The notes beneath the pieces are model-generated. The model saw nothing but the letters and a program-made list of their open reading frames with translations. It made no database searches and was not told where the DNA came from. A program made the translations under genes and the position numbers. From Pseudidiomarina sediminum DSM 21906 (lineage in GTDB: Bacteria; Pseudomonadota; Gammaproteobacteria; Enterobacterales; Alteromonadaceae): a stretch of DNA of 64,000 bases. Shown piece after piece: positions 1 through 64,000 of the stretch. The first letter of the stretch is position 1. The number at the start of each line of letters is the position of its first letter. The stretch spans positions 916,376 through 980,375 of the forward strand of contig NZ_KE383983.1 in NCBI RefSeq assembly GCF_000423165.1, written 5' to 3'.

Positions 1-1300
1 ACGGGTCGGTGATTTTCCGATCACACCAGATTTTGCAGTAAAACTTGGTTGGGCAGCTGGTACAGTGTTATCGCGCTCAGGCAATCAACGGGTGTTGATG
101 GGTAAAGACACCCGGTTATCTGGCTATATGCTTGAATCTGCACTCGAAGCTGGGTTGCTTTCAGCTGGTGTAAGCGTTGAGTTCCTGGGCCCCATGCCTA
201 CCCCAGCAATTGCTTATTTGACCCGCAATTTTCGCGCTGCAGCGGGCATTGTGATTAGTGCATCGCACAATCCTTACCATGATAACGGGATCAAGTTCTT
301 CTCTGACTCAGGCAGTAAACTCCCCGATGCAGTGGAACGTGAAATTGAAGCATTGTTAGATGAGCCGTTAGTCTGTGTGCCGTCAGAGCAAATGGGACGT
401 GCGAGTCGTATCGACGACGCGCCAGGGCGTTATATCGAGTTTTGTAAAAGTGTGTTCCCGACCGAGTTGTCTCTGGCCGGCTTAACCATCGTCGTCGATT
501 GTGCTCACGGTGCAACCTACCACATTGCCCCTGATGTGTTGCGTGAGCTCGGCGGTACTGTGATAGAAATTGGCACCTCGCCAAATGGTATTAATATCAA
601 CCAAGGTTGTGGTGCAACGGATTTGAAAGCATTACAAGCTGCTGTCGTTGAGCATCAAGCAGACCTCGGTTTCGCGCTTGATGGCGACGGTGACCGCGTG
701 ATGTTGGTGACTGCCGAAGGACGCGTGGTCGACGGCGACGACATTATTTACATTCTGGCGCGTGCAGCGCAGCAAGACGGCATGCTGCAAGGCGGTATTG
801 TTGGCACCCTGATGTCCAACTTCGCCCTCGAAAAATATTTTGCTGATCATCATATTCCATTTGTGCGCGCCAACGTTGGCGATCGCTATGTGATGGAAGA
901 GCTAGCCAAGCGTGATTGGTTGATTGGCGGCGAAAATTCCGGTCACATTATTACGCGTCAGTTCCATAGCACCGGTGACGGTATGATTGCCGGTTTGCAA
1001 GTTCTTACTGCCATGTTACGTGAACAAGCATCATTGACGGAGTTGCTGGGCGACTTTGAAAAGTTCCCGCAAGCGCTGGTGAATGTGCGTTTTAAAGCGG
1101 GTTCAGATCCACTCAACAACGCACAGGTTCAAGCAGCAGTGGCGGAGGTTGAGCAAACCTTGGGTGATGACGGCCGCGTGTTGCTACGTAAATCAGGTAC
1201 TGAACCTTTGATTCGGGTGATGGTTGAAGGGCGAAACTCCGAGCAAGTTCAGGCCCTTGCGCAACAAATCGCCGACCAAGTTGACGCGGCGGCGAATTAA
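1..1300 (+). CDS. glmM: Phosphoglucosamine mutase GlmM, 5' end cut by the window
   Basis: Converts glucosamine-6-phosphate to glucosamine-1-phosphate in the cytoplasm, on the way to UDP-GlcNAc for peptidoglycan and LPS. The reading frame is open from base 2 ([11 protein letters not shown]...), so only about 15 N-terminal residues are missing; the GTG at 65 is internal and not the start. Visible family motifs are the phosphoserine loop SASHNP (Ser codon 263-265), the metal-binding DGDGDR loop, the sugar-binding GGENSGH and the C-terminal phosphate-binding [11 protein letters not shown]. It stands upstream of tpiA-secG, the usual neighbours in marine gammaproteobacteria. Identity is secure; only the true start is unseen. 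Confidence 0.97.
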
Positions 1301-1333
1301 TAAGCAGTCTCTACGAATTATTGAATTCAGTAC

Positions 1334-1362
1334 TTGTAAGTTGGCGGCAGGTTATGTAATAT
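1334..1362 (+). promoter_or_regulatory. Candidate sigma-70 promoter before tpiA
   Basis: In the 106-base gap after glmM, TTGTAA (1334-1339) and TAATAT (1357-1362) stand 17 bases apart, about 45 bases before the tpiA ATG. This would let tpiA-secG be transcribed independently of glmM. Found by eye only. Confidence 0.4.
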
Positions 1363-1406
1363 CTCGCCGCTCTTGAGGTAGCAACTTCAAACCGAGAGGC
1401 TCTGTT

Positions 1407-2183
1407 ATGCAACCATCACCTTTAGTGATCGCAAACTGGAAAATGAATGGCAATCGCCAGCTTGTCCAGCAACTTGCAAAAGTGCTTCGTGAATCACAAG
1501 CCGACCTAACCGAGGTGGCTGTGGTGGTTTGCCCACCGGCGGTTTTATTACCGGCGTGGCAGCAGGAAGTGTTTTATGATGCTATTCATTTAGGTGCACA
1601 AGACTTAAATGAACATGCGTCAGGTGCACACACTGGTGAGCATAGCTTAGCGTTATTGCATGAAGCCGGTGCAGATTATGCCCTGATTGGCCACTCAGAA
1701 CGTCGTCAGTTTTATGGTGACAGTGGACAACGCGTGCAGGCGAAAGTCGACGCGGTATTAAGCTACCAAGAACATCTTTTTAAGCTGGTGCTTTGTGTTG
1801 GAGAGCATGAGCAAGAGCGTGACGCGGGGCGTACCATTGAAGTGGTCCAGCAGCAGCTCGAAGAAGCATTGCAAAACGTAAGTGCAGCGCAAATCGCGCA
1901 AGTGGTCGTCGCTTACGAACCGGTTTGGGCGATTGGTACTGGTAAAACAGCAACACCAGCCCAAGCACAAGAAGTGCATGCTTTTATCCGACAGTGGTTG
2001 GTTCAGCGCTTTGGCGCGGCAGCCCAACAAATACCATTACTGTACGGTGGTAGTGTGAAAGCGGATAACGCCGCTACACTGTTCGCCGAAGCAGATATAG
2101 ACGGCGGCTTGATTGGCGGCGCAAGCTTAGAAGCGCAAGCGTTTCTAGAGATTTGTCGCGCAGCACAAGCGCAAAGAGGCTAA
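1407..2183 (+). CDS. tpiA: Triosephosphate isomerase
   Basis: Interconverts dihydroxyacetone phosphate and glyceraldehyde-3-phosphate in glycolysis and gluconeogenesis. The 258-residue product has the whole TIM-barrel active site: Asn10 and Lys12 in ANWKMNG, electrophile His96 in GHSERR, catalytic base Glu171 in AYEPVWAIGTG, and the phosphate-binding YGGSV near the C-terminus. Length is normal for the family. The ATG follows a GAGAGG-like ribosome site. The stop lies two bases before secG, so the two genes are co-transcribed, an arrangement common in Vibrio- and Alteromonas-type genomes. Confidence 0.98.
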   Translation: MQPSPLVIANWKMNGNRQLVQQLAKVLRESQADLTEVAVVVCPPAVLLPAWQQEVFYDAIHLGAQDLNEHASGAHTGEHSLALLHEAGADYALIGHSERRQFYGDSGQRVQAKVDAVLSYQEHLFKLVLCVGEHEQERDAGRTIEVVQQQLEEALQNVSAAQIAQVVVAYEPVWAIGTGKTATPAQAQEVHAFIRQWLVQRFGAAAQQIPLLYGGSVKADNAATLFAEADIDGGLIGGASLEAQAFLEICRAAQAQRG

Positions 2184-2185
2184 CT

Positions 2186-2512
2186 ATGTACGAATTTTTA
2201 CTGATTGCGTATCTTATCGTTGCCATCGTGTTGATCGGGTTTATCATGATTCAACAGGGTAAAGGTGCCGATATGGGAGCATCATTCGGTGCTGGCGGGT
2301 CAAACACCGTATTTGGTTCAGGTGGTTCTGGTAACTTCCTTACCCGTACGACTGCCATCATTGCAATTATCTTTTTTGTGTTGAGTTTGATTTTAGGTAA
2401 CTTATCTTCAGGCGGCAGCGAAGTGAAAAGTGAGTTCGAAGTAATCGATGCTCCAGCGCCTGTAACTGAAGAAATTCCGGCACCACAAGGTGACGTGCCA
2501 GAGTCAAACTAA
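2186..2512 (+). CDS. secG: Preprotein translocase subunit SecG
   Basis: Small inner-membrane subunit of the SecYEG channel. The 108-residue product has two membrane segments (about residues 3-22 and 52-72) joined by the typical glycine-rich loop with QQGKGADMGASFG and GSGG, then a charged Pro/Glu-rich tail. I start at the ATG at 2186 (MYEFLLIAY), which matches the family; a longer reading from TTG 2153 runs back into tpiA and adds no family sequence. It is followed directly by a tRNA-Leu gene, as secG-leuU is in Escherichia coli. Confidence 0.95.
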   Translation: MYEFLLIAYLIVAIVLIGFIMIQQGKGADMGASFGAGGSNTVFGSGGSGNFLTRTTAIIAIIFFVLSLILGNLSSGGSEVKSEFEVIDAPAPVTEEIPAPQGDVPESN

Positions 2513-2525
2513 GCAAGTGTCTTTC

Positions 2526-2610
2526 GCGGATGTGGTGGAATTGGTAGACACGCTATCTTGAGGGGGTAGTGCCTTCGGGCGTGCGGGTTCAAGTCCCGCC
2601 ATCCGCACCA
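2526..2610 (+). tRNA. leuU: tRNA-Leu (anticodon GAG)
   Basis: An 85-base class II tRNA with a long variable arm. The acceptor stem GCGGATG pairs with CATCCGC, the anticodon stem CTATC/GGTAG closes a TTGAGGG loop giving GAG, the T-arm carries GGTTCAAGTCC, and CCA is encoded at 2608-2610. It lies 13 bases after secG and is probably cut from the secG transcript. Confidence 0.96.
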
Positions 2611-2615
2611 AATTT

Positions 2616-2640
2616 GCAACCGGTTAACGGTTGCGTTTCC
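2616..2640 (+). terminator. Weak terminator-like hairpin after tRNA-Leu
   Basis: The inverted repeat GCAACCG (2616-2622) / CGGTTGC (2628-2634) has a 5-base loop and is followed by GTTTCCTT. The tail is poor in T, so termination may be partial. The 3' arm overlaps the -35 box of the metY promoter. Confidence 0.4.
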
Positions 2641-2659
2641 TTCGGGAAATCCTTATAAT
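2631..2659 (+). promoter_or_regulatory. Sigma-70 promoter of the initiator tRNA / rimP operon
   Basis: TTGCGT (2631-2636), a 17-base spacer and a perfect TATAAT (2654-2659) lie 17 bases before the tRNA. This is the expected promoter for metY and, by read-through, for rimP-nusA-infB. Confidence 0.68.
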
Positions 2660-2676
2660 ACGGACACGTTTTCGGA

Positions 2677-2753
<77 letters not shown>

Positions 2754-2776
2754 TTTAACAAAGGGTCCAGTGTTCT

Positions 2777-2805
2777 AAAAGCCCCGCAGCAGTTCGGGGC
2801 TTTTT
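2777..2805 (+). terminator. Intrinsic terminator after metY
   Basis: AAAAGCCCCG (2777-2786) pairs with CGGGGCTTTTT (2795-2805) around an 8-base loop; GC-rich stem plus a run of five T. First of two terminators between metY and rimP. Confidence 0.85.
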
Positions 2806-2869
2806 ACTATGTGACCTCTGCTGCGGTAGTGAGTTAACACAACAACTCATCATTAGCAGTCATAACACT

Positions 2870-2890
2870 GGGCGTTTACGCCCTTTTTTT
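2870..2890 (+). terminator. Second terminator or attenuator before rimP
   Basis: GGGCG (2870-2874), loop TTTA, CGCCC (2879-2883), then seven T. It ends five bases before the rimP ribosome site, so rimP-nusA-infB must be read through it. In Escherichia coli, NusA controls its own operon partly by termination in this leader; the same role here is inferred. Confidence 0.75.
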
Positions 2891-2909
2891 GTTTCAGGAG
2901 TTCAAGAAT

Positions 2910-3368
2910 TTGGCACGTATTGAAGAACGTTTAGTGACGCTTCTCGAGCCGGCGGTATCGGCTTTAGGGTTTGAGCTATGGGGCGTTGAGTTTGTTCGCG
3001 CAGGTAAGCATTCGACCTTGCGCGTGTATATTGATCACGCCAATGGTATCAGCGTCGATGATTGTGCTGACGTGAGCCATCAAGTAAGTGCATTGTTAGA
3101 TGTTGAAGATCCAATCAACACTGAGTACTACTTGGAAGTCTCTTCCCCAGGAATGGAACGTCCGTTTTTCAGCGCGGCGCAAATGCAAGATTACCTGGGC
3201 GAAACTGCGGCGGTTGAATTAACCGTGGCGCAGCAAAATAAACGTAAATTTAAAGGTGTTATCAAGGCAGTTGATGGCACTCAAGTCGAATTTGAAGTAG
3301 ATGGCGAGCCAATGAAGGTCAGCTATTCTGCCGTCAAAAAAGCTCATTTAGTCCCTCAGTTTAACTAA
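2910..3368 (+). CDS. rimP: Ribosome maturation factor RimP
   Basis: Assists assembly of the 30S ribosomal subunit in the cytoplasm. The 152-residue product has the N-terminal alpha/beta domain (ALGFELWGVEF, then LRVYIDH) with the family signature SSPGMERPF, and a C-terminal SH3-like barrel ending in SAVKKAHLVP. I choose the TTG at 2910 because CAGGAG (2895-2900) is correctly spaced from it and homologues begin at this point. An in-frame TTG at 2889 sits inside the terminator T-run, upstream of that ribosome site, and is unlikely. First gene of the nusA operon. Confidence 0.93.
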   Translation: MARIEERLVTLLEPAVSALGFELWGVEFVRAGKHSTLRVYIDHANGISVDDCADVSHQVSALLDVEDPINTEYYLEVSSPGMERPFFSAAQMQDYLGETAAVELTVAQQNKRKFKGVIKAVDGTQVEFEVDGEPMKVSYSAVKKAHLVPQFN

Positions 3369-3392
3369 GGATTGCGCAGGCGAGGCAAGATA

Positions 3393-4892
3393 ATGGCAAA
3401 AGAAATTTTATTAGTAGCAGAAGCTGTTTCGAACGAAAAAGACGTGTCGAAAGACAAAATTTTTGAAGCTCTCGAGTCTGCGTTGGCGCACGCGACGAAG
3501 AAGAAGTACGAAGGTGACATCGACGTACGTGTCAGTATTGACCGTACCACCGGTGACTTCGATACCTTCCGTCGTTGGCTCGTGGTTGATGATAGTGAGC
3601 AACCGCTTGAGCATCCTTATCGTGAAATCAGCTTAGCAGCGGCTCAGTATGAAGACGAGAGCATGCAAGCAGGCGACTACGTTGAAGAACAAATTGAGTC
3701 GATTGAATTTGACCGTATTACGACGCAAACCGCGAAACAGGTGATCGTACAGAAAGTACGTGAAGCTGAACGTGCGAAAGTGGTCGACGAATATAAAGAT
3801 CAAGTCGGTGAGTTGATTAGCGGTACGGTAAAACGTGCGAACCGTGAGCACGTGTTATTGGATTTAGGCAACAACGCCGAAGCGATGATTTATCGTGAAG
3901 AAATGTTGCCACGTGAATCTGTTCGTGTCGGCGACCGCGTGCGTGGTCTTCTGTATGACGTACGTCCAGAAGCGCGTGGTGCACAGTTATTTATGAGCCG
4001 CACCAATCCTGACTTTTTGATTGAGTTGTTCCGCATCGAAGTGCCAGAGATTGGCGAAGAGATGATCGAAATTCGTGGCGCAGCACGCGACCCTGGTTCA
4101 CGCGCTAAAATCGCAGTGAAGAGTAACGATCGTCGTATCGACCCAGTTGGTGCGTGTGTGGGTATGCGTGGCGCACGTGTGCAAGCCGTTTCAGGTGAGC
4201 TTGGTGGCGAACGTGTGGATATCGTCTTGTGGGATGATAACCCAGCCCAGTTTGTCATCAACGCGATGGCTCCTGCTGAAGTTGCCTCAATCGTTGTTGA
4301 CGAAGACGCGCATACCATGGACATCGCTGTGGAAGAGGGCAACCTCGCTCAGGCAATTGGTAAAGCTGGCCAAAACGTGCGTTTGGCGAGTCAATTGACC
4401 GGTTGGCAGTTGAATGTCATGTCGGTCGATGAGTTCAACGAGAAGAACGAAGCAGAATCACAGCGTTTGTTGGACTTGTTTACCAAACACTTGGATATCG
4501 ACGCCGACTTTGCTGGCGTGTTGGTTGACGAAGGCTTCTCAACCTTGGAAGAAATCGCGTACGTACCTATGGATGAACTCCTTGCTATCGAAGGTATGGA
4601 CGAAGACATCGTTGAAGAGTTGCGCAATCGTGCACGTGCGGTACTAACAACCAAAGCGTTGGCCGATGAGGAATCATTGGAAAGTGCAGAGCCAGACGAA
4701 ACCTTATTAGGCCTTGAAGGCTTGGATCGTCATTTGGCGTATGTATTGGCGAGCAAAGGCATTGTGACCTTGGAAGACTTAGCCGAGCAAGGTGTTGATG
4801 ACCTTGCTGAAATCGAAGAATTAAGTGAGCAACGAGCAGGCGAATTGATTATGCAAGCGCGTAATATTTGCTGGTTCGGTGGTGAAGAATAA
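3393..4892 (+). CDS. nusA: Transcription elongation and antitermination factor NusA
   Basis: Binds RNA polymerase and nascent RNA and modulates pausing, termination and antitermination. The 499-residue product has the N-terminal polymerase-binding domain ([16 protein letters not shown]), an S1 domain near residue 135 ([10 protein letters not shown]), two KH domains ([12 protein letters not shown] and [13 protein letters not shown]) and two C-terminal acidic repeats ending in ARNICWFG. Both repeats are present, as in enteric NusA. The ATG at 3393 is the family start; an upstream in-frame TTG at 3372 adds only seven unlikely residues. Lies 24 bases after rimP and 23 before infB. Confidence 0.98.
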
Positions 4893-4915
4893 GATCAACG
4901 GGGGTACGACAGACT

Positions 4916-7588
4916 ATGGAAGAAGTAACGCTGGATAAACTAGCTAATGATGTAGGTACGACAGTTGATCGTTTGGTGACGCAATTTGCCGAGGCTGGCA
5001 TGAAGAAGTCAGCTGGCGATACCGTTACCGAAGACGAAAAACAAGCACTGCTTGCTCACTTAAATAAGCAGCACGGCGGTAAAGGTCCGCAAGAGCCAAG
5101 CAAGATGACCTTACAACGGAAAGAAAAAAGTACGTTGAGCATCGGTGGTGGCAGTGCTGGTCGTAACAAATCTGTGCAAGTTGAAGTACGTAAAAAGCGT
5201 ACGTATGTGAAACGTTCTGCCCTTGAAGAGCAGCAAAAAGCTGAGCAAGAAAAAGCGGAGCAAGAACGTTTAGCAGCAGAAGCCAAACGTCAGGAAGAAG
5301 AGGCGAAAGCAGCGGCGGAAGCCAAAGCGAAGGCTGAACAAAAAGCTGCTGAAGAAAAAGCGCAACAAGAAGCTGCACGCAAAGAAAAAGAGAAAGCGAA
5401 GGCGAAAGCTGACGCTGAAAAGCGTGCCGCGATGACGCCTGAAGAGCGTCAGAAAGCTGATGAAGCTAAAGCGGAAGCGGATCGTCTGCGTAAAGCGCAA
5501 GAAGAAGAAGCGCGTAAAAAAGCAGAAGAAGAAGCAGCTCGCCAAGCTGAAGAAGCGCGTCGCTTAGCAGAAGAAAACGAAGCGCGTTGGCAAGAAGAAG
5601 AAGCCAAGCGCAAAGAAGCCGAAAAAGAAGATGTACACTTCACCACCTCGCAATACGCGCAGCAAGCTGAAGACGAGCAAGACGTTGATGAAGAACGTCG
5701 TAACCGTCGTAAGCAGAAGCGTCGCAGTAAAGATGACGAGCGTGATGAAACACCACGTCGTGAGAAGCGTCGTAAGGGCTCGAAGCGTTCAACGCTCCAA
5801 CAAGCCTTTACCAAGCCAGCATCTCCGGTTGAACGTGAAATCAAAATCGGCGAAACCATTACTGTTGGTGAACTTGCCAACCGCATGGCGGTGAAAGCAA
5901 GTGAAGTGATCAAAACCATGATGAAAATGGGCGAGATGGTCACCATCAACCAAGTACTTGACCAAGAAACCGCGTCACTCGTGGTTGAAGAGATGGGTCA
6001 CAAGTGCGTATTGGTTAGCGACAACGCACTTGAGCAAGAAGTTTTAGCGGAACGTAACGAAGGTGAAGCCTTGGCGAAAGAGCCGCGTGCGCCAGTCGTT
6101 ACAGTGATGGGTCACGTTGACCACGGTAAAACGTCATTGTTGGATTACATCCGTAAAGCTAAGGTTGCTTCTGGCGAGGCCGGTGGTATTACCCAGCACA
6201 TTGGTGCATACCACGTTGAAACTGGTCACGGCATGATTACCTTCTTGGATACTCCAGGTCACGCAGCCTTTACCTCAATGCGTGCACGTGGTGCCGGTGC
6301 GACAGATATCGTTATCTTGGTGGTTGCTTCGGATGATGGCGTCATGCCACAAACCATCGAAGCCATCCAGCACGCGAAAGCTGCGGGTGTACCTATTGTG
6401 GTTGCGATCAACAAAATGGATAAGCCGGAAGCGGATCCTGATCGCGTGAAGAACGAGTTGGCGCAACGTGACGTTATCCCTGAAGATTGGGGCGGCGATG
6501 TACAGTTTGTGCCAGTATCTGCGCACACAGGTCAAGGTATTGATTCATTACTTGAAGCCGTACTGCTGCAAGCTGAGGTTCTCGATTTACAAGCTGTTGC
6601 CGCGGGTATGGCCCACGGTATCGTGATTGAGTCACGCTTGGACAAAGGCCGTGGTCCTGTCGCATCGATTTTGGTGCAAGAAGGTACCTTACGTCAGGGC
6701 GACATCGTTTTGTGTGGTCTTGAATATGGCCGTATTCGTGCCATGCGTGACGAGTTAGGCCGCGACGTGAAAGAAGCTGGCCCATCGATTCCGGTGGAGA
6801 TTCTAGGCCTTTCAGGTGTGCCGCAAGCTGGTGATGAAGCGACTGTTGTAAAAGACGAGCGTAAAGCGCGTGAAGTTGCTAACTACCGTCAAGGTAAATA
6901 CCGCGAAGTGAAACTTGCGAAGCAGCAGAAAGCGAAGCTGGAAAACATGTTTGCCAACATGCAAGAAGGCGACGTAAAAGAACTTAACATCGTTCTGAAA
7001 TCAGACGTTCAAGGTTCTTTGGAAGCGATTGCGGAGTCGTTGATGAAGTTGTCAACCGACGAAGTGAAAGTCAACATTATTGGTAGCGGTGTCGGTGGTA
7101 TCACCGAGACAGACGCCTCGTTGGCGAATGCTTCAAATGCGATCGTGGTTGGCTTTAACGTTCGAGCGGATGCTTCAGCGAAGAAAGTCATTGAACAAGA
7201 AAGCGTTGATTTACGTTACTACAGCGTTATCTATGATTTGATTGATGAAGTTAAACAGGCGATGGGCGGTATGCTTGCACCTGAATTCAAGCAGCAAATC
7301 ATTGGCTTGGCTGAAGTACGTGACGTATTTAAATCACCGAAACTTGGTGCCATCGCGGGTTGTATGGTCACCGAAGGTGTGGTGAAGCGTTCTGCACCAA
7401 TTCGTGTACTACGTGACAACGTAGTGATTTACGAAGGTGAACTTGAGTCATTGCGTCGCTTCAAAGACGATGTACAAGAAGTTCGCAACGGTATGGAATG
7501 TGGTATCGGCGTGAAAAACTACAACGACGTGCGTGTGGGTGACCAAATTGAGGTCTTCGAAACCGTACAAGTTGAGCGGAGTCTATAA
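4916..7588 (+). CDS. infB: Translation initiation factor IF-2
   Basis: GTPase that delivers initiator tRNA to the 30S subunit and promotes subunit joining. The 890-residue product has the IF2 N-terminal fold (about 1-55), a long highly charged Ala/Glu/Lys/Arg helix (about 95-290), a second IF2-N domain (about 310-360), then the G domain with GHVDHGKT (399-406), DTPGHA and NKMDKP, and C-terminal domains II-IV. The charged stretch gives low-complexity DNA at about 5220-5770. Family length is normal. ATG with upstream GGGGTAC. In operon between nusA and rbfA. Confidence 0.98.
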
Positions 7589-7593
7589 GGTTT

Positions 7594-7995
7594 ATGGCAA
7601 AAGATTACAGCCGTACCGATCGTGTAGGACAACAGTATCAGCGTGAAATCGCGCTGATACTGCAACGCGAAATCAAAGACCCTCGGGTCTCAATGGTGAC
7701 TGTTTCTGCCGTTGAAGTGTCGCGCGACTTGGCCTACGCCAAAGTTTTCGTGACCTTTTTGCAAGATGACGCAGAGCAGCGTAAGCAAGGCTTAAAAGTC
7801 TTGAACGACGCCGCGGGATTTATTCGCTCGTTATTGGGAAAACGTGTGCGTGCACGCATTATGCCTGAACTGCGTTTTGTCCATGACGGCTCGTTGAATG
7901 AAGGTATTCGCATGTCACGTCTGGTCGACGAAGCTATTGCGAAAGACCAACAACGTTCTAGCCAACACGATAAGGACGAGCAGGGAGACGATTAA
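7594..7995 (+). CDS. rbfA: Ribosome-binding factor A
   Basis: Small KH-fold protein (133 residues) that binds the 30S subunit and is needed for 16S 5'-end processing and cold adaptation. Family signatures are visible: an N-terminal [14 protein letters not shown] helix, [18 protein letters not shown], and the RMPELRF-like strand ([11 protein letters not shown]) followed by the LVDEA helix. It starts five bases after infB and its stop TAA overlaps the truB ATG by one base, so translation of truB is probably coupled to it. Confidence 0.97.
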
Positions 7996-8936
7996 TGGGA
8001 CGACGTAAATCGGGCCGCGATATTAGCGGTGTGATTGTCTTAGATAAGCCTCTCGAGTTAACCTCAAACGCCGCACTGCAAAAGGTGCGGCGTTTTTTTA
8101 ATGCTCGAAAAGGTGGTCATACTGGCGCACTTGATCCGCTCGCAACAGGTGTTTTACCCCTCTGTTTTGGCGAAGCTACCAAACTTTCACACTTTGCTTT
8201 AGAGGCCGATAAAACCTATCAGGTGACGGCGCAATTGGGGGTTCGGACGACCACCAGTGATGCAGAAGGCGAGGTGGTGGCCACCGCCGATGTGGCATTG
8301 ACGCCAGCGAAAATCGACGCAGCGATTGCCGCTTTTACAGGTGCGCAAGAGCAGTCACCGTCAATGTATTCAGCGCTGAAATATGAAGGTCGACCGTTGT
8401 ACTACTATGCGCGACAAGGCATAGAGGTTCCGCGTAAGTCACGTACCATCACGATTCACTCGATTGTTTTGCTTGGGTTTACAGAGACCACCCTAACGCT
8501 TGAAGTCACCTGCAGTAAAGGCACCTATATTCGTACGTTGATTGACGATATGGGCCAATATTTAGGCTGTGGTGCACACGTAGCAGCGTTGCGTCGTACC
8601 TGGATCGAAGGTGTTGAAGGTGACATGGTGACGCTGGACGAACTCGCTACTTTAGCTGAACAATGTGATCCGGAACAGGATGACTATGCGGCACTGGATG
8701 CGTTGTTGTTACCTTGTGATGCGGTGATCCGGCAAATTCCAGAGGTCGAAATCGCAGCGGCGGATGCGGCCCGCTTTAGTGCCGGTAACCCAGCACGTGT
8801 GGTGGTTGGTGACGCGCGGCCTGAAACTGAAGTGGTACGGGTACGTGCAGCAGGCGAATCGATACTGCTGGGGCTTGGCTATTGGCGCGATGATAAAATT
8901 ATGCCAAAGCGTGTCCTTTGCGTTGCTAATCGCTAG
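7995..8936 (+). CDS. truB: tRNA pseudouridine(55) synthase TruB
   Basis: Makes pseudouridine 55 in the T-loop of tRNAs and acts as a tRNA chaperone. The 313-residue protein has the catalytic motif GGHTGALDPLATG with the active Asp near residue 48, the SKGTYIRTL motif, and a C-terminal PUA-like region. It overlaps rbfA by one base. The codons for residues 25-34 contain a perfect terminator-like hairpin (8068-8099), listed separately. The rpsO promoter overlaps the last codons. Confidence 0.97.
   Translation: MGRRKSGRDISGVIVLDKPLELTSNAALQKVRRFFNARKGGHTGALDPLATGVLPLCFGEATKLSHFALEADKTYQVTAQLGVRTTTSDAEGEVVATADVALTPAKIDAAIAAFTGAQEQSPSMYSALKYEGRPLYYYARQGIEVPRKSRTITIHSIVLLGFTETTLTLEVTCSKGTYIRTLIDDMGQYLGCGAHVAALRRTWIEGVEGDMVTLDELATLAEQCDPEQDDYAALDALLLPCDAVIRQIPEVEIAAADAARFSAGNPARVVVGDARPETEVVRVRAAGESILLGLGYWRDDKIMPKRVLCVANR
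8068..8099 (+). terminator. Perfect intrinsic-terminator-like hairpin inside truB
   Basis: ACGCCGCAC (8068-8076) pairs over 9 of 9 bases with GTGCGGCGT (8085-8093) around an 8-base loop, followed at once by an unbroken run of seven T (8093-8099). This is a textbook terminator shape, 73 bases into the truB coding region, encoding ordinary TruB residues (NAALQKVRRFF). Whether it terminates depends on ribosomes: translating ribosomes would melt it, while untranslated RNA could terminate. Confidence 0.6.
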
Positions 8937-8951
8937 GTGAATCCGTATAAT
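8923..8951 (+). promoter_or_regulatory. Sigma-70 promoter of rpsO-pnp
   Basis: TTGCTA (8923-8928), 17-base spacer and a perfect TATAAT (8946-8951) overlap the end of truB. It corresponds in place to the rpsO P1 promoter of Escherichia coli. Confidence 0.7.
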
Positions 8952-8964
8952 ACGGGGCGATCTC

Positions 8965-8994
8965 ATCGGTGCTGAATTAGTGATCGGCACTGAT
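8965..8994 (+). promoter_or_regulatory. Hairpin in the rpsO leader, possible S15 feedback element
   Basis: ATCGGTGC (8965-8972) pairs with GCACTGAT (8987-8994), eight pairs with one G-T, around a 14-base loop and just before the ribosome site. S15 represses its own mRNA through leader structure in several bacteria; whether this hairpin does so is inference. Confidence 0.4.
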
Positions 8995-9018
8995 ATTTTT
9001 CACAATTAGGAGTATGTT

Positions 9019-9288
9019 ATGTCACTAACTGCGGCACAAAAAGCTGAAATCGTTAAAGAATACGGCCAAGGCGAAAACGACACTGGTTCTCCAGAAGTTC
9101 AAGTAGCTTTGTTAACTGCGAACATTAACGAACTGCAAAGCCACTTTAAAGAACACGCTAAAGATCACCACTCACGTCGTGGTCTGTTGCGCATGGTTAG
9201 CCAACGTCGTAAATTGTTGGACTACCTAAAGCGTAAAAATCAGCAGCGTTATGCTAGCTTGATTGAGCGACTAGGTTTGCGTCGCTAA
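9019..9288 (+). CDS. rpsO: 30S ribosomal protein S15
   Basis: Primary binder of the central domain of 16S rRNA and part of an intersubunit bridge. The 89-residue product is full length, with signatures [15 protein letters not shown], the helix-loop with [10 protein letters not shown], and the C-terminal [16 protein letters not shown] preceded by AGGAGT. It has its own promoter overlapping truB, a structured leader and a terminator before pnp, the same layout as Escherichia coli. Confidence 0.99.
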
Positions 9289-9300
9289 GCACTGTTCGAA

Positions 9301-9325
9301 AAAGGGGCCGACTGGCCCCTTTTTT
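9301..9325 (+). terminator. Intrinsic terminator between rpsO and pnp
   Basis: AAAGGGGCC (9301-9309), 4-base loop, GGCCCCTTT (9314-9322), continuing as a run of six T (9320-9325). Some read-through is expected because pnp lies downstream with no obvious promoter of its own. Confidence 0.87.
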
Positions 9326-9336
9326 ACTTGTAAATC

Positions 9337-9400
9337 GCTATTGGCTATTCGTTCTGCGCTATTAAAGCGAATTGATAACGCACAACAAATAGCAAATAGC
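9337..9400 (+). promoter_or_regulatory. Long imperfect hairpin in the pnp leader, likely RNase III site
   Basis: Bases 9337-9362 pair with 9375-9400 in one continuous stem: 22 of 26 positions pair, with four symmetric single mismatches (9343, 9350, 9354, 9359) and a 12-base loop. No T-run follows, so it is not a terminator. In Escherichia coli, RNase III cuts such a stem in the pnp leader and PNPase then destabilises its own mRNA. The place and shape here match that mechanism. Confidence 0.72.
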
Positions 9401-9438
9401 ATGTTGAATTTAAAAGAAGAAAGTGAAGGAAAATAAAC

Positions 9439-11580
9439 GTGAATCCAATTACTAAACAGTTTGAATACGGTCGCCATACCGTGACATTGGAAACGGGCGC
9501 GATGGCCCGTCAGGCATCTGGCGCAGTATTAGCAAGTATGGATGATACGGCAGTTTTGGTAACTGTCGTGGCAAAAAAAGAAGCAAAAGAAGGTCAAGAT
9601 TTCTTCCCGCTTACCGTGAACTATCAAGAGCGTACCTACGCAGCTGGTAAAATCCCTGGTGGCTTTTTCAAACGTGAAGGTCGTCCATCTGAGAACGAAA
9701 CCTTAACCTCACGTTTGATCGACCGTCCGATCCGCCCACTGTTCCCAGAAGGCTTCAAAAACGAAGTCCAAGTGATCGCGACCGTGGTTTCTGTGAACCC
9801 ACAAGTAAACCCTGACATCGTTGCTTTGATTGGTGCTTCTGCTGCACTGACCATCGCTGGTGTGCCGTTTGCAGGCCCGATTGGTGCTGCACGTGTTGGT
9901 GTGATCAACGATGAATACGTGTTGAACCCGACCACTGACGAATTGGCTGAATCAAAGCTTGATTTGGTGGTTGCAGGTACTGATAAAGCGGTATTGATGG
10001 TTGAATCTGAAGCGCAATTGCTGTCTGAAGATGCCATGTTAGGTGCGGTAGTTTACGGTCATGAGCAAATGCAAACTGTGATCGAAAACATCAATGCCTT
10101 CGCTGCTGAAGCAGGCAAGCCGAAGTGGGACTGGCAAGCGCCAGAGAAAAATGTTGCGCTGAAAGACCAAATTAAAGCACTTGCTGAAGCAGGTCTTGGC
10201 GATGCGTACCGTATTACTGAAAAAACTGCGCGTTATGAGCAAGTTGGCAAATTGCGTGATGAAGTCATCACTAAGCTGACCGCTGAAAACGAAGAACTTG
10301 ATGCCAAAGAAATTGGCGACCTGTTCCACGAGCTAGAGAGTGACATCGTACGTAGCCGCATTATTGCTGGTGAGAAGCGTATTGATGGTCGTGACCCAGA
10401 TATGGTGCGCCCATTGCACATCGCTACCGGTTTGTTGCCACGTGTTCACGGTTCAGCCGTCTTCACCCGTGGTGAAACACAGGCATTGGTTGCCGCGACA
10501 CTAGGTACAGAACGTGACGCGCAAATGATTGATGACCTGATCGGTTCAAGTAATAACCGCTTCATGTTGCACTATAACTTCCCTCCATACTGTGTGGGTG
10601 AAACCGGTATGGTTGGCTCACCGAAGCGTCGTGAAATCGGTCACGGTCGTTTGGCGAAGCGTGGTGTTCAAGCTGTTATGCCAAGCCAAGAAGAATTCCC
10701 GTACACCGTACGTGTGGTTTCTGAAATCACTGAATCAAACGGCTCAAGCTCAATGGCATCTGTATGTGGTACGTCACTCGCATTGATGGACGCTGGTGTG
10801 CCAATTAAAGCTTCGGTTGCGGGTATCGCAATGGGTCTCGTTAAAGAAGGCGACAACTATGTTGTACTTTCGGACATCCTTGGTGATGAAGATCACTTAG
10901 GTGACATGGACTTTAAAGTTGCGGGTAGCAAAGATGGCGTTACCGCGCTACAGATGGATATCAAGATTGACGGTATCACCCGTGAAATCATGGAAGCTGC
11001 ACTTGAGCAAGCGAAAGCTGCCCGTTTGCATATCTTAACCGTGATGGACGAAGCGATTTCTGGCGCGCGTCAAGAGCTGTCTGACTTCGCACCTCGTTAC
11101 CACACCATGAAGATCAACCCGGACAAGATCCGTGACGTGATCGGTAAAGGTGGTGCGGTAATTCGTGAGTTGACGGAAAGCACCAACACCAATATCGAAA
11201 TCAACGACGATGGTACGGTACGTATCGCTGCAACTGACCAAGCGTCAGCTGAAGCTGCAATTAGCCGTATTGAAGAGTTGACTGCTGATGTTGAAGTTGG
11301 CCGTATCTACCAAGGTAAAGTTGCACGTATCGTTGACTTCGGTGCGTTCGTAACAATCCTACCAGGCAAAGATGGTTTGGTTCACATTTCACAAATCGCT
11401 GAAGAGCGTGTGAACGACGTGAATGAGTACTTGAAAGTTGGCGATAGTGTGCCGGTGAAAGTACTTGAAATCGACCGTCAAGGCCGTGTGCGCTTGAGCA
11501 TGAAAGAAGCTGCTGAGAAGCCAGCTGAAACTGAACAAGCCGCTGACACTGCGACAGAAGAGCAAAGCGACGCTGAATAA
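9439..11580 (+). CDS. pnp: Polyribonucleotide nucleotidyltransferase (PNPase)
   Basis: Phosphorolytic 3'-5' exoribonuclease, a trimer and degradosome component in many proteobacteria. The 713-residue product has two RNase PH-like domains ([12 protein letters not shown] in the first; [12 protein letters not shown] and [12 protein letters not shown] in the second), an all-alpha linker, a KH domain ([16 protein letters not shown], about residues 560-590) and an S1 domain ([18 protein letters not shown]) with an acidic tail. The GTG start at 9439 follows AAGGAAAATAAAC. The long leader hairpin suggests self-control through RNase III. Confidence 0.98.
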
Positions 11581-11612
11581 GCGCCGACGCGAATCTTTAC
11601 AATTTTGTTTGC

Positions 11613-11640
11613 AAAGGGGCTTCGGCCCCTTTTCTTTTTT
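11613..11640 (+). terminator. Intrinsic terminator after pnp
   Basis: AAAGGGGC (11613-11620), TTCG tetraloop, GCCCCTTT (11625-11632), then CTTTTTT. Strong end of the rpsO-pnp transcript; nlpI begins 52 bases later. Confidence 0.88.
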
Positions 11641-11691
11641 GTCGTAAGGTGCGCTATGATGGAAGCCACAAGAACGCGTTAAGGAAGTGGT

Positions 11692-12585
11692 ATGAATCTT
11701 CGTCAAGTGGCGACGCTCCTCTCTAGTGGTGCGCTACTGCTCGGCTGTAGCACTACGCCAGGTGCGAATGAGCCAGTGTTAAATAATTTGGTGGTGGCTA
11801 CCCCACAAGTGGCCGACAGTCGGTTTCAACTTGAGCTGGCCAAACTGAATGAAATCCTCGCCAACGATCGCGACCAATTGAATGCCGAAGCGATGGGGCA
11901 AATTCTCTATCGTCGCGGTAGTTTACATGACGCTTTAGGGCTCGACGTATTGGCGCGTATCGACTTCAATCACGCTTTGGATTATCAACCGCGACTGGCC
12001 GATGCCTACAACTATTTAGGCATTCATTACACGCAAGCAGGTCAGTACGATTATGCCTATGAAGTGCTAGATGCTGCGTTAGAGCTTGAGCCGGGCCATC
12101 CATACGCCCATCTTAATCGAGGTGTGGCAGCCTATTATGATCAGCGCTTTGACCTCGCGCTTGATGATTTAGAGATCTTTTACCAGAACGACCCCAATGA
12201 TCCTTATCGGGCCATTTGGCGCTATTTGGTTCAGGTTGAGGTAAACCCGAAGCAGGCCAAACAAGCCTTGGCGACGGCACGTTTAACACAGCAAAGTGAT
12301 GCGTGGGCGTGGGGCATCGCCGATCTTTATGTTGGTGCCATGACCGAGCAGGAATTTCTAAGCAATTACGCGACGGCGGCCTTGGCTGAAGATGAAACGC
12401 TGGCTGAACGTATGTGTGAAGCCTATTTTTATTTGGGCAAGGCGAAGCAGCTGAAGGGCGAGTGGGAGTCTGCAGCGGTTTATTTTAGACTCGCAATGGC
12501 CACCAATGTGCATTTGTTTTTGGAGCATCGCTATGCCGGGTTTGAAATGGATTGGAGCCAGCAGCAAGCGAATCAGCAAAACTAG
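11692..12585 (+). CDS. nlpI: TPR lipoprotein NlpI
   Basis: Outer-membrane lipoprotein; in Escherichia coli it is an adaptor for murein hydrolases and for the Prc protease. The 297-residue product has a lipoprotein signal with lipobox LLGC (Cys19), then tetratricopeptide repeats (for example ADAYNYLGIHYTQAGQYDYA and HPYAHLNRGVAAYYDQRFD, about residues 60-165) and a C-terminal helical region. The position directly after pnp is conserved. Its last 53 bases overlap the start of the next gene in another frame. Confidence 0.93.
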   Translation: MNLRQVATLLSSGALLLGCSTTPGANEPVLNNLVVATPQVADSRFQLELAKLNEILANDRDQLNAEAMGQILYRRGSLHDALGLDVLARIDFNHALDYQPRLADAYNYLGIHYTQAGQYDYAYEVLDAALELEPGHPYAHLNRGVAAYYDQRFDLALDDLEIFYQNDPNDPYRAIWRYLVQVEVNPKQAKQALATARLTQQSDAWAWGIADLYVGAMTEQEFLSNYATAALAEDETLAERMCEAYFYLGKAKQLKGEWESAAVYFRLAMATNVHLFLEHRYAGFEMDWSQQQANQQN

Positions 12586-13417
12586 CGGCTGTGCCGCTCT
12601 GTTCAGCATTGCACTGTTGCAACCTGCACAGGCTGAGTTGCCTTGGTTCGCACCAAGGGGACAGGTCAGTACGTGCAGCAACGACGCAGCTGTACAGGTG
12701 TGGCTACCGCAGCAGCTGCCACAGCGCGCACAAGTGCTGGAGGTGTTAAGCAAGTGGCAAGCACACCCGCTGCACGCCTATGTTCCCTGTTTTTCACTGC
12801 GTTATTACCATGATGCCACCGCGTTGGCCTGCACTACGCAAGGAGAACGTGGTCGTCAGCGTTGCCAGCCGCCGGTGTTGCCGCGAGAACTGCATCAGCG
12901 TCAGCTAATTTTTACCGACGCGTTGATTGGCAGTGCGTCGGCGCAGCAAATTGTCCTGCCTACCGCAACGTCTGTTGCAGCATTTGCCCATGAAGTGGGG
13001 CATTGGTTAGGATTTGCGGATGAATATCGGATGAGTGCTGAGCTGGCGCAACCCTTTTGTCACGGACGTTATCGGCACCCGTCGTTAAACGTGGTGACGA
13101 CCGCTGTGTTGGAAATGAGCAGCGCCGAGTTACAAGCACTTTGGCAGCGCTTGCCTTGGCGGGACCAAGTGAGCGATTGGCAACTTCTGGGGCAAAGCAT
13201 TGGTGCTGAGCGGTGGCGCTTAGGCTCAACAGAGGCGACAGCGGTTGGCTTATTTGCGAGTCGTACCTGTGATGAGGTGCCAGGACGCTACAGTTGGAAG
13301 CCTGTAGCGCGTATGACAGCGATGGAATACCATGACGTCACTATCTGGCCGAAAGCCTACCTGAAGCTATTAGAGAACGCTGGCGGTTTGCGCAATCATA
13401 ATGATCGGGCAAAGTAG
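12533..13417 (+). CDS. Predicted secreted metzincin-like zinc metalloprotease
   Basis: Not a family I can name. The product from ATG 12533 (294 residues) begins with a basic segment, a hydrophobic core and AQA before ELPWF, a type I signal peptide, so it should be periplasmic or secreted. Residues 153-165 read HEVGHWLGFADEY, the HExxHxxGxxD zinc motif of metzincins with Asp as third ligand, and MTAMEY at 261-266 could be the Met-turn beneath the site. Six cysteines lie in the mature part, suggesting disulfides. The DEY ending resembles peptidase family M64 and related sequences. The gene overlaps nlpI by 53 bases and the convergent MAPEG gene by 48. A start at 12506 is possible but loses the clean signal peptide. 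Confidence 0.7.
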   Translation: MPGLKWIGASSKRISKTSGCAALFSIALLQPAQAELPWFAPRGQVSTCSNDAAVQVWLPQQLPQRAQVLEVLSKWQAHPLHAYVPCFSLRYYHDATALACTTQGERGRQRCQPPVLPRELHQRQLIFTDALIGSASAQQIVLPTATSVAAFAHEVGHWLGFADEYRMSAELAQPFCHGRYRHPSLNVVTTAVLEMSSAELQALWQRLPWRDQVSDWQLLGQSIGAERWRLGSTEATAVGLFASRTCDEVPGRYSWKPVARMTAMEYHDVTIWPKAYLKLLENAGGLRNHNDRAK

Positions 13418-13762
13418 CGCGAGAAACCAAATCAGGCTACGCAATTTGTCCCAATTCAGTAAGTACAAGGTATGGAAGACGATTCGTAGCCCAATGAAAC
13501 TTACCGCAAGCCACTGATTTAGGAGCGTTACTTGCTCCGTTGCAATGACGACTAATACTGCTGCTGCAAATAACGGAAAAGCTTCATAGGCATTGTAATG
13601 ACCGGCAACGGCACGGGCGCCGGCACCGGTAAGGCGTTGCTGCTGAGCGCGCGGATGACGGTTATCGTAACCGTTATCACGATTTTGGAAATAAACGACG
13701 GGCGCTTTTGCCGCAATGGGCAACAGGCCTGCAATTAATAAACACCAAATCAATAGACTCAT
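13370..13762 (-). CDS. MAPEG family membrane protein
   Basis: The 130-residue product has four hydrophobic segments and family features: an N-terminal membrane helix, a loop with RDNGYDNRHPRAQ, the GAGARAVAGHYNAYEAFPLFAAAVL helix and a C-terminal LRSLIWFLALLCP. MAPEG proteins include glutathione transferases and peroxidases, but bacterial members like this one have no assigned substrate. ATG at 13762 has AAGGAG six bases upstream; an in-frame TTG two codons earlier is less likely. It follows lipA by 17 bases on the same strand and overlaps the convergent metalloprotease gene. Confidence 0.85.
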   Translation of the reverse strand: MSLLIWCLLIAGLLPIAAKAPVVYFQNRDNGYDNRHPRAQQQRLTGAGARAVAGHYNAYEAFPLFAAAVLVVIATEQVTLLNQWLAVSFIGLRIVFHTLYLLNWDKLRSLIWFLALLCPIIMIAQTASVL

Positions 13763-13779
13763 CAGCAACTCCTTGTCGA

Positions 13780-14745
13780 TTACTTAACTTCTTTACCTGC
13801 CGCTTGTAAGTCAGCGTGGTATGAAGAACGTACCAAAGGACCACTGGCGATGTGGGTAAAGCCCATCTTTTCGCCCTCAATGCGGAACATTTCAAACTCA
13901 TCCGGGGTGACATAACGGGTGACCGGCAAGTGGTGGCGACTTGGCTGTAAGTATTGACCAATGGTCAGCATATCCACGTTGTGGGCGCGCAGGTCACGCA
14001 TCACTTCAAGGATTTCGTCATTTTCTTCACCGAGACCAACCATGAGGCCTGATTTCGTCCGCACATCTGGACGTTCTTCTTTATAGCGTTTAAGCAGATC
14101 AAGCGACCACTGGTAGTTAGCGCCTGGGCGTGCGGCCTTATACATGCGCGGCACAGTTTCCAAGTTATGGTTAAACACGTCCGGTGCTTCATCCGTTAGG
14201 ATGTCCAGTGCGACCTCCATCCGGCCACGGAAATCAGGAACCAAGACTTCAACTTGGATGCCAGGGCTCTGCGCACGGATTTCACGAATACAATCGGCAA
14301 AATGCTGAGCACCGCCGTCACGCAAGTCGTCACGGTCTACCGAGGTTACCACCACGTACTTCACTTTCATGTCACGAATCGTGGCGCCAAGTTTTACCGC
14401 TTCTTCCGGGTCTGGCGCCAGTGGGCGGCCATGAGCAACGTCACAGAACGGACAACGACGGGTACAAATGGCCCCAAGGATCATGAAGGTTGCGGTACCG
14501 TGATTGAAGCACTCAGCCAGGTTTGGACAAGAGGCTTCTTCACAGACCGAGTGCAAACCGTGCTTGCGCATGGCTTGTTTAATTTCATCAATCCGCTGGG
14601 TCGAAGAGGGGAGTTTGACCTTCAACCATTCGGGTTTACGTAACATTTGTTCGCGTTCGGTCGGCACGATTTTGACCGGAATGAGTGCCATTTTATCGGC
14701 GTCGCGTAATTTAACACCGGGTTCAATTTTAACTGGCTTGGACAT
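13780..14745 (-). CDS. lipA: Lipoyl synthase
   Basis: Radical SAM enzyme that inserts two sulfurs into octanoyl groups on lipoyl domains. The 321-residue protein has the auxiliary iron-sulfur cluster cysteines Cys68, Cys73 and Cys79 ([12 protein letters not shown]) and the radical SAM triad Cys94, Cys98 and Cys101 (CTRRCPFC). The C-terminal SYHAD with its cluster-ligand serine is also present. The ATG at 14745 ([10 protein letters not shown]) fits the family; the open frame continues upstream into lipB only as overlap. Its start overlaps lipB by 17 bases, so the two are translated together. Confidence 0.98.
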
Positions 14746-15394
14746 AAGTCGTGTCAAATCCTGTGTGTTCGTGAATGTCTTGGTAACCCAATCGCTCTGC
14801 AAAAATAGCGGTAACACGTTGCGCCGCCTCTGCGACTGAGGGAGGGCCACCTAAATCGGTCGTTTGGATCATTTGCATACCGGCGTAACCACAAGGGTTA
14901 ATCCGCAGGAAAGGCTCCAGATCCATCGCAACATTAAGCGCGAGGCCATGGAACGAGCAACCACGGCGAATGCGTAATCCTAAGGAGCATAGTTTCGCGC
15001 CATCAATGTAAACACCGGGCGCATCTGGACGCGCCGCAGCACTGACACCATACTCAGCCATGAGGCTGACAATAGTGTCTTCAATGGTATTGACGAGTTG
15101 ACGCACGCCAAGCTTGTGTCGGCGGAGGTCGAGCAAGAAGTAGACCACCAATTGGCCTGGCCCGTGATAGGTGACTTGACCACCACGGTCGACTTTCACA
15201 ATGGGAATATCGCCTGGGGCAAGAATATGCTCAGCTTTACCCGCCTGGCCTTGCGTAAATACCGGATCGTGTTCAAGTACCCACAGCTCATCGGCGGTGT
15301 TGGCATCACGCGTATCGGTAAATTGTTGCATGGCTTGCCAGACAGGCTCGTACGCCTGTCGGCCTAATTGACGCACAATTAATTTAGAGGACAT
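14729..15394 (-). CDS. lipB: Octanoyl-[ACP]:protein N-octanoyltransferase
   Basis: Moves octanoyl groups from acyl carrier protein to apo lipoyl domains, the substrate for LipA. The 221-residue product carries [13 protein letters not shown], the catalytic Lys134 in [10 protein letters not shown] and the catalytic Cys168 in INPCGY. It overlaps both neighbours: 17 bases with lipA downstream and 11 bases with the DUF493 gene upstream, so the three form one translational block. Confidence 0.98.
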
Positions 15395-15650
15395 AACGGA
15401 CGTCTTCGAGATCAGCTAACGCGCGGTAAAGGGTTTCAATATGCTGTTGACTCTCCACTCGGATTTGAATCGAAACCGAATGATAGGTGCCTTTACTGCT
15501 TGGCTTGACTGACGGGCTATAATCGCCCGGCGCGTGCGCTTGAGCGACCGCGACGACCGCGTCTGGAAGTTCTGGCTTAGCCACGCCCATCACCTTGAAG
15601 GTGAAGTGACAAGGAAATTCGACCAGTTCATCAAAACGGGTTTTTTGCAT
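15384..15650 (-). CDS. ybeD: DUF493 family protein YbeD
   Basis: An 88-residue ACT-like alpha/beta protein of unknown biochemical role that is conserved before lipB in gammaproteobacteria. Visible family features are the N-terminal [17 protein letters not shown] and the middle [18 protein letters not shown]. Its end overlaps lipB by 11 bases. The context suggests a link to lipoate metabolism, but no function is shown. Confidence 0.92.
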
Positions 15651-15659
15651 GTTTAACTC

Positions 15660-16508
15660 CTAAGCAATATGCTCGCGTTTACTAGCGTGGAAGGCGTCAA
15701 TCAATTGTTGTGTGACCTTACCACAGCGACCATCGGCCACTATTATATCATCAATTTGACCGATCGGTTGCACTTCGCGACTCGAGCTAGTTAAGAACAG
15801 CTCGTCCAGTTCGCCAAGTTCGGCGACATGGAAGGGCTGCTCGTTGACTTTGAGGCCCAGTCGTTGTGCGAGCTCAATCACCCACATGCGGGTGATCCCT
15901 GCCAAAATCAAGTGGTCTGCTGGCGCTGTGTAGATTTCACCTTGTTTTACGGCGAAATAATTACTCGACGCGCCTTCGGTAATGCGCCCATCGCGATGTA
16001 ACAGAGGCTCGATAGCACCACGACGCTGAGCTTCTTGCTTGAGGAGTTGGTTGCCGAGCAGGCTGACGCTCTTAATGTCACAGCGGAGCCAACGAATATC
16101 GTCACAAAGCGTCACTTTAGCCGGTGCTGGCGTATCCCAGTGCAACTGCATTGGCGTGAAGGTGGCGAAGATGGTTGGTGTCATTGGACCTTGTGGCAGG
16201 TGATTGCGCTTGCTTTCGGCACCACGGGTGACCTGAAAATAAACTAAGCCACTTTCAATGCTTGGGTTGTTGGCGATGAGGTCATCGACTAAGGCCAACC
16301 AAAATGCTTGGCCGGGCGCTTCGATGCCGATCGCTTCAAGGGAGCGCGTGAGTCGCGCAAGATGATGCTCGGCGAGAAACGGCCGACGGTGGTAAACAGG
16401 AACAACTTCATAAATGCCTTCCGCAAACAAAAAGCCTCGGTCAAAGACCGAGACTTTAGCAGCTTCAGGGGCGATCCAGTCGCCATTTAAATAGACTAAA
16501 CCGCTCAT
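15660..16508 (-). CDS. dat: D-amino acid aminotransferase (class IV PLP enzyme)
   Basis: Fold type IV PLP aminotransferase, 282 residues. It has YLNGDW, the FDRGFLFAEGIYEVVPVY segment, the PLP-binding Lys146 in DIKSVSLLGN, and TEGASSNYFAV. Together these match D-alanine/D-glutamate transaminases rather than IlvE or PabC. It lies nine bases before ybeD and 13 bases after dacA. Since dacA trims D-Ala from peptidoglycan stem peptides, a role in recycling or supplying D-amino acids is plausible, but this is inference from context. Confidence 0.88.
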   Translation of the reverse strand: MSGLVYLNGDWIAPEAAKVSVFDRGFLFAEGIYEVVPVYHRRPFLAEHHLARLTRSLEAIGIEAPGQAFWLALVDDLIANNPSIESGLVYFQVTRGAESKRNHLPQGPMTPTIFATFTPMQLHWDTPAPAKVTLCDDIRWLRCDIKSVSLLGNQLLKQEAQRRGAIEPLLHRDGRITEGASSNYFAVKQGEIYTAPADHLILAGITRMWVIELAQRLGLKVNEQPFHVAELGELDELFLTSSSREVQPIGQIDDIIVADGRCGKVTQQLIDAFHASKREHIA

Positions 16509-16521
16509 GGCTTACCCTCTA

Positions 16522-17688
16522 TTATTCGCTTTCGAATTTACGCATCACCCAATCGGTAAGTTGTTTGAACATGCCGCCTTCAGCTACTTCATTGAGTGTA
16601 ACCAATGGGTAGCTAACGATGGTTTCACCTTCCAATTGAATGCGCACCGTACCTACTTCAACACCTTTAGCAATAGGTGCTTCGAGTGCTTGATTAAGTT
16701 CAATATTGGCGGTCAGATTTTCACGTTGACCGCGTGGTAGTGTGATCACTGCGTCTTGGGCAATGCCCAGCGCTACGGTATCTTGCTCACCACCCCAAAC
16801 GCGTTGGTCGACAAACTTGTCACCGGCACTGTAAGCAGGTACTGTTTCGTAATAACGGAAGCCGTAGTTCAGTAACTTTTTGCTTTCAACTTTTCGCGCT
16901 TGTTCGTTACTTGCGCCCATGATGACTGCGATGAAACGGGTATCGCCTTCAACAGCTGATGACACTAAGCTATAGCCAGCTTCACTGGTGTGACCGGTTT
17001 TAATCCCATCGACATTCATGCTCGCATCCCACAACAGTGAGTTACGGTTGTATTGCTTGATTGAGTTAAACGTAAATTCTTTCTCGCTGTAGATAGCGTA
17101 TTCGTCCGGTACATCACGGATCAGCGCTTTACCTAACAACGCCATGTCGCGTGGCGAAGTATACTGGTCGTCTTCATGCAAGCCGTGGCTGTTGCGGAAG
17201 TGAGAGTTGGTCATGCCTAGCTCAGCCGCGTAGTTGTTCATCAGATCAGCAAAGGCACTTTCACTACCAGCAATATGTTCTGCCATCGCCACACAAGCAT
17301 CGTTTCCTGATGAAATGATGATGCCGCGGTTCAAATCGGCGACGCTGATTTGTTTACCCACTTCAATAAACATCTTCGATGAATCAGGGAAGTTCTTTGC
17401 CCATGCGTTCTCACTGACGGTAACCATGTCATTCGGGGTGATCCGGCCGTCATTCATTTCACGACCGATAATATAACTGGTCATCATTTTGGTTAAACTT
17501 GCAGGGGCAAGTTGTTCGTCGGCGTTTCCTTCAGCGATCACGTAACCCGTGGTGTAATCCATCAGGATATACCCCTTGGCGTTAATTTGTGGCGCTGGTG
17601 GAATGATAGATGAGGCATTGGCGGTCAAGGTGACCACTCCGGCAAGCACCGCGACAGTGCGTGTGAACTGTTTAACTACAGATTGCAT
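16522..17688 (-). CDS. dacA: D-alanyl-D-alanine carboxypeptidase (PBP5 type)
   Basis: Periplasmic carboxypeptidase that removes the terminal D-Ala from peptidoglycan pentapeptides. The 388-residue protein has a signal peptide, the SxxK motif Ser64-Lys67 (SLTK), Ser-Gly-Asn at 127-129, and Lys-Thr-Gly at 230-232. It ends with a beta-rich C-terminal domain and an amphipathic anchor (TDWVMRKF) for peripheral binding to the inner membrane. Follows rlpA after 79 bases, the largest gap in this cell-wall set, so a separate promoter is possible. Confidence 0.97.
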   Translation of the reverse strand: MQSVVKQFTRTVAVLAGVVTLTANASSIIPPAPQINAKGYILMDYTTGYVIAEGNADEQLAPASLTKMMTSYIIGREMNDGRITPNDMVTVSENAWAKNFPDSSKMFIEVGKQISVADLNRGIIISSGNDACVAMAEHIAGSESAFADLMNNYAAELGMTNSHFRNSHGLHEDDQYTSPRDMALLGKALIRDVPDEYAIYSEKEFTFNSIKQYNRNSLLWDASMNVDGIKTGHTSEAGYSLVSSAVEGDTRFIAVIMGASNEQARKVESKKLLNYGFRYYETVPAYSAGDKFVDQRVWGGEQDTVALGIAQDAVITLPRGQRENLTANIELNQALEAPIAKGVEVGTVRIQLEGETIVSYPLVTLNEVAEGGMFKQLTDWVMRKFESE

Positions 17689-17767
17689 GGTTGATTGTCT
17701 CTACGTTTTCTACATTTAAATTCAAGCGGACTGAAATGGTAGCATAGCTCTTTCACAATGGCAGCGT

Positions 17768-18571
17768 TTATGGGGTGACCGGCACCCGAAAAACGTCGTG
17801 ATAACCATCGGCGCGAAGCTGTTCCAGTAACTTTTCTGTTTGCATGACGGCAAAAGGCCCGAGCATCACTGCATATAGACCACTTTTTGTCTGGGTAGTT
17901 GCAGGTACCGCATAGGTTTGCGCGAGTTTTTCCGCTTCGCTATTGAGGCGATCTGCATTACTGCCAGCCACAACTTGGATGTAAAACTGCGCTTCTTCGG
18001 TCGCCGCAAGTGGCGCTGTTACCGCCAACTGTTGATTACTCGCGTCAGGGTGCAAGGCTTCTATGCGCACTTTGGCGGTACCTTTTTGCAACATGCCAAG
18101 TTTGTACGCCGCAACATAGGATAAGTCGAGCACGCGGTTGCCATGAAACGGACCGCGGTCATTGACGCGAACGACCACGGCGCGATTGTTGGCGAGATTC
18201 GTGACACGCACATAGGTTGGCAATGGCAAGGTCTTATGCGCGGCGCTCATGGCGTACATATCATAGGTTTCGCCGTTGGAGGTGAGGTGACCATGGAATT
18301 TTTCGCCATACCATGAGGCGTAGCCTTCTTCGACGTGACCGCGCGCATCAGGAATGATGGCGTAGGTTTTGCCAAACAGTGAGTAGGTGCGATTGCCTTG
18401 TGGGCTCGGAGGCTCACTCCGAGGAATAGGTTCAATCAACTCATCAGCATTTGGTAATCGCGTTGGAATGCTGTCGTGTTCTTGGCTATAGCGGCCACTT
18501 GAAGTGGGGCTGCTACTACTGCAGCCACCTAAAAAAAGGATAAGAAGCAACAACGAAGCGAGACGGATCAT
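17768..18571 (-). CDS. rlpA: Septal ring lytic transglycosylase / lipoprotein RlpA
   Basis: Outer-membrane lipoprotein of 267 residues with lipobox LGGC, a double-psi beta-barrel domain (about 80-170) and a C-terminal SPOR domain (about 190-265) that binds denuded glycan at septa. Residues equivalent to the catalytic Glu, His and Asp of Pseudomonas RlpA are present (GEKFHG, AAHKTLPLP, NDRGPF), so lytic activity is likely, unlike the Escherichia coli protein. The start ATGA overlaps the mltB stop by four bases. Confidence 0.94.
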   Translation of the reverse strand: MIRLASLLLLILFLGGCSSSSPTSSGRYSQEHDSIPTRLPNADELIEPIPRSEPPSPQGNRTYSLFGKTYAIIPDARGHVEEGYASWYGEKFHGHLTSNGETYDMYAMSAAHKTLPLPTYVRVTNLANNRAVVVRVNDRGPFHGNRVLDLSYVAAYKLGMLQKGTAKVRIEALHPDASNQQLAVTAPLAATEEAQFYIQVVAGSNADRLNSEAEKLAQTYAVPATTQTKSGLYAVMLGPFAVMQTEKLLEQLRADGYHDVFRVPVTP

Positions 18572-19575
18572 TGCGAAGAAGTTCCTTGTTTGGTGCGCGC
18601 AAGTTGCTGACTAAATTGGTGCACAACCATCGCATAAAGTGGGCTGTGATTGTAACGGGTGATGACGTAAAAATTCTGCAAACCAAGCCAATAGTCATGA
18701 CCTTGCTCGAGCTCAAAGGCGAATACTTTCGCTTTGCTCTCCGGCGTTAGGCTCACGTTGGCCGGTACTTGCAGACCTTGCTTCGTGAGTTCAGCTACCG
18801 TGCTGTTCAATTTTAAGCCCTCACTCGCGAGCGCCGCGTTCGCTTCAGTGGCACTGAGTTGCACCGCAACCGGAGCTCCGGCTTGCCAGCGGTGCTTGGC
18901 AAAGTAGTTGGCGACACTGCCAATGGCATCAATTGGGTTAGTGAGTAAGTCACGCACCCCATCGTTGTCAAAGTCGATGGCGTAATGGCGATACGATGAT
19001 GAAATAAATTGACCATACCCCATTGCACCAGCGTACGAACCTTGCAGTTCCGTCGCCGGTAGGCCTTCTTCTTCTGTTAAACGGAAAAACTCACCAAGCT
19101 CTTTGCGGAAAAACGTGGCTCGCGGTGGGTAGTGGAAGCCCAAGGTGTAGAGCGTGTCGAGGACATTGTGCTTGCCAAGATAGGTGCCGTAAAAGGTTTC
19201 GACGCCAATAATGGCGACAATCACTTCCGCCGGCACACCAAACTCCGCTTCAGCGCGGGCAAGCGTCGCTTCATGTTCTTGCCAAAATGCCACGCCAGCA
19301 GCAAGCCGCTTTTCGGTTAAGAAAATAGGGTGATATTGGTGCCAAGGCTTAGCCTCCCAAGGGCGTTGAATTGCTTCGAGCACCTCTTGATTGACCTTAG
19401 CACTTTTTAGCAACTGCTGAAGGCGCGTGCGGTCGAGTTGATGTTGCTCGACTAAAGCGTCAATAAAGGCGGTTTGCTCTGCGCTGAGCGCGGCGGTTTC
19501 TGTGTTGGCCAAAGCTGGGGCGGTCATGCTGCTACAGAGCAGCGCTAACGCCAGAGATGCACCGATACATTTCAT
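18568..19575 (-). CDS. mltB: Lytic murein transglycosylase B
   Basis: Cleaves glycan strands, leaving 1,6-anhydro ends. The 335-residue protein has the catalytic Glu126 in GVETFYGTY, then PPRATFFRKEL, GSYAGAMGYGQFISSSY and a C-terminal YNHSPLYAMVVHQFS segment. The N-terminus is a signal peptide ending in APALA with no acceptable lipobox: the only nearby Cys follows Leu-Leu. It is therefore probably soluble in the periplasm instead of anchored to the outer membrane like Escherichia coli MltB. Overlaps rlpA by four bases. Confidence 0.95.
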   Translation of the reverse strand: MKCIGASLALALLCSSMTAPALANTETAALSAEQTAFIDALVEQHQLDRTRLQQLLKSAKVNQEVLEAIQRPWEAKPWHQYHPIFLTEKRLAAGVAFWQEHEATLARAEAEFGVPAEVIVAIIGVETFYGTYLGKHNVLDTLYTLGFHYPPRATFFRKELGEFFRLTEEEGLPATELQGSYAGAMGYGQFISSSYRHYAIDFDNDGVRDLLTNPIDAIGSVANYFAKHRWQAGAPVAVQLSATEANAALASEGLKLNSTVAELTKQGLQVPANVSLTPESKAKVFAFELEQGHDYWLGLQNFYVITRYNHSPLYAMVVHQFSQQLARTKQGTSSQ

Positions 19576-19604
19576 AACGCACTATCCTTTTTTGCGATTG
19601 CGCC

Positions 19605-20711
19605 TTATGCGTGGACAAGGCGGCGGTTGGTTGCAATTCCCATCAGTAAACCAAAGCCTGCAAACAATGTCACCATTGAGGTACCACCGTACGAGATAAG
19701 TGGTAGCGGAACGCCGACCACTGGGAGCAGGCCGGAGACCATACCGACGTTAACCATAACATAAACAAAAAAGGTCAGGGTGAGGCTACCAGCAAGGAGC
19801 TTTTGGTACACCCGTTGCGCGCGCAGGGCAATGATCATGCCGCGGAAAATGATAAATCCGTACAACAGAAACAGGCCGATGACACCGACCAAGCCAAACT
19901 CTTCACTGAACACCGAAAAAATAAAGTCGGTGTGTCGTTCAGGAAGAAACTCCAGCTGTGATTGGGTGCCATGTAACCAACCTTTGCCCTCAATGCCGCC
20001 CGAACCAATCGCAATCTTGGATTGGATGATCTGGTACCCCGCACCGAGTGGGTCACGCTCAGGGTTGAGGAAGGTAAGTACGCGTTGTCGTTGATAATCA
20101 TGCATCAAAAAGATCCATAAAATCGGCGTAAACGAGCCGATGGCGACGGCAAAAAAGCCAATCAGTTTCCACGACATGCCAGCCAAGAACAGCACGAAAA
20201 TACCAGAGCTGGCAATCAGTAAGGAGGTGCCTAAGTCGGGTTGCTTGGCAATCATTAACACGGGGATCAGCAACAGCACAAAGGCTCCAGCAAGACGCCC
20301 CATCGACGGCGGAAGACCTTGCTCGGCGATAAACCAAGCAATGGTCATAGGTACCGCGAGTTTCATGATTTCTGACGGCTGAATGGTGGCGACACCAATA
20401 TTCAACCAGCGCTGCGCACCTTTGCTCGACTCGCCCACCAAGAGGACCGCGAGTAGCAAGACAATCCCTACCGAAAATATCGGTAGCGACCAGCGGCGGA
20501 TGGTTTCCAGTGGAATTTGCGCAATAATAAACATGGCAGCGAAGGCCGCGCCCACGCGTATCGCTTGGCGCTCCATCATGGCCATGCTTTCGCCACTGGC
20601 GGAATACACGGTCACCAGGCTTACCACCGAAATGGCAATGAGAGCGAGTAACAAAGGCGCATCCAAATGAATGCGGCGCAACCACGAATCAGATTGAGTG
20701 TCAGCGGGCAT
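19605..20711 (-). CDS. rodA: Rod-shape peptidoglycan glycosyltransferase RodA
   Basis: SEDS-family polymerase that makes lateral wall with PBP2. The 368-residue protein has about ten membrane segments and the SEDS signatures WLNIGVATIQPSEIMKLA, KQPDLGTS, and the C-terminal LISYGGTSM. The ATG at 20711 (MPADTQSD) lies inside the last codons of mrdA, an 11-base overlap consistent with coupled production of the RodA-PBP2 pair. The frame stays open further upstream but homologues start here. Confidence 0.97.
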   Translation of the reverse strand: MPADTQSDSWLRRIHLDAPLLLALIAISVVSLVTVYSASGESMAMMERQAIRVGAAFAAMFIIAQIPLETIRRWSLPIFSVGIVLLLAVLLVGESSKGAQRWLNIGVATIQPSEIMKLAVPMTIAWFIAEQGLPPSMGRLAGAFVLLLIPVLMIAKQPDLGTSLLIASSGIFVLFLAGMSWKLIGFFAVAIGSFTPILWIFLMHDYQRQRVLTFLNPERDPLGAGYQIIQSKIAIGSGGIEGKGWLHGTQSQLEFLPERHTDFIFSVFSEEFGLVGVIGLFLLYGFIIFRGMIIALRAQRVYQKLLAGSLTLTFFVYVMVNVGMVSGLLPVVGVPLPLISYGGTSMVTLFAGFGLLMGIATNRRLVHA

Positions 20712-22578
20712 CGTCGTTCTCTTCCTTTGCGGCAAAGTAATAATCGAGGAGCTCACGCGCCATCGGTGCAGCGATGCTGCTGCCACCACCGATAACGTTC
20801 TCAGCAGTGATCACAATCACAATTTCTGGGTTATCTGCTGGCGCATAACCGACATACATCGCGTTGTCGCGATAACGCTCGGCAATCTTCTCAGCATCGT
20901 ACTCTTCATCTTGACCAATACTACGTACTTGCGCGGTACCGGTCTTGCCCCCAGATGTGTAGCTGGTATTGCGAAATGCGCGTCGCGCTGTCCCTTTGAC
21001 ACCACTCACCACATCTTCCATCGCCTTTAGGGCAATTTCCCAGTTTTGCGGGTTATTGAGTTGCACGGGCTCGCGTTGTTCAACCACCGCTGGCAGTTCG
21101 ACTTCGGCATCGCGAATCGCTTTCAAAAAGCGTGGAACGGGATGGGTACCCCGGTTGACCATAATGGCGGTGGCGACCGCTAACTGCATCGGGGTTACCG
21201 TCCAGTAACTTTGCCCGATACCAATGGAGACGGTCTCGCCGGCATACCAAGGCTGATTGAAACGCGCGCGTTTCCACCCGCGGCTTGGCATGACTGCGGC
21301 AGATTCTTCACCAATATCGACACCGGTGAATTCACCGAAACCATACTCGGTCATATGTTCAGAAATGGTATCAATGCCGAGCTTGAGCGCGAGGTCATAA
21401 TAAAAGGTATCGCAACTTTCGATGATAGCATCGCTCACGTTGACCCAGCCATGGCCCCAGGACAACCAATCACGATAGCGGTGATTGACGCCCTTGATCT
21501 GAAACCAACCTGGGTCCCAAATTTTGGTTTCAGGGGTGATGATACCTTCTTCTAAGCCAACGATGGCCATCTGTGGTTTGATGGTCGACGCCGGCGGGTA
21601 ACCCCCTTGTGTTGCACGATTCAGTAGTGGCGAGTGCGGTGAGTCGAGCAAACTACGATACTGTTTCACGGAAATGCCTTGCGCAAACCAGTTTGGGTCG
21701 TAACTTGGCTGACTCACCATTGCCAATAACGCGCCATCGTCAGGGCGCATCACGATAATAGTGCCACGTTGCTCACCGAGAATACGTTGGGCTTCGAGTT
21801 GTAAGTCGATATCGACTTCTAAAACAAGATCTTGGCCTGGGATGGGAGGTTCTATCTCGAGCGTACGTAAATTGCGCCCATGAATATCTACTTCGACCTG
21901 CTGATAGCCCACGGTGCCGTGCAATTGCTCTTCGTAATAGCCTTCAACCCCCAACTTACCGATGGTTCGTGTTGCCGCATAGTTTGCGCTTAAGTCTTGT
22001 TCTTTTAAACGGTCGGCATCACGTTGATTGATCTTGGCGACATAGCCAAGCGCATGGGTGAGGGTATCTCCGTAGGGGTAGTGCCGGACGAGTCGGGCTT
22101 CGAGATTAACCCCTGGGAATTCATGCTGGCGGGCAGCAAAGGTAGCCGCTTGCTGCTCGCTCAGTTGGTCGAGCAAAATGACATGCTCGAAGCGCCGTTC
22201 ACGGCGACGGTTGCGTTCAAACTGCTCAAGGGCTTCGGGACTGATATCGAGCAGTTCGGTGAGTTCGGCAATGGTTTGCTCGAGATCTTCGACGCGTTCA
22301 GGAACCAGCTCAAGACTCAGTACCGGACGGTTTTCGGCAAGAAGGCGGCCTTTCCGATCGTAGATCAAGCCGCGATTAGGCGCTAGCGGCACTACTTTGA
22401 TACGGTTATCGTTTGAACGAGTTTGAAAGGTTTGAAACTGCTTGACTTGCAGTTGATACATATTGGCAAGTAAGACTAAAAAAACCGCTACAACGATAAC
22501 CAGGGCGACCACCACTCGGCGACCAAATAAGGCATTCTCGAAGTGAGGATCACGGATCCTGTTACGGCGTTTCTTCAT
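20701..22578 (-). CDS. mrdA: Penicillin-binding protein 2 (MrdA)
   Basis: Monofunctional transpeptidase of the elongasome, partner of RodA. The 625-residue protein has a basic cytoplasmic tail, one membrane anchor (about 21-42), the pedestal domain (PNRGLIYDRKG near 67-78) and the transpeptidase domain with Ser331-Lys334 (STIK), SCD (ESCDTFYY) and KTG in SGGKTGTAQ. Length matches the family. Two bases separate it from the rlmH stop, within the rsfS-rlmH-mrdA-rodA-mltB-rlpA run. Confidence 0.98.
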   Translation of the reverse strand: MKKRRNRIRDPHFENALFGRRVVVALVIVVAVFLVLLANMYQLQVKQFQTFQTRSNDNRIKVVPLAPNRGLIYDRKGRLLAENRPVLSLELVPERVEDLEQTIAELTELLDISPEALEQFERNRRRERRFEHVILLDQLSEQQAATFAARQHEFPGVNLEARLVRHYPYGDTLTHALGYVAKINQRDADRLKEQDLSANYAATRTIGKLGVEGYYEEQLHGTVGYQQVEVDIHGRNLRTLEIEPPIPGQDLVLEVDIDLQLEAQRILGEQRGTIIVMRPDDGALLAMVSQPSYDPNWFAQGISVKQYRSLLDSPHSPLLNRATQGGYPPASTIKPQMAIVGLEEGIITPETKIWDPGWFQIKGVNHRYRDWLSWGHGWVNVSDAIIESCDTFYYDLALKLGIDTISEHMTEYGFGEFTGVDIGEESAAVMPSRGWKRARFNQPWYAGETVSIGIGQSYWTVTPMQLAVATAIMVNRGTHPVPRFLKAIRDAEVELPAVVEQREPVQLNNPQNWEIALKAMEDVVSGVKGTARRAFRNTSYTSGGKTGTAQVRSIGQDEEYDAEKIAERYRDNAMYVGYAPADNPEIVIVITAENVIGGGSSIAAPMARELLDYYFAAKEENDDAR

Positions 22579-22580
22579 AC

Positions 22581-23051
22581 TTATTCGCGATGGTAAGGGT
22601 GGTTAGCGTTAACACTCCAAGCTCGGTACAGCGCTTCAGCTAAAATCACGCGTACCAAGGGGTGTGGTAATGTTAGTGCAGATAAGCTCCAACGCTCATC
22701 GGCCACGGCACAACACTCAGGGGCTAAACCTTCAGGCCCGCCGACCAAAAGACTGACGTCACGGCCATCCATTTGCCAAGCGCTCAAGCGCTGCGCAAGT
22801 TTGGGTGTGGTCCATGGTCGACCTTCAACTTCAAGGGTAACGATGCGGTTGCCTTTACCGACGGCCGCTAACATGGCTTCACCCTCTTGTTTCGTGAGTC
22901 GCGCAATGTCCGCATTTTTGCCACGTTTACCAGCAGGGATCTCAATCAGCTCAAGCTGACAGTCTGCTGGCAAGCGTTTGGCAAAGGTTTCATATCCAGT
23001 GCTGACCCAGTCGGGCATTTTTTGGCCAACGGCAATCAGCTTGATGCGCAT
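22581..23051 (-). CDS. rlmH: 23S rRNA (pseudouridine1915-N3)-methyltransferase RlmH
   Basis: SPOUT-fold methyltransferase that modifies pseudouridine 1915 in helix 69 of 23S rRNA on the 70S ribosome. At 156 residues it has family length and signatures: [13 protein letters not shown] at the start, the SAM-binding knot with [35 protein letters not shown], and the terminal NHPYHRE. The ATG overlaps the rsfS stop by one base. Confidence 0.98.
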
Positions 23052-23374
23052 TAACGCGGTCCCCAGAGTTTCTCAAGTTCGTAAAAGTCGCGAATCGATT
23101 CTTGCATCACGTGGACGACCACATCACCTAAATCGACCAACACCCATTCTGAGCCTTCGTCACCTTCGACACCAATCGGTGGAATGCCGTGATGTTTCGC
23201 CTCGGTGGCAACATGGTTGGCGAGGCTCTTCACATGCGTTTTAGAGCTCCCCGAACAGATCACCATAAATTCAGCGATATCAGTTTGCTCGTGCACATCA
23301 AGTACTTTGATGTCACGACCTTTTAAATCTTCTAGTTTGTCGACCACAAAGTCGCGTAATTGTTCAGCTTGCAA
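23051..23374 (-). CDS. rsfS: Ribosomal silencing factor RsfS
   Basis: Binds ribosomal protein L14 (uL14) and blocks subunit joining when nutrients are poor. The 107-residue protein has [24 protein letters not shown], and the conserved [14 protein letters not shown] near the C-terminus. It starts with TTG at 23374, supported by GGAG nine bases upstream and by alignment to the family N-terminus ([10 protein letters not shown]); no ATG fits. A 93-base gap separates it from nadD, which may hold a weak promoter. Confidence 0.95.
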
Positions 23375-23467
23375 AGGAAGTATTCTCCATTAGTCATCAT
23401 CTTTGAGTAGACATCTAAGCGCCCACACAGCGGCGAAGTGTAGCATGATTATGGGCGAAAAGCAGTG

Positions 23468-24103
23468 TTATAACTGGCCATAGAGATGGTGTTTTTCAAT
23501 GTAATCGGCCACCTTAGGGGCCACCCACTCACGCCATGATTGTCCGGTAGCCAAAGCTGCTCGTAGGGCCGTAGCGGAAATCGCGATATCGGGGGTATCA
23601 AGTAAATAGATTGCACCACTGCGCTGCTGATGCAGTTCCGTTAGCGCTGTGGTTTGCCGCGCTTCAACCAACCCTTGTACGGCCGCAGTCCAGGGCGTCG
23701 TTTGTGCGGGGCGACGCATGACCGCAAGGTGTGCGTAGTCCAGCAGTTGTTGCCAACCAAACCAACTGTCGAGGTTGGCAAAGGCGTCGTTGCCAAGTAA
23801 AAAAACTAAACTATCGTTGGGCCAGGTTTCACGCATTTCTTGCAGCGTAAGTAGGCTATAGGAGTGGCCTTCACGGCGTAGTTCCCAGTCTTCGGCAATC
23901 ACCTGTGTAACCTCACTATAGGCCAGATCGACCATGGCTAAGCGTTGTTCGGCGGTGGCGCCTGGGTAGTCACGATGCGGCGGCAGTGCGCTTGGCATGA
24001 CATGCATAATCTCAGCGCCGAGCTCGGCAAAGGCTGCTAGCGAGGTTTGGACATGCCCCTTATGGATGGGATCAAAGGTACCACCAAAGACTACACGAAG
24101 CAT
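23468..24103 (-). CDS. nadD: Nicotinate-nucleotide adenylyltransferase NadD
   Basis: Adenylates nicotinate mononucleotide to deamido-NAD in NAD synthesis. The 211-residue product has the nucleotidyltransferase GGTFDPIHKGH motif at residues 8-18, LLGNDAFANLDSWFGWQ, and the C-terminal ISATALRAAL, equivalent to the ISSTxIR motif. The ATG at 24103 (MLRVVFGG) is the family start and overlaps holA by 13 bases. The frame is open for 12 more codons upstream, which I take to be non-coding in this frame. Confidence 0.96.
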   Translation of the reverse strand: MLRVVFGGTFDPIHKGHVQTSLAAFAELGAEIMHVMPSALPPHRDYPGATAEQRLAMVDLAYSEVTQVIAEDWELRREGHSYSLLTLQEMRETWPNDSLVFLLGNDAFANLDSWFGWQQLLDYAHLAVMRRPAQTTPWTAAVQGLVEARQTTALTELHQQRSGAIYLLDTPDIAISATALRAALATGQSWREWVAPKVADYIEKHHLYGQL

Positions 24104-25116
24104 GATGACGTCAGTTGAGGAGCGCGTTGCGGGGCGCAAAGTAGCACGATGGCATGGCTGTACAGGGTTGCGAGTTGCTCACCTGAGTCACGCTTGAAGG
24201 CATATTCCATGCGCACTAAAAGTTGGTTGAGTTGGGCAAGATTGGCTGCGCCAATTCGTTTGGCAAACTGTTGGTAACTACTTTCTTGTTGCCGCCAAAT
24301 ACCCAAACTCTTGTAGTCTTGCGGTCGTAAGTTGCCTTGTAACAGGCGCTCAAGCTTCTGCACCTCGCGCTGTAACATCCAGTTCAGGATCGCAACTTCA
24401 GTTTCCTCTTCGAGCAGCCGTTGTAACCTTTTTAGCGCACCGGTCAAATCGCCGCTCACTATGGCATCTTGTAAGGCAAATACACTAAAGCGGCTTTGAT
24501 CTTGCGCTGCTGACATGATGACATCGGGTGAAATCGGTTGTGGTAATGCCATCAACGCCAACTTTTGTAACTCTTGATCGAGTGCCAGCAAATTCCCTTC
24601 AAACCAGTCCGCAAGTAGCTGCGCTGCGTCTGGGGTGAGGGTCAATTGATGTCGTTGGCCGCGAGCAATAATAAAGGCAGGTAACTGGCGACGCTCAGGG
24701 CTGTTCGCGTGGATCACCGGACCGGCTTGCTGCAGCAGTTGGAACCATTTACCTTTAAGTTGTTCTTGTTTGAGTTTAGGCCCGGTAATCACCAGCACTT
24801 GGTCGTCGGGAAGATCTGCGCAATAGCTTTTTAGGGCATCACTACCTTCACGGCCCGGCTTGCCTTCCGGCAACTCCAACTCAATCAGCTTCACGCTTGA
24901 AAATAAGCCGAAATTGGCCGCTTGCTGTTGTAGCTGACTCCAGTCGAATTGCTTGTCTTGAATCAGTCGCAGGCGTTCATCAATGCCTTGTTGTTGCGCT
25001 TGATGACGGACCATTTGCAGGGCATCGTCCAGCAATAAGGGCGTGTCACCAAAAATACTCAACACGGCTGGTAAGCCATGTTGTTGTAGGTGGGTAGGTA
25101 ACTCTGAGAGTTGCAT
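24091..25116 (-). CDS. holA: DNA polymerase III subunit delta
   Basis: Clamp-loader subunit that opens the beta sliding clamp. The 341-residue product shows the family layout: an AAA+-like N-terminal region with SIFGDTPLLLDDALQMVR and SSVKLIELELPEGKPG, a middle with DQVLVITGPKLKQEQ, and a helical C-terminal collar domain (LNWMLQREVQKLERL). A GTG one codon before the ATG (25119) is an equal start option. The gene is five bases after lptE, the conserved lptE-holA-nadD order. Confidence 0.95.
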   Translation of the reverse strand: MQLSELPTHLQQHGLPAVLSIFGDTPLLLDDALQMVRHQAQQQGIDERLRLIQDKQFDWSQLQQQAANFGLFSSVKLIELELPEGKPGREGSDALKSYCADLPDDQVLVITGPKLKQEQLKGKWFQLLQQAGPVIHANSPERRQLPAFIIARGQRHQLTLTPDAAQLLADWFEGNLLALDQELQKLALMALPQPISPDVIMSAAQDQSRFSVFALQDAIVSGDLTGALKRLQRLLEEETEVAILNWMLQREVQKLERLLQGNLRPQDYKSLGIWRQQESSYQQFAKRIGAANLAQLNQLLVRMEYAFKRDSGEQLATLYSHAIVLLCAPQRAPQLTSSCFV

Positions 25117-25121
25117 CACGG

Positions 25122-25598
25122 CTATTCACCGAGAGTCGCAATGACCTGACGAACCAAGCGCTGCGCGGCTTGCTCCCGCATTTCGGCGACCAGCACTTCG
25201 CGTTCGCGTGTTTTTGCTAAGGCAAAGTTTGGATCGTCTTGGTAATCACGGAAGACTTCGAGTTGCATCGGACGACGCTCGCCTGAAGCTTGAATGAGGA
25301 TATAACTGACGTGGTAAATCAGCTCATACTCAGCCACTTGGCCACTGGCCGAGAGACTTAACGTACGCCGCGATAAATCATCGTTAAGAATTTCAAGCTG
25401 GGTAAGACCTGTTCCTGAAGACAGTACTTCAGCGCCGGCCAGCTCAAAACGTTGTTTCGCATGCTCAGCAAACTCACTGAACTGCGGTGCGCTGATGACC
25501 ACTTGTTGTAAGCTTGGGGGCAACTGATAGTCACCCCGCAACTGGAAGCCACACGCTGTTAATGATAAGAGACAAAGTCCGATAATCAGTTGTCGCAT
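25122..25598 (-). CDS. lptE: LPS assembly lipoprotein LptE
   Basis: Plug lipoprotein of the LptD outer-membrane channel that inserts lipopolysaccharide. The 158-residue product has a lipoprotein signal with lipobox LTAC (Cys16), then GFQLRGDYQLPPSLQQV, a typical LptE start of the mature protein, and an alpha/beta sandwich ending with RLVRQVIATLGE. AAGGAGGCGCC precedes the ATG. The gene lies between leuS and holA, the conserved place. Confidence 0.95.
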   Translation of the reverse strand: MRQLIIGLCLLSLTACGFQLRGDYQLPPSLQQVVISAPQFSEFAEHAKQRFELAGAEVLSSGTGLTQLEILNDDLSRRTLSLSASGQVAEYELIYHVSYILIQASGERRPMQLEVFRDYQDDPNFALAKTREREVLVAEMREQAAQRLVRQVIATLGE

Positions 25599-25625
25599 GG
25601 CGCCTCCTTAACGCAACAGCTCTGC

Positions 25626-28238
<2,613 letters not shown>

Positions 28239-28268
28239 TTAATCGACGACGAAAAGAAACACGTAAAC

Positions 28269-28463
28269 TTACAGTGCGTACCACATCAACAGCATAACTA
28301 CGAGGCCTGCGAGACCAAAGAAGCCGTACTCGAAACGCTCACGTTGCTCTTCATCACGGTCGTTTGGGTTGCGATGAAAAAGGAACATGCCAATACTTGA
28401 TACACCTAGTGTGCCTGCTGCAGTGAGCAACGCAAAAAGAATAGCTGCAAAGATATTTTCCAT
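28269..28463 (-). CDS. Small two-helix membrane protein of unknown function
   Basis: A 64-residue protein I do not recognise. It has a membrane segment at about residues 6-29 (AAILFALLTAAGTLG), a charged cytoplasmic-type loop rich in Arg, Asp and Glu (RNPNDRDEEQRERFEYG, about 31-47) and a second segment (about 48-62). The gene is between lnt and leuS on the same strand, with a proper ATG, and gaps of 47 and about 54 bases, so it looks like a true cistron and not a shadow. Confidence 0.68.
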   Translation of the reverse strand: MENIFAAILFALLTAAGTLGVSSIGMFLFHRNPNDRDEEQRERFEYGFFGLAGLVVMLLMWYAL

Positions 28464-28510
28464 GGTTTATTCCAACTGTTAGTAATTACACAAAAAGAGT
28501 AGGGGATAGT

Positions 28511-30049
28511 TTACTTATTTTGGCGGCGAATGACCACGGGAAATGCGCCACCGATAAGAATCAATCCAGCTAAAAGCCAACTGCCCCAAACGCCAAGTAA
28601 TGTGTAGGGCGTTAACCCTTGCACAATAGGTACTTCGGCCGAGATGGTGGTGGCGACAAATTGAGGCGCCCGAGCTAACCAGCGCCCCCGCTCATCGGTG
28701 ATGGCGGTAATGCCGCTATTGGTTGAGCGAATCAAGGGGCGTGCCAGCTCGATGGCGCGCATCCGCGCAATTTGCATATGCTGCGCAGGGCCATGTGAGC
28801 GGCCAAACCAAGTGTCATTACTGACCGTTAGCAAGAAGTTGGTAGTATCAGTGAAATTGGCTTGCACTTGGTTTGGAAAGGCAATTTCATAACAAATTGC
28901 CGTATTAAATTCACGGCCTTGTGCGCGCAGCGGTTGTTGGACGTACTCGCCGCGACTAAAGGACGACATGGGTAAGTTAAATAATGGCGCCAAGGGGCGC
29001 AATAAAGATTCAAACGGGACGAATTCCCCAATGGGCAACAGTTGATGCTTCTTGAAGCGATTGCTATGGCCGTGTTGATAAGGCTCATCAACATGCCCTG
29101 TACCGTCTTGGCCAAGGGTAATCACGCTGTTGTAATAGGCTTCGTCTTGGATATCGACAATGCCGGTCATCAGTGCTGTTGACGTTTCTGACATCTCATC
29201 GTGCAGAATGGCCAAGATGTCATCTGTATAGGGCTCTGGCATGGTTACCGCCGACTCTGGCCAGATGATCACGTCATGGTCGTTGTACAATTGACGGGTC
29301 AGCTCTAAATAGGTTTTCAGGTTAGGCCAGTGTTGATCAGGGTTCCACTTGATCGACTGTGGGATGTTTCCTTGCACAAGGCCAACTTTTAGACTTTCGC
29401 CGGTACGTGACACTTGGTTGAGCTGCGTCAGAACTAAGGGTAACACTAAGGCACCGAAGGCGACTGCCGGGTAACGCCAGTGGCGCTGTTGCACGAAGCG
29501 AACAACCAATAATGCCAGTAACAGAAGAATACTGCTGATGCCCGCACCACCAAACCAGGTGGCGTAGCTTGCTAACCAAGTATCGGTTTGCGTGTAGCCA
29601 AGCTCCAACCATGGAAAACCTGTCAAGAACCAGCCGCGTACTGACTCAGCAATCAGCCATGTCAGTGGTAAACTCCAATACCCAGCCGGGTGGATGCGCA
29701 CACTCAGCCAGCGCCACAACCACAGCGCGAAGGCCGGAAATAAACTGAGGTAGCTGAATAGCACCAAAAGAATCGCGACGGAAGCGATGGGATGCAAGCC
29801 GCCGAAGCTATCGATGCTGACGTAAATCCAACTTAGGCCCGCAGCGAACCAGCCAAAGCCAAAGTAATACCCTAAGCGCCAGGCATTATCTGGGTTCTTG
29901 GTGTGCAGTAAGAACACCAATAAAGGAAAAACAATAAAGGGCAGCCAGGCTTGCTCAAACGGTGCGTAGCTAAACACCAGCAGCGCACCTAGTGCTACGC
30001 TGCCTAAGCGAGAGAGCGCTGCTTGCCAGCGCCGTTTGAGTCGAGCCAT
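28511..30049 (-). CDS. lnt: Apolipoprotein N-acyltransferase
   Basis: Last enzyme of lipoprotein maturation in the inner membrane; adds the third acyl chain to the lipid-modified Cys. The 512-residue protein has several N-terminal membrane segments and a periplasmic nitrilase domain (about 220-470) with the catalytic triad Glu265 (WPESAV), Lys333 (RFKKHQLLPIGE) and Cys386 (AICYEIAFP), and a final membrane helix. It starts one base after the corC stop, the usual pair. It serves the lipoproteins encoded nearby (LptE, RlpA, LolB, NlpI). Confidence 0.97.
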   Translation of the reverse strand: MARLKRRWQAALSRLGSVALGALLVFSYAPFEQAWLPFIVFPLLVFLLHTKNPDNAWRLGYYFGFGWFAAGLSWIYVSIDSFGGLHPIASVAILLVLFSYLSLFPAFALWLWRWLSVRIHPAGYWSLPLTWLIAESVRGWFLTGFPWLELGYTQTDTWLASYATWFGGAGISSILLLLALLVVRFVQQRHWRYPAVAFGALVLPLVLTQLNQVSRTGESLKVGLVQGNIPQSIKWNPDQHWPNLKTYLELTRQLYNDHDVIIWPESAVTMPEPYTDDILAILHDEMSETSTALMTGIVDIQDEAYYNSVITLGQDGTGHVDEPYQHGHSNRFKKHQLLPIGEFVPFESLLRPLAPLFNLPMSSFSRGEYVQQPLRAQGREFNTAICYEIAFPNQVQANFTDTTNFLLTVSNDTWFGRSHGPAQHMQIARMRAIELARPLIRSTNSGITAITDERGRWLARAPQFVATTISAEVPIVQGLTPYTLLGVWGSWLLAGLILIGGAFPVVIRRQNK

Positions 30050-30050
30050 A

Positions 30051-30932
30051 CTAATTTTCCGTGTCGGAGTCGACCTGAGGCTCAGGTAAACTTACTTGTA
30101 ACTGCTGGATACGGCGTTTGTCGGCGCTAGTGACCTTAAAGTGAATGCCTTGAATTGAAAGCTCTTCACCAGATTTTGGTAAGTGACCAAAGCCGTGGGC
30201 AACCATACCACCAATAGTGTCATATTCCTCGTCACCAAAATGGGTGCCGAAGTAATCGTTAAAGTCTTCGATGGTGGTGAGTGCTTTCACTGAGTAGCGC
30301 GACTTATTGATGCGGCGAATGTCGGCTTTCACATCATCATTATGATCGGTTTCATCTTCGATATCGCCGACAATCTCTTCGAGAATATCTTCAATGGTCA
30401 CAAGGCCAGAGACGCCACCGTATTCATCGACCACAATCGCCATATGGTAGCGTTGTGAGCGGAACTCTTTAAGGAGTACGTCAACCCGCTTACCTTCCGG
30501 CACGATCACCGCCGGGCGGATAACCTTGCTGAGTAAGAAGTTGTCTTCGGTCATGCCGAAGCCGTACGCCAGCAGGTCTTTGGCGAGCAAAATACCTTCG
30601 ACATGATCTTTATTTTCGCTGATCACCGGGTAGCGACTGTGCTGCGCATCAATCACGATAGGTAAAAACTCATCAACGCCTTGGTTGATATCAATGGTCA
30701 CCATTTGCGAACGAGGCACCATAATGTCACGGACTTTCAGTTCGGCGACATCAAGCACACCTTCGATCATTTCCTTGGTGTCGTTATCAATCAAGTCGCG
30801 TTCTTCAGCGTCTTGAATCAGGTCTACTAACTCTTCGCGGCTGTTCGGTTCTCCGGTAAATAGCTGCAACAATTTGGTTGCCCACGATTTACGCGCAGAA
30901 CCGTTGGTAGAGTGGGGATGGTCATCGCTCAT
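30051..30932 (-). CDS. corC: CorC/YbeX family CBS-domain protein
   Basis: A 293-residue soluble CNNM-like protein with two CBS domains (about 70-190: [16 protein letters not shown] and [20 protein letters not shown]) and a C-terminal transporter-associated CorC/HlyC domain (about 200-285). It has been linked to magnesium and cobalt efflux with CorA and, in Escherichia coli, to ribosome maturation; the molecular role is not settled. ATG at 30932. One base before lnt and 18 after ybeY. Confidence 0.93.
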
Positions 30933-30950
30933 TAGCTGGCATTGCTCCGT

Positions 30951-31421
30951 TTAGTTACCAACTTCAGCATAAGGGTCAGCATACCCTAAGCTGGTTAAAA
31001 TAGACGTTTCGAGGCTTTCCATATGTTCTGCCTCATCCGTCTCTATATGGTCATAACCTAGCAAATGCAAGGTTCCGTGTACAATCATATGCGCCCAGTG
31101 TGCCTGCAGCGGTTTCTGTTGCTCTTTGGCCTCAGAGGCGACAACTGGCGCACACACCACCAAATCGCCAAGTAAGGTGACTGGCATCGGGATGGGGGCG
31201 GAGAATGGGAAAGACAACACATTGGTGGCGTAATCCCGTTGCCGATAGGCAGCGTTGAGTTCACGACCTTCGTCGGCATCAACAATTCGTACGGTCAGTT
31301 CTACCGGTCCGTCTTGCCACTGGTGTCCAGCAAGTGCTGCAGTAACCCATTGCTCAATCGCACTTTGCGCAGGTAGATCAGACGCTTCTGAAGCAATCTG
31401 CAGATCAACGGTTAGCGTCAT
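30951..31421 (-). CDS. ybeY: Endoribonuclease / rRNA maturation factor YbeY
   Basis: Zinc-dependent RNase needed for 16S 3'-end processing and ribosome quality control. The 156-residue product has the conserved Arg-containing RDYATNVLSFPF segment and the zinc site in HMIVHGTLHLLGYDH (HGxLHLxGYDH). I use the ATG at 31421 (MTLTVDLQIA), which overlaps ybeZ by 17 bases; the open frame extends 20 codons upstream without family similarity. The ybeZ-ybeY-corC-lnt order is conserved. Confidence 0.96.
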   Translation of the reverse strand: MTLTVDLQIASEASDLPAQSAIEQWVTAALAGHQWQDGPVELTVRIVDADEGRELNAAYRQRDYATNVLSFPFSAPIPMPVTLLGDLVVCAPVVASEAKEQQKPLQAHWAHMIVHGTLHLLGYDHIETDEAEHMESLETSILTSLGYADPYAEVGN

Positions 31422-32403
31422 GAGAGCTCTCAAAGTCTTCGTAGGCTTGCACAATACGTTGTACAACAGGGTGACGAACAACGTCGCCAGCTTGGAAAAA
31501 GGTGAAACTAATATCGGGGACTTCGCTCAGCACTTCAATGACATGCCGCAAGCCTGACTTTTGCCCACGCGGTAAATCCACTTGCGTGATATCTCCGGTA
31601 ATCACCGCACGTGAATTAAAACCAATGCGCGTCAGGAACATTTTCATTTGTTCGCAGGTGGTGTTTTGGCTTTCGTCCAAAATGATGAAGGCATCATTTA
31701 ACGTGCGGCCGCGCATATAGGCGAGCGGTGCGACTTCAATAACGTTGCGCTCAATCAGTTTCTCCACTCGCTCAAAGCCGAGCATCTCAAATAAGGCGTC
31801 ATATAACGGACGCAAATAAGGATCGACTTTCTGGGCGAGATCACCGGGTAAGAAGCCAAGCTTCTCGCCTGCTTCAACGGCAGGGCGGGTCAGCAGAATG
31901 CGGCGAATTTCTTGTCGCTCAAGGGCGTCAACAGCACAAGCTACGGCGAGATAAGTTTTCCCTGTACCAGCTGGGCCAACGCCGAAATTGACGTCGTGAC
32001 TTAAAATAGCGCGCACGTATTCAGCTTGATTGTGATTACGCGGTTTGATCATGCCCCGTTTGGTTTTGATATGGGTCATTTTCTCTGCCGCCGGGTCACC
32101 GTGGCCTTGCTCAAGTATGTTGGCTTGCTGAATCGCCAGATGTACTTGCTGGGGCTCCACAGTGCCTGCTTTACCTTTCACGGTTGCGGTCTCAACATAA
32201 AGCTCGCGCAGCATGGTCGCCGCTGCTTCCACGGTGTGTGGCTGGCCAATCAGGCGGAATGCTTCGTTGCGATAGGTGATCTCAATACCTAAGCGGCGTT
32301 CAATATGTTTAAGGTTTTCATCAAACGGGCCGCAGAGTTCGGCCAAACGCCGGCTATCTGCCGGCGTCAGCTCAAGATCAAGGGTAGTAACTTTCGGACT
32401 CAA
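31405..32403 (-). CDS. ybeZ: PhoH-like ATPase YbeZ
   Basis: A 332-residue P-loop NTPase, partner of the RNase YbeY. It has an N-terminal KH-like region (about 1-105) and a PhoH ATPase domain with Walker A GPAGTGKT near residue 142 and Walker B with FIILDESQN. The start is TTG at 32403, supported by AGAGG upstream and by the position next to miaB; I see no ATG that keeps the full N-terminal domain. Overlaps ybeY by 17 bases. Confidence 0.95.
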   Translation of the reverse strand: MSPKVTTLDLELTPADSRRLAELCGPFDENLKHIERRLGIEITYRNEAFRLIGQPHTVEAAATMLRELYVETATVKGKAGTVEPQQVHLAIQQANILEQGHGDPAAEKMTHIKTKRGMIKPRNHNQAEYVRAILSHDVNFGVGPAGTGKTYLAVACAVDALERQEIRRILLTRPAVEAGEKLGFLPGDLAQKVDPYLRPLYDALFEMLGFERVEKLIERNVIEVAPLAYMRGRTLNDAFIILDESQNTTCEQMKMFLTRIGFNSRAVITGDITQVDLPRGQKSGLRHVIEVLSEVPDISFTFFQAGDVVRHPVVQRIVQAYEDFESSHDANR

Positions 32404-32418
32404 AAGAACCTCTTGTGG

Positions 32419-33861
32419 TTACGACTGTTGCGGCGGCACATAACTGGCGACACCGAGCTCGTCGGGCTGCGTGCGTGCCTGACGCGAGAGAATGTCTTGC
32501 GGTGCTGTGTCAACACGTAGTCCCATCTCATCTTCAACGCGGATCACATCACCTCGTAATGAGTTGGCAAACACGTCGGTAATGGTGACATCCACAAATT
32601 TACCGATCATGTTTGGCGTGCCTTCAAAGTTCACCACACGGTTATTTTCGGTACGGCCACTAAGTTCCATCGGATTCTTTTTCGATGGTCCAGTGACCAA
32701 AATACGTTGCTCGGTACCTAGCATACGGCGCGCATGGTTGTGCGCCTGTTGGTTCAAGCGTTGCTGTAACAGGTGCAGGCGTTGTTTCTTGGCTTCTTCA
32801 CTGACATCATCAGGCAGGTCTGCCGCAGGCGTTCCTGGGCGCGCACTGTAGATAAAGCTAAAACTAAGGTCGAAGTCGACCGCCTGGATAAGATCCATGG
32901 TCGCTTCAAAATCTGCGTCGGTTTCACCTGGAAAGCCAATAATAAAGTCAGACGACATGGCAATCTCAGGACGAATGCGTTTAAGTTTGCGAATTTGCGA
33001 CTTGTACTCAAGGGCAGTGTGACCACGCTTCATTAACGTTAGTACGCGGTCAGAGCCACTTTGTACCGGTAAGTGCAAGTGATTCACTAGCTCTGGAATG
33101 GTGGCATAAGCTTCAATAATATCGTCGGTAAACTCAACCGGGTGCGAGGTGGTGTAACGAATACGATCAATGCCGTCAATTGCCGCGATTAAATGCAGCA
33201 ATTCTGAGAAACGACAGACGGAACCGTCAAAATGTTCACCACGAAAAGCGTTGACGTTTTGACCTAAAAGGTTCACTTCACGCACGCCTTGCTCTGCTAA
33301 TTGGGCAATTTCATAGAGCACATCATCGACGGGACGGCTCACTTCTTCACCACGGGTATAAGGCACCACGCAGAAGGTACAGTACTTACTACAGCCTTCC
33401 ATGATCGATACGAAAGCCGTTGGGCCTTCGGCCTTTGGATCGGGCAAGCGGTCAAATTTTTCAATCTCTGGGAACGAAATATCGACCATCGGAGTGTGTT
33501 CAGTCTGAACCTGTTTCACCATTTCTGGCAGACGGTGCAAGGTTTGTGGACCGAAAACAATGTCTACATAAGGCGCGCGGCTACGAATGTGATCGCCTTC
33601 TTGCGACGCAACGCAGCCACCGACACCAATCACAAGGTCAGGATTCTTGTCTTTCAGTGTTTTCCAACGGCCCAACTGATGGAACACTTTTTCCTGCGCT
33701 TTTTCACGGATCGAACAGGTGTTGAGCAGGATCAAATCCGCGTCTTCGGGTTCGGCTGCAACTTCATAGCCGTGCGTTGCCTGTAGTAGATCTGCCATCT
33801 TCGCAGAGTCGTACTCGTTCATCTGGCAGCCCCACGTTTTGATATATAACTTCTTGCTCAT
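32419..33861 (-). CDS. miaB: tRNA-2-methylthio-N6-dimethylallyladenosine synthase MiaB
   Basis: Radical SAM methylthiotransferase that modifies A37 in tRNAs reading U-starting codons. The 480-residue protein has the UPF0004 domain with its three cluster cysteines (Cys12 in WGCQMNEYD, the NTCSIR Cys and the GVGGCVAS Cys), the radical SAM triad in [15 protein letters not shown], and a C-terminal TRAM domain (about 380-445). ATG at 33861. First gene of the ybeZ-ybeY-corC-lnt run, with a promoter candidate upstream. Confidence 0.98.
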
Positions 33862-33909
33862 AAATTCGTTACGCTCACTTGCGTTGGTGTATGGTAATTA
33901 AGGGCCGCT

Positions 33910-33939
33910 ATTTTAGCCTGTTCTGACATTAACTGCCAA
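33910..33939 (-). promoter_or_regulatory. Candidate promoter of the miaB operon
   Basis: Read leftwards, TTGGCA (33939-33934), 18-base spacer and TAAAAT (33915-33910) lie about 50 bases before the miaB ATG and overlap the end of the EamA gene. Confidence 0.5.
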
Positions 33940-34813
33940 CTTTGCCCGTGCTTTCTGCTTTGCGCCGTGTGCGAATGGCAAGGTAACCTGCCAGAGTAAT
34001 AATGCTGGCGCCCAACAACATGTACCAGGTAATGGCCTCGTCCCAGAAGATATACCCCATCAGCGCAGCAAAGATCACTGAACTATAGGTGAATACCCCA
34101 ACGCGTGCGGCAGGAGCCAGCGCAAAGGCTTTGGTCATGCCAAGTTGCCCAGCCACCGCCAGCAAGCCCATGGCAACGATGGCAAAAAGGTGATCCAAAG
34201 CAATCGATTGACCAAGCCAGAGCAGGGGAATTCCTGATAGAAGGGTGGAAAGCGCAGAAAAATAAAAGACAATTTTACTGGAAGATTCGGTGGCCGACAT
34301 TTGTCGAATTAATGTTTTCGTAAAAGCCGCAAAAAAGGCAGCGACAAAAGCGACCAGTACCACCGGTGACAGCGCAGTGCCGAGCGGGTTCAAGAAGATA
34401 AATACACCAATAAAGCCGGTGGCGATGGCTAACCAGGTTTGCGGGAGAACGCGCTCTGCCAACCATACCCGACCAATGACCGGAATAATAAAAGGCGATA
34501 ACAGCAACACTAAGGTGGCTTGCGCTAAGGGTAAATTAGCGATGGCGTAGAAGAACAAATACATTGCTGCAAGACCTGCAATGCCGCGCGTCAGGTGAAA
34601 GCGCCATGCTTTGGTTTTAAAGGCATCAGGGCCTTTACGCCAGAGCCAGGGTAAAAGCACGATAAAGGCCATTAAATTACGAAAGAAGACCAACTGTTCC
34701 GAAGGCACGTCAGTGCTGAGATGTTTTACGATAGCACTGACGCCGGCAAAACAAAGCTCAGCGGTCAACACTAATACAGAGGCCAGCACAACGGTGCGTT
34801 GAGGAGTATCCAT
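33929..34813 (-). CDS. EamA/RhaT family (DMT) transporter
   Basis: Inner-membrane protein of 294 residues with about ten hydrophobic segments in two repeated EamA halves. Signature-like stretches are FFRNLMAFIVLLPWLW, ANLPLAQATLVLLLSPFIIPVIG in the first half and MTKAFALAPAARVGVFTYSSVIFAALMGYIFWDE in the second. Members export amino acids, nucleosides or other metabolites; the substrate cannot be told here. ATG 34813 has AAAGGCGG upstream; a start eight codons earlier is possible. Divergent from ubiF. Confidence 0.88.
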   Translation of the reverse strand: MDTPQRTVVLASVLVLTAELCFAGVSAIVKHLSTDVPSEQLVFFRNLMAFIVLLPWLWRKGPDAFKTKAWRFHLTRGIAGLAAMYLFFYAIANLPLAQATLVLLLSPFIIPVIGRVWLAERVLPQTWLAIATGFIGVFIFLNPLGTALSPVVLVAFVAAFFAAFTKTLIRQMSATESSSKIVFYFSALSTLLSGIPLLWLGQSIALDHLFAIVAMGLLAVAGQLGMTKAFALAPAARVGVFTYSSVIFAALMGYIFWDEAITWYMLLGASIITLAGYLAIRTRRKAESTGKVGS

Positions 34814-34958
34814 AACCGCCTTTATCGGTGGTACCACAAAGAGGGCGCTATGGTAGCACGATTCACCGATAAACTTGCCGATAGTTGATGTGAATCACTG
34901 TATTCTTATCGCGGTATTTCTTATCATGCCGTCAAGATGTTTAGAAAAGGAAGGCGCT

Positions 34959-36092
34959 ATGCATGTAGCAATCGTTGGTGGTGGCTTGGTTGGTGCGGCT
35001 GCAGCCGTTGCCGCCCAGCAACTTGGTTGGCAGGTAACGTTGTTGGAACGCGGTCCTTCGCCGCTCGCGGCAGCACCTAGTGCGTTGTGGGATTTACGGA
35101 TCTCCTCGGTACACCAACGTAATGTCAATTGGTTGCAGCAACTTGGCGTGTGGTCATTGGTTGCGCCGTCACGCTACCTTCCTTATGACGCCTTAAGTGT
35201 CACCACCTGTGATCGTCAGCAACTTGATTTTACCGCGGCCGAGGTAAATGAGCCGCAGCTCGGCGTGATGGTTGAGAATAATGCGCTAGTGCGCGCATGT
35301 TGGGAGTATTTAGCATCACAGCCGCAAGTGACCTGTCGCGCGGCATGCGACATTCATCAGTTCGATATTAAAAACAAGACCATTGACGTAAAAGGTGGTG
35401 AGCCTATTCACTACGACCTGTTGTTAGGTGCTGATGGCGTCAACTCTGTGGTCGCCAAAGCGGCTGGCATTGGTGTGCGCGGTTGGGACTATGGCATGCG
35501 CTGTTTACTTGCGGTAGCAGAGGTTAAACAATCCATTGCGGCGCAAACGTGGGAAATTTTTCGACCCGAGGGACCTTATGCGCTGCTGCCATTGCAAGAA
35601 AACTTAGCTTGCTTGATCGATTACCGTGCTGAACAGGACTGGCGCGGGAAAGACGAGAGCCAAGTGAAAGCTGCGCTGAAAGAAACTTTTACGCCGCATA
35701 TTGGTCCTTTTAAACTGCAGAACTTTGCCAGCTTTCCACTGCGCCGTCAGCGCGCCTTGCGTTACTATGACGAGCGTGGTGTAGTGCTGCTTGGTGATGC
35801 CGCCCATGGTATTCATCCGCTGGCGGGGCAAGGCGTCAACTTGGGTTTTGTCGATGTGCAAGTGTTGCTGCAAGCGTTGCGTACACAACCGATGGCGCAA
35901 GCTTTAGCGCACTATGAGCAACAACAAATGCGGGTGAATCAGCGCATGATGCGGGCGATGGATGCGATCCATATCGGCTTTCGTAGTCCACATCTGATAC
36001 CACGTTTTGCGGTGGCTAGCGGCTTGGCCGCCGTGTCTTTAGTAAAACCCCTGAAGCGGCACATTGTTCGCGCGGCGATGGGGTGGGAATAG
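34959..36092 (+). CDS. ubiF: Ubiquinone biosynthesis FAD monooxygenase (UbiF type)
   Basis: A 377-residue flavin hydroxylase of the UbiH/UbiF/UbiI family, which hydroxylates the ubiquinone ring. The N-terminus has the FAD-binding VGGGLVGAAA, the middle LLLGADGVNSVVAKAAG (DG motif), and the C-terminal GDAAHGIHPLAGQGVNLG (GD motif). I call UbiF because the gene lies next to miaB and the Met-Leu-Gln tRNA array, as in Escherichia coli; sequence alone would allow another UbiH-family member. The ATG at 34959 has AAAGGAAGG upstream; the frame is open 28 codons earlier. Confidence 0.84.
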   Translation: MHVAIVGGGLVGAAAAVAAQQLGWQVTLLERGPSPLAAAPSALWDLRISSVHQRNVNWLQQLGVWSLVAPSRYLPYDALSVTTCDRQQLDFTAAEVNEPQLGVMVENNALVRACWEYLASQPQVTCRAACDIHQFDIKNKTIDVKGGEPIHYDLLLGADGVNSVVAKAAGIGVRGWDYGMRCLLAVAEVKQSIAAQTWEIFRPEGPYALLPLQENLACLIDYRAEQDWRGKDESQVKAALKETFTPHIGPFKLQNFASFPLRRQRALRYYDERGVVLLGDAAHGIHPLAGQGVNLGFVDVQVLLQALRTQPMAQALAHYEQQQMRVNQRMMRAMDAIHIGFRSPHLIPRFAVASGLAAVSLVKPLKRHIVRAAMGWE

Positions 36093-36102
36093 GAGAAGTA
36101 CA

Positions 36103-36324
36103 ATGAAAAGGATGTTACTTGTCAGCATGATAACGGTGATTGGGTTGTCCGGCTGCTCGTCGAAGTTTATTTATGACTATTCGTCGCGTTATCGGACGGA
36201 GCAATGCAAAAAGCTACCGACTAAAGAACAACGGTTTGATTGTGTACGAAAAACGGAGGAGTCACATGGTGCCTATGAGGCCGAGCGTGAGCGCGTGAAG
36301 CAAGACCCGAGTAAAGATTATTAG
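36103..36324 (+). CDS. Small putative lipoprotein of unknown function
   Basis: A 73-residue product with a lipoprotein signal ending in lipobox LSGC (Cys18). The mature part is short and charged, with two cysteines (EQCKKLPTKEQRFDCVRK) that could form a disulfide, and a tail rich in Glu, Arg and Lys. I do not recognise a family. AGGAGAAG precedes the ATG, ten bases after ubiF, so it is co-transcribed with ubiF. A terminator follows. Confidence 0.75.
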   Translation: MKRMLLVSMITVIGLSGCSSKFIYDYSSRYRTEQCKKLPTKEQRFDCVRKTEESHGAYEAERERVKQDPSKDY

Positions 36325-36332
36325 ATATAAAA

Positions 36333-36352
36333 AAACCGCCGAAAGGCGGTTT
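36333..36352. terminator. Bidirectional terminator between the lipoprotein gene and the tRNA array
   Basis: AAACCGCC (36333-36340), GAAA tetraloop, GGCGGTTT (36345-36352). A run of eight A on the left reads as T on the minus strand, making it strongest for the leftward tRNA transcript; it also ends the ubiF transcript. Confidence 0.85.
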
Positions 36353-36383
36353 GTTTGCATTTGTTGCGGTCACCATTGAGAGA

Positions 36384-36470
36384 TGGTGCGGAGGGGGGGA
36401 CTTGAACCCCCACGAGCGTTAGCTCACTAGCACCTGAAGCTAGCGCGTCTACCAATTCCGCCACCCCCGC
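36384..36470 (-). tRNA. tRNA-Leu (anticodon CAG)
   Basis: An 87-base class II tRNA with a long variable arm. The acceptor stem pairs GCGGGGG with CCTCCGC (one G-T), the anticodon stem CTAGC/GCTAG encloses TTCAGGT, and CCA is encoded at 36386-36384. Last tRNA of the leftward array. Confidence 0.95.
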
Positions 36471-36485
36471 AACAAGCAGGGAGAG

Positions 36486-36560
36486 TGGCTGGGGTACCAG
36501 GATTTGAACCTGGGAATGGCGGGATCAAAACCCGCTGCCTTACCGCTTGGCTATACCCCA
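36486..36560 (-). tRNA. tRNA-Gln (anticodon TTG), copy 2
   Basis: A 75-base tRNA starting TGGGGTATAG with encoded CCA. The anticodon stem GCGGG/CCCGC closes TTTTGAT. Sequence is identical to the copy at 36583-36657. Confidence 0.96.
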
Positions 36561-36582
36561 ACTCTCGGAACAGTTTTTAAGT

Positions 36583-36657
36583 TGGCTGGGGTACCAGGAT
36601 TTGAACCTGGGAATGGCGGGATCAAAACCCGCTGCCTTACCGCTTGGCTATACCCCA
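36583..36657 (-). tRNA. tRNA-Gln (anticodon TTG), copy 1
   Basis: Identical over all 75 bases to the neighbouring tRNA-Gln, separated from it by 22 unrelated bases. A tandem duplication kept uniform. Gln tRNA repeats also occur in the matching Escherichia coli operon. Confidence 0.96.
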
Positions 36658-36695
36658 ACTAAGGTCTTAAAAACTTGCGCTCATCGATGCGAAGT

Positions 36696-36780
36696 TGGTG
36701 CGGACGGAGAGACTTGAACTCTCACGCCGTGAGGCACTGGAACCTAAATCCAGCGTGTCTACCAATTCCACCACGTCCGC
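36696..36780 (-). tRNA. leuW: tRNA-Leu (anticodon TAG)
   Basis: An 85-base class II tRNA starting GCGGACGTGG, anticodon stem CTGGA/TCCAG around TTTAGGT, encoded CCA. Corresponds to leuW in the Escherichia coli metT-leuW-gln operon. Confidence 0.96.
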
Positions 36781-36792
36781 CCAGAATTTGGA

Positions 36793-36869
36793 TGGTGGCT
36801 ACGGCGAGATTCGAACTTGCGACCCCAGCATTATGAGTGCTGTGCTCTAACCAGCTGAGCTACGTAGCC
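36793..36869 (-). tRNA. metT: Elongator tRNA-Met (anticodon CAT)
   Basis: A 77-base tRNA with paired GGCTACG/CGTAGCC acceptor stem, CTCATAA anticodon loop and encoded CCA. The anticodon stem lacks the three G-C pairs of the initiator, and the first acceptor pair is closed, so it is elongator. An Ile-lysidine type is less likely given the array context. First gene of the array. Confidence 0.93.
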
Positions 36870-36911
36870 ATACCAAATTTTTTAAAACTGCGCTCGGTGA
36901 GTGCGGCGCGT

Positions 36912-36940
36912 ATTATGCAAATCAGTGACTCAAGCGTCAA
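36912..36940 (-). promoter_or_regulatory. Stringent-type promoter of the tRNA array
   Basis: Read leftwards, TTGACG (36940-36935), 17-base spacer, CATAAT (36917-36912), then a GC-rich ACGCGCCGC discriminator typical of growth-controlled stable RNA promoters. A- and T-tracts just upstream of -35 (36941-36960) resemble an UP element. The rest of the gap up to the SDR gene (to 37052) is AT-rich with an 8-base inverted repeat at 36978-36985/37014-37021 and no gene. Confidence 0.7.
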
Positions 36941-37052
36941 CCTCTTTTTCGCAAAAAAACGCGTTCAAGGGTGCGATTGATTAAAAAAACGATAGTTTGG
37001 TTATTTAATCAGCGCATCTTGGCCTTTTTTACCCTTTTGACCAAAGTGGAGC

Positions 37053-37721
37053 CTACCAAGGTAACGACTCGCCATTACTGTGACGGAAGCTACCGCTATT
37101 GGCAAGATTTAATTCTGCAATACGCTGTACTAATCGCGAGGCAGCTTCGTCAGCGCTAATGTCACCCCGATGATTGACCATATCAGTTTGTACATAGCCT
37201 GGATGCAATAGCGCCACGGCAATTCCTGCCGGAGCTAAATCGCGTGCAAGTGAGACGCCGGCAGCATTGAGTGCGGCTTTGCTCATACGATAGCCGTACT
37301 GGCCACCGGAACCATTGTCCGCCATCGATCCCATGCGTGAGGTGATGAGCGCGATTTTGCTGCCTTCATTTAAGTTATCGCGCAGGGTACGACAAACATT
37401 CAACGGCGCAATGGCATTGACGCGAAATTGGCGTTCAATGCTGTCGCTGGCGAAACTCTCGAAGTTGTCGCCCTCAAGCAGGCCTGCGTTGTTGATTAAA
37501 ATGTCGATGGATTCACCTTTTAGACGCTCGGCAAGCAGTGTTAACGCCTCAGGCGCGGTAACATCAATCCCATCGATGATGGCGATGCCAAGCTGTTCCA
37601 GTGCCTCAGAAGGGTGACGACAAACCGCCGTGACGCGGGCTCCTGCTGTGTGGTATTGCTGGGCGAGGGCTAGGCCAATCCCGCGATTGGCGCCGGTAAT
37701 CACAACATGTGGTGTGCTCAT
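37053..37721 (-). CDS. Short-chain dehydrogenase/reductase (SDR)
   Basis: A 222-residue classical SDR-like oxidoreductase. The cofactor loop TGANRGIG is at residues 10-17, NNAG near 77, and the catalytic Ser and Tyr-Lys in ITSRMGSM and YGYRMSK. Substrate unknown; the sequence resembles small SDRs annotated only as family members. It starts nine bases after fumC and probably shares its transcript. Confidence 0.9.
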   Translation of the reverse strand: MSTPHVVITGANRGIGLALAQQYHTAGARVTAVCRHPSEALEQLGIAIIDGIDVTAPEALTLLAERLKGESIDILINNAGLLEGDNFESFASDSIERQFRVNAIAPLNVCRTLRDNLNEGSKIALITSRMGSMADNGSGGQYGYRMSKAALNAAGVSLARDLAPAGIAVALLHPGYVQTDMVNHRGDISADEAASRLVQRIAELNLANSGSFRHSNGESLPW

Positions 37722-37730
37722 TCAATACTC

Positions 37731-39128
37731 CTATGCTTGCTCTGCACCGGGAATACCCCCGTGCGTCAGTTGTTTCGGGTCAAGTAATATCTCAAGTTGC
37801 GCACGGCTCAAATCCGTCATTTCTAATGCGACATCAAGCACTGGCCGTTGTTCCTGATAGGCGCGTTTGGCGATTTCGGCAGCTTTGTTGTAACCGATAA
37901 CGGAGTTTAAAGCCGTCACCAGAATTGGGTTGCGTGCCAAGGCCTGTTCAAGGTTGGCGTGATTGACAGTGAAATCGGCAATGGCTTGGTCAGCGAGCGC
38001 ATACATGGCTTGTGCACTGATGGCGATACTTTCATTCAAATGATACGCCACTAATGGCAGCATCACATTTAGTTGGAAGTTGCCTTGCTGGGCGGCCGTG
38101 GCGATGCTTTGATAGCTCCCGGCAACGTGCGCAGCAACCATGGCAACAGCCTCAGGAATGACTGGGTTTACTTTGCCCGGCATGATGCTGCTACCCGGTT
38201 GTAGTGCCTTGAGGGTGATTTCACCCAAGCCTGCTAACGGGCCACTGTTCATCCAGCGGAGATCATTACTGATTTTCAAAAGCACGGCACCGCAACTATT
38301 GAGGGCACCTGCGAGTTGCAAGCTGAGTTCTTGCCCGGCGATGCCGGCAAAGGCATTCTCGGCCGGGAAAAAGTGACTGCCGGTGTGCTGGCTAAGAGCT
38401 TCACAAAAGGCTTCACGGAAGCCTGTTGGCGCGTTGACGCCGGTACCGACTGCCGTGCCGCCCTGAGGTAGGGCACGTAAACGTTGCATTACATCACATA
38501 CGGCATGCTCACAATGCGTTAATTGCGCTCTCCAAGCTTGAAGCTCTTGCGCCATAGTGATGGGCATGGCATCCATAAGATGAGTGCGGCCGGTTTTGGT
38601 GACCTGTTCCAAGGTTTTGGCTTTTTCATCAATGACCTTAAGTAAATGACGTATTGCTGGCAGCCAGTGGCGTTCAAGTTCCAGTACGGCACTGATTTGA
38701 ATGCTACTGGGGATAACATCATTGCTGCTTTGACTACAGTTCACATGGTCATTGGCATGAATTTCACGGCCCTGGTCGCGGCATACGGTTTCCGCGATCA
38801 CCTCGTTCATGTTCATGTTGGTACTGGTACCTGAGCCGGTTTGGAACACGTCGAGTGGAAACTGGGTTGGGTCCGGCTTGCGAGCAATGTCTTTCGCCAC
38901 CTTAATGACGGCCGCGGCGATGTCAGCGTCGAGATAGCCAAGTTGCTGATTGGCTGCTGCGGCGGCAGCCTTAATGTGGGCTATCGCTTGTAAAGTTGGA
39001 ATAGGAAGACGCAGGGAACTGATTTGAAAATTTTGCCGTGCGCGTTCGGTTTGCGCACGCCACAGTGCTGTTTCAGGCACTTGCATCTCACCCATGCTGT
39101 CTTTTTCGATACGGTAACGGTCTGCCAT
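37731..39128 (-). CDS. fumC: Class II fumarate hydratase
   Basis: Interconverts fumarate and malate. The 465-residue product has TGSGTSTNMNMNEV, NDHVNCSQSSND, GRTHLMDAMP with the fumarase His (aspartases have Gln there), and the signature loop GSSIMPGKVNP. The residues after this loop are VIPEA, as in aspartases, in place of the TQCEA of Escherichia coli FumC; the Glu is kept. I choose ATG 39128 (MADRYRIEKDSMG) with GAGGA upstream. An in-frame ATG at 39179, also preceded by AGGA, would add a hydrophobic MQLLLLSKL leader. Confidence 0.92.
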   Translation of the reverse strand: MADRYRIEKDSMGEMQVPETALWRAQTERARQNFQISSLRLPIPTLQAIAHIKAAAAAANQQLGYLDADIAAAVIKVAKDIARKPDPTQFPLDVFQTGSGTSTNMNMNEVIAETVCRDQGREIHANDHVNCSQSSNDVIPSSIQISAVLELERHWLPAIRHLLKVIDEKAKTLEQVTKTGRTHLMDAMPITMAQELQAWRAQLTHCEHAVCDVMQRLRALPQGGTAVGTGVNAPTGFREAFCEALSQHTGSHFFPAENAFAGIAGQELSLQLAGALNSCGAVLLKISNDLRWMNSGPLAGLGEITLKALQPGSSIMPGKVNPVIPEAVAMVAAHVAGSYQSIATAAQQGNFQLNVMLPLVAYHLNESIAISAQAMYALADQAIADFTVNHANLEQALARNPILVTALNSVIGYNKAAEIAKRAYQEQRPVLDVALEMTDLSRAQLEILLDPKQLTHGGIPGAEQA

Positions 39129-39296
39129 AGTGACATCCTCTAGTGAATCGCGTAGCTTGCTCAGCAGCAATAGCTGCATAAAATTTCCTGATGTTAGTGT
39201 TAGCATGGGGCTTGATGTCTTGAGTTTCAAATAGAAAGCCGAACATTTATTGGTGTTTTGATAACTTTTGAGTGTAACAACGAAAGGAGCGCAACA

Positions 39297-40148
39297 GTGG
39301 CAGAGCCGATTTGTGTAACAACGCAGTGGTTGGCAGAACATCTTGATGACCCTCGCGTGAAGGTCGTTGATGCCAGTATGGCGAAAGTGGTGGGACGTGA
39401 ACCTCTAACCTATGCCAACCCGATGGTTATTCCCGGTGCTTACGATTTAGCCTTGGAAACGCAATTGACCGATAACACCGCGGCCTTGCCGAATAGTTTA
39501 CCTCCAGCATCGCAAGTGACCACTTGGTTACGTCAACTGGGAGTGCAGCAAGAGGATCATTTGGTGGTGTACGACAATCAAGGGATTTATTCGGCACCAC
39601 GCGCTTGGTTTTTATTGCAAGCTATGGGCTTGCCGCGTGTGAGTATTCTTGATGGTGGCTTGCCGCAATGGCTTGCTGAGGGGCGACCCACGCTGGAACA
39701 CTACGCCGAAGCTGGTCAAACAGGGGACGTGACGGCGCATTGGCAGGCTGACAAGGTCGCGACGTGGCAACAGGTGTACGCAGCGTTGTCACAGGCTGAG
39801 CCAGTGATTATTGATGCACGTTCTGCTGAGCGTTTTGCTGGCACTAAAGCTGAACCACGAGCAGGCATGCGCGCTGGACATATGCCGGGCGCCTGTAACT
39901 TGCCTTTCGCTGAGGTATTAGAAGGGCATCGGTTTCGCTCTGCGACAGCATTGCGTGATCAGTTTCAGCAGTTACTCGGGCGCACCAACACCGATGTGCG
40001 TTTGCTAATGACGTGTGGTTCTGGCATTACCGCTTGTGTGCTTGCTGTAGCAGCGCAACTTGCAGGGTATGCGCAGGTACAGGTGTATGATGGGTCTTGG
40101 TCAGAGTGGGGCGGGCGGAGTGATTTACCCTGTCAAACCGGCGTCTAG
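39297..40148 (+). CDS. sseA: Sulfurtransferase, 3-mercaptopyruvate type
   Basis: Tandem rhodanese-domain protein of 283 residues. The N-terminal inactive domain (about 5-135) has VYDNQG and SILDGGLPQWLAEGRP; the C-terminal domain (about 155-280) has catalytic Cys240 in MTCGSGITACV, a CGSGxTA loop typical of mercaptopyruvate sulfurtransferases rather than thiosulfate rhodaneses (CRKGVTA). The start is GTG 39297 with AAAGGAG nine bases upstream. Stands alone, divergent from fumC and convergent with ychF. Confidence 0.88.
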   Translation: MAEPICVTTQWLAEHLDDPRVKVVDASMAKVVGREPLTYANPMVIPGAYDLALETQLTDNTAALPNSLPPASQVTTWLRQLGVQQEDHLVVYDNQGIYSAPRAWFLLQAMGLPRVSILDGGLPQWLAEGRPTLEHYAEAGQTGDVTAHWQADKVATWQQVYAALSQAEPVIIDARSAERFAGTKAEPRAGMRAGHMPGACNLPFAEVLEGHRFRSATALRDQFQQLLGRTNTDVRLLMTCGSGITACVLAVAAQLAGYAQVQVYDGSWSEWGGRSDLPCQTGV

Positions 40149-40158
40149 CGGCCATAAA

Positions 40159-40184
40159 AAAGGCCTACACATGGGTAGGCCTTT
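40159..40184. terminator. Bidirectional terminator between sseA and ychF
   Basis: AAAGGCCTAC (40159-40168), 6-base loop, GTAGGCCTTT (40175-40184): ten perfect pairs. Six A on the left give a T-run on the minus strand, so it ends the ychF transcript best; it also lies ten bases after the sseA stop. Confidence 0.85.
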
Positions 40185-40205
40185 GGGGTCGTAGCTAGCG
40201 CGTGT

Positions 40206-41297
40206 TTACACGTTGAAACGGAATAAAATCACGTCACCGTCTTGCACGATATAGTCTTTACCTTCTTCGCGGCGCTTACCGTTTTCTTTCGCACCTTGTT
40301 CACCTTTGTAGGTGATGTAGTCGTCAAAACCAACGACGACCGCGCGGATGAAGCCTTTTTCGAAGTCGGTGTGAATTTTACCGGCGGCTTGAGGTGCTGT
40401 TGCACCTACAGGAATGGTCCATGCACGCACTTCTTTTTGACCTGCGGTGAAGTAGGTTTGTAAGTTTAATAACTGATAACCACCACGAATCACGCGGTTC
40501 AAACCTGGCTCTTCAATACCAAGGTCAGCCATGAACTCAGTTTTTTCATCGTCGTCGAGTTCAGCAATTTCTGCTTCGATTTCAGCACAGACAGGTACCA
40601 CGATAGCGCATTCTTTGGCGGCGATTTCACGCACTTTATCAAGGTAAGGGTTGTTCTCGAAACCGTCGTCATTAACGTTGGCAATGTACATGGTTGGCTT
40701 CAAGGTCAACAAGTTGTAGGAGCGAATGGTCGCTCGGTCATCTTTGCTTAACTCAACTGAGCGCGCCATGTCACCGTTTTCTAAGGCTGGCAACAGCTTT
40801 TCAAGTACGGCAATTTCAGCCACCGCCTGCTTGTCACCACCTTTGGCTTTTTTACCTAAACGAGTAATGGATTTTTCGACGCTATCTAGGTCAGCAAGGG
40901 CAAGTTCAGTGTTGATGACTTCGATATCCGCAAGCGGATCAACTTTACCGGCAACGTGCACGATGTTGTCGTTTTCAAAGCAACGTACCACATGACCAAT
41001 GGCATCCGTTTCACGAATGTTAGCAAGGAACTGGTTACCAAGACCTTCGCCTTTTGACGCGCCTTTCACGAGACCGGCAATATCGACGAACTCCATCGTC
41101 GTTGGGATCACGCGTTGCGGATTGACGATTTCAGCCAATTGGTCCAAGCGTGGATCAGGAACGGCCACCACGCCAGTGTTGGGTTCAATGGTACAGAACG
41201 GGAAGTTAGCTGCTTCGATGCCTGCTTTCGTCAAGGCGTTAAACAACGTTGATTTGCCGACGTTAGGTAAACCGACGATACCACATTTGAATCCCAT
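40206..41297 (-). CDS. ychF: Redox-regulated ATPase YchF (Obg-like)
   Basis: Obg-family NTPase that prefers ATP and binds ribosomes; linked to oxidative stress control. The 363-residue protein has P-loop [11 protein letters not shown] (residues 8-18), [16 protein letters not shown], an inserted coiled-coil helical domain and a C-terminal TGS domain (about 275-360, [19 protein letters not shown]). Two bases after pth, the conserved pth-ychF pair. Confidence 0.97.
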
Positions 41298-41299
41298 CT

Positions 41300-41893
41300 T
41301 TAGTTCTCTCTTTGTGCTTTAAAACTATGCAGCTGCTGTTGCGCTGCTCGCATATCTTGGGTGAGCAATAGCTCAATGCTATTGCATGCTTGCGCAATGG
41401 TATCATCCATCCAGTGCTGTTCTTGTGCTGGCGCTTTGCCAAGCACATAGCCAGTCACTTTACTTTTGTGACCTGGATGACCGATACCAATACGTAAACG
41501 GTGAAAGTCAGAACTGCCAAGGCAAGCAATCATATCTTTAATGCCGTTATGTCCACCGCTACCACCACCGGTTTTAAATTTAGCGACACCCGGCGGCAAG
41601 TCGAGCTCATCGTAGGCAACTAAAATTTCATCTGGGGCGATTTTAAAGAAGTTAGCAAGTGCAGCAACAGCTTTCCCGCTTTTATTCATAAAGGTCATGG
41701 GTTCGAGCAAACGCACGTCAAGCGCACCTTTTTGTAGGCGAGCCGTGTGACCGTAGAATTTTGTTTCGGGCTGCAAGCTGAGGGCATGCCGGCGGGCGAA
41801 TTCTTCAACCAACCAGAAGCCTGCATTATGGCGAGTTTGACTGTATTCGGGGCCTGGATTACCCAGGCCCACGATTAAACGAATTGTCGACAT
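41300..41893 (-). CDS. pth: Peptidyl-tRNA hydrolase
   Basis: Cleaves peptidyl-tRNA released from stalled ribosomes. The 197-residue protein has [20 protein letters not shown] with the catalytic His near residue 22, [34 protein letters not shown], and [12 protein letters not shown]. Six bases after rplY, in the leftward lolB-ispE-prs-rplY-pth-ychF run. Confidence 0.97.
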
Positions 41894-41899
41894 GACGGC

Positions 41900-42562
41900 T
41901 TATGCGTCTTTGTCTTCAGCTTCGTCTTTTGCGGTTGGTACTTCTGGAGAAACTTCTTCGTCAGTTTCTTCTTTCTCAACGCGCGGCGCAGTGATTGAAA
42001 CGACTGCTTGGTCGTGATCTTCACCTTTCGCAAGCTCAACCAACTCAACGCCTTTAGGCAATTGAAGGTCGCTCAAGTGAAGGGTTTGACCTAAGGTCAA
42101 GTTTGCCACGTCAACTTCCACGAATTCTGGCAAGTCTTTTGGCAAGCAGTTGATTTCTAAATCATTCACGTGGTGAACAATGACGCCGCCTTCATCTTTA
42201 ACGCCTTTCGCAGTTGCTTCGTTCAAGAAGTGTACAGGCACGTGTGTGTGTAACTTCTGACCTTTTTCAACGCGTTGGAAGTCAAGGTGAGTCAATTTAG
42301 GCTTGAACGGGTGACGTTGAACGTCTTTCAAGATCGCTTCGTGCTTTTCACCATCAACAACGATAGTCAAAATGTGCGAATAGAAAGCTTCGTGGTCAGC
42401 CATGTTGTTAACTTTGTTATGGTCAAGCGTTAACGCTACTGGCTCTTTGTTCGCGCCGTAAAGGATAGCTGGCACTTTGTCTGCGTGACGCAGGCGGCGG
42501 CTCGCACCTTTCCCTGTATCTTTACGCAGTTCTGCTTGAATCGTAAAATCAATAGTCGACAT
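41900..42562 (-). CDS. rplY: 50S ribosomal protein L25, long Ctc/TL5 form
   Basis: Binds 5S rRNA. The 220-residue protein has the L25 domain (about 1-95; [20 protein letters not shown]) plus the beta-barrel Ctc/TL5 C-terminal domain (about 100-195) and an acidic tail rich in Glu and Asp. It is more than twice the length of Escherichia coli L25 (94 residues), which lacks the second domain. The Ctc form is common outside the enterics. Confidence 0.95.
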
Positions 42563-42592
42563 AAGAATGTGTCTCCGTTAAATAAAATAAGC

Positions 42593-42616
42593 CGGATATT
42601 CGCGACCAAATATCCG
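42593..42616 (-). promoter_or_regulatory. Hairpin in the prs-rplY gap
   Basis: CGGATATT (42593-42600) pairs perfectly with AATATCCG (42609-42616), 8-base loop. On the minus strand it lies about 30 bases before the rplY ATG and is followed by a broken T-rich stretch (CTTATTTTATTT). It could be a weak terminator after prs or a leader control element for L25; the sequence alone does not decide. Confidence 0.35.
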
Positions 42617-42690
42617 ACACTTCCTTCAGAAAATGACCTAGGCCATTTTTAAGGGCGCGGAATAGTACCACCCGCACCCCTGAATAGCAA

Positions 42691-43638
42691 TCAATACTCG
42701 AACATCGCCGAGATCGATTCTTCGTTGCTAACGCGGCGTAATGCTTCAGAGAGCATGCCACTTAGCGTCAATTGATGCACTTTATCCAACGCCTTCATTT
42801 CTGGCTGCAAAGGAATGCTATCAGTAACCACCAATTGATCGATGTTGGATTCGCGAATGTTGGCAACAGCATTGCCTGAGAATACTGGGTGAGTGGCATA
42901 AGCAAACACGCGACGCGCGCCATTGGCTTTTAGCGCATCGGCAGCTTTGCAAAGGGTGCCACCGGTGTCGATCATGTCATCGACAATGATGCAGTCACGG
43001 TCGCTAACGTCACCGATAATGTGCATGACTTGTGACTCGTTCGCACGTGGACGGCGCTTATCAATAATCGCTAGGTCAACGTCGTTCAAAAGTTTCGCCA
43101 CCGCACGGGCACGTACGACACCACCGATATCAGGTGAAACCACCACTGGGTTGTGGAAGTCTTGGGTACGCAAATGCTCAAGCAAGACAGGGCTACCGAA
43201 TACGTTGTCGACAGGAACGTCGAAGAAACCTTGAATCTGTTCTGCGTGCAAGTCAACGGTCAACACACGATCAACACCAACACTTGATAAGAAGTCGGCG
43301 ACAACTTTCGCTGTAATTGGTACCCGTGCTGAGCGCACGCGACGGTCTTGACGGGCGTAGCCGAAGTACGGCATTACTGCGGTGATACGGCCGGCAGATG
43401 CACGGCGGAGGGCATCAACCATTACGATTAACTCCATTAAGTTATCGTTGGTCGGTGCACAGGTCGATTGAATGATGAAAACGTCAGAACCACGTACATT
43501 TTCATTGATCATGACACTGATCTCGCCGTCACTAAAACGGCCTACTTCAGCATCACCGAGCTTAATATAAAGTCGGTCAGCAATCTTCTGGGCGAGTTCT
43601 GGCGTGGCGTTGCCAGCAAAGAGCTTCATGTCAGGCAC
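42691..43638 (-). CDS. prs: Ribose-phosphate pyrophosphokinase
   Basis: Makes PRPP from ribose-5-phosphate and ATP for nucleotide, His, Trp and NAD synthesis. The 315-residue protein is very close to the family norm: [49 protein letters not shown], and the PRPP loop [14 protein letters not shown]. It starts with GTG at 43638, as in Escherichia coli; an ATG three codons later is possible. Follows ispE by eight bases; the ispE-prs order is conserved. Confidence 0.98.
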
Positions 43639-43646
43639 ACTAAACC

Positions 43647-44516
43647 TCAGTCTTGTTTGGTCAGGTTGTCAGTTGAAGCCTGCCGCAGTAGCTGGCAGAC
43701 CGGAGATTCATTTAGGCCACGAGCAACAAATCCGTTCCATCGTGATGGCATCCTTGCAAGTACAGCACGCGCCTCTTCTTGACTTTCAAATGCACCGAAG
43801 AGGCAAGCTCCGGTACCCGTGAGTCGAATTGGCGCGTATTCTACCAACCAGTTGTAGGCGTTGGCAACTTCCGGATAGGCTTCGCGGACCAGTGGCTCGA
43901 ATACATTGTAGGTGTTGTGGAGTTGCCAATCGCTACTCGCAATAGGTTCGCACTGGCGTTCAAGTTGCGGATGATTAAACAATTTTGCGGTACTGATGTG
44001 CACCCCTGGGTCCACCACCAGATACCATGGTTGGGGGGGATCGATCGCGGTAAGTTTTTCACCAATGCCCTCGGCGAATGCAGCATGGCCGAAAATAAAT
44101 ATTGGCACGTCAGCGCCAAGCTGAGCACCGAGCTGCATCAGTATTTCGATGGAAAGGTGCACTTGCCACAAGTGATTCAATGCAAGTAACGTGGTGGCTG
44201 CATCGGATGAGCCGCCGCCCAGTCCACCGCCGTACGGTAAACGTTTCTCAAGGACAATGCGGGCGCCCTGCGTGACTGAGCTATGCTGTTGCAACAGGCG
44301 CGCGGCCCGCACGACCAAGTTATCGTCGTTGGCAAGTTCGGGGGCCGAACAAAGCAATTCGATGTTAGGGTTATCCGTTCGTGTAAAACTCAACACATCA
44401 TGAAGGTCGAGAAACTGAAACACGGTTTGCAGGTCGTGATAGCCGTTCTCGCGGCGGCCGGTAATGTGCAAAAATAAATTAAGTTTCGCCGGAGCTGGAA
44501 GGACTAAAGTTGCCAT
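43647..44516 (-). CDS. ispE: 4-diphosphocytidyl-2-C-methyl-D-erythritol kinase
   Basis: GHMP kinase of the non-mevalonate isoprenoid pathway. The 289-residue product has the N-terminal [21 protein letters not shown] and the ATP-binding glycine loop [14 protein letters not shown] (about residues 93-106), with the third GHMP motif [12 protein letters not shown] near the C-terminus. Its ATG overlaps lolB by 13 bases, the conserved lolB-ispE-prs order. Confidence 0.96.
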
Positions 44517-45136
44517 TTTCGGACTCGCATTTTAATTCGCCAAAGGGCACTTTCAAGTGCAATTGCCGTAGGCAGGTAGACCTTGCTATTCACCACTTCA
44601 TAAGCATTGAGTTGGACGTGCCATTGTTGCTCGCTGGCTTTCGTGTGATAGCTGGCTAATGGCGCTAAATCACCATTGCTAGTGCTGAAATTACGATAAC
44701 TTGGCGCGCTGACAAGCTTAGGTTGTTGGCCAATGACCACTTGTTGTAATAAGTCCAACGGCAGCTGGTAGCCAAACAGTCGATGCACCAATTGCTCGGC
44801 ATCACTACCGTAATAGGCTTGGTCATCTTCATCATAATAGGTCGCCCCTAATGGGGTTTGTTCCAGCCGCGCGAGGGTACCTTTGAGTGGGTGGTAAAAG
44901 CGTAACTGCATCTGTTGCGGACGTTGGCGCCACTCGAGGTACACGGCGTCACGCTCATCATTGGTCAAATTGAACAGGGCGATGTGTGCTTGCAATTGCC
45001 ACTGCTCGAGTTGCGCAAGATGTTGTTGATGGCGGGCAATGGCCGCAGGCGCGACAGCGTCTTCGCTGACTGGGGGTGGTGCGGTGGCGCAACCACTAAG
45101 AAAAACTGCAAAGAGCAGTAAAAAGCGTACTTTCAT
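44504..45136 (-). CDS. lolB: Outer-membrane lipoprotein receptor LolB
   Basis: Accepts lipoproteins from LolA and inserts them in the outer membrane. The 210-residue product has lipobox LSGC (Cys16), a mature beta-barrel-like domain with WQLQAHIALFN and QMQLRFYHPLKGTLARLEQTP, and a lengthy middle typical of LolB. Divergent from hemA, a pairing conserved with Escherichia coli (hemM-hemA). Confidence 0.92.
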   Translation of the reverse strand: MKVRFLLLFAVFLSGCATAPPPVSEDAVAPAAIARHQQHLAQLEQWQLQAHIALFNLTNDERDAVYLEWRQRPQQMQLRFYHPLKGTLARLEQTPLGATYYDEDDQAYYGSDAEQLVHRLFGYQLPLDLLQQVVIGQQPKLVSAPSYRNFSTSNGDLAPLASYHTKASEQQWHVQLNAYEVVNSKVYLPTAIALESALWRIKMRVRKWQL

Positions 45137-45161
45137 GACTTCATCCAGCGTGTCGGTGTGC

Positions 45162-45190
45162 TTTTCATCATAAGGCCTTTGACGTACAAT
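45162..45190 (+). promoter_or_regulatory. Candidate hemA promoter
   Basis: TTTTCA (45162-45167), 17-base spacer and TACAAT (45185-45190), about 40 bases before hemA in the 95-base lolB-hemA gap. The -35 match is poor. Confidence 0.35.
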
Positions 45191-45231
45191 TAGCGGCGTT
45201 TTGCAGTGCCAGAGGCTCGCGATATCTCATT

Positions 45232-46494
45232 ATGACTATTTTTGCACTCGGTGTTAACCATAAAACCGCGTCAGTAGACTTGCGCGAACAAATTGCGTTC
45301 TCGCCAGAACAACTTCATCAGGCTCTACCAGCGCTGCGTGAGCAGACGGGGGTGCGTGAAGCTGTCATCGTGTCGACCTGTAATCGGACCGAAATATACT
45401 GTACCGCGGATACCGGCACTGCGCCTTCTAGCGACTTACTGCTAGGGTGGTTAGCAGGCTACCACGGGGTTTCTGCAACCGCCTTGCAAACACACAGTTA
45501 CTGCCACACCGACGCTAAAGCAATTGATCATTTAATGCAGGTTGCCAGTGGTCTTGATTCGCTGATTTTAGGCGAGCCGCAAATTCTTGGGCAGGTGAAA
45601 CAGGCCTACCAATTTGCCAAAAACCAAGCCAGTGTCGGCAGCATTTTAGAGCGCTTGTTTCAGCAAACGTTCCATATCGCCAAGCGCGTACGTAGTGAAA
45701 CTGCTGTGGGCGAGAATGCGGTATCCGTTGCTTTTGCGGCGGTGAACCTAGCGCGCCATATCTTCGCTGACTTGCAACAAGCTTCGGTCTTGTTAGTGGG
45801 GGCGGGGGACACCGCGGAATTGGTGGCGCAGCACTTGACAGATATCGGCGTGAACAAACTCCATGTGGCCAACCGTACCTTGATGCGTGCGCAAACTGTT
45901 GCCGAGAAATTTAACGGTTACGGGCACACCTTAGGTGAGTTACCTGAATTGTTGCCGCAAGCTGATATTGTCATTTCGTCGACCGCGAGTACCTTGCCGA
46001 TTATTGGTAAAGGCATCGTGGAAAGCGCGCTCAAGCAGCGCAAGCGCAAGCCCATGTTGCTGATTGACTTGGCCGTGCCGCGCGATATTGAGCCGCAGGT
46101 CGATGAACTCAATGATGCGTATCTGTACAGCGTGGATGATTTGCAAGGCATTATTCAAGAGAATATGCGTAACCGTGAAGAAGCTGCGCAGCAAGCCAAA
46201 GCAATGATTGTTGAGCAAACAGAGCACTTCATGACGTGGCTGCGTGGCCTTGACCACCTGCATTTATTACGCGAGTTCCGTCAACAGACGGAGCAGCTTG
46301 CCCAAGAACAGTTGCAACGGGCGCGCAATCATCTTGCTGCGGGAAAACCTGCGGACGACGTGCTTGCCGAATTAACGCAACGCCTGACCAAACAATTTTT
46401 ACACGCGCCAACCCGGTTGATGCGTGATGCTGGCGCCGCTGGAGATTATCAAACTTTGGCCGTGTTCCAGCAATTTTATAATGATAATGATTAA
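45232..46494 (+). CDS. hemA: Glutamyl-tRNA reductase
   Basis: Reduces glutamyl-tRNA to glutamate-1-semialdehyde, the committed step of tetrapyrrole synthesis. The 420-residue protein has GVNHKTASVDLRE, catalytic Cys50 in STCNRTEIY, LGEPQILGQVKQAY, an NADPH-binding domain with LLVGAGDTAELVA, and a C-terminal dimerisation helix. First gene of the hemA-prfA-prmC run; 12 bases before prfA. Confidence 0.98.
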   Translation: MTIFALGVNHKTASVDLREQIAFSPEQLHQALPALREQTGVREAVIVSTCNRTEIYCTADTGTAPSSDLLLGWLAGYHGVSATALQTHSYCHTDAKAIDHLMQVASGLDSLILGEPQILGQVKQAYQFAKNQASVGSILERLFQQTFHIAKRVRSETAVGENAVSVAFAAVNLARHIFADLQQASVLLVGAGDTAELVAQHLTDIGVNKLHVANRTLMRAQTVAEKFNGYGHTLGELPELLPQADIVISSTASTLPIIGKGIVESALKQRKRKPMLLIDLAVPRDIEPQVDELNDAYLYSVDDLQGIIQENMRNREEAAQQAKAMIVEQTEHFMTWLRGLDHLHLLREFRQQTEQLAQEQLQRARNHLAAGKPADDVLAELTQRLTKQFLHAPTRLMRDAGAAGDYQTLAVFQQFYNDND

Positions 46495-46506
46495 GGCATC
46501 TCATTC

Positions 46507-47598
46507 ATGATGAACCCGTCGATTACCCGCAAACTTGAAGCTCTTTTAGAGCGTTATGAAGAAGTCCAGCACTTGTTAAGTGACGCTGGCATTATTGCGG
46601 ACCAAGACCGTTTTCGTGCGTTATCACGCGAGTATTCACAGTTAGAAGAGCTGGTGACGTGTTTTCGTGCCTATCAACAAACCTTAGAAGATGCCCAAGC
46701 GGCAGAAGAAATGTTGGCCGAAGACGACGCTGAGATGCGTGAAATGGGGCAAATGGAGCTGAACGAAGCGAAACAGCGGCAAGAAGAGCTCGAACAACAA
46801 TTACAGATTTTACTTTTGCCTCGGGATCCGAACGATGACCATCCGTGTTACCTCGAGATCCGTGCCGGTGCAGGCGGTGATGAAGCGGCCATTTTTGCTG
46901 GTGATTTATTCCGTATGTATAGCCGTTACGCTGAGCAAAACGGCTGGAAAATCAGTATCGTGAACGCCAACGAAGGCGAGCATGGTGGTTATAAAGAAGT
47001 GATCGCGCACATGTCAGGTGACGGTGCTTACGGGCGGATGAAGTTTGAGTCGGGCGGTCATCGCGTGCAGCGCGTGCCTGAAACCGAATCGCAAGGCCGT
47101 GTGCATACCTCAGCCTGTACGGTTGCCGTACTTCCGGAAGTGCCTGAAGCCGAAGCTATCGAGATTAATCCTGCCGACTTACGCGTCGATACCTTCCGTG
47201 CCTCTGGTGCCGGTGGTCAGCACGTGAACCGAACCGATTCAGCGATTCGTATCGTTCACCTCCCGTCAGGTATTGTGGTGGAGTGTCAGGACGAGCGCTC
47301 GCAACACAAGAACCGTGCCAAAGCGATGTCGGTGTTGCAAGCGCGCTTGCAGCAGCAAGCCGATGACAAGCGACGTCAAGAAGAGCAGTCAACCCGCCGC
47401 AGTTTGGTCGGTAGTGGTGACCGTTCGGAACGTATCCGCACCTACAACTATCCGCAAGGCCGAGTGAGTGATCATCGGATCAACTTGACCTTGTACCGGC
47501 TTGATGAAGTTCTCAATGGCGACTTGGATCTCATTCTCGATGTCATGTTGCAAGAGTATCAAGCGGACCAATTAGCGACGCTCGCTGAGCAGGATTAA
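46507..47598 (+). CDS. prfA: Peptide chain release factor 1
   Basis: Reads UAA and UAG stops and triggers release of the peptide. The 363-residue protein has the codon-recognition PxT motif (Pro191-Glu-Thr193 in [13 protein letters not shown]) and the catalytic GGQ at 236-238, whose Gln is methylated by the next gene product, PrmC. Two adjacent ATGs (46507, 46510) can start it. Confidence 0.98.
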
Positions 47599-47601
47599 GT
47601 G

Positions 47602-48456
47602 ATGCAAATCGGGCTGGCGCTCCAACACGCACAGCAAACCTTAGCCGCGAGTGAAACACCGCGGCTTGATGCTGAAGTACTGCTGGCGCACGTACTGCAA
47701 AAGCCCCGTACCTACCTTTTGACCTGGCCTGAGCGAGAGCTTGACGCGCGTTGCTATGCCCAATTTCAAGCCTTGCTGGCGCAACGCCAACAAGGCGTTC
47801 CCGTCGCTCACCTATTGGCCGAACGTGAATTTTGGTCACTGCCGTTGAAGGTCAATAACAGCACCTTGATTCCGCGTCCAGATACAGAAACTTTGGTCGA
47901 AACTGCGCTTGAGTTAGGGCAACTGGATGAACAGGTTTTAGATTTAGGCACTGGCACGGGCGCCATTGCGTTGGCGCTCAAAAGTGAGCGACCGCAGTGG
48001 CAGCTCACCGCGGTGGACAAATCAGCGGCTGCGGTGGCACTTGCCACAGAAAATGCAAAACACTTGCGGTTGCAGGTCGATGTAAGGCAAAGTGACTGGT
48101 TCAGTGCGTTGGCGGGACAAGCGTTTTCCATGATTGTCAGTAACCCGCCGTATATCGCGGCGGATGATCCGCATCTGCTGCAAGGTGATGTGCGGTTTGA
48201 GCCGCATTCGGCACTGGTTGCGGCGGCCGAGGGGTTCGCCGATTTAGAACAGATTATCAAGCAAGCGCCGGCCTACCTAAATGCGGGTGGCTGGTTAGTG
48301 CTCGAACACGGCTGGCAGCAAGCGCAGGGGTGTCGTGCACGTTTACGTGAGGCTGGTTATCACGATGTTGCCAGCAAGGCAGACTTGGGCGGTGTCGAGC
48401 GCATCACCTACGGACGTTGGTTAACCGCAGAAAAGGAACGGACAGATGTCGAATGA
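47602..48456 (+). CDS. prmC: Release factor glutamine methyltransferase PrmC
   Basis: Methylates the Gln of the GGQ motif in release factors 1 and 2. The 284-residue product has a helical N-terminal substrate domain, the SAM-binding DLGTGTGAIALAL and the catalytic NPPY in SNPPYIAADDPHL. ATG 47602 follows a GTG one codon upstream that could also be used. Directly after prfA; its last 11 bases overlap the next gene. Confidence 0.97.
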   Translation: MQIGLALQHAQQTLAASETPRLDAEVLLAHVLQKPRTYLLTWPERELDARCYAQFQALLAQRQQGVPVAHLLAEREFWSLPLKVNNSTLIPRPDTETLVETALELGQLDEQVLDLGTGTGAIALALKSERPQWQLTAVDKSAAAVALATENAKHLRLQVDVRQSDWFSALAGQAFSMIVSNPPYIAADDPHLLQGDVRFEPHSALVAAAEGFADLEQIIKQAPAYLNAGGWLVLEHGWQQAQGCRARLREAGYHDVASKADLGGVERITYGRWLTAEKERTDVE

Positions 48457-49030
48457 CTTTTTATTTGCGAATGAACAACCTGAACCAGTGAAAGACGATG
48501 ACAACAGTAGCCAAGAAAAGTGGAAAGTGCTGATTGTTGATGACGAGAAAGAAGTGCACGCCGTCACCCGCTTGGCATTGATGGATGTGGTGTTCGAGGG
48601 GGCTGGTTTAGAATTTATTAGCGCGCATTCATTAGCTGAAGCCCGTGAGAAAATTGACGCTCATCCCGACTTAGCTTTGGCCTTGTTGGATGTTGTCATG
48701 GAAACCGATGACGCTGGCCTGCAGGTCGCCAACTATATTCGTAACGAGTGTGGCAATCGCCAAATTCGGATTATCTTACGCACCGGTCAGCCGGGGCAGG
48801 CACCTGAGCGCGCAGTGGTGATGAATTACGATATCAATGACTATAAAGCGAAAACCGAGCTGACCTCACAAAAGCTTTTTACCAGCGTGATGTCGGCGCT
48901 ACGTTCGTATCGCGATATTATGTATGTTGAGGCACAGCGGGCGGCGCTCGAAGTGCGCCTCAATAGCATTCAAGAAATGCTCGAAGCACGTTTTCCAAGT
49001 GCAGCTTTAGCCGTAAAAGAACTCAAATAA
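48446..49030 (+). CDS. Stand-alone receiver-domain (REC) protein, DUF3369-type
   Basis: A 194-residue response regulator without an output domain. The REC fold runs from about residue 26 to 152 with the acidic pair Asp32-Asp33, phosphoacceptor Asp82 (LALLDVVM), Thr113 (LRTG) and Lys in NDYKAKTE, so phosphorylation looks possible. The style (RTGQPGQAPERAVV, INDYKAKTELT) is that of large REC-DUF3369 proteins that normally continue into output domains such as HD-GYP or GGDEF. Here only a helical tail (about 155-185) follows. It overlaps prmC by 11 bases and precedes sirB2, a place where enteric operons have nothing. Confidence 0.82.
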   Translation: MSNDFLFANEQPEPVKDDDNSSQEKWKVLIVDDEKEVHAVTRLALMDVVFEGAGLEFISAHSLAEAREKIDAHPDLALALLDVVMETDDAGLQVANYIRNECGNRQIRIILRTGQPGQAPERAVVMNYDINDYKAKTELTSQKLFTSVMSALRSYRDIMYVEAQRAALEVRLNSIQEMLEARFPSAALAVKELK

Positions 49031-49045
49031 TAAGGATCTGAAGTT

Positions 49046-49420
49046 ATGCCGTTTATTGCGTTTAAACATCTCCATGTCAGTATCGTTGCGCTAAGTGTGT
49101 TATTATTCGTGCTGCGATTTATTTGGCGTAGCATGGACGCCTCTGTCGCGAAACAGAAGTGGGTTAAAATTGTCCCGCATATTATTGATACCCTCCTTTT
49201 GCTGACCATTGTTGGCATGTTGGTACACTGGCAGCAGTGGCCTTGGGAAACCCCTTGGTTGTTGAATAAGCTGGTAGGCTTGGTGGGGTATATTGTCTTC
49301 GGTTTGATCGCAATGAAGGCGCAGCGTGCATGGTTACGCTACGGCGCTTTTGTGGTGGCGATGGGCTGGATAGCAATGCTGTTGCACGTTGCTTACAGCA
49401 AGCAAGCATTGCTAGGTTAA
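49046..49420 (+). CDS. sirB2: SirB2 family membrane protein
   Basis: A 124-residue protein with four membrane helices, including VSIVALSVLLFVLRFIW, HIIDTLLLLTIVGMLVHW and LVGLVGYIVFGLIAMKAQR. SirB2/YchQ proteins are conserved beside prmC and sirB1; the SirB name comes from Salmonella virulence regulation, but the biochemical role is unknown. A ribosome site AAGGATCTGAAG precedes the ATG. Confidence 0.9.
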   Translation: MPFIAFKHLHVSIVALSVLLFVLRFIWRSMDASVAKQKWVKIVPHIIDTLLLLTIVGMLVHWQQWPWETPWLLNKLVGLVGYIVFGLIAMKAQRAWLRYGAFVVAMGWIAMLLHVAYSKQALLG

Positions 49421-49442
49421 GTTGTTAAAAGTAAAGGGTAGT

Positions 49443-50252
49443 ATGCAGTTTTCATATTTAGAACATGTGGATCACGAGTTGTTACCGACCATCGAAATTC
49501 TATGGGAGGTAAGTCGGGTATTTAATGCCGATAGCGACCACTACGTCAGTTCTTTTTATCAGCAACTCAATGCCATGGGTGAACAACAGCAACTTGCTGA
49601 GGTTGACGGCATTGAGCGACTACGAAAATTGTGTCGTGCTTTCTATTGGCAACTGGGGTTTAGTAAAGCGCCAGAGCCTTTGCTGACCAGTAAGCGGGTG
49701 TTGCTTGACCGCGCTATCCGCTTGCGTACGGGGGAGCCCTTATCACTCGCATTATTGTTGCAAGAGGCCGCGTCTTATCATGGACTGGTGCTCGAGCTAA
49801 TTGATTTTCCAGGTCACCCATTACTGCGTTTCGACGATCAGCAGCAAAGCTTTTTCGTTGACCCAAGCAGTGGTGACCTGTTACATAACCAACAAGTTCA
49901 AGAACGTTTTGAAGATGCCACGGAAGGTGAAGAACGGTTTAGCTGGGAGAAGCTAGAAGCCGCTGACCAAAAGACCATCGTGGTACGATACCTCAGTGAA
50001 CTCAAGCACGCCTTTATTGCTGATCGTCGCTTTGCTGACGCTTTAACGAGCGTTCATATGTTGTTAGCTGTATTGCCTGACGACCCTTATGAAATCCGTG
50101 ATCGTGGTTACATTCTCGAAGAGCTGGATTGTAACCACGTTGCCGTTGACGATTATCAGTATTTTGTCGAACAATGCCCCGATGATCCGAGTGCGCAACT
50201 GCTACGTTTGCAGCTTGAAAACTGGACGAGACCGCAAACCACCTTGCACTGA
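49443..50252 (+). CDS. sirB1: SirB1 family protein (transglutaminase-like plus TPR)
   Basis: A 269-residue protein with the SirB1 N-terminal transglutaminase-like domain (about 30-175, including LRTGEPLSLALLLQEAASYHGL and LIDFPGHPLLRF) and a C-terminal TPR-like part (DRRFADALTSVHMLLAVLPDDPYEIRDRGYI). The family resembles YchA of Escherichia coli; activity unknown. I start at ATG 49443, preceded by AAAGGG; an in-frame TTG at 49422 is less likely. Confidence 0.92.
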   Translation: MQFSYLEHVDHELLPTIEILWEVSRVFNADSDHYVSSFYQQLNAMGEQQQLAEVDGIERLRKLCRAFYWQLGFSKAPEPLLTSKRVLLDRAIRLRTGEPLSLALLLQEAASYHGLVLELIDFPGHPLLRFDDQQQSFFVDPSSGDLLHNQQVQERFEDATEGEERFSWEKLEAADQKTIVVRYLSELKHAFIADRRFADALTSVHMLLAVLPDDPYEIRDRGYILEELDCNHVAVDDYQYFVEQCPDDPSAQLLRLQLENWTRPQTTLH

Positions 50253-50307
50253 TGTGCGCGCGTGGGGTGTCTCGATTTATCCACCATAACTACAATAAGA
50301 GGTAATC

Positions 50308-51558
50308 GTGGAAGCAGCTCCATTAATTTCAAATGACGGCGTGATCTTTGGTTTACTCGCCGTAATCCTCGGGGGAATTTTCTACACGCAACAAAGTAAA
50401 CACCCGTTTTGGCAAGGGGTTTACAAATGGGTACCAGCGCTCTTGCTGTGTTACTTTGTGCCATCGTTGCTGAATACATTTAACGTGGTCGATGGTGGTA
50501 ATACCGCGCTGTATCCGTTGGTCATGGACTATTTGTTACCAACCTGTCTGGTTCTCCTTACGCTGAGTCTCGATTTAAAAGCGATTATGCGTCTTGGGCC
50601 GAAAATCCTCATCATGTTTTTGACCGGTACCTTGGGTATTGTGATTGGTGGGCCGATTGCCTTGTTGCTTATTTCTATCATTTTCCCAGAAATGCTCAAC
50701 GGTGCCGGACCTGACGCTGTATGGCGTGGCATGACGACCATTGCCGGTAGCTGGATTGGTGGTGGTGCGAACCAAGCGGCGATGAAAGAAGTCTATGAAG
50801 TGGGTGGGGAAATTTTCTCAGCCATGGTCACAGTCGACATTATCGTAGCTAATCTTTGGATGGCGGTGTTGTTATACATGGCCGCGAACGCTAAAAAGAT
50901 TGATGCGCGCATTGGTGCTGATACCAGCGCTATTGAGGGTATTCGTGAGCGTATCGAAAAATACGAGTCAGAACATCGTCGCGAAGCCAAGCTACCAGAT
51001 TTAATTTTTATTCTTGCAGTTGGTTTTGGTGTGGCCGGTTTAGCGCATTTCGGTGCCGATATTATTGCACCGTACATCAACGATAATATGCCGGTTCTGA
51101 AAGAATTTAGCCTGAACAAAAAATTCTTTTGGTTGATTGTGATTGCCACCACCGTCGGTGTCGCATTGTCATTTACGCGTGTACGAACCCTTGAAGGCGT
51201 TGGGGCATCGAAAATTGGTTCGTTATTTGTCTATATTTTAGTAGCGACCATTGGTTTACATATGGACGTTAGTGCCATCATTGATGCGCCGAAATACTTC
51301 CTGATTGGTGCCGTGTGGATGACGATTCACGCTGGCCTCATGTTATTGGTCGCACGTTTGATTAAAGCGCCTGTTTTCTATATGGCGGTAGGTAGCCAAG
51401 CCAACGTAGGTGGAGCAGCATCAGCACCTGTGGTGGCCTCAGCCTTCCACCCATCACTTGCTCCGGTTGGGGTATTGTTGGCGGTGTTTGGTTACGCGTT
51501 AGGTACCTATGCCGCTTATCTTTGTGGACAAGTCCTGCGCGTGATTGCAGCGGGTTAA
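50308..51558 (+). CDS. DUF819 family integral membrane protein
   Basis: A 416-residue protein with about eleven membrane segments. Family-like stretches are YLLPTCLVLLTLSLDLKAI, TIAGSWIGGGANQAAMKE and, near the C-terminus, MAVGSQANVGGAASAPVVA: Gly-rich loops in the two halves that suggest a pore or substrate site. DUF819 (YjcL-like) members are presumed transporters with no known substrate. GTG start at 50308 with AAGAGGTAATC upstream. It sits between sirB1 and kdsA, which are adjacent in Escherichia coli. Confidence 0.88.
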   Translation: MEAAPLISNDGVIFGLLAVILGGIFYTQQSKHPFWQGVYKWVPALLLCYFVPSLLNTFNVVDGGNTALYPLVMDYLLPTCLVLLTLSLDLKAIMRLGPKILIMFLTGTLGIVIGGPIALLLISIIFPEMLNGAGPDAVWRGMTTIAGSWIGGGANQAAMKEVYEVGGEIFSAMVTVDIIVANLWMAVLLYMAANAKKIDARIGADTSAIEGIRERIEKYESEHRREAKLPDLIFILAVGFGVAGLAHFGADIIAPYINDNMPVLKEFSLNKKFFWLIVIATTVGVALSFTRVRTLEGVGASKIGSLFVYILVATIGLHMDVSAIIDAPKYFLIGAVWMTIHAGLMLLVARLIKAPVFYMAVGSQANVGGAASAPVVASAFHPSLAPVGVLLAVFGYALGTYAAYLCGQVLRVIAAG

Positions 51559-52419
<861 letters not shown>

Positions 52420-52433
52420 AGGCTCTGGTCAGC

Positions 52434-52462
52434 TTGCACCGAACGTCAACATGGATTAGATT
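52434..52462 (+). promoter_or_regulatory. Promoter of tetR-fadE
   Basis: TTGCAC (52434-52439), 17-base spacer, TAGATT (52457-52462). Transcription would start near 52469, in the middle of the palindrome listed next. Confidence 0.6.
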
Positions 52463-52478
52463 AAAACGCATGTTTTAA
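52461..52478 (+). promoter_or_regulatory. Palindromic operator, probably for the TetR regulator
   Basis: TTAAAAC (52461-52467) and its exact complement GTTTTAA (52472-52478) flank GCAT. The site overlaps the end of the -10 box and the start point, where a bound repressor would block transcription. The AAAC-N4-GTTT core resembles sites of PsrA-type fatty acid regulators; binding is inferred. Confidence 0.58.
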
Positions 52479-52503
52479 ATGGACGTTCTAAACGGCGGCA
52501 ACA

Positions 52504-53136
52504 ATGACCAAAGCAGTGACTACACAAGATAAACTACTCAATGCTGCCGAGGCCTTGTTCGCAGAGCAGGGCTTCGAGCAGACGTCGTTACGACAAATCA
52601 CCACTGAAGCGAACGTCAATCTCGCTTCTGTCAATTACCATTTTGGCTCCAAAAAAGCACTCATCCAAGCTGTCATGGCACGTTACTTGGACGTGTTTAT
52701 GCCAAAGCTGCAAACTGAACTAATGGCCTTAGCTGAGCGTAACCAATTTAACACGCGCGAGGTGTTTGATTGTTTTCGTGGTCCGCTAGCGGAATTGCGC
52801 GGTGTACATGAGCAAGGTTCAACGCTATTTTTAAGTTTGCTGGGTTTTGCTTATGCAGAGATTCAAGGGCATTTGCGGCGCTACATCATGGAGCAATTCG
52901 GTGAGGTGATCGCGTTGTTACTCGACACCTTACATCAAGCGAATCCGAAACTGAGTCCAGCGGACATGTTCTGGCGCTTGCACTTTGTGCTCGGTGCAAC
53001 GGTGTTTGCACAAGTTTCAGGTCCGGCGTTGCGGGAAATTGCAGCGGCGGATTTTGGTGAAGACGTGGCGGCTGATCAGGTCGTTGAACGTCTGATCCCC
53101 TTTATCGCTGGTGGCGTTGACGCCTGCAGTGAATAA
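52504..53136 (+). CDS. TetR family regulator, PsrA-like
   Basis: A 210-residue repressor with an N-terminal HTH (about 8-55: KLLNAAEALFAEQGFEQTSL and VNLASVNYHFGSKKAL) and a helical ligand-binding domain. The sequence style and the next gene, acyl-CoA dehydrogenase FadE, point to a PsrA-like regulator of fatty acid degradation that senses long-chain acyl-CoA or fatty acids. It is 22 bases before fadE and has a palindrome over its own promoter, so self-repression with fadE in the same transcript is likely. Calling it psrA would need a phylogeny. Confidence 0.85.
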   Translation: MTKAVTTQDKLLNAAEALFAEQGFEQTSLRQITTEANVNLASVNYHFGSKKALIQAVMARYLDVFMPKLQTELMALAERNQFNTREVFDCFRGPLAELRGVHEQGSTLFLSLLGFAYAEIQGHLRRYIMEQFGEVIALLLDTLHQANPKLSPADMFWRLHFVLGATVFAQVSGPALREIAAADFGEDVAADQVVERLIPFIAGGVDACSE

Positions 53137-53158
53137 CCTCAATACGCAAGGGTAAGTT

Positions 53159-55459
53159 ATGGAAATTCTCATTTTATTAGTGGTTGCGGCAGTCTTGCTG
53201 TTTGCTGTGAAAGAGATCCGTCGCAGTCTTATCAGCCGTCCCATGTTTGGCTTCTTCAAACGGGTACTACCGCCGCTCTCAGCAACCGAGCGGGAAGCGA
53301 TGACCGCCGGTGATGTTTGGTGGGACGCCGAGTTATTCAGTGGTCGCCCAGATTGGCATCAGTTTTTACAACAAAAGCCACCGCAGTTTACTGAAGAAGA
53401 ACAAGCCTTTATTGATAACCAGCTGGAAACCCTGTTAGCCATGCTGGATGACTTCAACATTGTGCAGCAAGACCGTGATTTGCCGGAGGCGGTGTGGAAC
53501 TACATTCGTAAAGAGAAGTTCTTCGCCATGATCATTGGTAAAGAGTTTGGCGGCTTAGCGTTTTCGCCTGCGGCAAACTCCCATATTGTGTCACGGATTG
53601 CCACCCGCTCAATCAGTGCAGCAGTTACGGTGATGGTACCGAACTCATTAGGTCCAGGTGAATTGCTGACCCATTACGGTACCGAAGCACAGAAAAATTA
53701 CTGGCTGCCGCGTCTTGCCGATGGCACGGATATCCCGTGTTTTGCGTTAACGGCGCCTGAAGCCGGCTCTGATGCCGGGGCGATCCCTGATAGCGGGGTA
53801 CTCTGCAAGGGCGAGCATGACGGCAAAGAAGTTTTGGGTATTCGCCTGAACTGGGACAAACGTTACATCACCTTGGCTCCGGTCGCGACAGTACTGGGCT
53901 TAGCCTTCAAACTTTATGATCCGGATGGCTTGTTGGGCGACCAAAAAGCGATTGGGATTACCTGTGCGTTGATTCCAACCGATCACCCTGGAGTTGAGAC
54001 CGGTGAACGTCATTTCCCGCTCAACCAAGCATTCATGAACGGTACCACCTACGGAAAAGATGTTTTCATTCCATTGGATTGGGTCATTGGCGGTAAAGAT
54101 TACGTCGGCAAAGGCTGGAAGATGCTGATGGAGTGTTTGTCGGCAGGGCGCGGTATTTCGTTGCCAGCGCTGGCGACCGCTACAGGTCACGTTACCCAAC
54201 GAATGACTGGTGCTTATGCTTATGTACGGCAACAGTTCGGTTTGCCGATTGGTAAGTTTGAAGGGGTGCAAGAGGCGATGGGGCGTATTGGTGGTACCAA
54301 CTACTCCATCGAGTCGATGCGTCGTTTGACGGTGGCTGCCTTGTGTGAAGGGAAAAGCCCTTCAGTGATTACGGCAATGACCAAGTATCACATGACCGAG
54401 ATGGGACGTCAGGTGATGGAAGATGCCATGGATATCCATGCTGGCAAAGGCATTCAGCTTGGGCCGAAGAACTACCTTGGCCATGGTTATATGGCGACGC
54501 CGGTATCCATTACCGTGGAAGGGGCAAACATTTTGACCCGTAACCTGATGATTTTTGGTCAGGGAGCGACCCGTTGTCACCCGTACGTATTAAAGGAAAT
54601 GGATGCCGCAGCGAACCCTGACGAAGAGCAAGGTTTGCGTGACTTTGACGCCTTACTCATTAAACACATCGGTTTTGCAGCAGGTAACTTCTTTAGCAGT
54701 GTATGGATGGGCTTAACCGGTGCGCGCTTCAATGCGAGTCCAATTAGTGGCTCTACTGCGCGCTATTATCAGCAACTCACCCGCATGAGTCGCGCGTTAG
54801 CGCTTACTGCTGACGTGGCGATGCTGGTCATGGGCGGTGATTTGAAACGTAAAGAAATGCTGTCGGCACGTTTAGGCGACGTCCTGAGTCACTTGTACAT
54901 GGCCTCGGCGGTGTTGAAACGCTACGAAGACGACGGGCGTCAAAGCACCGATTTGGTCTTTGTTGATTATGCGTTGCAACACCATTTACATGCCATTGGC
55001 GAAGCATTCCGTGGCTTTTTTGCCAACTTCCCGAATCGCTTCATGGCATGGACCTTGCGGTTGGCGATTTTCCCGTTGGGTATTCGTTATGCCAAGCCTG
55101 CCGATGCGCTTTATCAAGGCATTGCAGATGCAATGATGGAGCCAGGCAAAGCGCGCGATCGACAAACCTTCTTGTGTTATTGGAAGGATGATGCTAACGA
55201 TATGTTGGGTCACATGGAGCTTGCCTTTGTGAAAATGAAGCAACATGAGGCGCTATATAAGCGTTTGCAAAAAGCTGAGAAGCGCGGAGAGATTGCGCCT
55301 GATTTGGCTGGTAGTGAACTTGCTGATGCGGCACTGGCAGCGGAAGTTATTACGGCTGAGGAAGCGGAACACTTGGTCGAAGTGGAGCAATTACGTTTGG
55401 CAGCGATTGCTGTTGATCAATTTGCCCCCGGCACACTAGAAAATAAGACGTTCGCCTAA
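53159..55459 (+). CDS. fadE: Acyl-CoA dehydrogenase FadE
   Basis: First step of fatty acid beta-oxidation: FAD-dependent oxidation of acyl-CoA to enoyl-CoA. The 766-residue product is of the large FadE class, with an N-terminal hydrophobic segment (MEILILLVVAAVLLFAV), an acyl-CoA dehydrogenase core (about 80-480: FALTAPEAGSDAGAIPDSG, FGLPIGKFEGVQEAMGRIGG, DIHAGKGIQLGP, ITVEGANILTRNLMIFGQGA) and the long DUF1974 C-terminal domain. Slightly shorter than Escherichia coli FadE (814). Translated after the TetR gene from one transcript. Confidence 0.96.
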   Translation: MEILILLVVAAVLLFAVKEIRRSLISRPMFGFFKRVLPPLSATEREAMTAGDVWWDAELFSGRPDWHQFLQQKPPQFTEEEQAFIDNQLETLLAMLDDFNIVQQDRDLPEAVWNYIRKEKFFAMIIGKEFGGLAFSPAANSHIVSRIATRSISAAVTVMVPNSLGPGELLTHYGTEAQKNYWLPRLADGTDIPCFALTAPEAGSDAGAIPDSGVLCKGEHDGKEVLGIRLNWDKRYITLAPVATVLGLAFKLYDPDGLLGDQKAIGITCALIPTDHPGVETGERHFPLNQAFMNGTTYGKDVFIPLDWVIGGKDYVGKGWKMLMECLSAGRGISLPALATATGHVTQRMTGAYAYVRQQFGLPIGKFEGVQEAMGRIGGTNYSIESMRRLTVAALCEGKSPSVITAMTKYHMTEMGRQVMEDAMDIHAGKGIQLGPKNYLGHGYMATPVSITVEGANILTRNLMIFGQGATRCHPYVLKEMDAAANPDEEQGLRDFDALLIKHIGFAAGNFFSSVWMGLTGARFNASPISGSTARYYQQLTRMSRALALTADVAMLVMGGDLKRKEMLSARLGDVLSHLYMASAVLKRYEDDGRQSTDLVFVDYALQHHLHAIGEAFRGFFANFPNRFMAWTLRLAIFPLGIRYAKPADALYQGIADAMMEPGKARDRQTFLCYWKDDANDMLGHMELAFVKMKQHEALYKRLQKAEKRGEIAPDLAGSELADAALAAEVITAEEAEHLVEVEQLRLAAIAVDQFAPGTLENKTFA

Positions 55460-55473
55460 ACGGCGAACGTCTT
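55445..55473. terminator. Hairpin between convergent fadE and ettA
   Basis: AAGACGTTCGCC (55445-55456), loop TAAAC, GGCGAACGTCTT (55462-55473): 12 perfect pairs. The fadE stop codon TAA is in the loop. There is no long T-run on either side, so it may protect RNA ends or terminate weakly in both directions. ettA ends nine bases later. Confidence 0.6.
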
Positions 55474-55481
55474 CAAGTGCT

Positions 55482-57146
55482 TTAACCGATAGGTTTGTAA
55501 CGCACGCGATGCGGCTCCATAGCCTGCTCGCCGTGCGTTTCTTTCATGTAAGCTTCGTAATCGGTGTAGTTACCTTCGTAGAAGTTAATCTTACCTTCAT
55601 CACGATAATCCAAGATGTGTGTTGCCACACGGTCAAGGAACCAACGGTCGTGCGAGATCACCATCGCTGAGCCAGGGAACTCCAACAAGGCTTCTTCAAG
55701 CGCTCGCAAAGTTTCAACATCAAGGTCGTTGGTTGGTTCATCAAGCAGCAATAAGTTACCGCCAGCTTTCAATAATTTTGCCAAGTGCACACGGTTGCGT
55801 TCACCACCGGATAATTCACCGATACGCTTTTGTTGGTCGTTGCCACGGAAGTTAAAGCGACCGACATAGGCGCGGCTGTTGATCTCAAAAGTGCCGATCC
55901 GCAACACGTCTTGACCATCAGAGATTTCTTGCCACACGGTGTTGTTGTCATCCATGTCATCACGGAACTGATCGACGCTTGCCAATTGTACGGTTTCACC
56001 GAGTTCAACGGTGCCGCTATCAGGCTGCTCAGCACCAGTGATCATACGGAACAAGGTCGATTTACCTGCACCGTTTGGACCGATAATGCCGACGATGGCA
56101 CCCTTAGGAATGCTGAAGCTTAAGTCATCGATAAGCACGCGGCCGTCATAGGCTTTGTGCAAGTGTTCCACGTCCAACACTTTGTCGCCCAAGCGGGGAC
56201 CAGGTGGAATGAACAGCTCGTTGGTTTCGTTACGTTTTTGATAGTCGCCGCTTTGCAACTCTTCAAAACGCGCCATCCGCGCTTTACTTTTCGCTTGGCG
56301 ACCTTTCGGGTTCTGACGAACCCATTCCAATTCTTGCTTAATGCTACGCTGACGGGCTTTCTCAGATTTCTCTTCTTGCTCGAGGCGTTTCTCTTTTTGC
56401 TCCAACCAAGACGAGTAGTTACCTTCCCAAGGAATGCCGTAACCACGGTCAAGCTCGAGGATCCAGCCGGCAACGTTATCAAGGAAATAACGGTCGTGGG
56501 TAATCGCCACAACGGTGCCGTCGTAGTCGTGCAAGAAGCGTTCGAGCCACGCGACAGATTCGGCGTCCAAGTGGTTGGTCGGTTCGTCGAGCAGCAACAT
56601 ATCAGGTTTACTTAGTAACAAACGACAGATTGCCACGCGGCGCCGCTCACCACCGGATAACACACCAATTTTTGCGTCCCAAGGTGGTAAACGCAGTGAG
56701 TCCGCTGCACGCTCAAGAATATTCTCGAGGTTATGACCGTCTTTCGCCTGAATGATGGCTTCGAGTTCACCTTGGCGTTTGGCTAAGGCATCAAAGTCGG
56801 CATTTTCATCGGCATAGGCGCTGTAAACCTGATCAAGTTCTGCCATCGCGTCTTTAACTTCAGCCACAGCTTCTTCAACAGTTTCACGCACGGTTTTGTT
56901 TTCATCGAGTTGCGGCTCTTGCGGTAAGTAACCAATTTGCGTACCGGCAAGTGGACGCGCTTCACCCTCGATCTCGGTATCAATCCCGGCCATGATGCGT
57001 AGCAAGGTTGATTTACCCGCACCGTTAAGACCTAAAACACCAATTTTGGCGCCCGGGAAAAAGGACAATGAAATGTCCTTCAGAATGGTTTTTTTCGGCG
57101 GGACCACTTTGCTTACCCGCGACATCGAATAGATAAACTGTGCCAT
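55482..57146 (-). CDS. ettA: Energy-dependent translational throttle protein EttA
   Basis: ABC-F ATPase that binds the ribosomal E site and gates the first peptide bond according to the ATP:ADP ratio. The 554-residue protein has two ABC domains with Walker A GLNGAGKST and GPNGAGKST, ABC signatures LSGGERRRVA and LSGGERNRVHLAK, Walker B LLLDEPTNHLD and LLLDEPTNDLD, and between them the P-site tRNA interaction linker and the arm. The C-terminal end HRVRYKPIG fits EttA. ATG 57146 (MAQFIYSM) has AAGGAAG upstream. Confidence 0.97.
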   Translation of the reverse strand: MAQFIYSMSRVSKVVPPKKTILKDISLSFFPGAKIGVLGLNGAGKSTLLRIMAGIDTEIEGEARPLAGTQIGYLPQEPQLDENKTVRETVEEAVAEVKDAMAELDQVYSAYADENADFDALAKRQGELEAIIQAKDGHNLENILERAADSLRLPPWDAKIGVLSGGERRRVAICRLLLSKPDMLLLDEPTNHLDAESVAWLERFLHDYDGTVVAITHDRYFLDNVAGWILELDRGYGIPWEGNYSSWLEQKEKRLEQEEKSEKARQRSIKQELEWVRQNPKGRQAKSKARMARFEELQSGDYQKRNETNELFIPPGPRLGDKVLDVEHLHKAYDGRVLIDDLSFSIPKGAIVGIIGPNGAGKSTLFRMITGAEQPDSGTVELGETVQLASVDQFRDDMDDNNTVWQEISDGQDVLRIGTFEINSRAYVGRFNFRGNDQQKRIGELSGGERNRVHLAKLLKAGGNLLLLDEPTNDLDVETLRALEEALLEFPGSAMVISHDRWFLDRVATHILDYRDEGKINFYEGNYTDYEAYMKETHGEQAMEPHRVRYKPIG

Positions 57147-57187
57147 ATCAGCAACACTTCCTTTCATCGGCTGCAAATTAAGCGGCT

Positions 57188-57217
57188 ATTTTAACCCTTA
57201 AGTTGGCGTGAACCCAA
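57188..57217 (-). promoter_or_regulatory. Candidate ettA promoter
   Basis: Read leftwards: TTGGGT (57217-57212), 18-base spacer, TAAAAT (57193-57188), about 40 bases before the ettA ATG. It overlaps the divergent glyA promoter candidate. Confidence 0.42.
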
Positions 57218-57232
57218 GTATATTGGTAAACT
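57203..57232 (+). promoter_or_regulatory. Candidate glyA promoter
   Basis: TTGGCG (57203-57208), 18-base spacer, TAAACT (57227-57232), 42 bases before the glyA ATG. I see no glycine riboswitch or PurR-like palindrome in the gap. Confidence 0.38.
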
Positions 57233-57274
57233 ACTGCCTCAAATCATCGTCCCGTTATGAAGTCAGGAGCCCCA

Positions 57275-58531
57275 ATGTTAAAAAACACCATGAACATTGC
57301 CGATTACGATGCTGATCTATGGCAAGCTATGACTGACGAAGTTGCTCGTCAGGAAGAACACATTGAGTTGATTGCCTCAGAGAACTATACCAGTCCTCGC
57401 GTGCTACAGGCACAGGGCTCACAACTGACCAACAAGTACGCGGAAGGTTATCCGCACAAACGCTATTATGGCGGTTGTGAGTACGTTGACGTGGTCGAAG
57501 ATTTAGCGATTGAACGTGCCAAGCAGTTGTTTGGTGCAAAATATGCCAACGTGCAACCGCACGCTGGTTCACAGGCCAACTCTGCAGTGTTTTTGGCATT
57601 GCTTGAAGCGGGCGATACCGTGTTAGGTATGAGCTTGGCGCACGGTGGCCACTTGACCCATGGTTCAGGGGTTAACTTCTCAGGCAAATTGTACAACGCT
57701 GTACAGTACGGTTTGGACGAAACCACCGGTGAAATTAACTACGCAGAAGTACGCGAGTTAGCACTTGAGCACAAGCCAAAGCTGATTGTAGCTGGTTTCT
57801 CTGCCTATTCAGGTATTGTTGATTGGGCGAAATTCCGTGAAATCGCTGACGAAGTTGGCGCTTACCTGTTAGTCGATATGGCGCACGTTGCCGGCTTGGT
57901 TGCTGCAGGGTTATATCCAAACCCAGTACCACATGCCGACGTTGTGACGACGACTACCCATAAAACCTTAGCAGGTCCGCGTAGTGGTTTGATTTTGTCA
58001 GGTAAAGACGACGAAACCTTACACAAAAAATTGAATAGTGGTGTGTTCCCAGGTAGTCAAGGTGGCCCTCTGTGTCACGTGATTGCAGCCAAAGCTGTAG
58101 CGTTTAAAGAAGCCATGGAACCTGAGTTCAAAGCCTATCAGCAGCAAGTGTTGGACAACGCCAATGCGATGGTGAAAGTGATGCAAGAACGCGGTTATAA
58201 CATCGTTTCTGGCGGCACCCAAAACCACTTGTTCTTGGTGGACCTGATCAACAAAGACATCACCGGTAAAGACGCTGATGCAGCCCTTGGTCGCGCGTTC
58301 ATCACAGTGAACAAAAACTCAGTACCGAACGATCCACGTTCACCTTTTGTTACCTCTGGCCTGCGTCTCGGTACGCCAGCAATTACCCGTCGTGGTTTTA
58401 AAGTTGCTGAAGCTGAGCAGGTGGCAAACTGGATCTGTGACGTACTTGATGACATTGAAAACGAAGACAAAATCGTTGAAGTTCGTGAAAGTGTGCGCGC
58501 TTTGTGCAAACGCTTCCCAGTTTACGGATAA
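57275..58531 (+). CDS. glyA: Serine hydroxymethyltransferase
   Basis: PLP enzyme that converts serine and tetrahydrofolate to glycine and methylene-tetrahydrofolate, the main source of one-carbon units. The 418-residue product has [30 protein letters not shown] and the PLP Lys230 in [15 protein letters not shown] 57275 ([12 protein letters not shown]) has AGGAG upstream; an ATG six codons earlier is less well placed. Followed after 38 bases by nrdR. Confidence 0.98.
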
Positions 58532-58569
58532 GTGAACGGTTAAGCGATTTTATTGAATAAGGAAAGGTC

Positions 58570-59019
58570 ATGCATTGTCCGTTCTGTGGTACGCAAGATA
58601 CTAAAGTGATTGATTCACGGCTCGTGGCCGATGGCGCATCCGTGCGTCGCCGCCGCGAATGTCTAGCGTGTAAAGAGCGTTTCACGACGTTTGAAACGGC
58701 AGAGCTGGTGATGCCGCGGGTGATCAAATCGGATGGCTCGCGTGAACCTTTCAATGAAGACAAGCTTCGCAGTGGCTTACTGCGTGCGCTAGAAAAGCGC
58801 CCAGTAAGCCTCGAAGCGATGGAACAAGCCATTCAAAACGTCAAATCTGCGTTACGCGCCACTGGCGAGCGCGAAATCACCAGCCAAGTGATAGGTGGCT
58901 TGGTGATGGAAAACCTTAAAGCCCTCGATAAAGTTGCGTACATCCGGTTTGCTTCGGTGTACCGCGCATTTGATGATATCCGCGAATTCGGTGAGGAAAT
59001 CGCGCGCTTAAATGACTAA
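58570..59019 (+). CDS. nrdR: Transcriptional repressor NrdR
   Basis: Zinc-finger and ATP-cone repressor of ribonucleotide reductase operons. The 149-residue product has the zinc ribbon cysteines Cys3, Cys6, Cys31 and Cys34 ([10 protein letters not shown] and [12 protein letters not shown]) and an ATP-cone (about 49-139, [20 protein letters not shown]). AAGGAAAGG precedes the ATG. It overlaps or nearly touches ribD, the conserved nrdR-ribD order. Confidence 0.98.
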
Positions 59020-59032
59020 GCGAGAGACCGTT

Positions 59033-60151
59033 ATGCACGATGCTGACCAGCAATACATGCAGCAAGCTTTAGCGCTTGCAGCGCGTGGTGCCTTTGGTAC
59101 GCCGCCTAACCCTAATGTCGGCTGTGTGATTGTGCGTGATGGTCAAGTGGTCGGTCGCGGTTGGCACGAACGTCCTGGCGAACCTCACGCTGAAGTGCAT
59201 GCGTTGCGCGAAGCCGCCGAGCTTGCCCAAGGCGCGACAGCATATGTCACGCTCGAGCCTTGTAGTCATCATGGTCGTACGCCACCTTGTGCCGATGCCC
59301 TAATTAAAGCACAGGTCGCGCGCGTGGTCGTCGCGATGCGTGACCCGAATCCGCTCGTGGCGGGGCAGGGTATTGCGCGACTCGAAGCTGCTGGTATTAA
59401 GGTTCAGGTTGGTGTACTTGAACAACAAGCACGTACCTTAAATCAAGGTTTCATTGCCAGAATGGAGCGCAATCGACCTTGGCTTCGTTTGAAAATGGCC
59501 ATGAGCGTCGATGGCCGTACGGCACTTGCTAATGGTGCCAGTCAATGGATCACTAGCCGTGAAGCACGAGAAGATGTGCATCGTTTTCGTGCGCAAAGTG
59601 GCGCGGTGTTGACCACCGCTCGTACGGTGTTGATGGACCATGCGCTGATGACCGCACGCCATCCGCAAGCCGAACGACAACCGCTACGCGTGCTACTCGA
59701 TCGTCAACAACAGGTTCCTGTTGAACATCCGTTTTTTGCCCAAGCGAGCCCAGTGTTGCGAGTGGTTAGCCCCACGACGACAGCAGGGAGCGACTGGCCT
59801 GAACACGTGCAAACGCTTGAAGTGCAGAGTTTTCAGCAACGGCTGCCACTGCATGATATTTTTGCCAAACTGGCAGAGTATGACGTCAACGATGTGTGGA
59901 CCGAATGCGGTGCCGAGCTGGCAGGAGCGCTGACCAGCGCAGGCTTAGTTGACGAATGGGTGCTTTACGTGGCGCCAAAACTCCTTGGCGATAGCAGCCG
60001 AGGTGTGGTTCAACTACCTAATTTTCATCATCTCGATCAAGTCCCTGAAATGCGCTTTGAAAGCGTGACGATGCTGGGTCATGATCTACGTATTTGCGCA
60101 CGGCCACTGCATGCAAGTGACCGTCCGACCACAGGAGAAGTACAGTCGTGA
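59033..60151 (+). CDS. ribD: Bifunctional riboflavin deaminase/reductase RibD
   Basis: Deaminates and then reduces the pyrimidine intermediate in riboflavin synthesis. The product of 372 residues has the deaminase domain with zinc ligands in HAEVHAL and [15 protein letters not shown], then a C-terminal reductase domain (about 145-360, [23 protein letters not shown] and [14 protein letters not shown]). I prefer ATG 59033 (MHDADQQYM), with GAGAG upstream, which matches homologue length. ATG 59012, inside nrdR, gives seven more residues. The stop overlaps ribBA by four bases. Confidence 0.96.
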
Positions 60152-61272
60152 GTCAGTTACATAGTGCCGCTGAAATCATCGAAGATATTCGTCAAGGTAA
60201 GATGGTCATTTTGATGGATGACGAAGATCGCGAAAACGAAGGTGATTTAATTCTTGCTGCTGAGTGCGTCACCCCTGAAGCGATTAACTTCATGGCGCGC
60301 TTTGGCCGTGGCTTGATTTGTTTGACCTTAACCGAAGAGCGTTGCGAGCAGTTGAAGTTACCATTGATGGTGCATCAAAATAATGCCCCTTATTCGACGG
60401 CGTTTACGGTATCTATCGAAGCGGCTGAGGGGGTTACCACGGGTATTTCTGCTGCCGATCGCGCACGCACGGTACAGGCTGCAGTGGCCAAAGATGCGAA
60501 ACCATCGGACTTGGTCATGCCAGGTCATATTTTCCCGCTCAAAGCCAAATCAGGCGGTGTGTTGAACCGCGCAGGTCATACCGAAGCGGGTTGTGATTTA
60601 GCGCGTCTTGCAGGTTATGAGCCGGCAGCGGTGATCGTCGAGGTCTTGAACGAAGATGGCTCCATGGCACGTCGTCCGGATTTGGAAAAGTTTGCTGCCG
60701 AGCACGGTATTAAAGTCGGTACTATCGCTGATTTAATTGAGTATCGCTCGATGACCGAGAAAACCGTGGTGCGTCAATCCCAATGTCAGCTGCCGACCCG
60801 TTATGGTGCGTTTGAGTTAATCGCTTATCAAGATACCATCGATAATCAAGTGCACTATGCCTTGGTGAATGGCGCCATTGATCCAGAGCAACCGGTGAAT
60901 GTACGCGTGCATCTGCAAGATACCTTCAACGATTTGTTCTCGACCGATCGGGCAACGCAACGTAGTTGGCCACTGGCACATGCGATGGATTACATTGGCG
61001 AACATGGTGGGGTGTTAGTGGTCATTGGCCGCGAGCAATCAACCAGCGATATTCTGGCGCAAGTACGCAGTTTTGCTGCCGAAGATCGTGGTGAAGTCAA
61101 GCCGACAGCTGCCGCGTCAAATGCCTCACGTAACGTCGGTATTGGTTCACAAATCTTGGCCGATTTGGGTGTACATCAAATGCATTTGATGAGCTCACCG
61201 AAACGCTATTCAGCACTTTCCGGATTTGGTTTGGAAGTGGTCGACTTTATTGAAGATCCCGATCTTGACTAA
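60148..61272 (+). CDS. ribBA: 3,4-dihydroxy-2-butanone-4-phosphate synthase with degenerate GTP cyclohydrolase II domain
   Basis: The N-terminal half (about 1-200) is a complete Rib[12 protein letters not shown] at 24-34, [13 protein letters not shown] and the acidic metal site, so it should make the four-carbon unit of riboflavin. The C-terminal half (about 208-374) has the RibA fold outline ([61 protein letters not shown]) but lacks the three zinc cysteines of GTP cyclohydrolase II (normally in LTGDxxxSxRCDCG). It is therefore probably inactive as a cyclohydrolase and a separate RibA is expected. GTG start overlaps ribD by four bases; its end overlaps convergent panE by 26. Confidence 0.94.
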
Positions 61273-62122
61273 GTGCATTGACGCGCCGCCAGACCCAATC
61301 GTTGGCTGGCGCGTCGAGTCCTGCCGTAGCACTTGCCTGCGCAACAAAACCATTCAAATAATCAATTTCTAAACGACGGCCGAGGCGAAAATCTTGCAAC
61401 ATCGACGAGCGGTTCTGTGCTGTTTGTTGCATGACACGCTGGGCATTGGCTAAGAGTTCGTCGGCCTGCAGTTGCAAGCCTTGGGTGGCCGCGAGGGCTG
61501 CAATTTCGGTCGCAACCGCATGCCACACGGCATGATCGAGTCGCTCCAATACCTCACCATTGCGGCATTGATGCAGCACTGTAAACGGGTTAATTAAACA
61601 ATTCACCGCGAGTTTTTGCCAACGTCGCTGATGGATCTCCGTATGCCAATGCAAGGGCGGCAGTGCTTGCGCCAATGTCTCAAATGCTGCTGGAGGTTGA
61701 TCGCAACCGCCAAGCCAACTCTCACCATGCCCCCCATGAATGACCTCGAGGCCATCGCGATAGGCGCCGTGGGTAGTGACCCAGTGGCAGTCTGAGGGGC
61801 GGAGTAAGCTTGCTTCGTCTTCAAGCATGCCGTTGTAGCTTAAGATCAATGTCGACGCTGCGAAAGCGGGGGCCTGTTGTAGCTCATCAAGCAAAGGCCG
61901 TACATGATAGGCTTTAACCGCGGCAAAAATCGTACTGGGTTGCGTCAGTGTCGCGCTACATGGAAACGACCAAGGCTGATTGTCATGCATGATCGTTAGT
62001 GGCTCGGGGTGCGCAGAACGCAACTTTACGGTCACTCTTTGGCCAAGTTTGGCCAAGTGCACGGCCATAAGACTGCCCAAGGCTCCTTGTCCAATCACCA
62101 ACCATGGTGGTTGCGTTGTCAT
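61247..62122 (-). CDS. panE: 2-dehydropantoate 2-reductase (KPR)
   Basis: NADPH-dependent reductase of pantothenate and CoA synthesis, or a member of its wider family. The 291-residue product has the nucleotide-binding GQGALG at residues 11-16 and, in the C-terminal helical domain, Lys170 and Asn174 ([15 protein letters not shown]) that fit the catalytic pair, plus RLEIDYLNG. The frame is short-range divergent from well-studied PanE, so substrate is probable but not certain. Ends inside ribBA on the other strand; starts ten bases after the AmpG-like gene. Confidence 0.87.
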
Positions 62123-62132
62123 GTGGCGTTTC

Positions 62133-63470
62133 CTAACTTTGCGTTGCTGCTGGGGCTTGAATACGATGCATCGCTTTGCGGAGCAAAAGCAATAAACATA
62201 AGCCCGGTGTGACCATTAGCGCGGTGAGAATAAAGAACAGTGACCAGTCACCGTTGAGCCAGTCGACGACAAAGCCACTGTAGGATGACAATAGTGTACG
62301 CCCCAGATTCCCGAGTGATGCTAATAAAGCGTATTGCGTGGCGGTAAAGGCGCGGTTACATAGCAGGCTGATGAAGGCGACAAAGGCGACCGTTGACCAA
62401 GCACCGGTAAAACCATCAATAACGACTGCGGCGAGTAACAGGTTGGTATTTGGACCCACAGCAGCAATCCACGCGAACATTAAGTTACTCGCGGCCATGG
62501 CGGTGCCACCAATAAAGAGGCCGCGCATGGTACCGAGACGGACATTTACCATACTGCCAATAATGGCGAAGATGATGGTGACCCACCACGTGACCATTTT
62601 TGAATAAAAACCGATGTCATCGTTGGTAAAGCCAATTTCTTTGTAAAACACAATCGCCATACGGCCAAGAAATGCTTCGCCAATTTTGAACAAAAAGATA
62701 AAGCTTAAGATGGCGAGTGCCAACTGCCAGCCGGCACGTTTAAAAAATTCAGCCACAGGATCGTACAGCGTTACCTTGAACCAATCCTGCCAGCGTTGGA
62801 AAGGGGCGGTGTCAGCACGGTAGCGCTTCGACTCGCGCATGCACAACACGAACAGTAATTGCAGGGCAAGGAACAGCACCATCACTTGATAGACCGCTTG
62901 CCAAGTCCAGGTGGTACCGTCAACGAGGAAAAATGGCACTGCGCCGAGACCGCTATAGCCGGTCCACCAACCCGCCGTGGCCATCGCCGCCCCAGCCGAT
63001 TGTAAGTGGCCTTCATGCTGACCAAAGGTTTCAATCCGAAAGGCGTCAATGGCGATGTCTTGCGTGGCTGATGCGATGGCGATCATCAATGCACTTACGG
63101 CCACCGCAAAGGTGTGCTCAGCGAGGTTGAGGCCGCTCATCGAGAAGGTCGCAGCGATGAGCACCACCAGGCAGAGGGCCAGCCAACTGCGGCGCTGACC
63201 GAGGCGTTGGTGTAAGACTGGCAACTTGACACGATCGACTAACGGCGACCAGAGTGCATTGACCGAGTAGGCGACAAACACCAAGCCAAATAAACCGATG
63301 TCACTGCGTGACACGCCAGCTTCTTGCAGCCAGGCTGACAGCATTGAGCTGATCAAAACCCACGGGAAGCCGCTCATAACACCGAACAGAAAAATCACCC
63401 AAACGCGTGGCTCGAGATACACACGAAAGTCTTTGTACCACGGCGTGGTTGTGCTCTGCTGTTCGGTCAT
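62133..63470 (-). CDS. ampG: AmpG-like muropeptide permease (MFS)
   Basis: Inner-membrane MFS protein of 445 residues with about twelve to fourteen membrane segments. AmpG-like features are the N-terminal LFGVMSGFPWVL, WLQEAGVSRSDIGLFGLVFVAYSVNALWSPLVDR and ASATQDIAIDAFRIE. AmpG imports anhydromuropeptides released during wall turnover. The assignment is by sequence style; other MFS peptide carriers are possible. Sits between panE and the PPIase gene on one strand. Confidence 0.83.
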   Translation of the reverse strand: MTEQQSTTTPWYKDFRVYLEPRVWVIFLFGVMSGFPWVLISSMLSAWLQEAGVSRSDIGLFGLVFVAYSVNALWSPLVDRVKLPVLHQRLGQRRSWLALCLVVLIAATFSMSGLNLAEHTFAVAVSALMIAIASATQDIAIDAFRIETFGQHEGHLQSAGAAMATAGWWTGYSGLGAVPFFLVDGTTWTWQAVYQVMVLFLALQLLFVLCMRESKRYRADTAPFQRWQDWFKVTLYDPVAEFFKRAGWQLALAILSFIFLFKIGEAFLGRMAIVFYKEIGFTNDDIGFYSKMVTWWVTIIFAIIGSMVNVRLGTMRGLFIGGTAMAASNLMFAWIAAVGPNTNLLLAAVVIDGFTGAWSTVAFVAFISLLCNRAFTATQYALLASLGNLGRTLLSSYSGFVVDWLNGDWSLFFILTALMVTPGLCLLLLLRKAMHRIQAPAATQS

Positions 63471-63482
63471 GACGAACCCTTA

Positions 63483-64000
63483 TTATTGTTGTTGTGGCAG
63501 TACTTCAGCGCGAATAAGCACAGGTGGTTCTTGCGGGAAGTCGCGCCACCCCGTTTCTGTGTGATAGGGCAAAGATTCGACGCTTGCCAGTTGTTCAAGC
63601 ACGTCTTCGCCACTTACAACAACACCGAACACGGCGTAGCCCCAGCCACTCTCTGGATCAAGCGAGGTATTGTCGTCGAGATTAAAAAAGAATTGGCGTG
63701 TCGCGGTGTGCGGCGCGGTTTCACGTGCCATGGCGATGGTACCGTACTTGTTTTTTAGACCGTTACCCGACTCATTGGCGATGGGGGCGCCGGCTTTTTT
63801 CGGCACCAGCTCGTTATCGTAACCGCCACCTTGCAACACAAAGCCCGGCACCAGACGGTGAAAGATGGTGTTGTTATAACTGCCGATATCAACGTAGTGC
63901 AAAAAGTTTTCGACGGTTAAAGGGGCGCGATGGCGATTGAGCTCAATCACAATATCGCCCAACGAGGTTTCAAACTTCACCCGTGGAAATGGATTATCCG
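63483..64000 (-). CDS. ppiA: Cyclophilin-type peptidyl-prolyl isomerase, cut by the window end
   Basis: Catalyses proline cis-trans isomerisation. The visible 172 residues cover the cyclophilin domain: FHRLVPGFVLQGGGYD, GTIAMARETAPHTATRQFFFNL and GYAVFGVVVSGEDVLEQLA. The frame is still open at base 64000 (DNPFPRV before KFETSLGD), so the GTG at 63980 is not the start. An upstream signal peptide is likely, since this NP-x-V start resembles the mature N-terminus of periplasmic PpiA. Product otherwise matches PpiA; a cytoplasmic PpiB is less likely. Confidence 0.9.
   Translation of the reverse strand, partial: DNPFPRVKFETSLGDIVIELNRHRAPLTVENFLHYVDIGSYNNTIFHRLVPGFVLQGGGYDNELVPKKAGAPIANESGNGLKNKYGTIAMARETAPHTATRQFFFNLDDNTSLDPESGWGYAVFGVVVSGEDVLEQLASVESLPYHTETGWRDFPQEPPVLIRAEVLPQQQ

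Follow-up and report, generated by a model that had tools for sequence, protein, structure and literature searches.

A terminator-like hairpin conserved at synonymous sites in the start of truB in Pseudidiomarina, and similar elements in other closely packed genes

Terminators within operons and coding regions

Internal partial terminators set the stoichiometry of ABC importer operons in cellulolytic Clostridia, where, as far as the accessible part of that account goes, a partial intrinsic terminator stands between abundant upstream genes and less needed downstream genes (PMC9045158). In Escherichia coli, the terminator t3 of the nusA-infB operon has been placed upstream of rbfA in the portion of the report available (PMC6511841), and a conserved attenuator-like element preceding rbfA in Enterobacteria was assigned to BIME repeats, according to a likewise partial source (PMC2965389). 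Earlier computer predictions had already produced many putative terminators in coding regions (cited in PMC4824070). Natural intrinsic-type 3' ends inside open reading frames (ORFs), e.g., aceK int, have been reported in E. coli and Zymomonas, with a class of 'terminators within genes' in the latter; the accessible portions of these reports do not present such ends as a class that is conserved in the starts of packed downstream genes (PMC7815308, PMC7566282). In the open-access literature, as far as its text was accessible, no description was found of terminators kept at synonymous sites in the starts of packed downstream genes.

The most direct information on how position affects termination next to translated sequence comes from constructs in which lambda tR2 was engineered in E. 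coli (Li et al., PMC4824070). In the available text, a terminator was silenced when placed close behind a stop codon and regained full strength beyond ~27–30 nt, translation cost only ~10% of termination when the terminator lay 30 bp into the next ORF, and the leading ribosome was argued to need ~100–200 nt to catch RNA polymerase. The terminator that this study placed within 100 bp of an ORF start, which met little interference from translation, occupied nearly the position of the element described below; the latter differs in being natural and kept at synonymous sites by an entire genus. The Pseudidiomarina elements also differ from those of the clostridial operons, which are intergenic in the part of that report consulted, by lying within the coding sequence of the downstream gene (PMC9045158).

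The hairpin inside truB and its conservation

The window analyzed here is a 64,000-nt stretch of the genome of Pseudidiomarina sediminum DSM 21906. It carries, in order, tRNA-Met (2677–2753), the rimP leader (2744–2890; Rfam RF01770), rimP, nusA, infB, rbfA (7594..7995, plus strand; Pfam PF02033), truB (7995..8936, plus strand; Pfam PF01509, PF16198, and PF09157), rpsO, and pnp. The names rbfA and truB were confirmed by Pfam, while rimP, nusA, infB, rpsO, and pnp were recognized by eye. The rimP leader contains a hairpin with seven T residues at 2870–2890, directly 5' of rimP. Only 5 nt separate infB from rbfA (7589..7593, plus strand), and the ATG of truB, which encodes tRNA pseudouridine-55 synthase, shares one base with the rbfA stop codon at 7995. 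The spacing of rbfA and truB is −1 to +1 nt, i.e., the genes overlap or abut, in all 26 Pseudidiomarina genomes. Downstream of truB, the S15 (rpsO) leader (8964..9075, plus strand; Rfam RF00114) is preceded immediately by a promoter-like site (8923–8951), and the sequence GTATAAT is found 5' of rpsO in all 26 genomes. The rpsO-pnp genes are thus probably started independently from their own promoter. Since rpsO has this promoter-like site and the S15 leader, any effect of an element in truB on rpsO-pnp should be limited, contrary to the lowered read-through into rpsO-pnp proposed in the first-pass annotation.

The segment at 8066–8099, which begins 71 nt past the truB ATG, reads AAACGCCGCACT-GCAAAA-GGTGCGGCGTTT followed by TTTT. 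Its 5' arm, AAACGCCGCACT (8066..8077, plus strand), spans truB codons 24–28 and is defined by sequence, fold, and codon constraint. The loop, GCAAAA (8078..8083, plus strand), covers codons 28–30, which are free to vary between species, and the 3' arm, GGTGCGGCGTTT (8084..8095, plus strand), consists of codons 31–34, GTG CGG CGT TTT, identical in 26 of 26 genomes. The U tract of seven T (8093..8099, plus strand) has seven T in 24 of the 26 species and six in the other two. Counting the outer A-U pairs and one U·G pair, the stem has 12 bp around a 6-base loop. The first-pass annotation had described a sense-direction, terminator-like element hidden in truB, with nine pairs, an 8-base loop, and T7, 73 nt past the ATG. 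That description is correct for the inner part of the structure, in which 8068–8076 pair with 8085–8093, the ninth pair uses the first T, and 8068 is counted from the ATG at 7995; fold, stem, and T7 bear out its terminator-like character.

The predicted fold of a 61-nt segment containing the hairpin has a free energy of −29.4 kcal/mol (z −7.9), and none of 200 shuffles was equally good. Among the 29 terminator-like sites in positions 1–16000 of the window, the truB hairpin has the most pairs (12) and the most G-C pairs (7), and by strength it ranks second among 53 sense hairpins with U tracts found inside ORFs in 1.655 Mb of the same genome, in a mechanical ORF set. Its value of −20.3 kcal/mol may be compared with the intergenic elements of this genome, of which 79 out of 210 reach −16 kcal/mol. 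On these features the truB element has the predicted hallmark of an intrinsic (Rho-independent) terminator, namely a G+C-rich hairpin adjoining a U run of ~7–9 nt. A covariance-model scan of window positions 1–20000 (E up to 1) placed no Rfam family at 8066–8099; its five matches were the S15 leader, the rimP leader, two tRNAs, and one sub-threshold mir-154. The palindrome has one perfect copy in the 2.62-Mb genome. A dispersed palindromic repeat, DNA uptake sequence, or mobile hairpin was rejected, as allowing up to two mismatches yields 15 places, the same number as for a reversed control.

Conservation of the element within the genus is complete, being present in 26 of 26 Pseudidiomarina genomes. 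All of them read AA(C/T) GC(C/T) GC(A/C/G/T) on the 5' side of the loop and GTG CGG CGT TTT TT(T/C/A) on the 3' side, with loop codons that vary in both spelling (CTT, CTG, CTC, CTA, TTG; CAA, CAG) and residue (Q, K, or T). Codons 31, 32, 33, and 34 underwent zero synonymous changes by parsimony, against means for columns of the same residue of 8.5 (V), 7.0 (R), 7.0 (R), and 5.3 (F); codons 25 and 26 underwent one change each, against means of 3.8 and 10.0. When columns were shuffled among same-residue positions, none of 20,000 permutations gave a window this low in synonymous change. The parsimony count covers the 3' part of infB, rbfA, and truB, rpsO being excluded from the means and the permutation for its low diversity throughout. 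Among 114 fully conserved degenerate columns of truB, only five use one codon throughout the 26 genomes, codon 13 and codons 31–34, in a gene whose synonymous codons differ between pairs of species by a median of 0.56. CGG accounts for 13% of the Arg codons in the analyzed genes.

The pairing itself is similarly maintained. Stem cells are paired in 98.3% of cases, compared with 37–68% for slid partners, and the U tract has 6–7 T in all 26 species. No double compensatory change was found at any stem pair; the changes are one-sided and mostly yield G·U pairs, the A-U pair near the loop is broken in 4 of 24 distinct rows, and the outermost pair in one. Random synonymous recodings of codons 23–38 that preserved the protein and codon usage matched the native stem in 32 of 66,000 trials, scored in the 22 species with an uninterrupted stem, the remaining four having one interior mismatch. 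The first-pass annotation had named as one of its two refuting results a lack of pairing conservation beyond that forced by the protein; the comparison gave the opposite result, with the stem kept in 26 of 26 genomes and codons 31–34 devoid of synonymous change. Judged from these codon patterns, the truB hairpin is not an accident of protein sequence, and stem and U tract both appear to be under selection.

Relatives, the infB-rbfA gap, and other packed genes

Outside the genus, presence of the element was scored as a stem of at least 7 bp with at most one mismatch, at least six T in eight positions, and −12 kcal/mol or stronger. It was found in none of 32 other relatives, 20 further family loci, 29 class samples, 30 order samples, or the single E. 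coli locus; the outgroup total is 112 loci, and the class and order samples comprise 59 besides the own genome, some repeating genomes already read. Of 13 further loci, three score positive; all are from Providencia, and their stem is 7 bp long and set in a different register. In 11 Providencia genomes (L063–L072 and L076), truB codons 26–33 form eight consecutive single-codon columns, a run matched in 1 of 20,000 permutations, and encode the hairpin GCGCTGC/GCGGCGC, while the T run is variable, the FF codons using TTT and TTC freely. As Providencia mixes TTT and TTC within the same VRRFFNA peptide, the FF codon choice in Pseudidiomarina is not dictated by the protein. The Providencia hairpin was considered as an instance of the same element and is treated instead as a parallel, being shorter, in another register, free in TTT/TTC usage, and accompanied by an infB-rbfA hairpin. 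Constraint on its stem without a U tract makes an additional role of the stem possible.

The infB-rbfA gap distinguishes Pseudidiomarina from most of its relatives. Within the genus it measures −1 to 6 nt and contains a hairpin in 0 of 26 genomes, as opposed to the other relatives, where it has a median of 92 nt and carries a hairpin in 59 of 63, with a U-rich tail in 54 (63 of the 65 other relatives were analyzed, L050 and L090 being left out). Providencia has a hairpin in this gap in 11 of 11 genomes, with a U-rich tail in five, and in the 163-nt gap of E. coli the scan finds a hairpin and T run, AAAAAGGGGCTAACAGCCCCTTTTT (1 of 1). The resemblance to t3 lies in the operon and in the proposed job, an internal stop that separates nusA-infB from the distal genes. 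The differences are that t3 is intergenic and precedes rbfA, whereas the truB hairpin follows rbfA, lies in frame, has another sequence, and occupies constrained codons. The truB element is therefore not t3, although it may work like t3. In the most similar other genus (g52), six of seven genomes lack the infB-rbfA hairpin and no replacement hairpin is visible in truB; a terminator at this operon position is thus not obligatory. In one genome of another genus (L161, genus g35), terminator-like hairpins occupy both the infB-rbfA gap and a 59-nt gap between rbfA and truB, the second hairpin being AACGCCGG..CCGGCGTT TTT.

The same arrangement recurs elsewhere in the genome, which, like the lost intergenic hairpin, was not anticipated by the first-pass annotation. 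The scan of 1.655 Mb of the own genome, with 1416 mechanical ORFs, counted 53, 23, 13, and 10 sense hairpins with U tracts inside ORFs at thresholds of −9, −12, −14, and −16 kcal/mol, and 38, 14, 13, and 10 antisense ones. Strong elements (−14 and −16) are equally numerous in the two orientations, and position alone differs. Nine of the ten strongest sense elements (−16 or stronger) lie within the first 130 nt of their ORF, a region that accounts for 12% of coding length, compared with two of ten antisense elements. Two of the sense elements, C1:1136460 (before uppS) and C1:1217056, were rejected as in-ORF cases, the ORF starts being over-extended and the hairpins really intergenic; after their removal, seven of eight sense elements remain in the first 130 nt. 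In these seven, the upstream gene is −1 to 19 nt away and the hairpin starts ~20–125 nt into the ORF.

Besides truB behind rbfA (8066–8099, plus strand), the elements include one in a class-IV aminotransferase gene, dat (15660..16508, minus strand; Pfam PF01063), which lies 13 nt behind dacA (16522–17688, named by eye) and has its hairpin 51 nt past the start, at codons 18–26 (16431..16457, minus strand). Another lies 122 nt into a patatin-like gene (C1:1198134–1198159; ORF 18012–19055 of L328) that begins 19 nt behind recA, and is perhaps the recA terminator. Strong hairpins that start 20–28 nt into the ORF occur in three more genes: an alpha/beta hydrolase gene that follows an slp-like lipoprotein gene (C1:1014517–1014543), an apbE-like gene that follows nqrF (C1:813246–813268), and a pepN-like gene (C1:1303199–1303223). 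One further candidate lies in a mechanical ORF on C2 (C2:41838). Gene names were assigned by eye from translations, apart from the Pfam-checked aminotransferase, and the exact start codons are uncertain.

Five in-ORF hairpins chosen by the analyst were followed through the genus: truB, dat, patatin-like, murE-like, and msrB. The element is kept in 20 of 22 orthologs of dat (four genomes of the genus having only weak, paralog-level matches) and in 21 of 24 orthologs of the patatin-like gene, in both cases with a U-rich tail. In 22 orthologs of each gene, the segment with the least synonymous change coincides with the hairpin, an outcome reached in 1 of 10,000 permutations for dat and 0 of 10,000 for the patatin-like gene, the latter test using 22 of 24 loci, without the partial genes L374 and L375. 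The two controls behaved differently: the msrB hairpin is kept in 1 of 25 orthologs, and for the murE-like gene, where the hairpin lies 84 nt from the ORF start, 3 of 25 orthologs have one, once at another place (counted without the fragments L307 and L308). A 400-kb segment of a second species (G022) contains 12 in-ORF sense elements, 10 of which have an ortholog in the covered part of the own genome. The four conserved ones are the four strongest (−21.1, −20.0, −19.6, and −15.2 kcal/mol); none of the six weaker ones is conserved. In the reverse comparison, 16 own elements have an ortholog in the G022 segment. Five of these are conserved, including one over-extended start; the other eleven are not, and the strongest of them (−15.9 and −14.4 kcal/mol) are both distant from the ORF start. 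The alpha/beta hydrolase element, also present in G022, was compared in these two genomes only.

From this recurrence, it is an even question whether Pseudidiomarina has systematically moved the terminators of upstream genes into the first 20–125 nt of the next ORF, the coding region in which ribosomes would silence them least, wherever genes are packed without a spacer, so that the RNA signal would fix codons of the downstream gene (in truB, perhaps residues A26, R32, F34, and F35). The upstream genes that would count as cases under that proposal, with the same balance of belief for and against, are rbfA/infB, dacA, recA, the slp-like lipoprotein gene, nqrF, and the gene before pepN.

Proposed termination and alternative roles of the truB element

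The reading favored here, with modest confidence, is that the truB element acts as a working intrinsic terminator that supplies a main 3' end of the rimP-nusA-infB-rbfA message and permits partial read-through into truB. The 3' end would lie at about 8097–8101, and only a fraction of RNA polymerases would continue into truB, lowering the truB dose. The terminator would sit in the start of truB because the spacer that carries the equivalent hairpin (t3) in relatives is gone. A ribosome finishing rbfA would be unable to cover the hairpin, which starts 71 nt past the rbfA stop, more than the 27–30 nt required, and polymerase would reach the hairpin at about the time when, or before, a ribosome starting on truB catches up. 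With no spacer left between the genes, the start of the next ORF best meets both of these positional conditions. The U tract of truB, 98–104 nt past the ATG, falls at the edge of the stretch tested in the accessible part of Li et al. (PMC4824070), and the patatin-like element, beyond 120 nt, falls at or past it. The truB element should thus often terminate during normal translation, which favors dosage control over an alarm function. Its purpose would be to hold the level of truB, like that of other second genes, under the level of the upstream genes, a differing need for TruB and IF2 being assumed. What is observed directly is the hairpin with its synonymous-site conservation, an infB-rbfA gap that contains no hairpin, and a layout that recurs in other packed gene pairs; stopping of RNA polymerase at the element, the fraction stopped, and the dosage purpose are inferred. 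Counting against the terminator reading is that terminated messages would contain the truB start but no stop codon, which would burden ribosome rescue.

In-ORF hairpins are readily dismissed as false terminator predictions. The clear case of truB and the parallel cases in the same genome suggest that a conserved terminator can be housed within the first ~125 nt of a downstream ORF, a location that one synthetic study made plausible, and they provide a testable statement on where transcription-translation coupling begins in real operons. If termination does occur there, the codons of housekeeping enzymes, and perhaps their amino acids, have been shaped by dosage control of upstream neighbors, and cells routinely produce short mRNA ends that have a start codon and lack a stop.

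A conditional translation sensor, as had been proposed in the first-pass annotation on the basis of truB-rbfA coupling, is the strongest rival, although a doubtful one. Ribosomes passing from rbfA to truB would keep the hairpin open, and faltering truB initiation or early elongation would allow it to fold and stop transcription. The coupled arrangement on which the proposal was built stands, given the overlap or abutment of the genes in every genome of the genus. Ribosomes are able to suppress intrinsic terminators (PMC5021804, in the portion available), translational surveillance has been raised as a possible role of coding-region terminators (Li et al., PMC4824070, likewise in part), and the truB U tract, ~100 nt in, lies at a distance at which the leading ribosome may be starting to catch up. 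A polarity sensor built on that coupling is nevertheless not specifically supported. It would need a sharp rise in termination when truB translation is blocked, and the published precedent, in which translation removed only ~10% of the efficiency of a terminator set 30 bp into an ORF (PMC4824070, available text), makes such a rise less likely. Moreover, the untranslated intergenic hairpin that most relatives have in this operon cannot sense truB translation, and other embedded elements lie behind genes up to 19 nt away.

A structured mRNA element that has no part in termination, and that protects a 3' end, serves as an RNase site, or slows early truB translation, is improbable. The 7-bp Providencia hairpin, at the same truB site, with its fixed stem codons and variable U tract, is what such an element might look like. 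The U tract in Pseudidiomarina, however, immediately follows the stem and is under similar constraint, and the retention of U-rich tails by the dat and patatin-like elements speaks against this explanation as well.

A trp-like attenuator would have codons 6–8, 11–13, 25–27, and 31–34 as four segments pairing 1:2, 2:3 (antiterminator), and 3:4 (terminator), with ribosome position deciding among them. Such a three-way switch gained no clear support when tested, and it is considered very improbable. In its favor, a GCGG(C/T)GT-like word occurs at codons 11–13 in many species as well as at 31–34, codon 13 is GTG without exception (26 of 26), and the 1:2 pairing surpasses synonymous recodings (p ≤ 0.05) in 22 of 26 species (mean p 0.05), with p ≤ 0.05 in 11 of 62 outgroup loci (mean p 0.35). 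The 2:3 pairing on which switching depends is not reliably above recodings, with a mean p of 0.21 and pairing weaker than the random mean in L021, L022, and L025, and it does not form when folding is predicted for the initial 87 nt of the own gene; unlike leader peptides, the arrangement also has no leader stop codon to halt a ribosome. That the hairpin is a functionless by-product of protein sequence and codon usage is scarcely credible and largely refuted by the codon data, for although it can be encoded within the TruB motif N-A-A-L-Q-x-V-R-R-F-F and a hairpin of −10 kcal/mol or better with a T-rich tail arises in 1.7% of recodings (1304 of 78,000), four consecutive codons show no synonymous change across 26 species whose median synonymous difference is 0.56.

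A second, weaker hairpin is formed by truB codons 4–16 (8004..8042, plus strand) and in 22 of 26 species is stronger than synonymous recodings. Its sequence could form an alternative pairing with the 5' arm of the terminator-like hairpin, a pairing that is not reliably conserved, and in some species it is followed by a U-rich tail.
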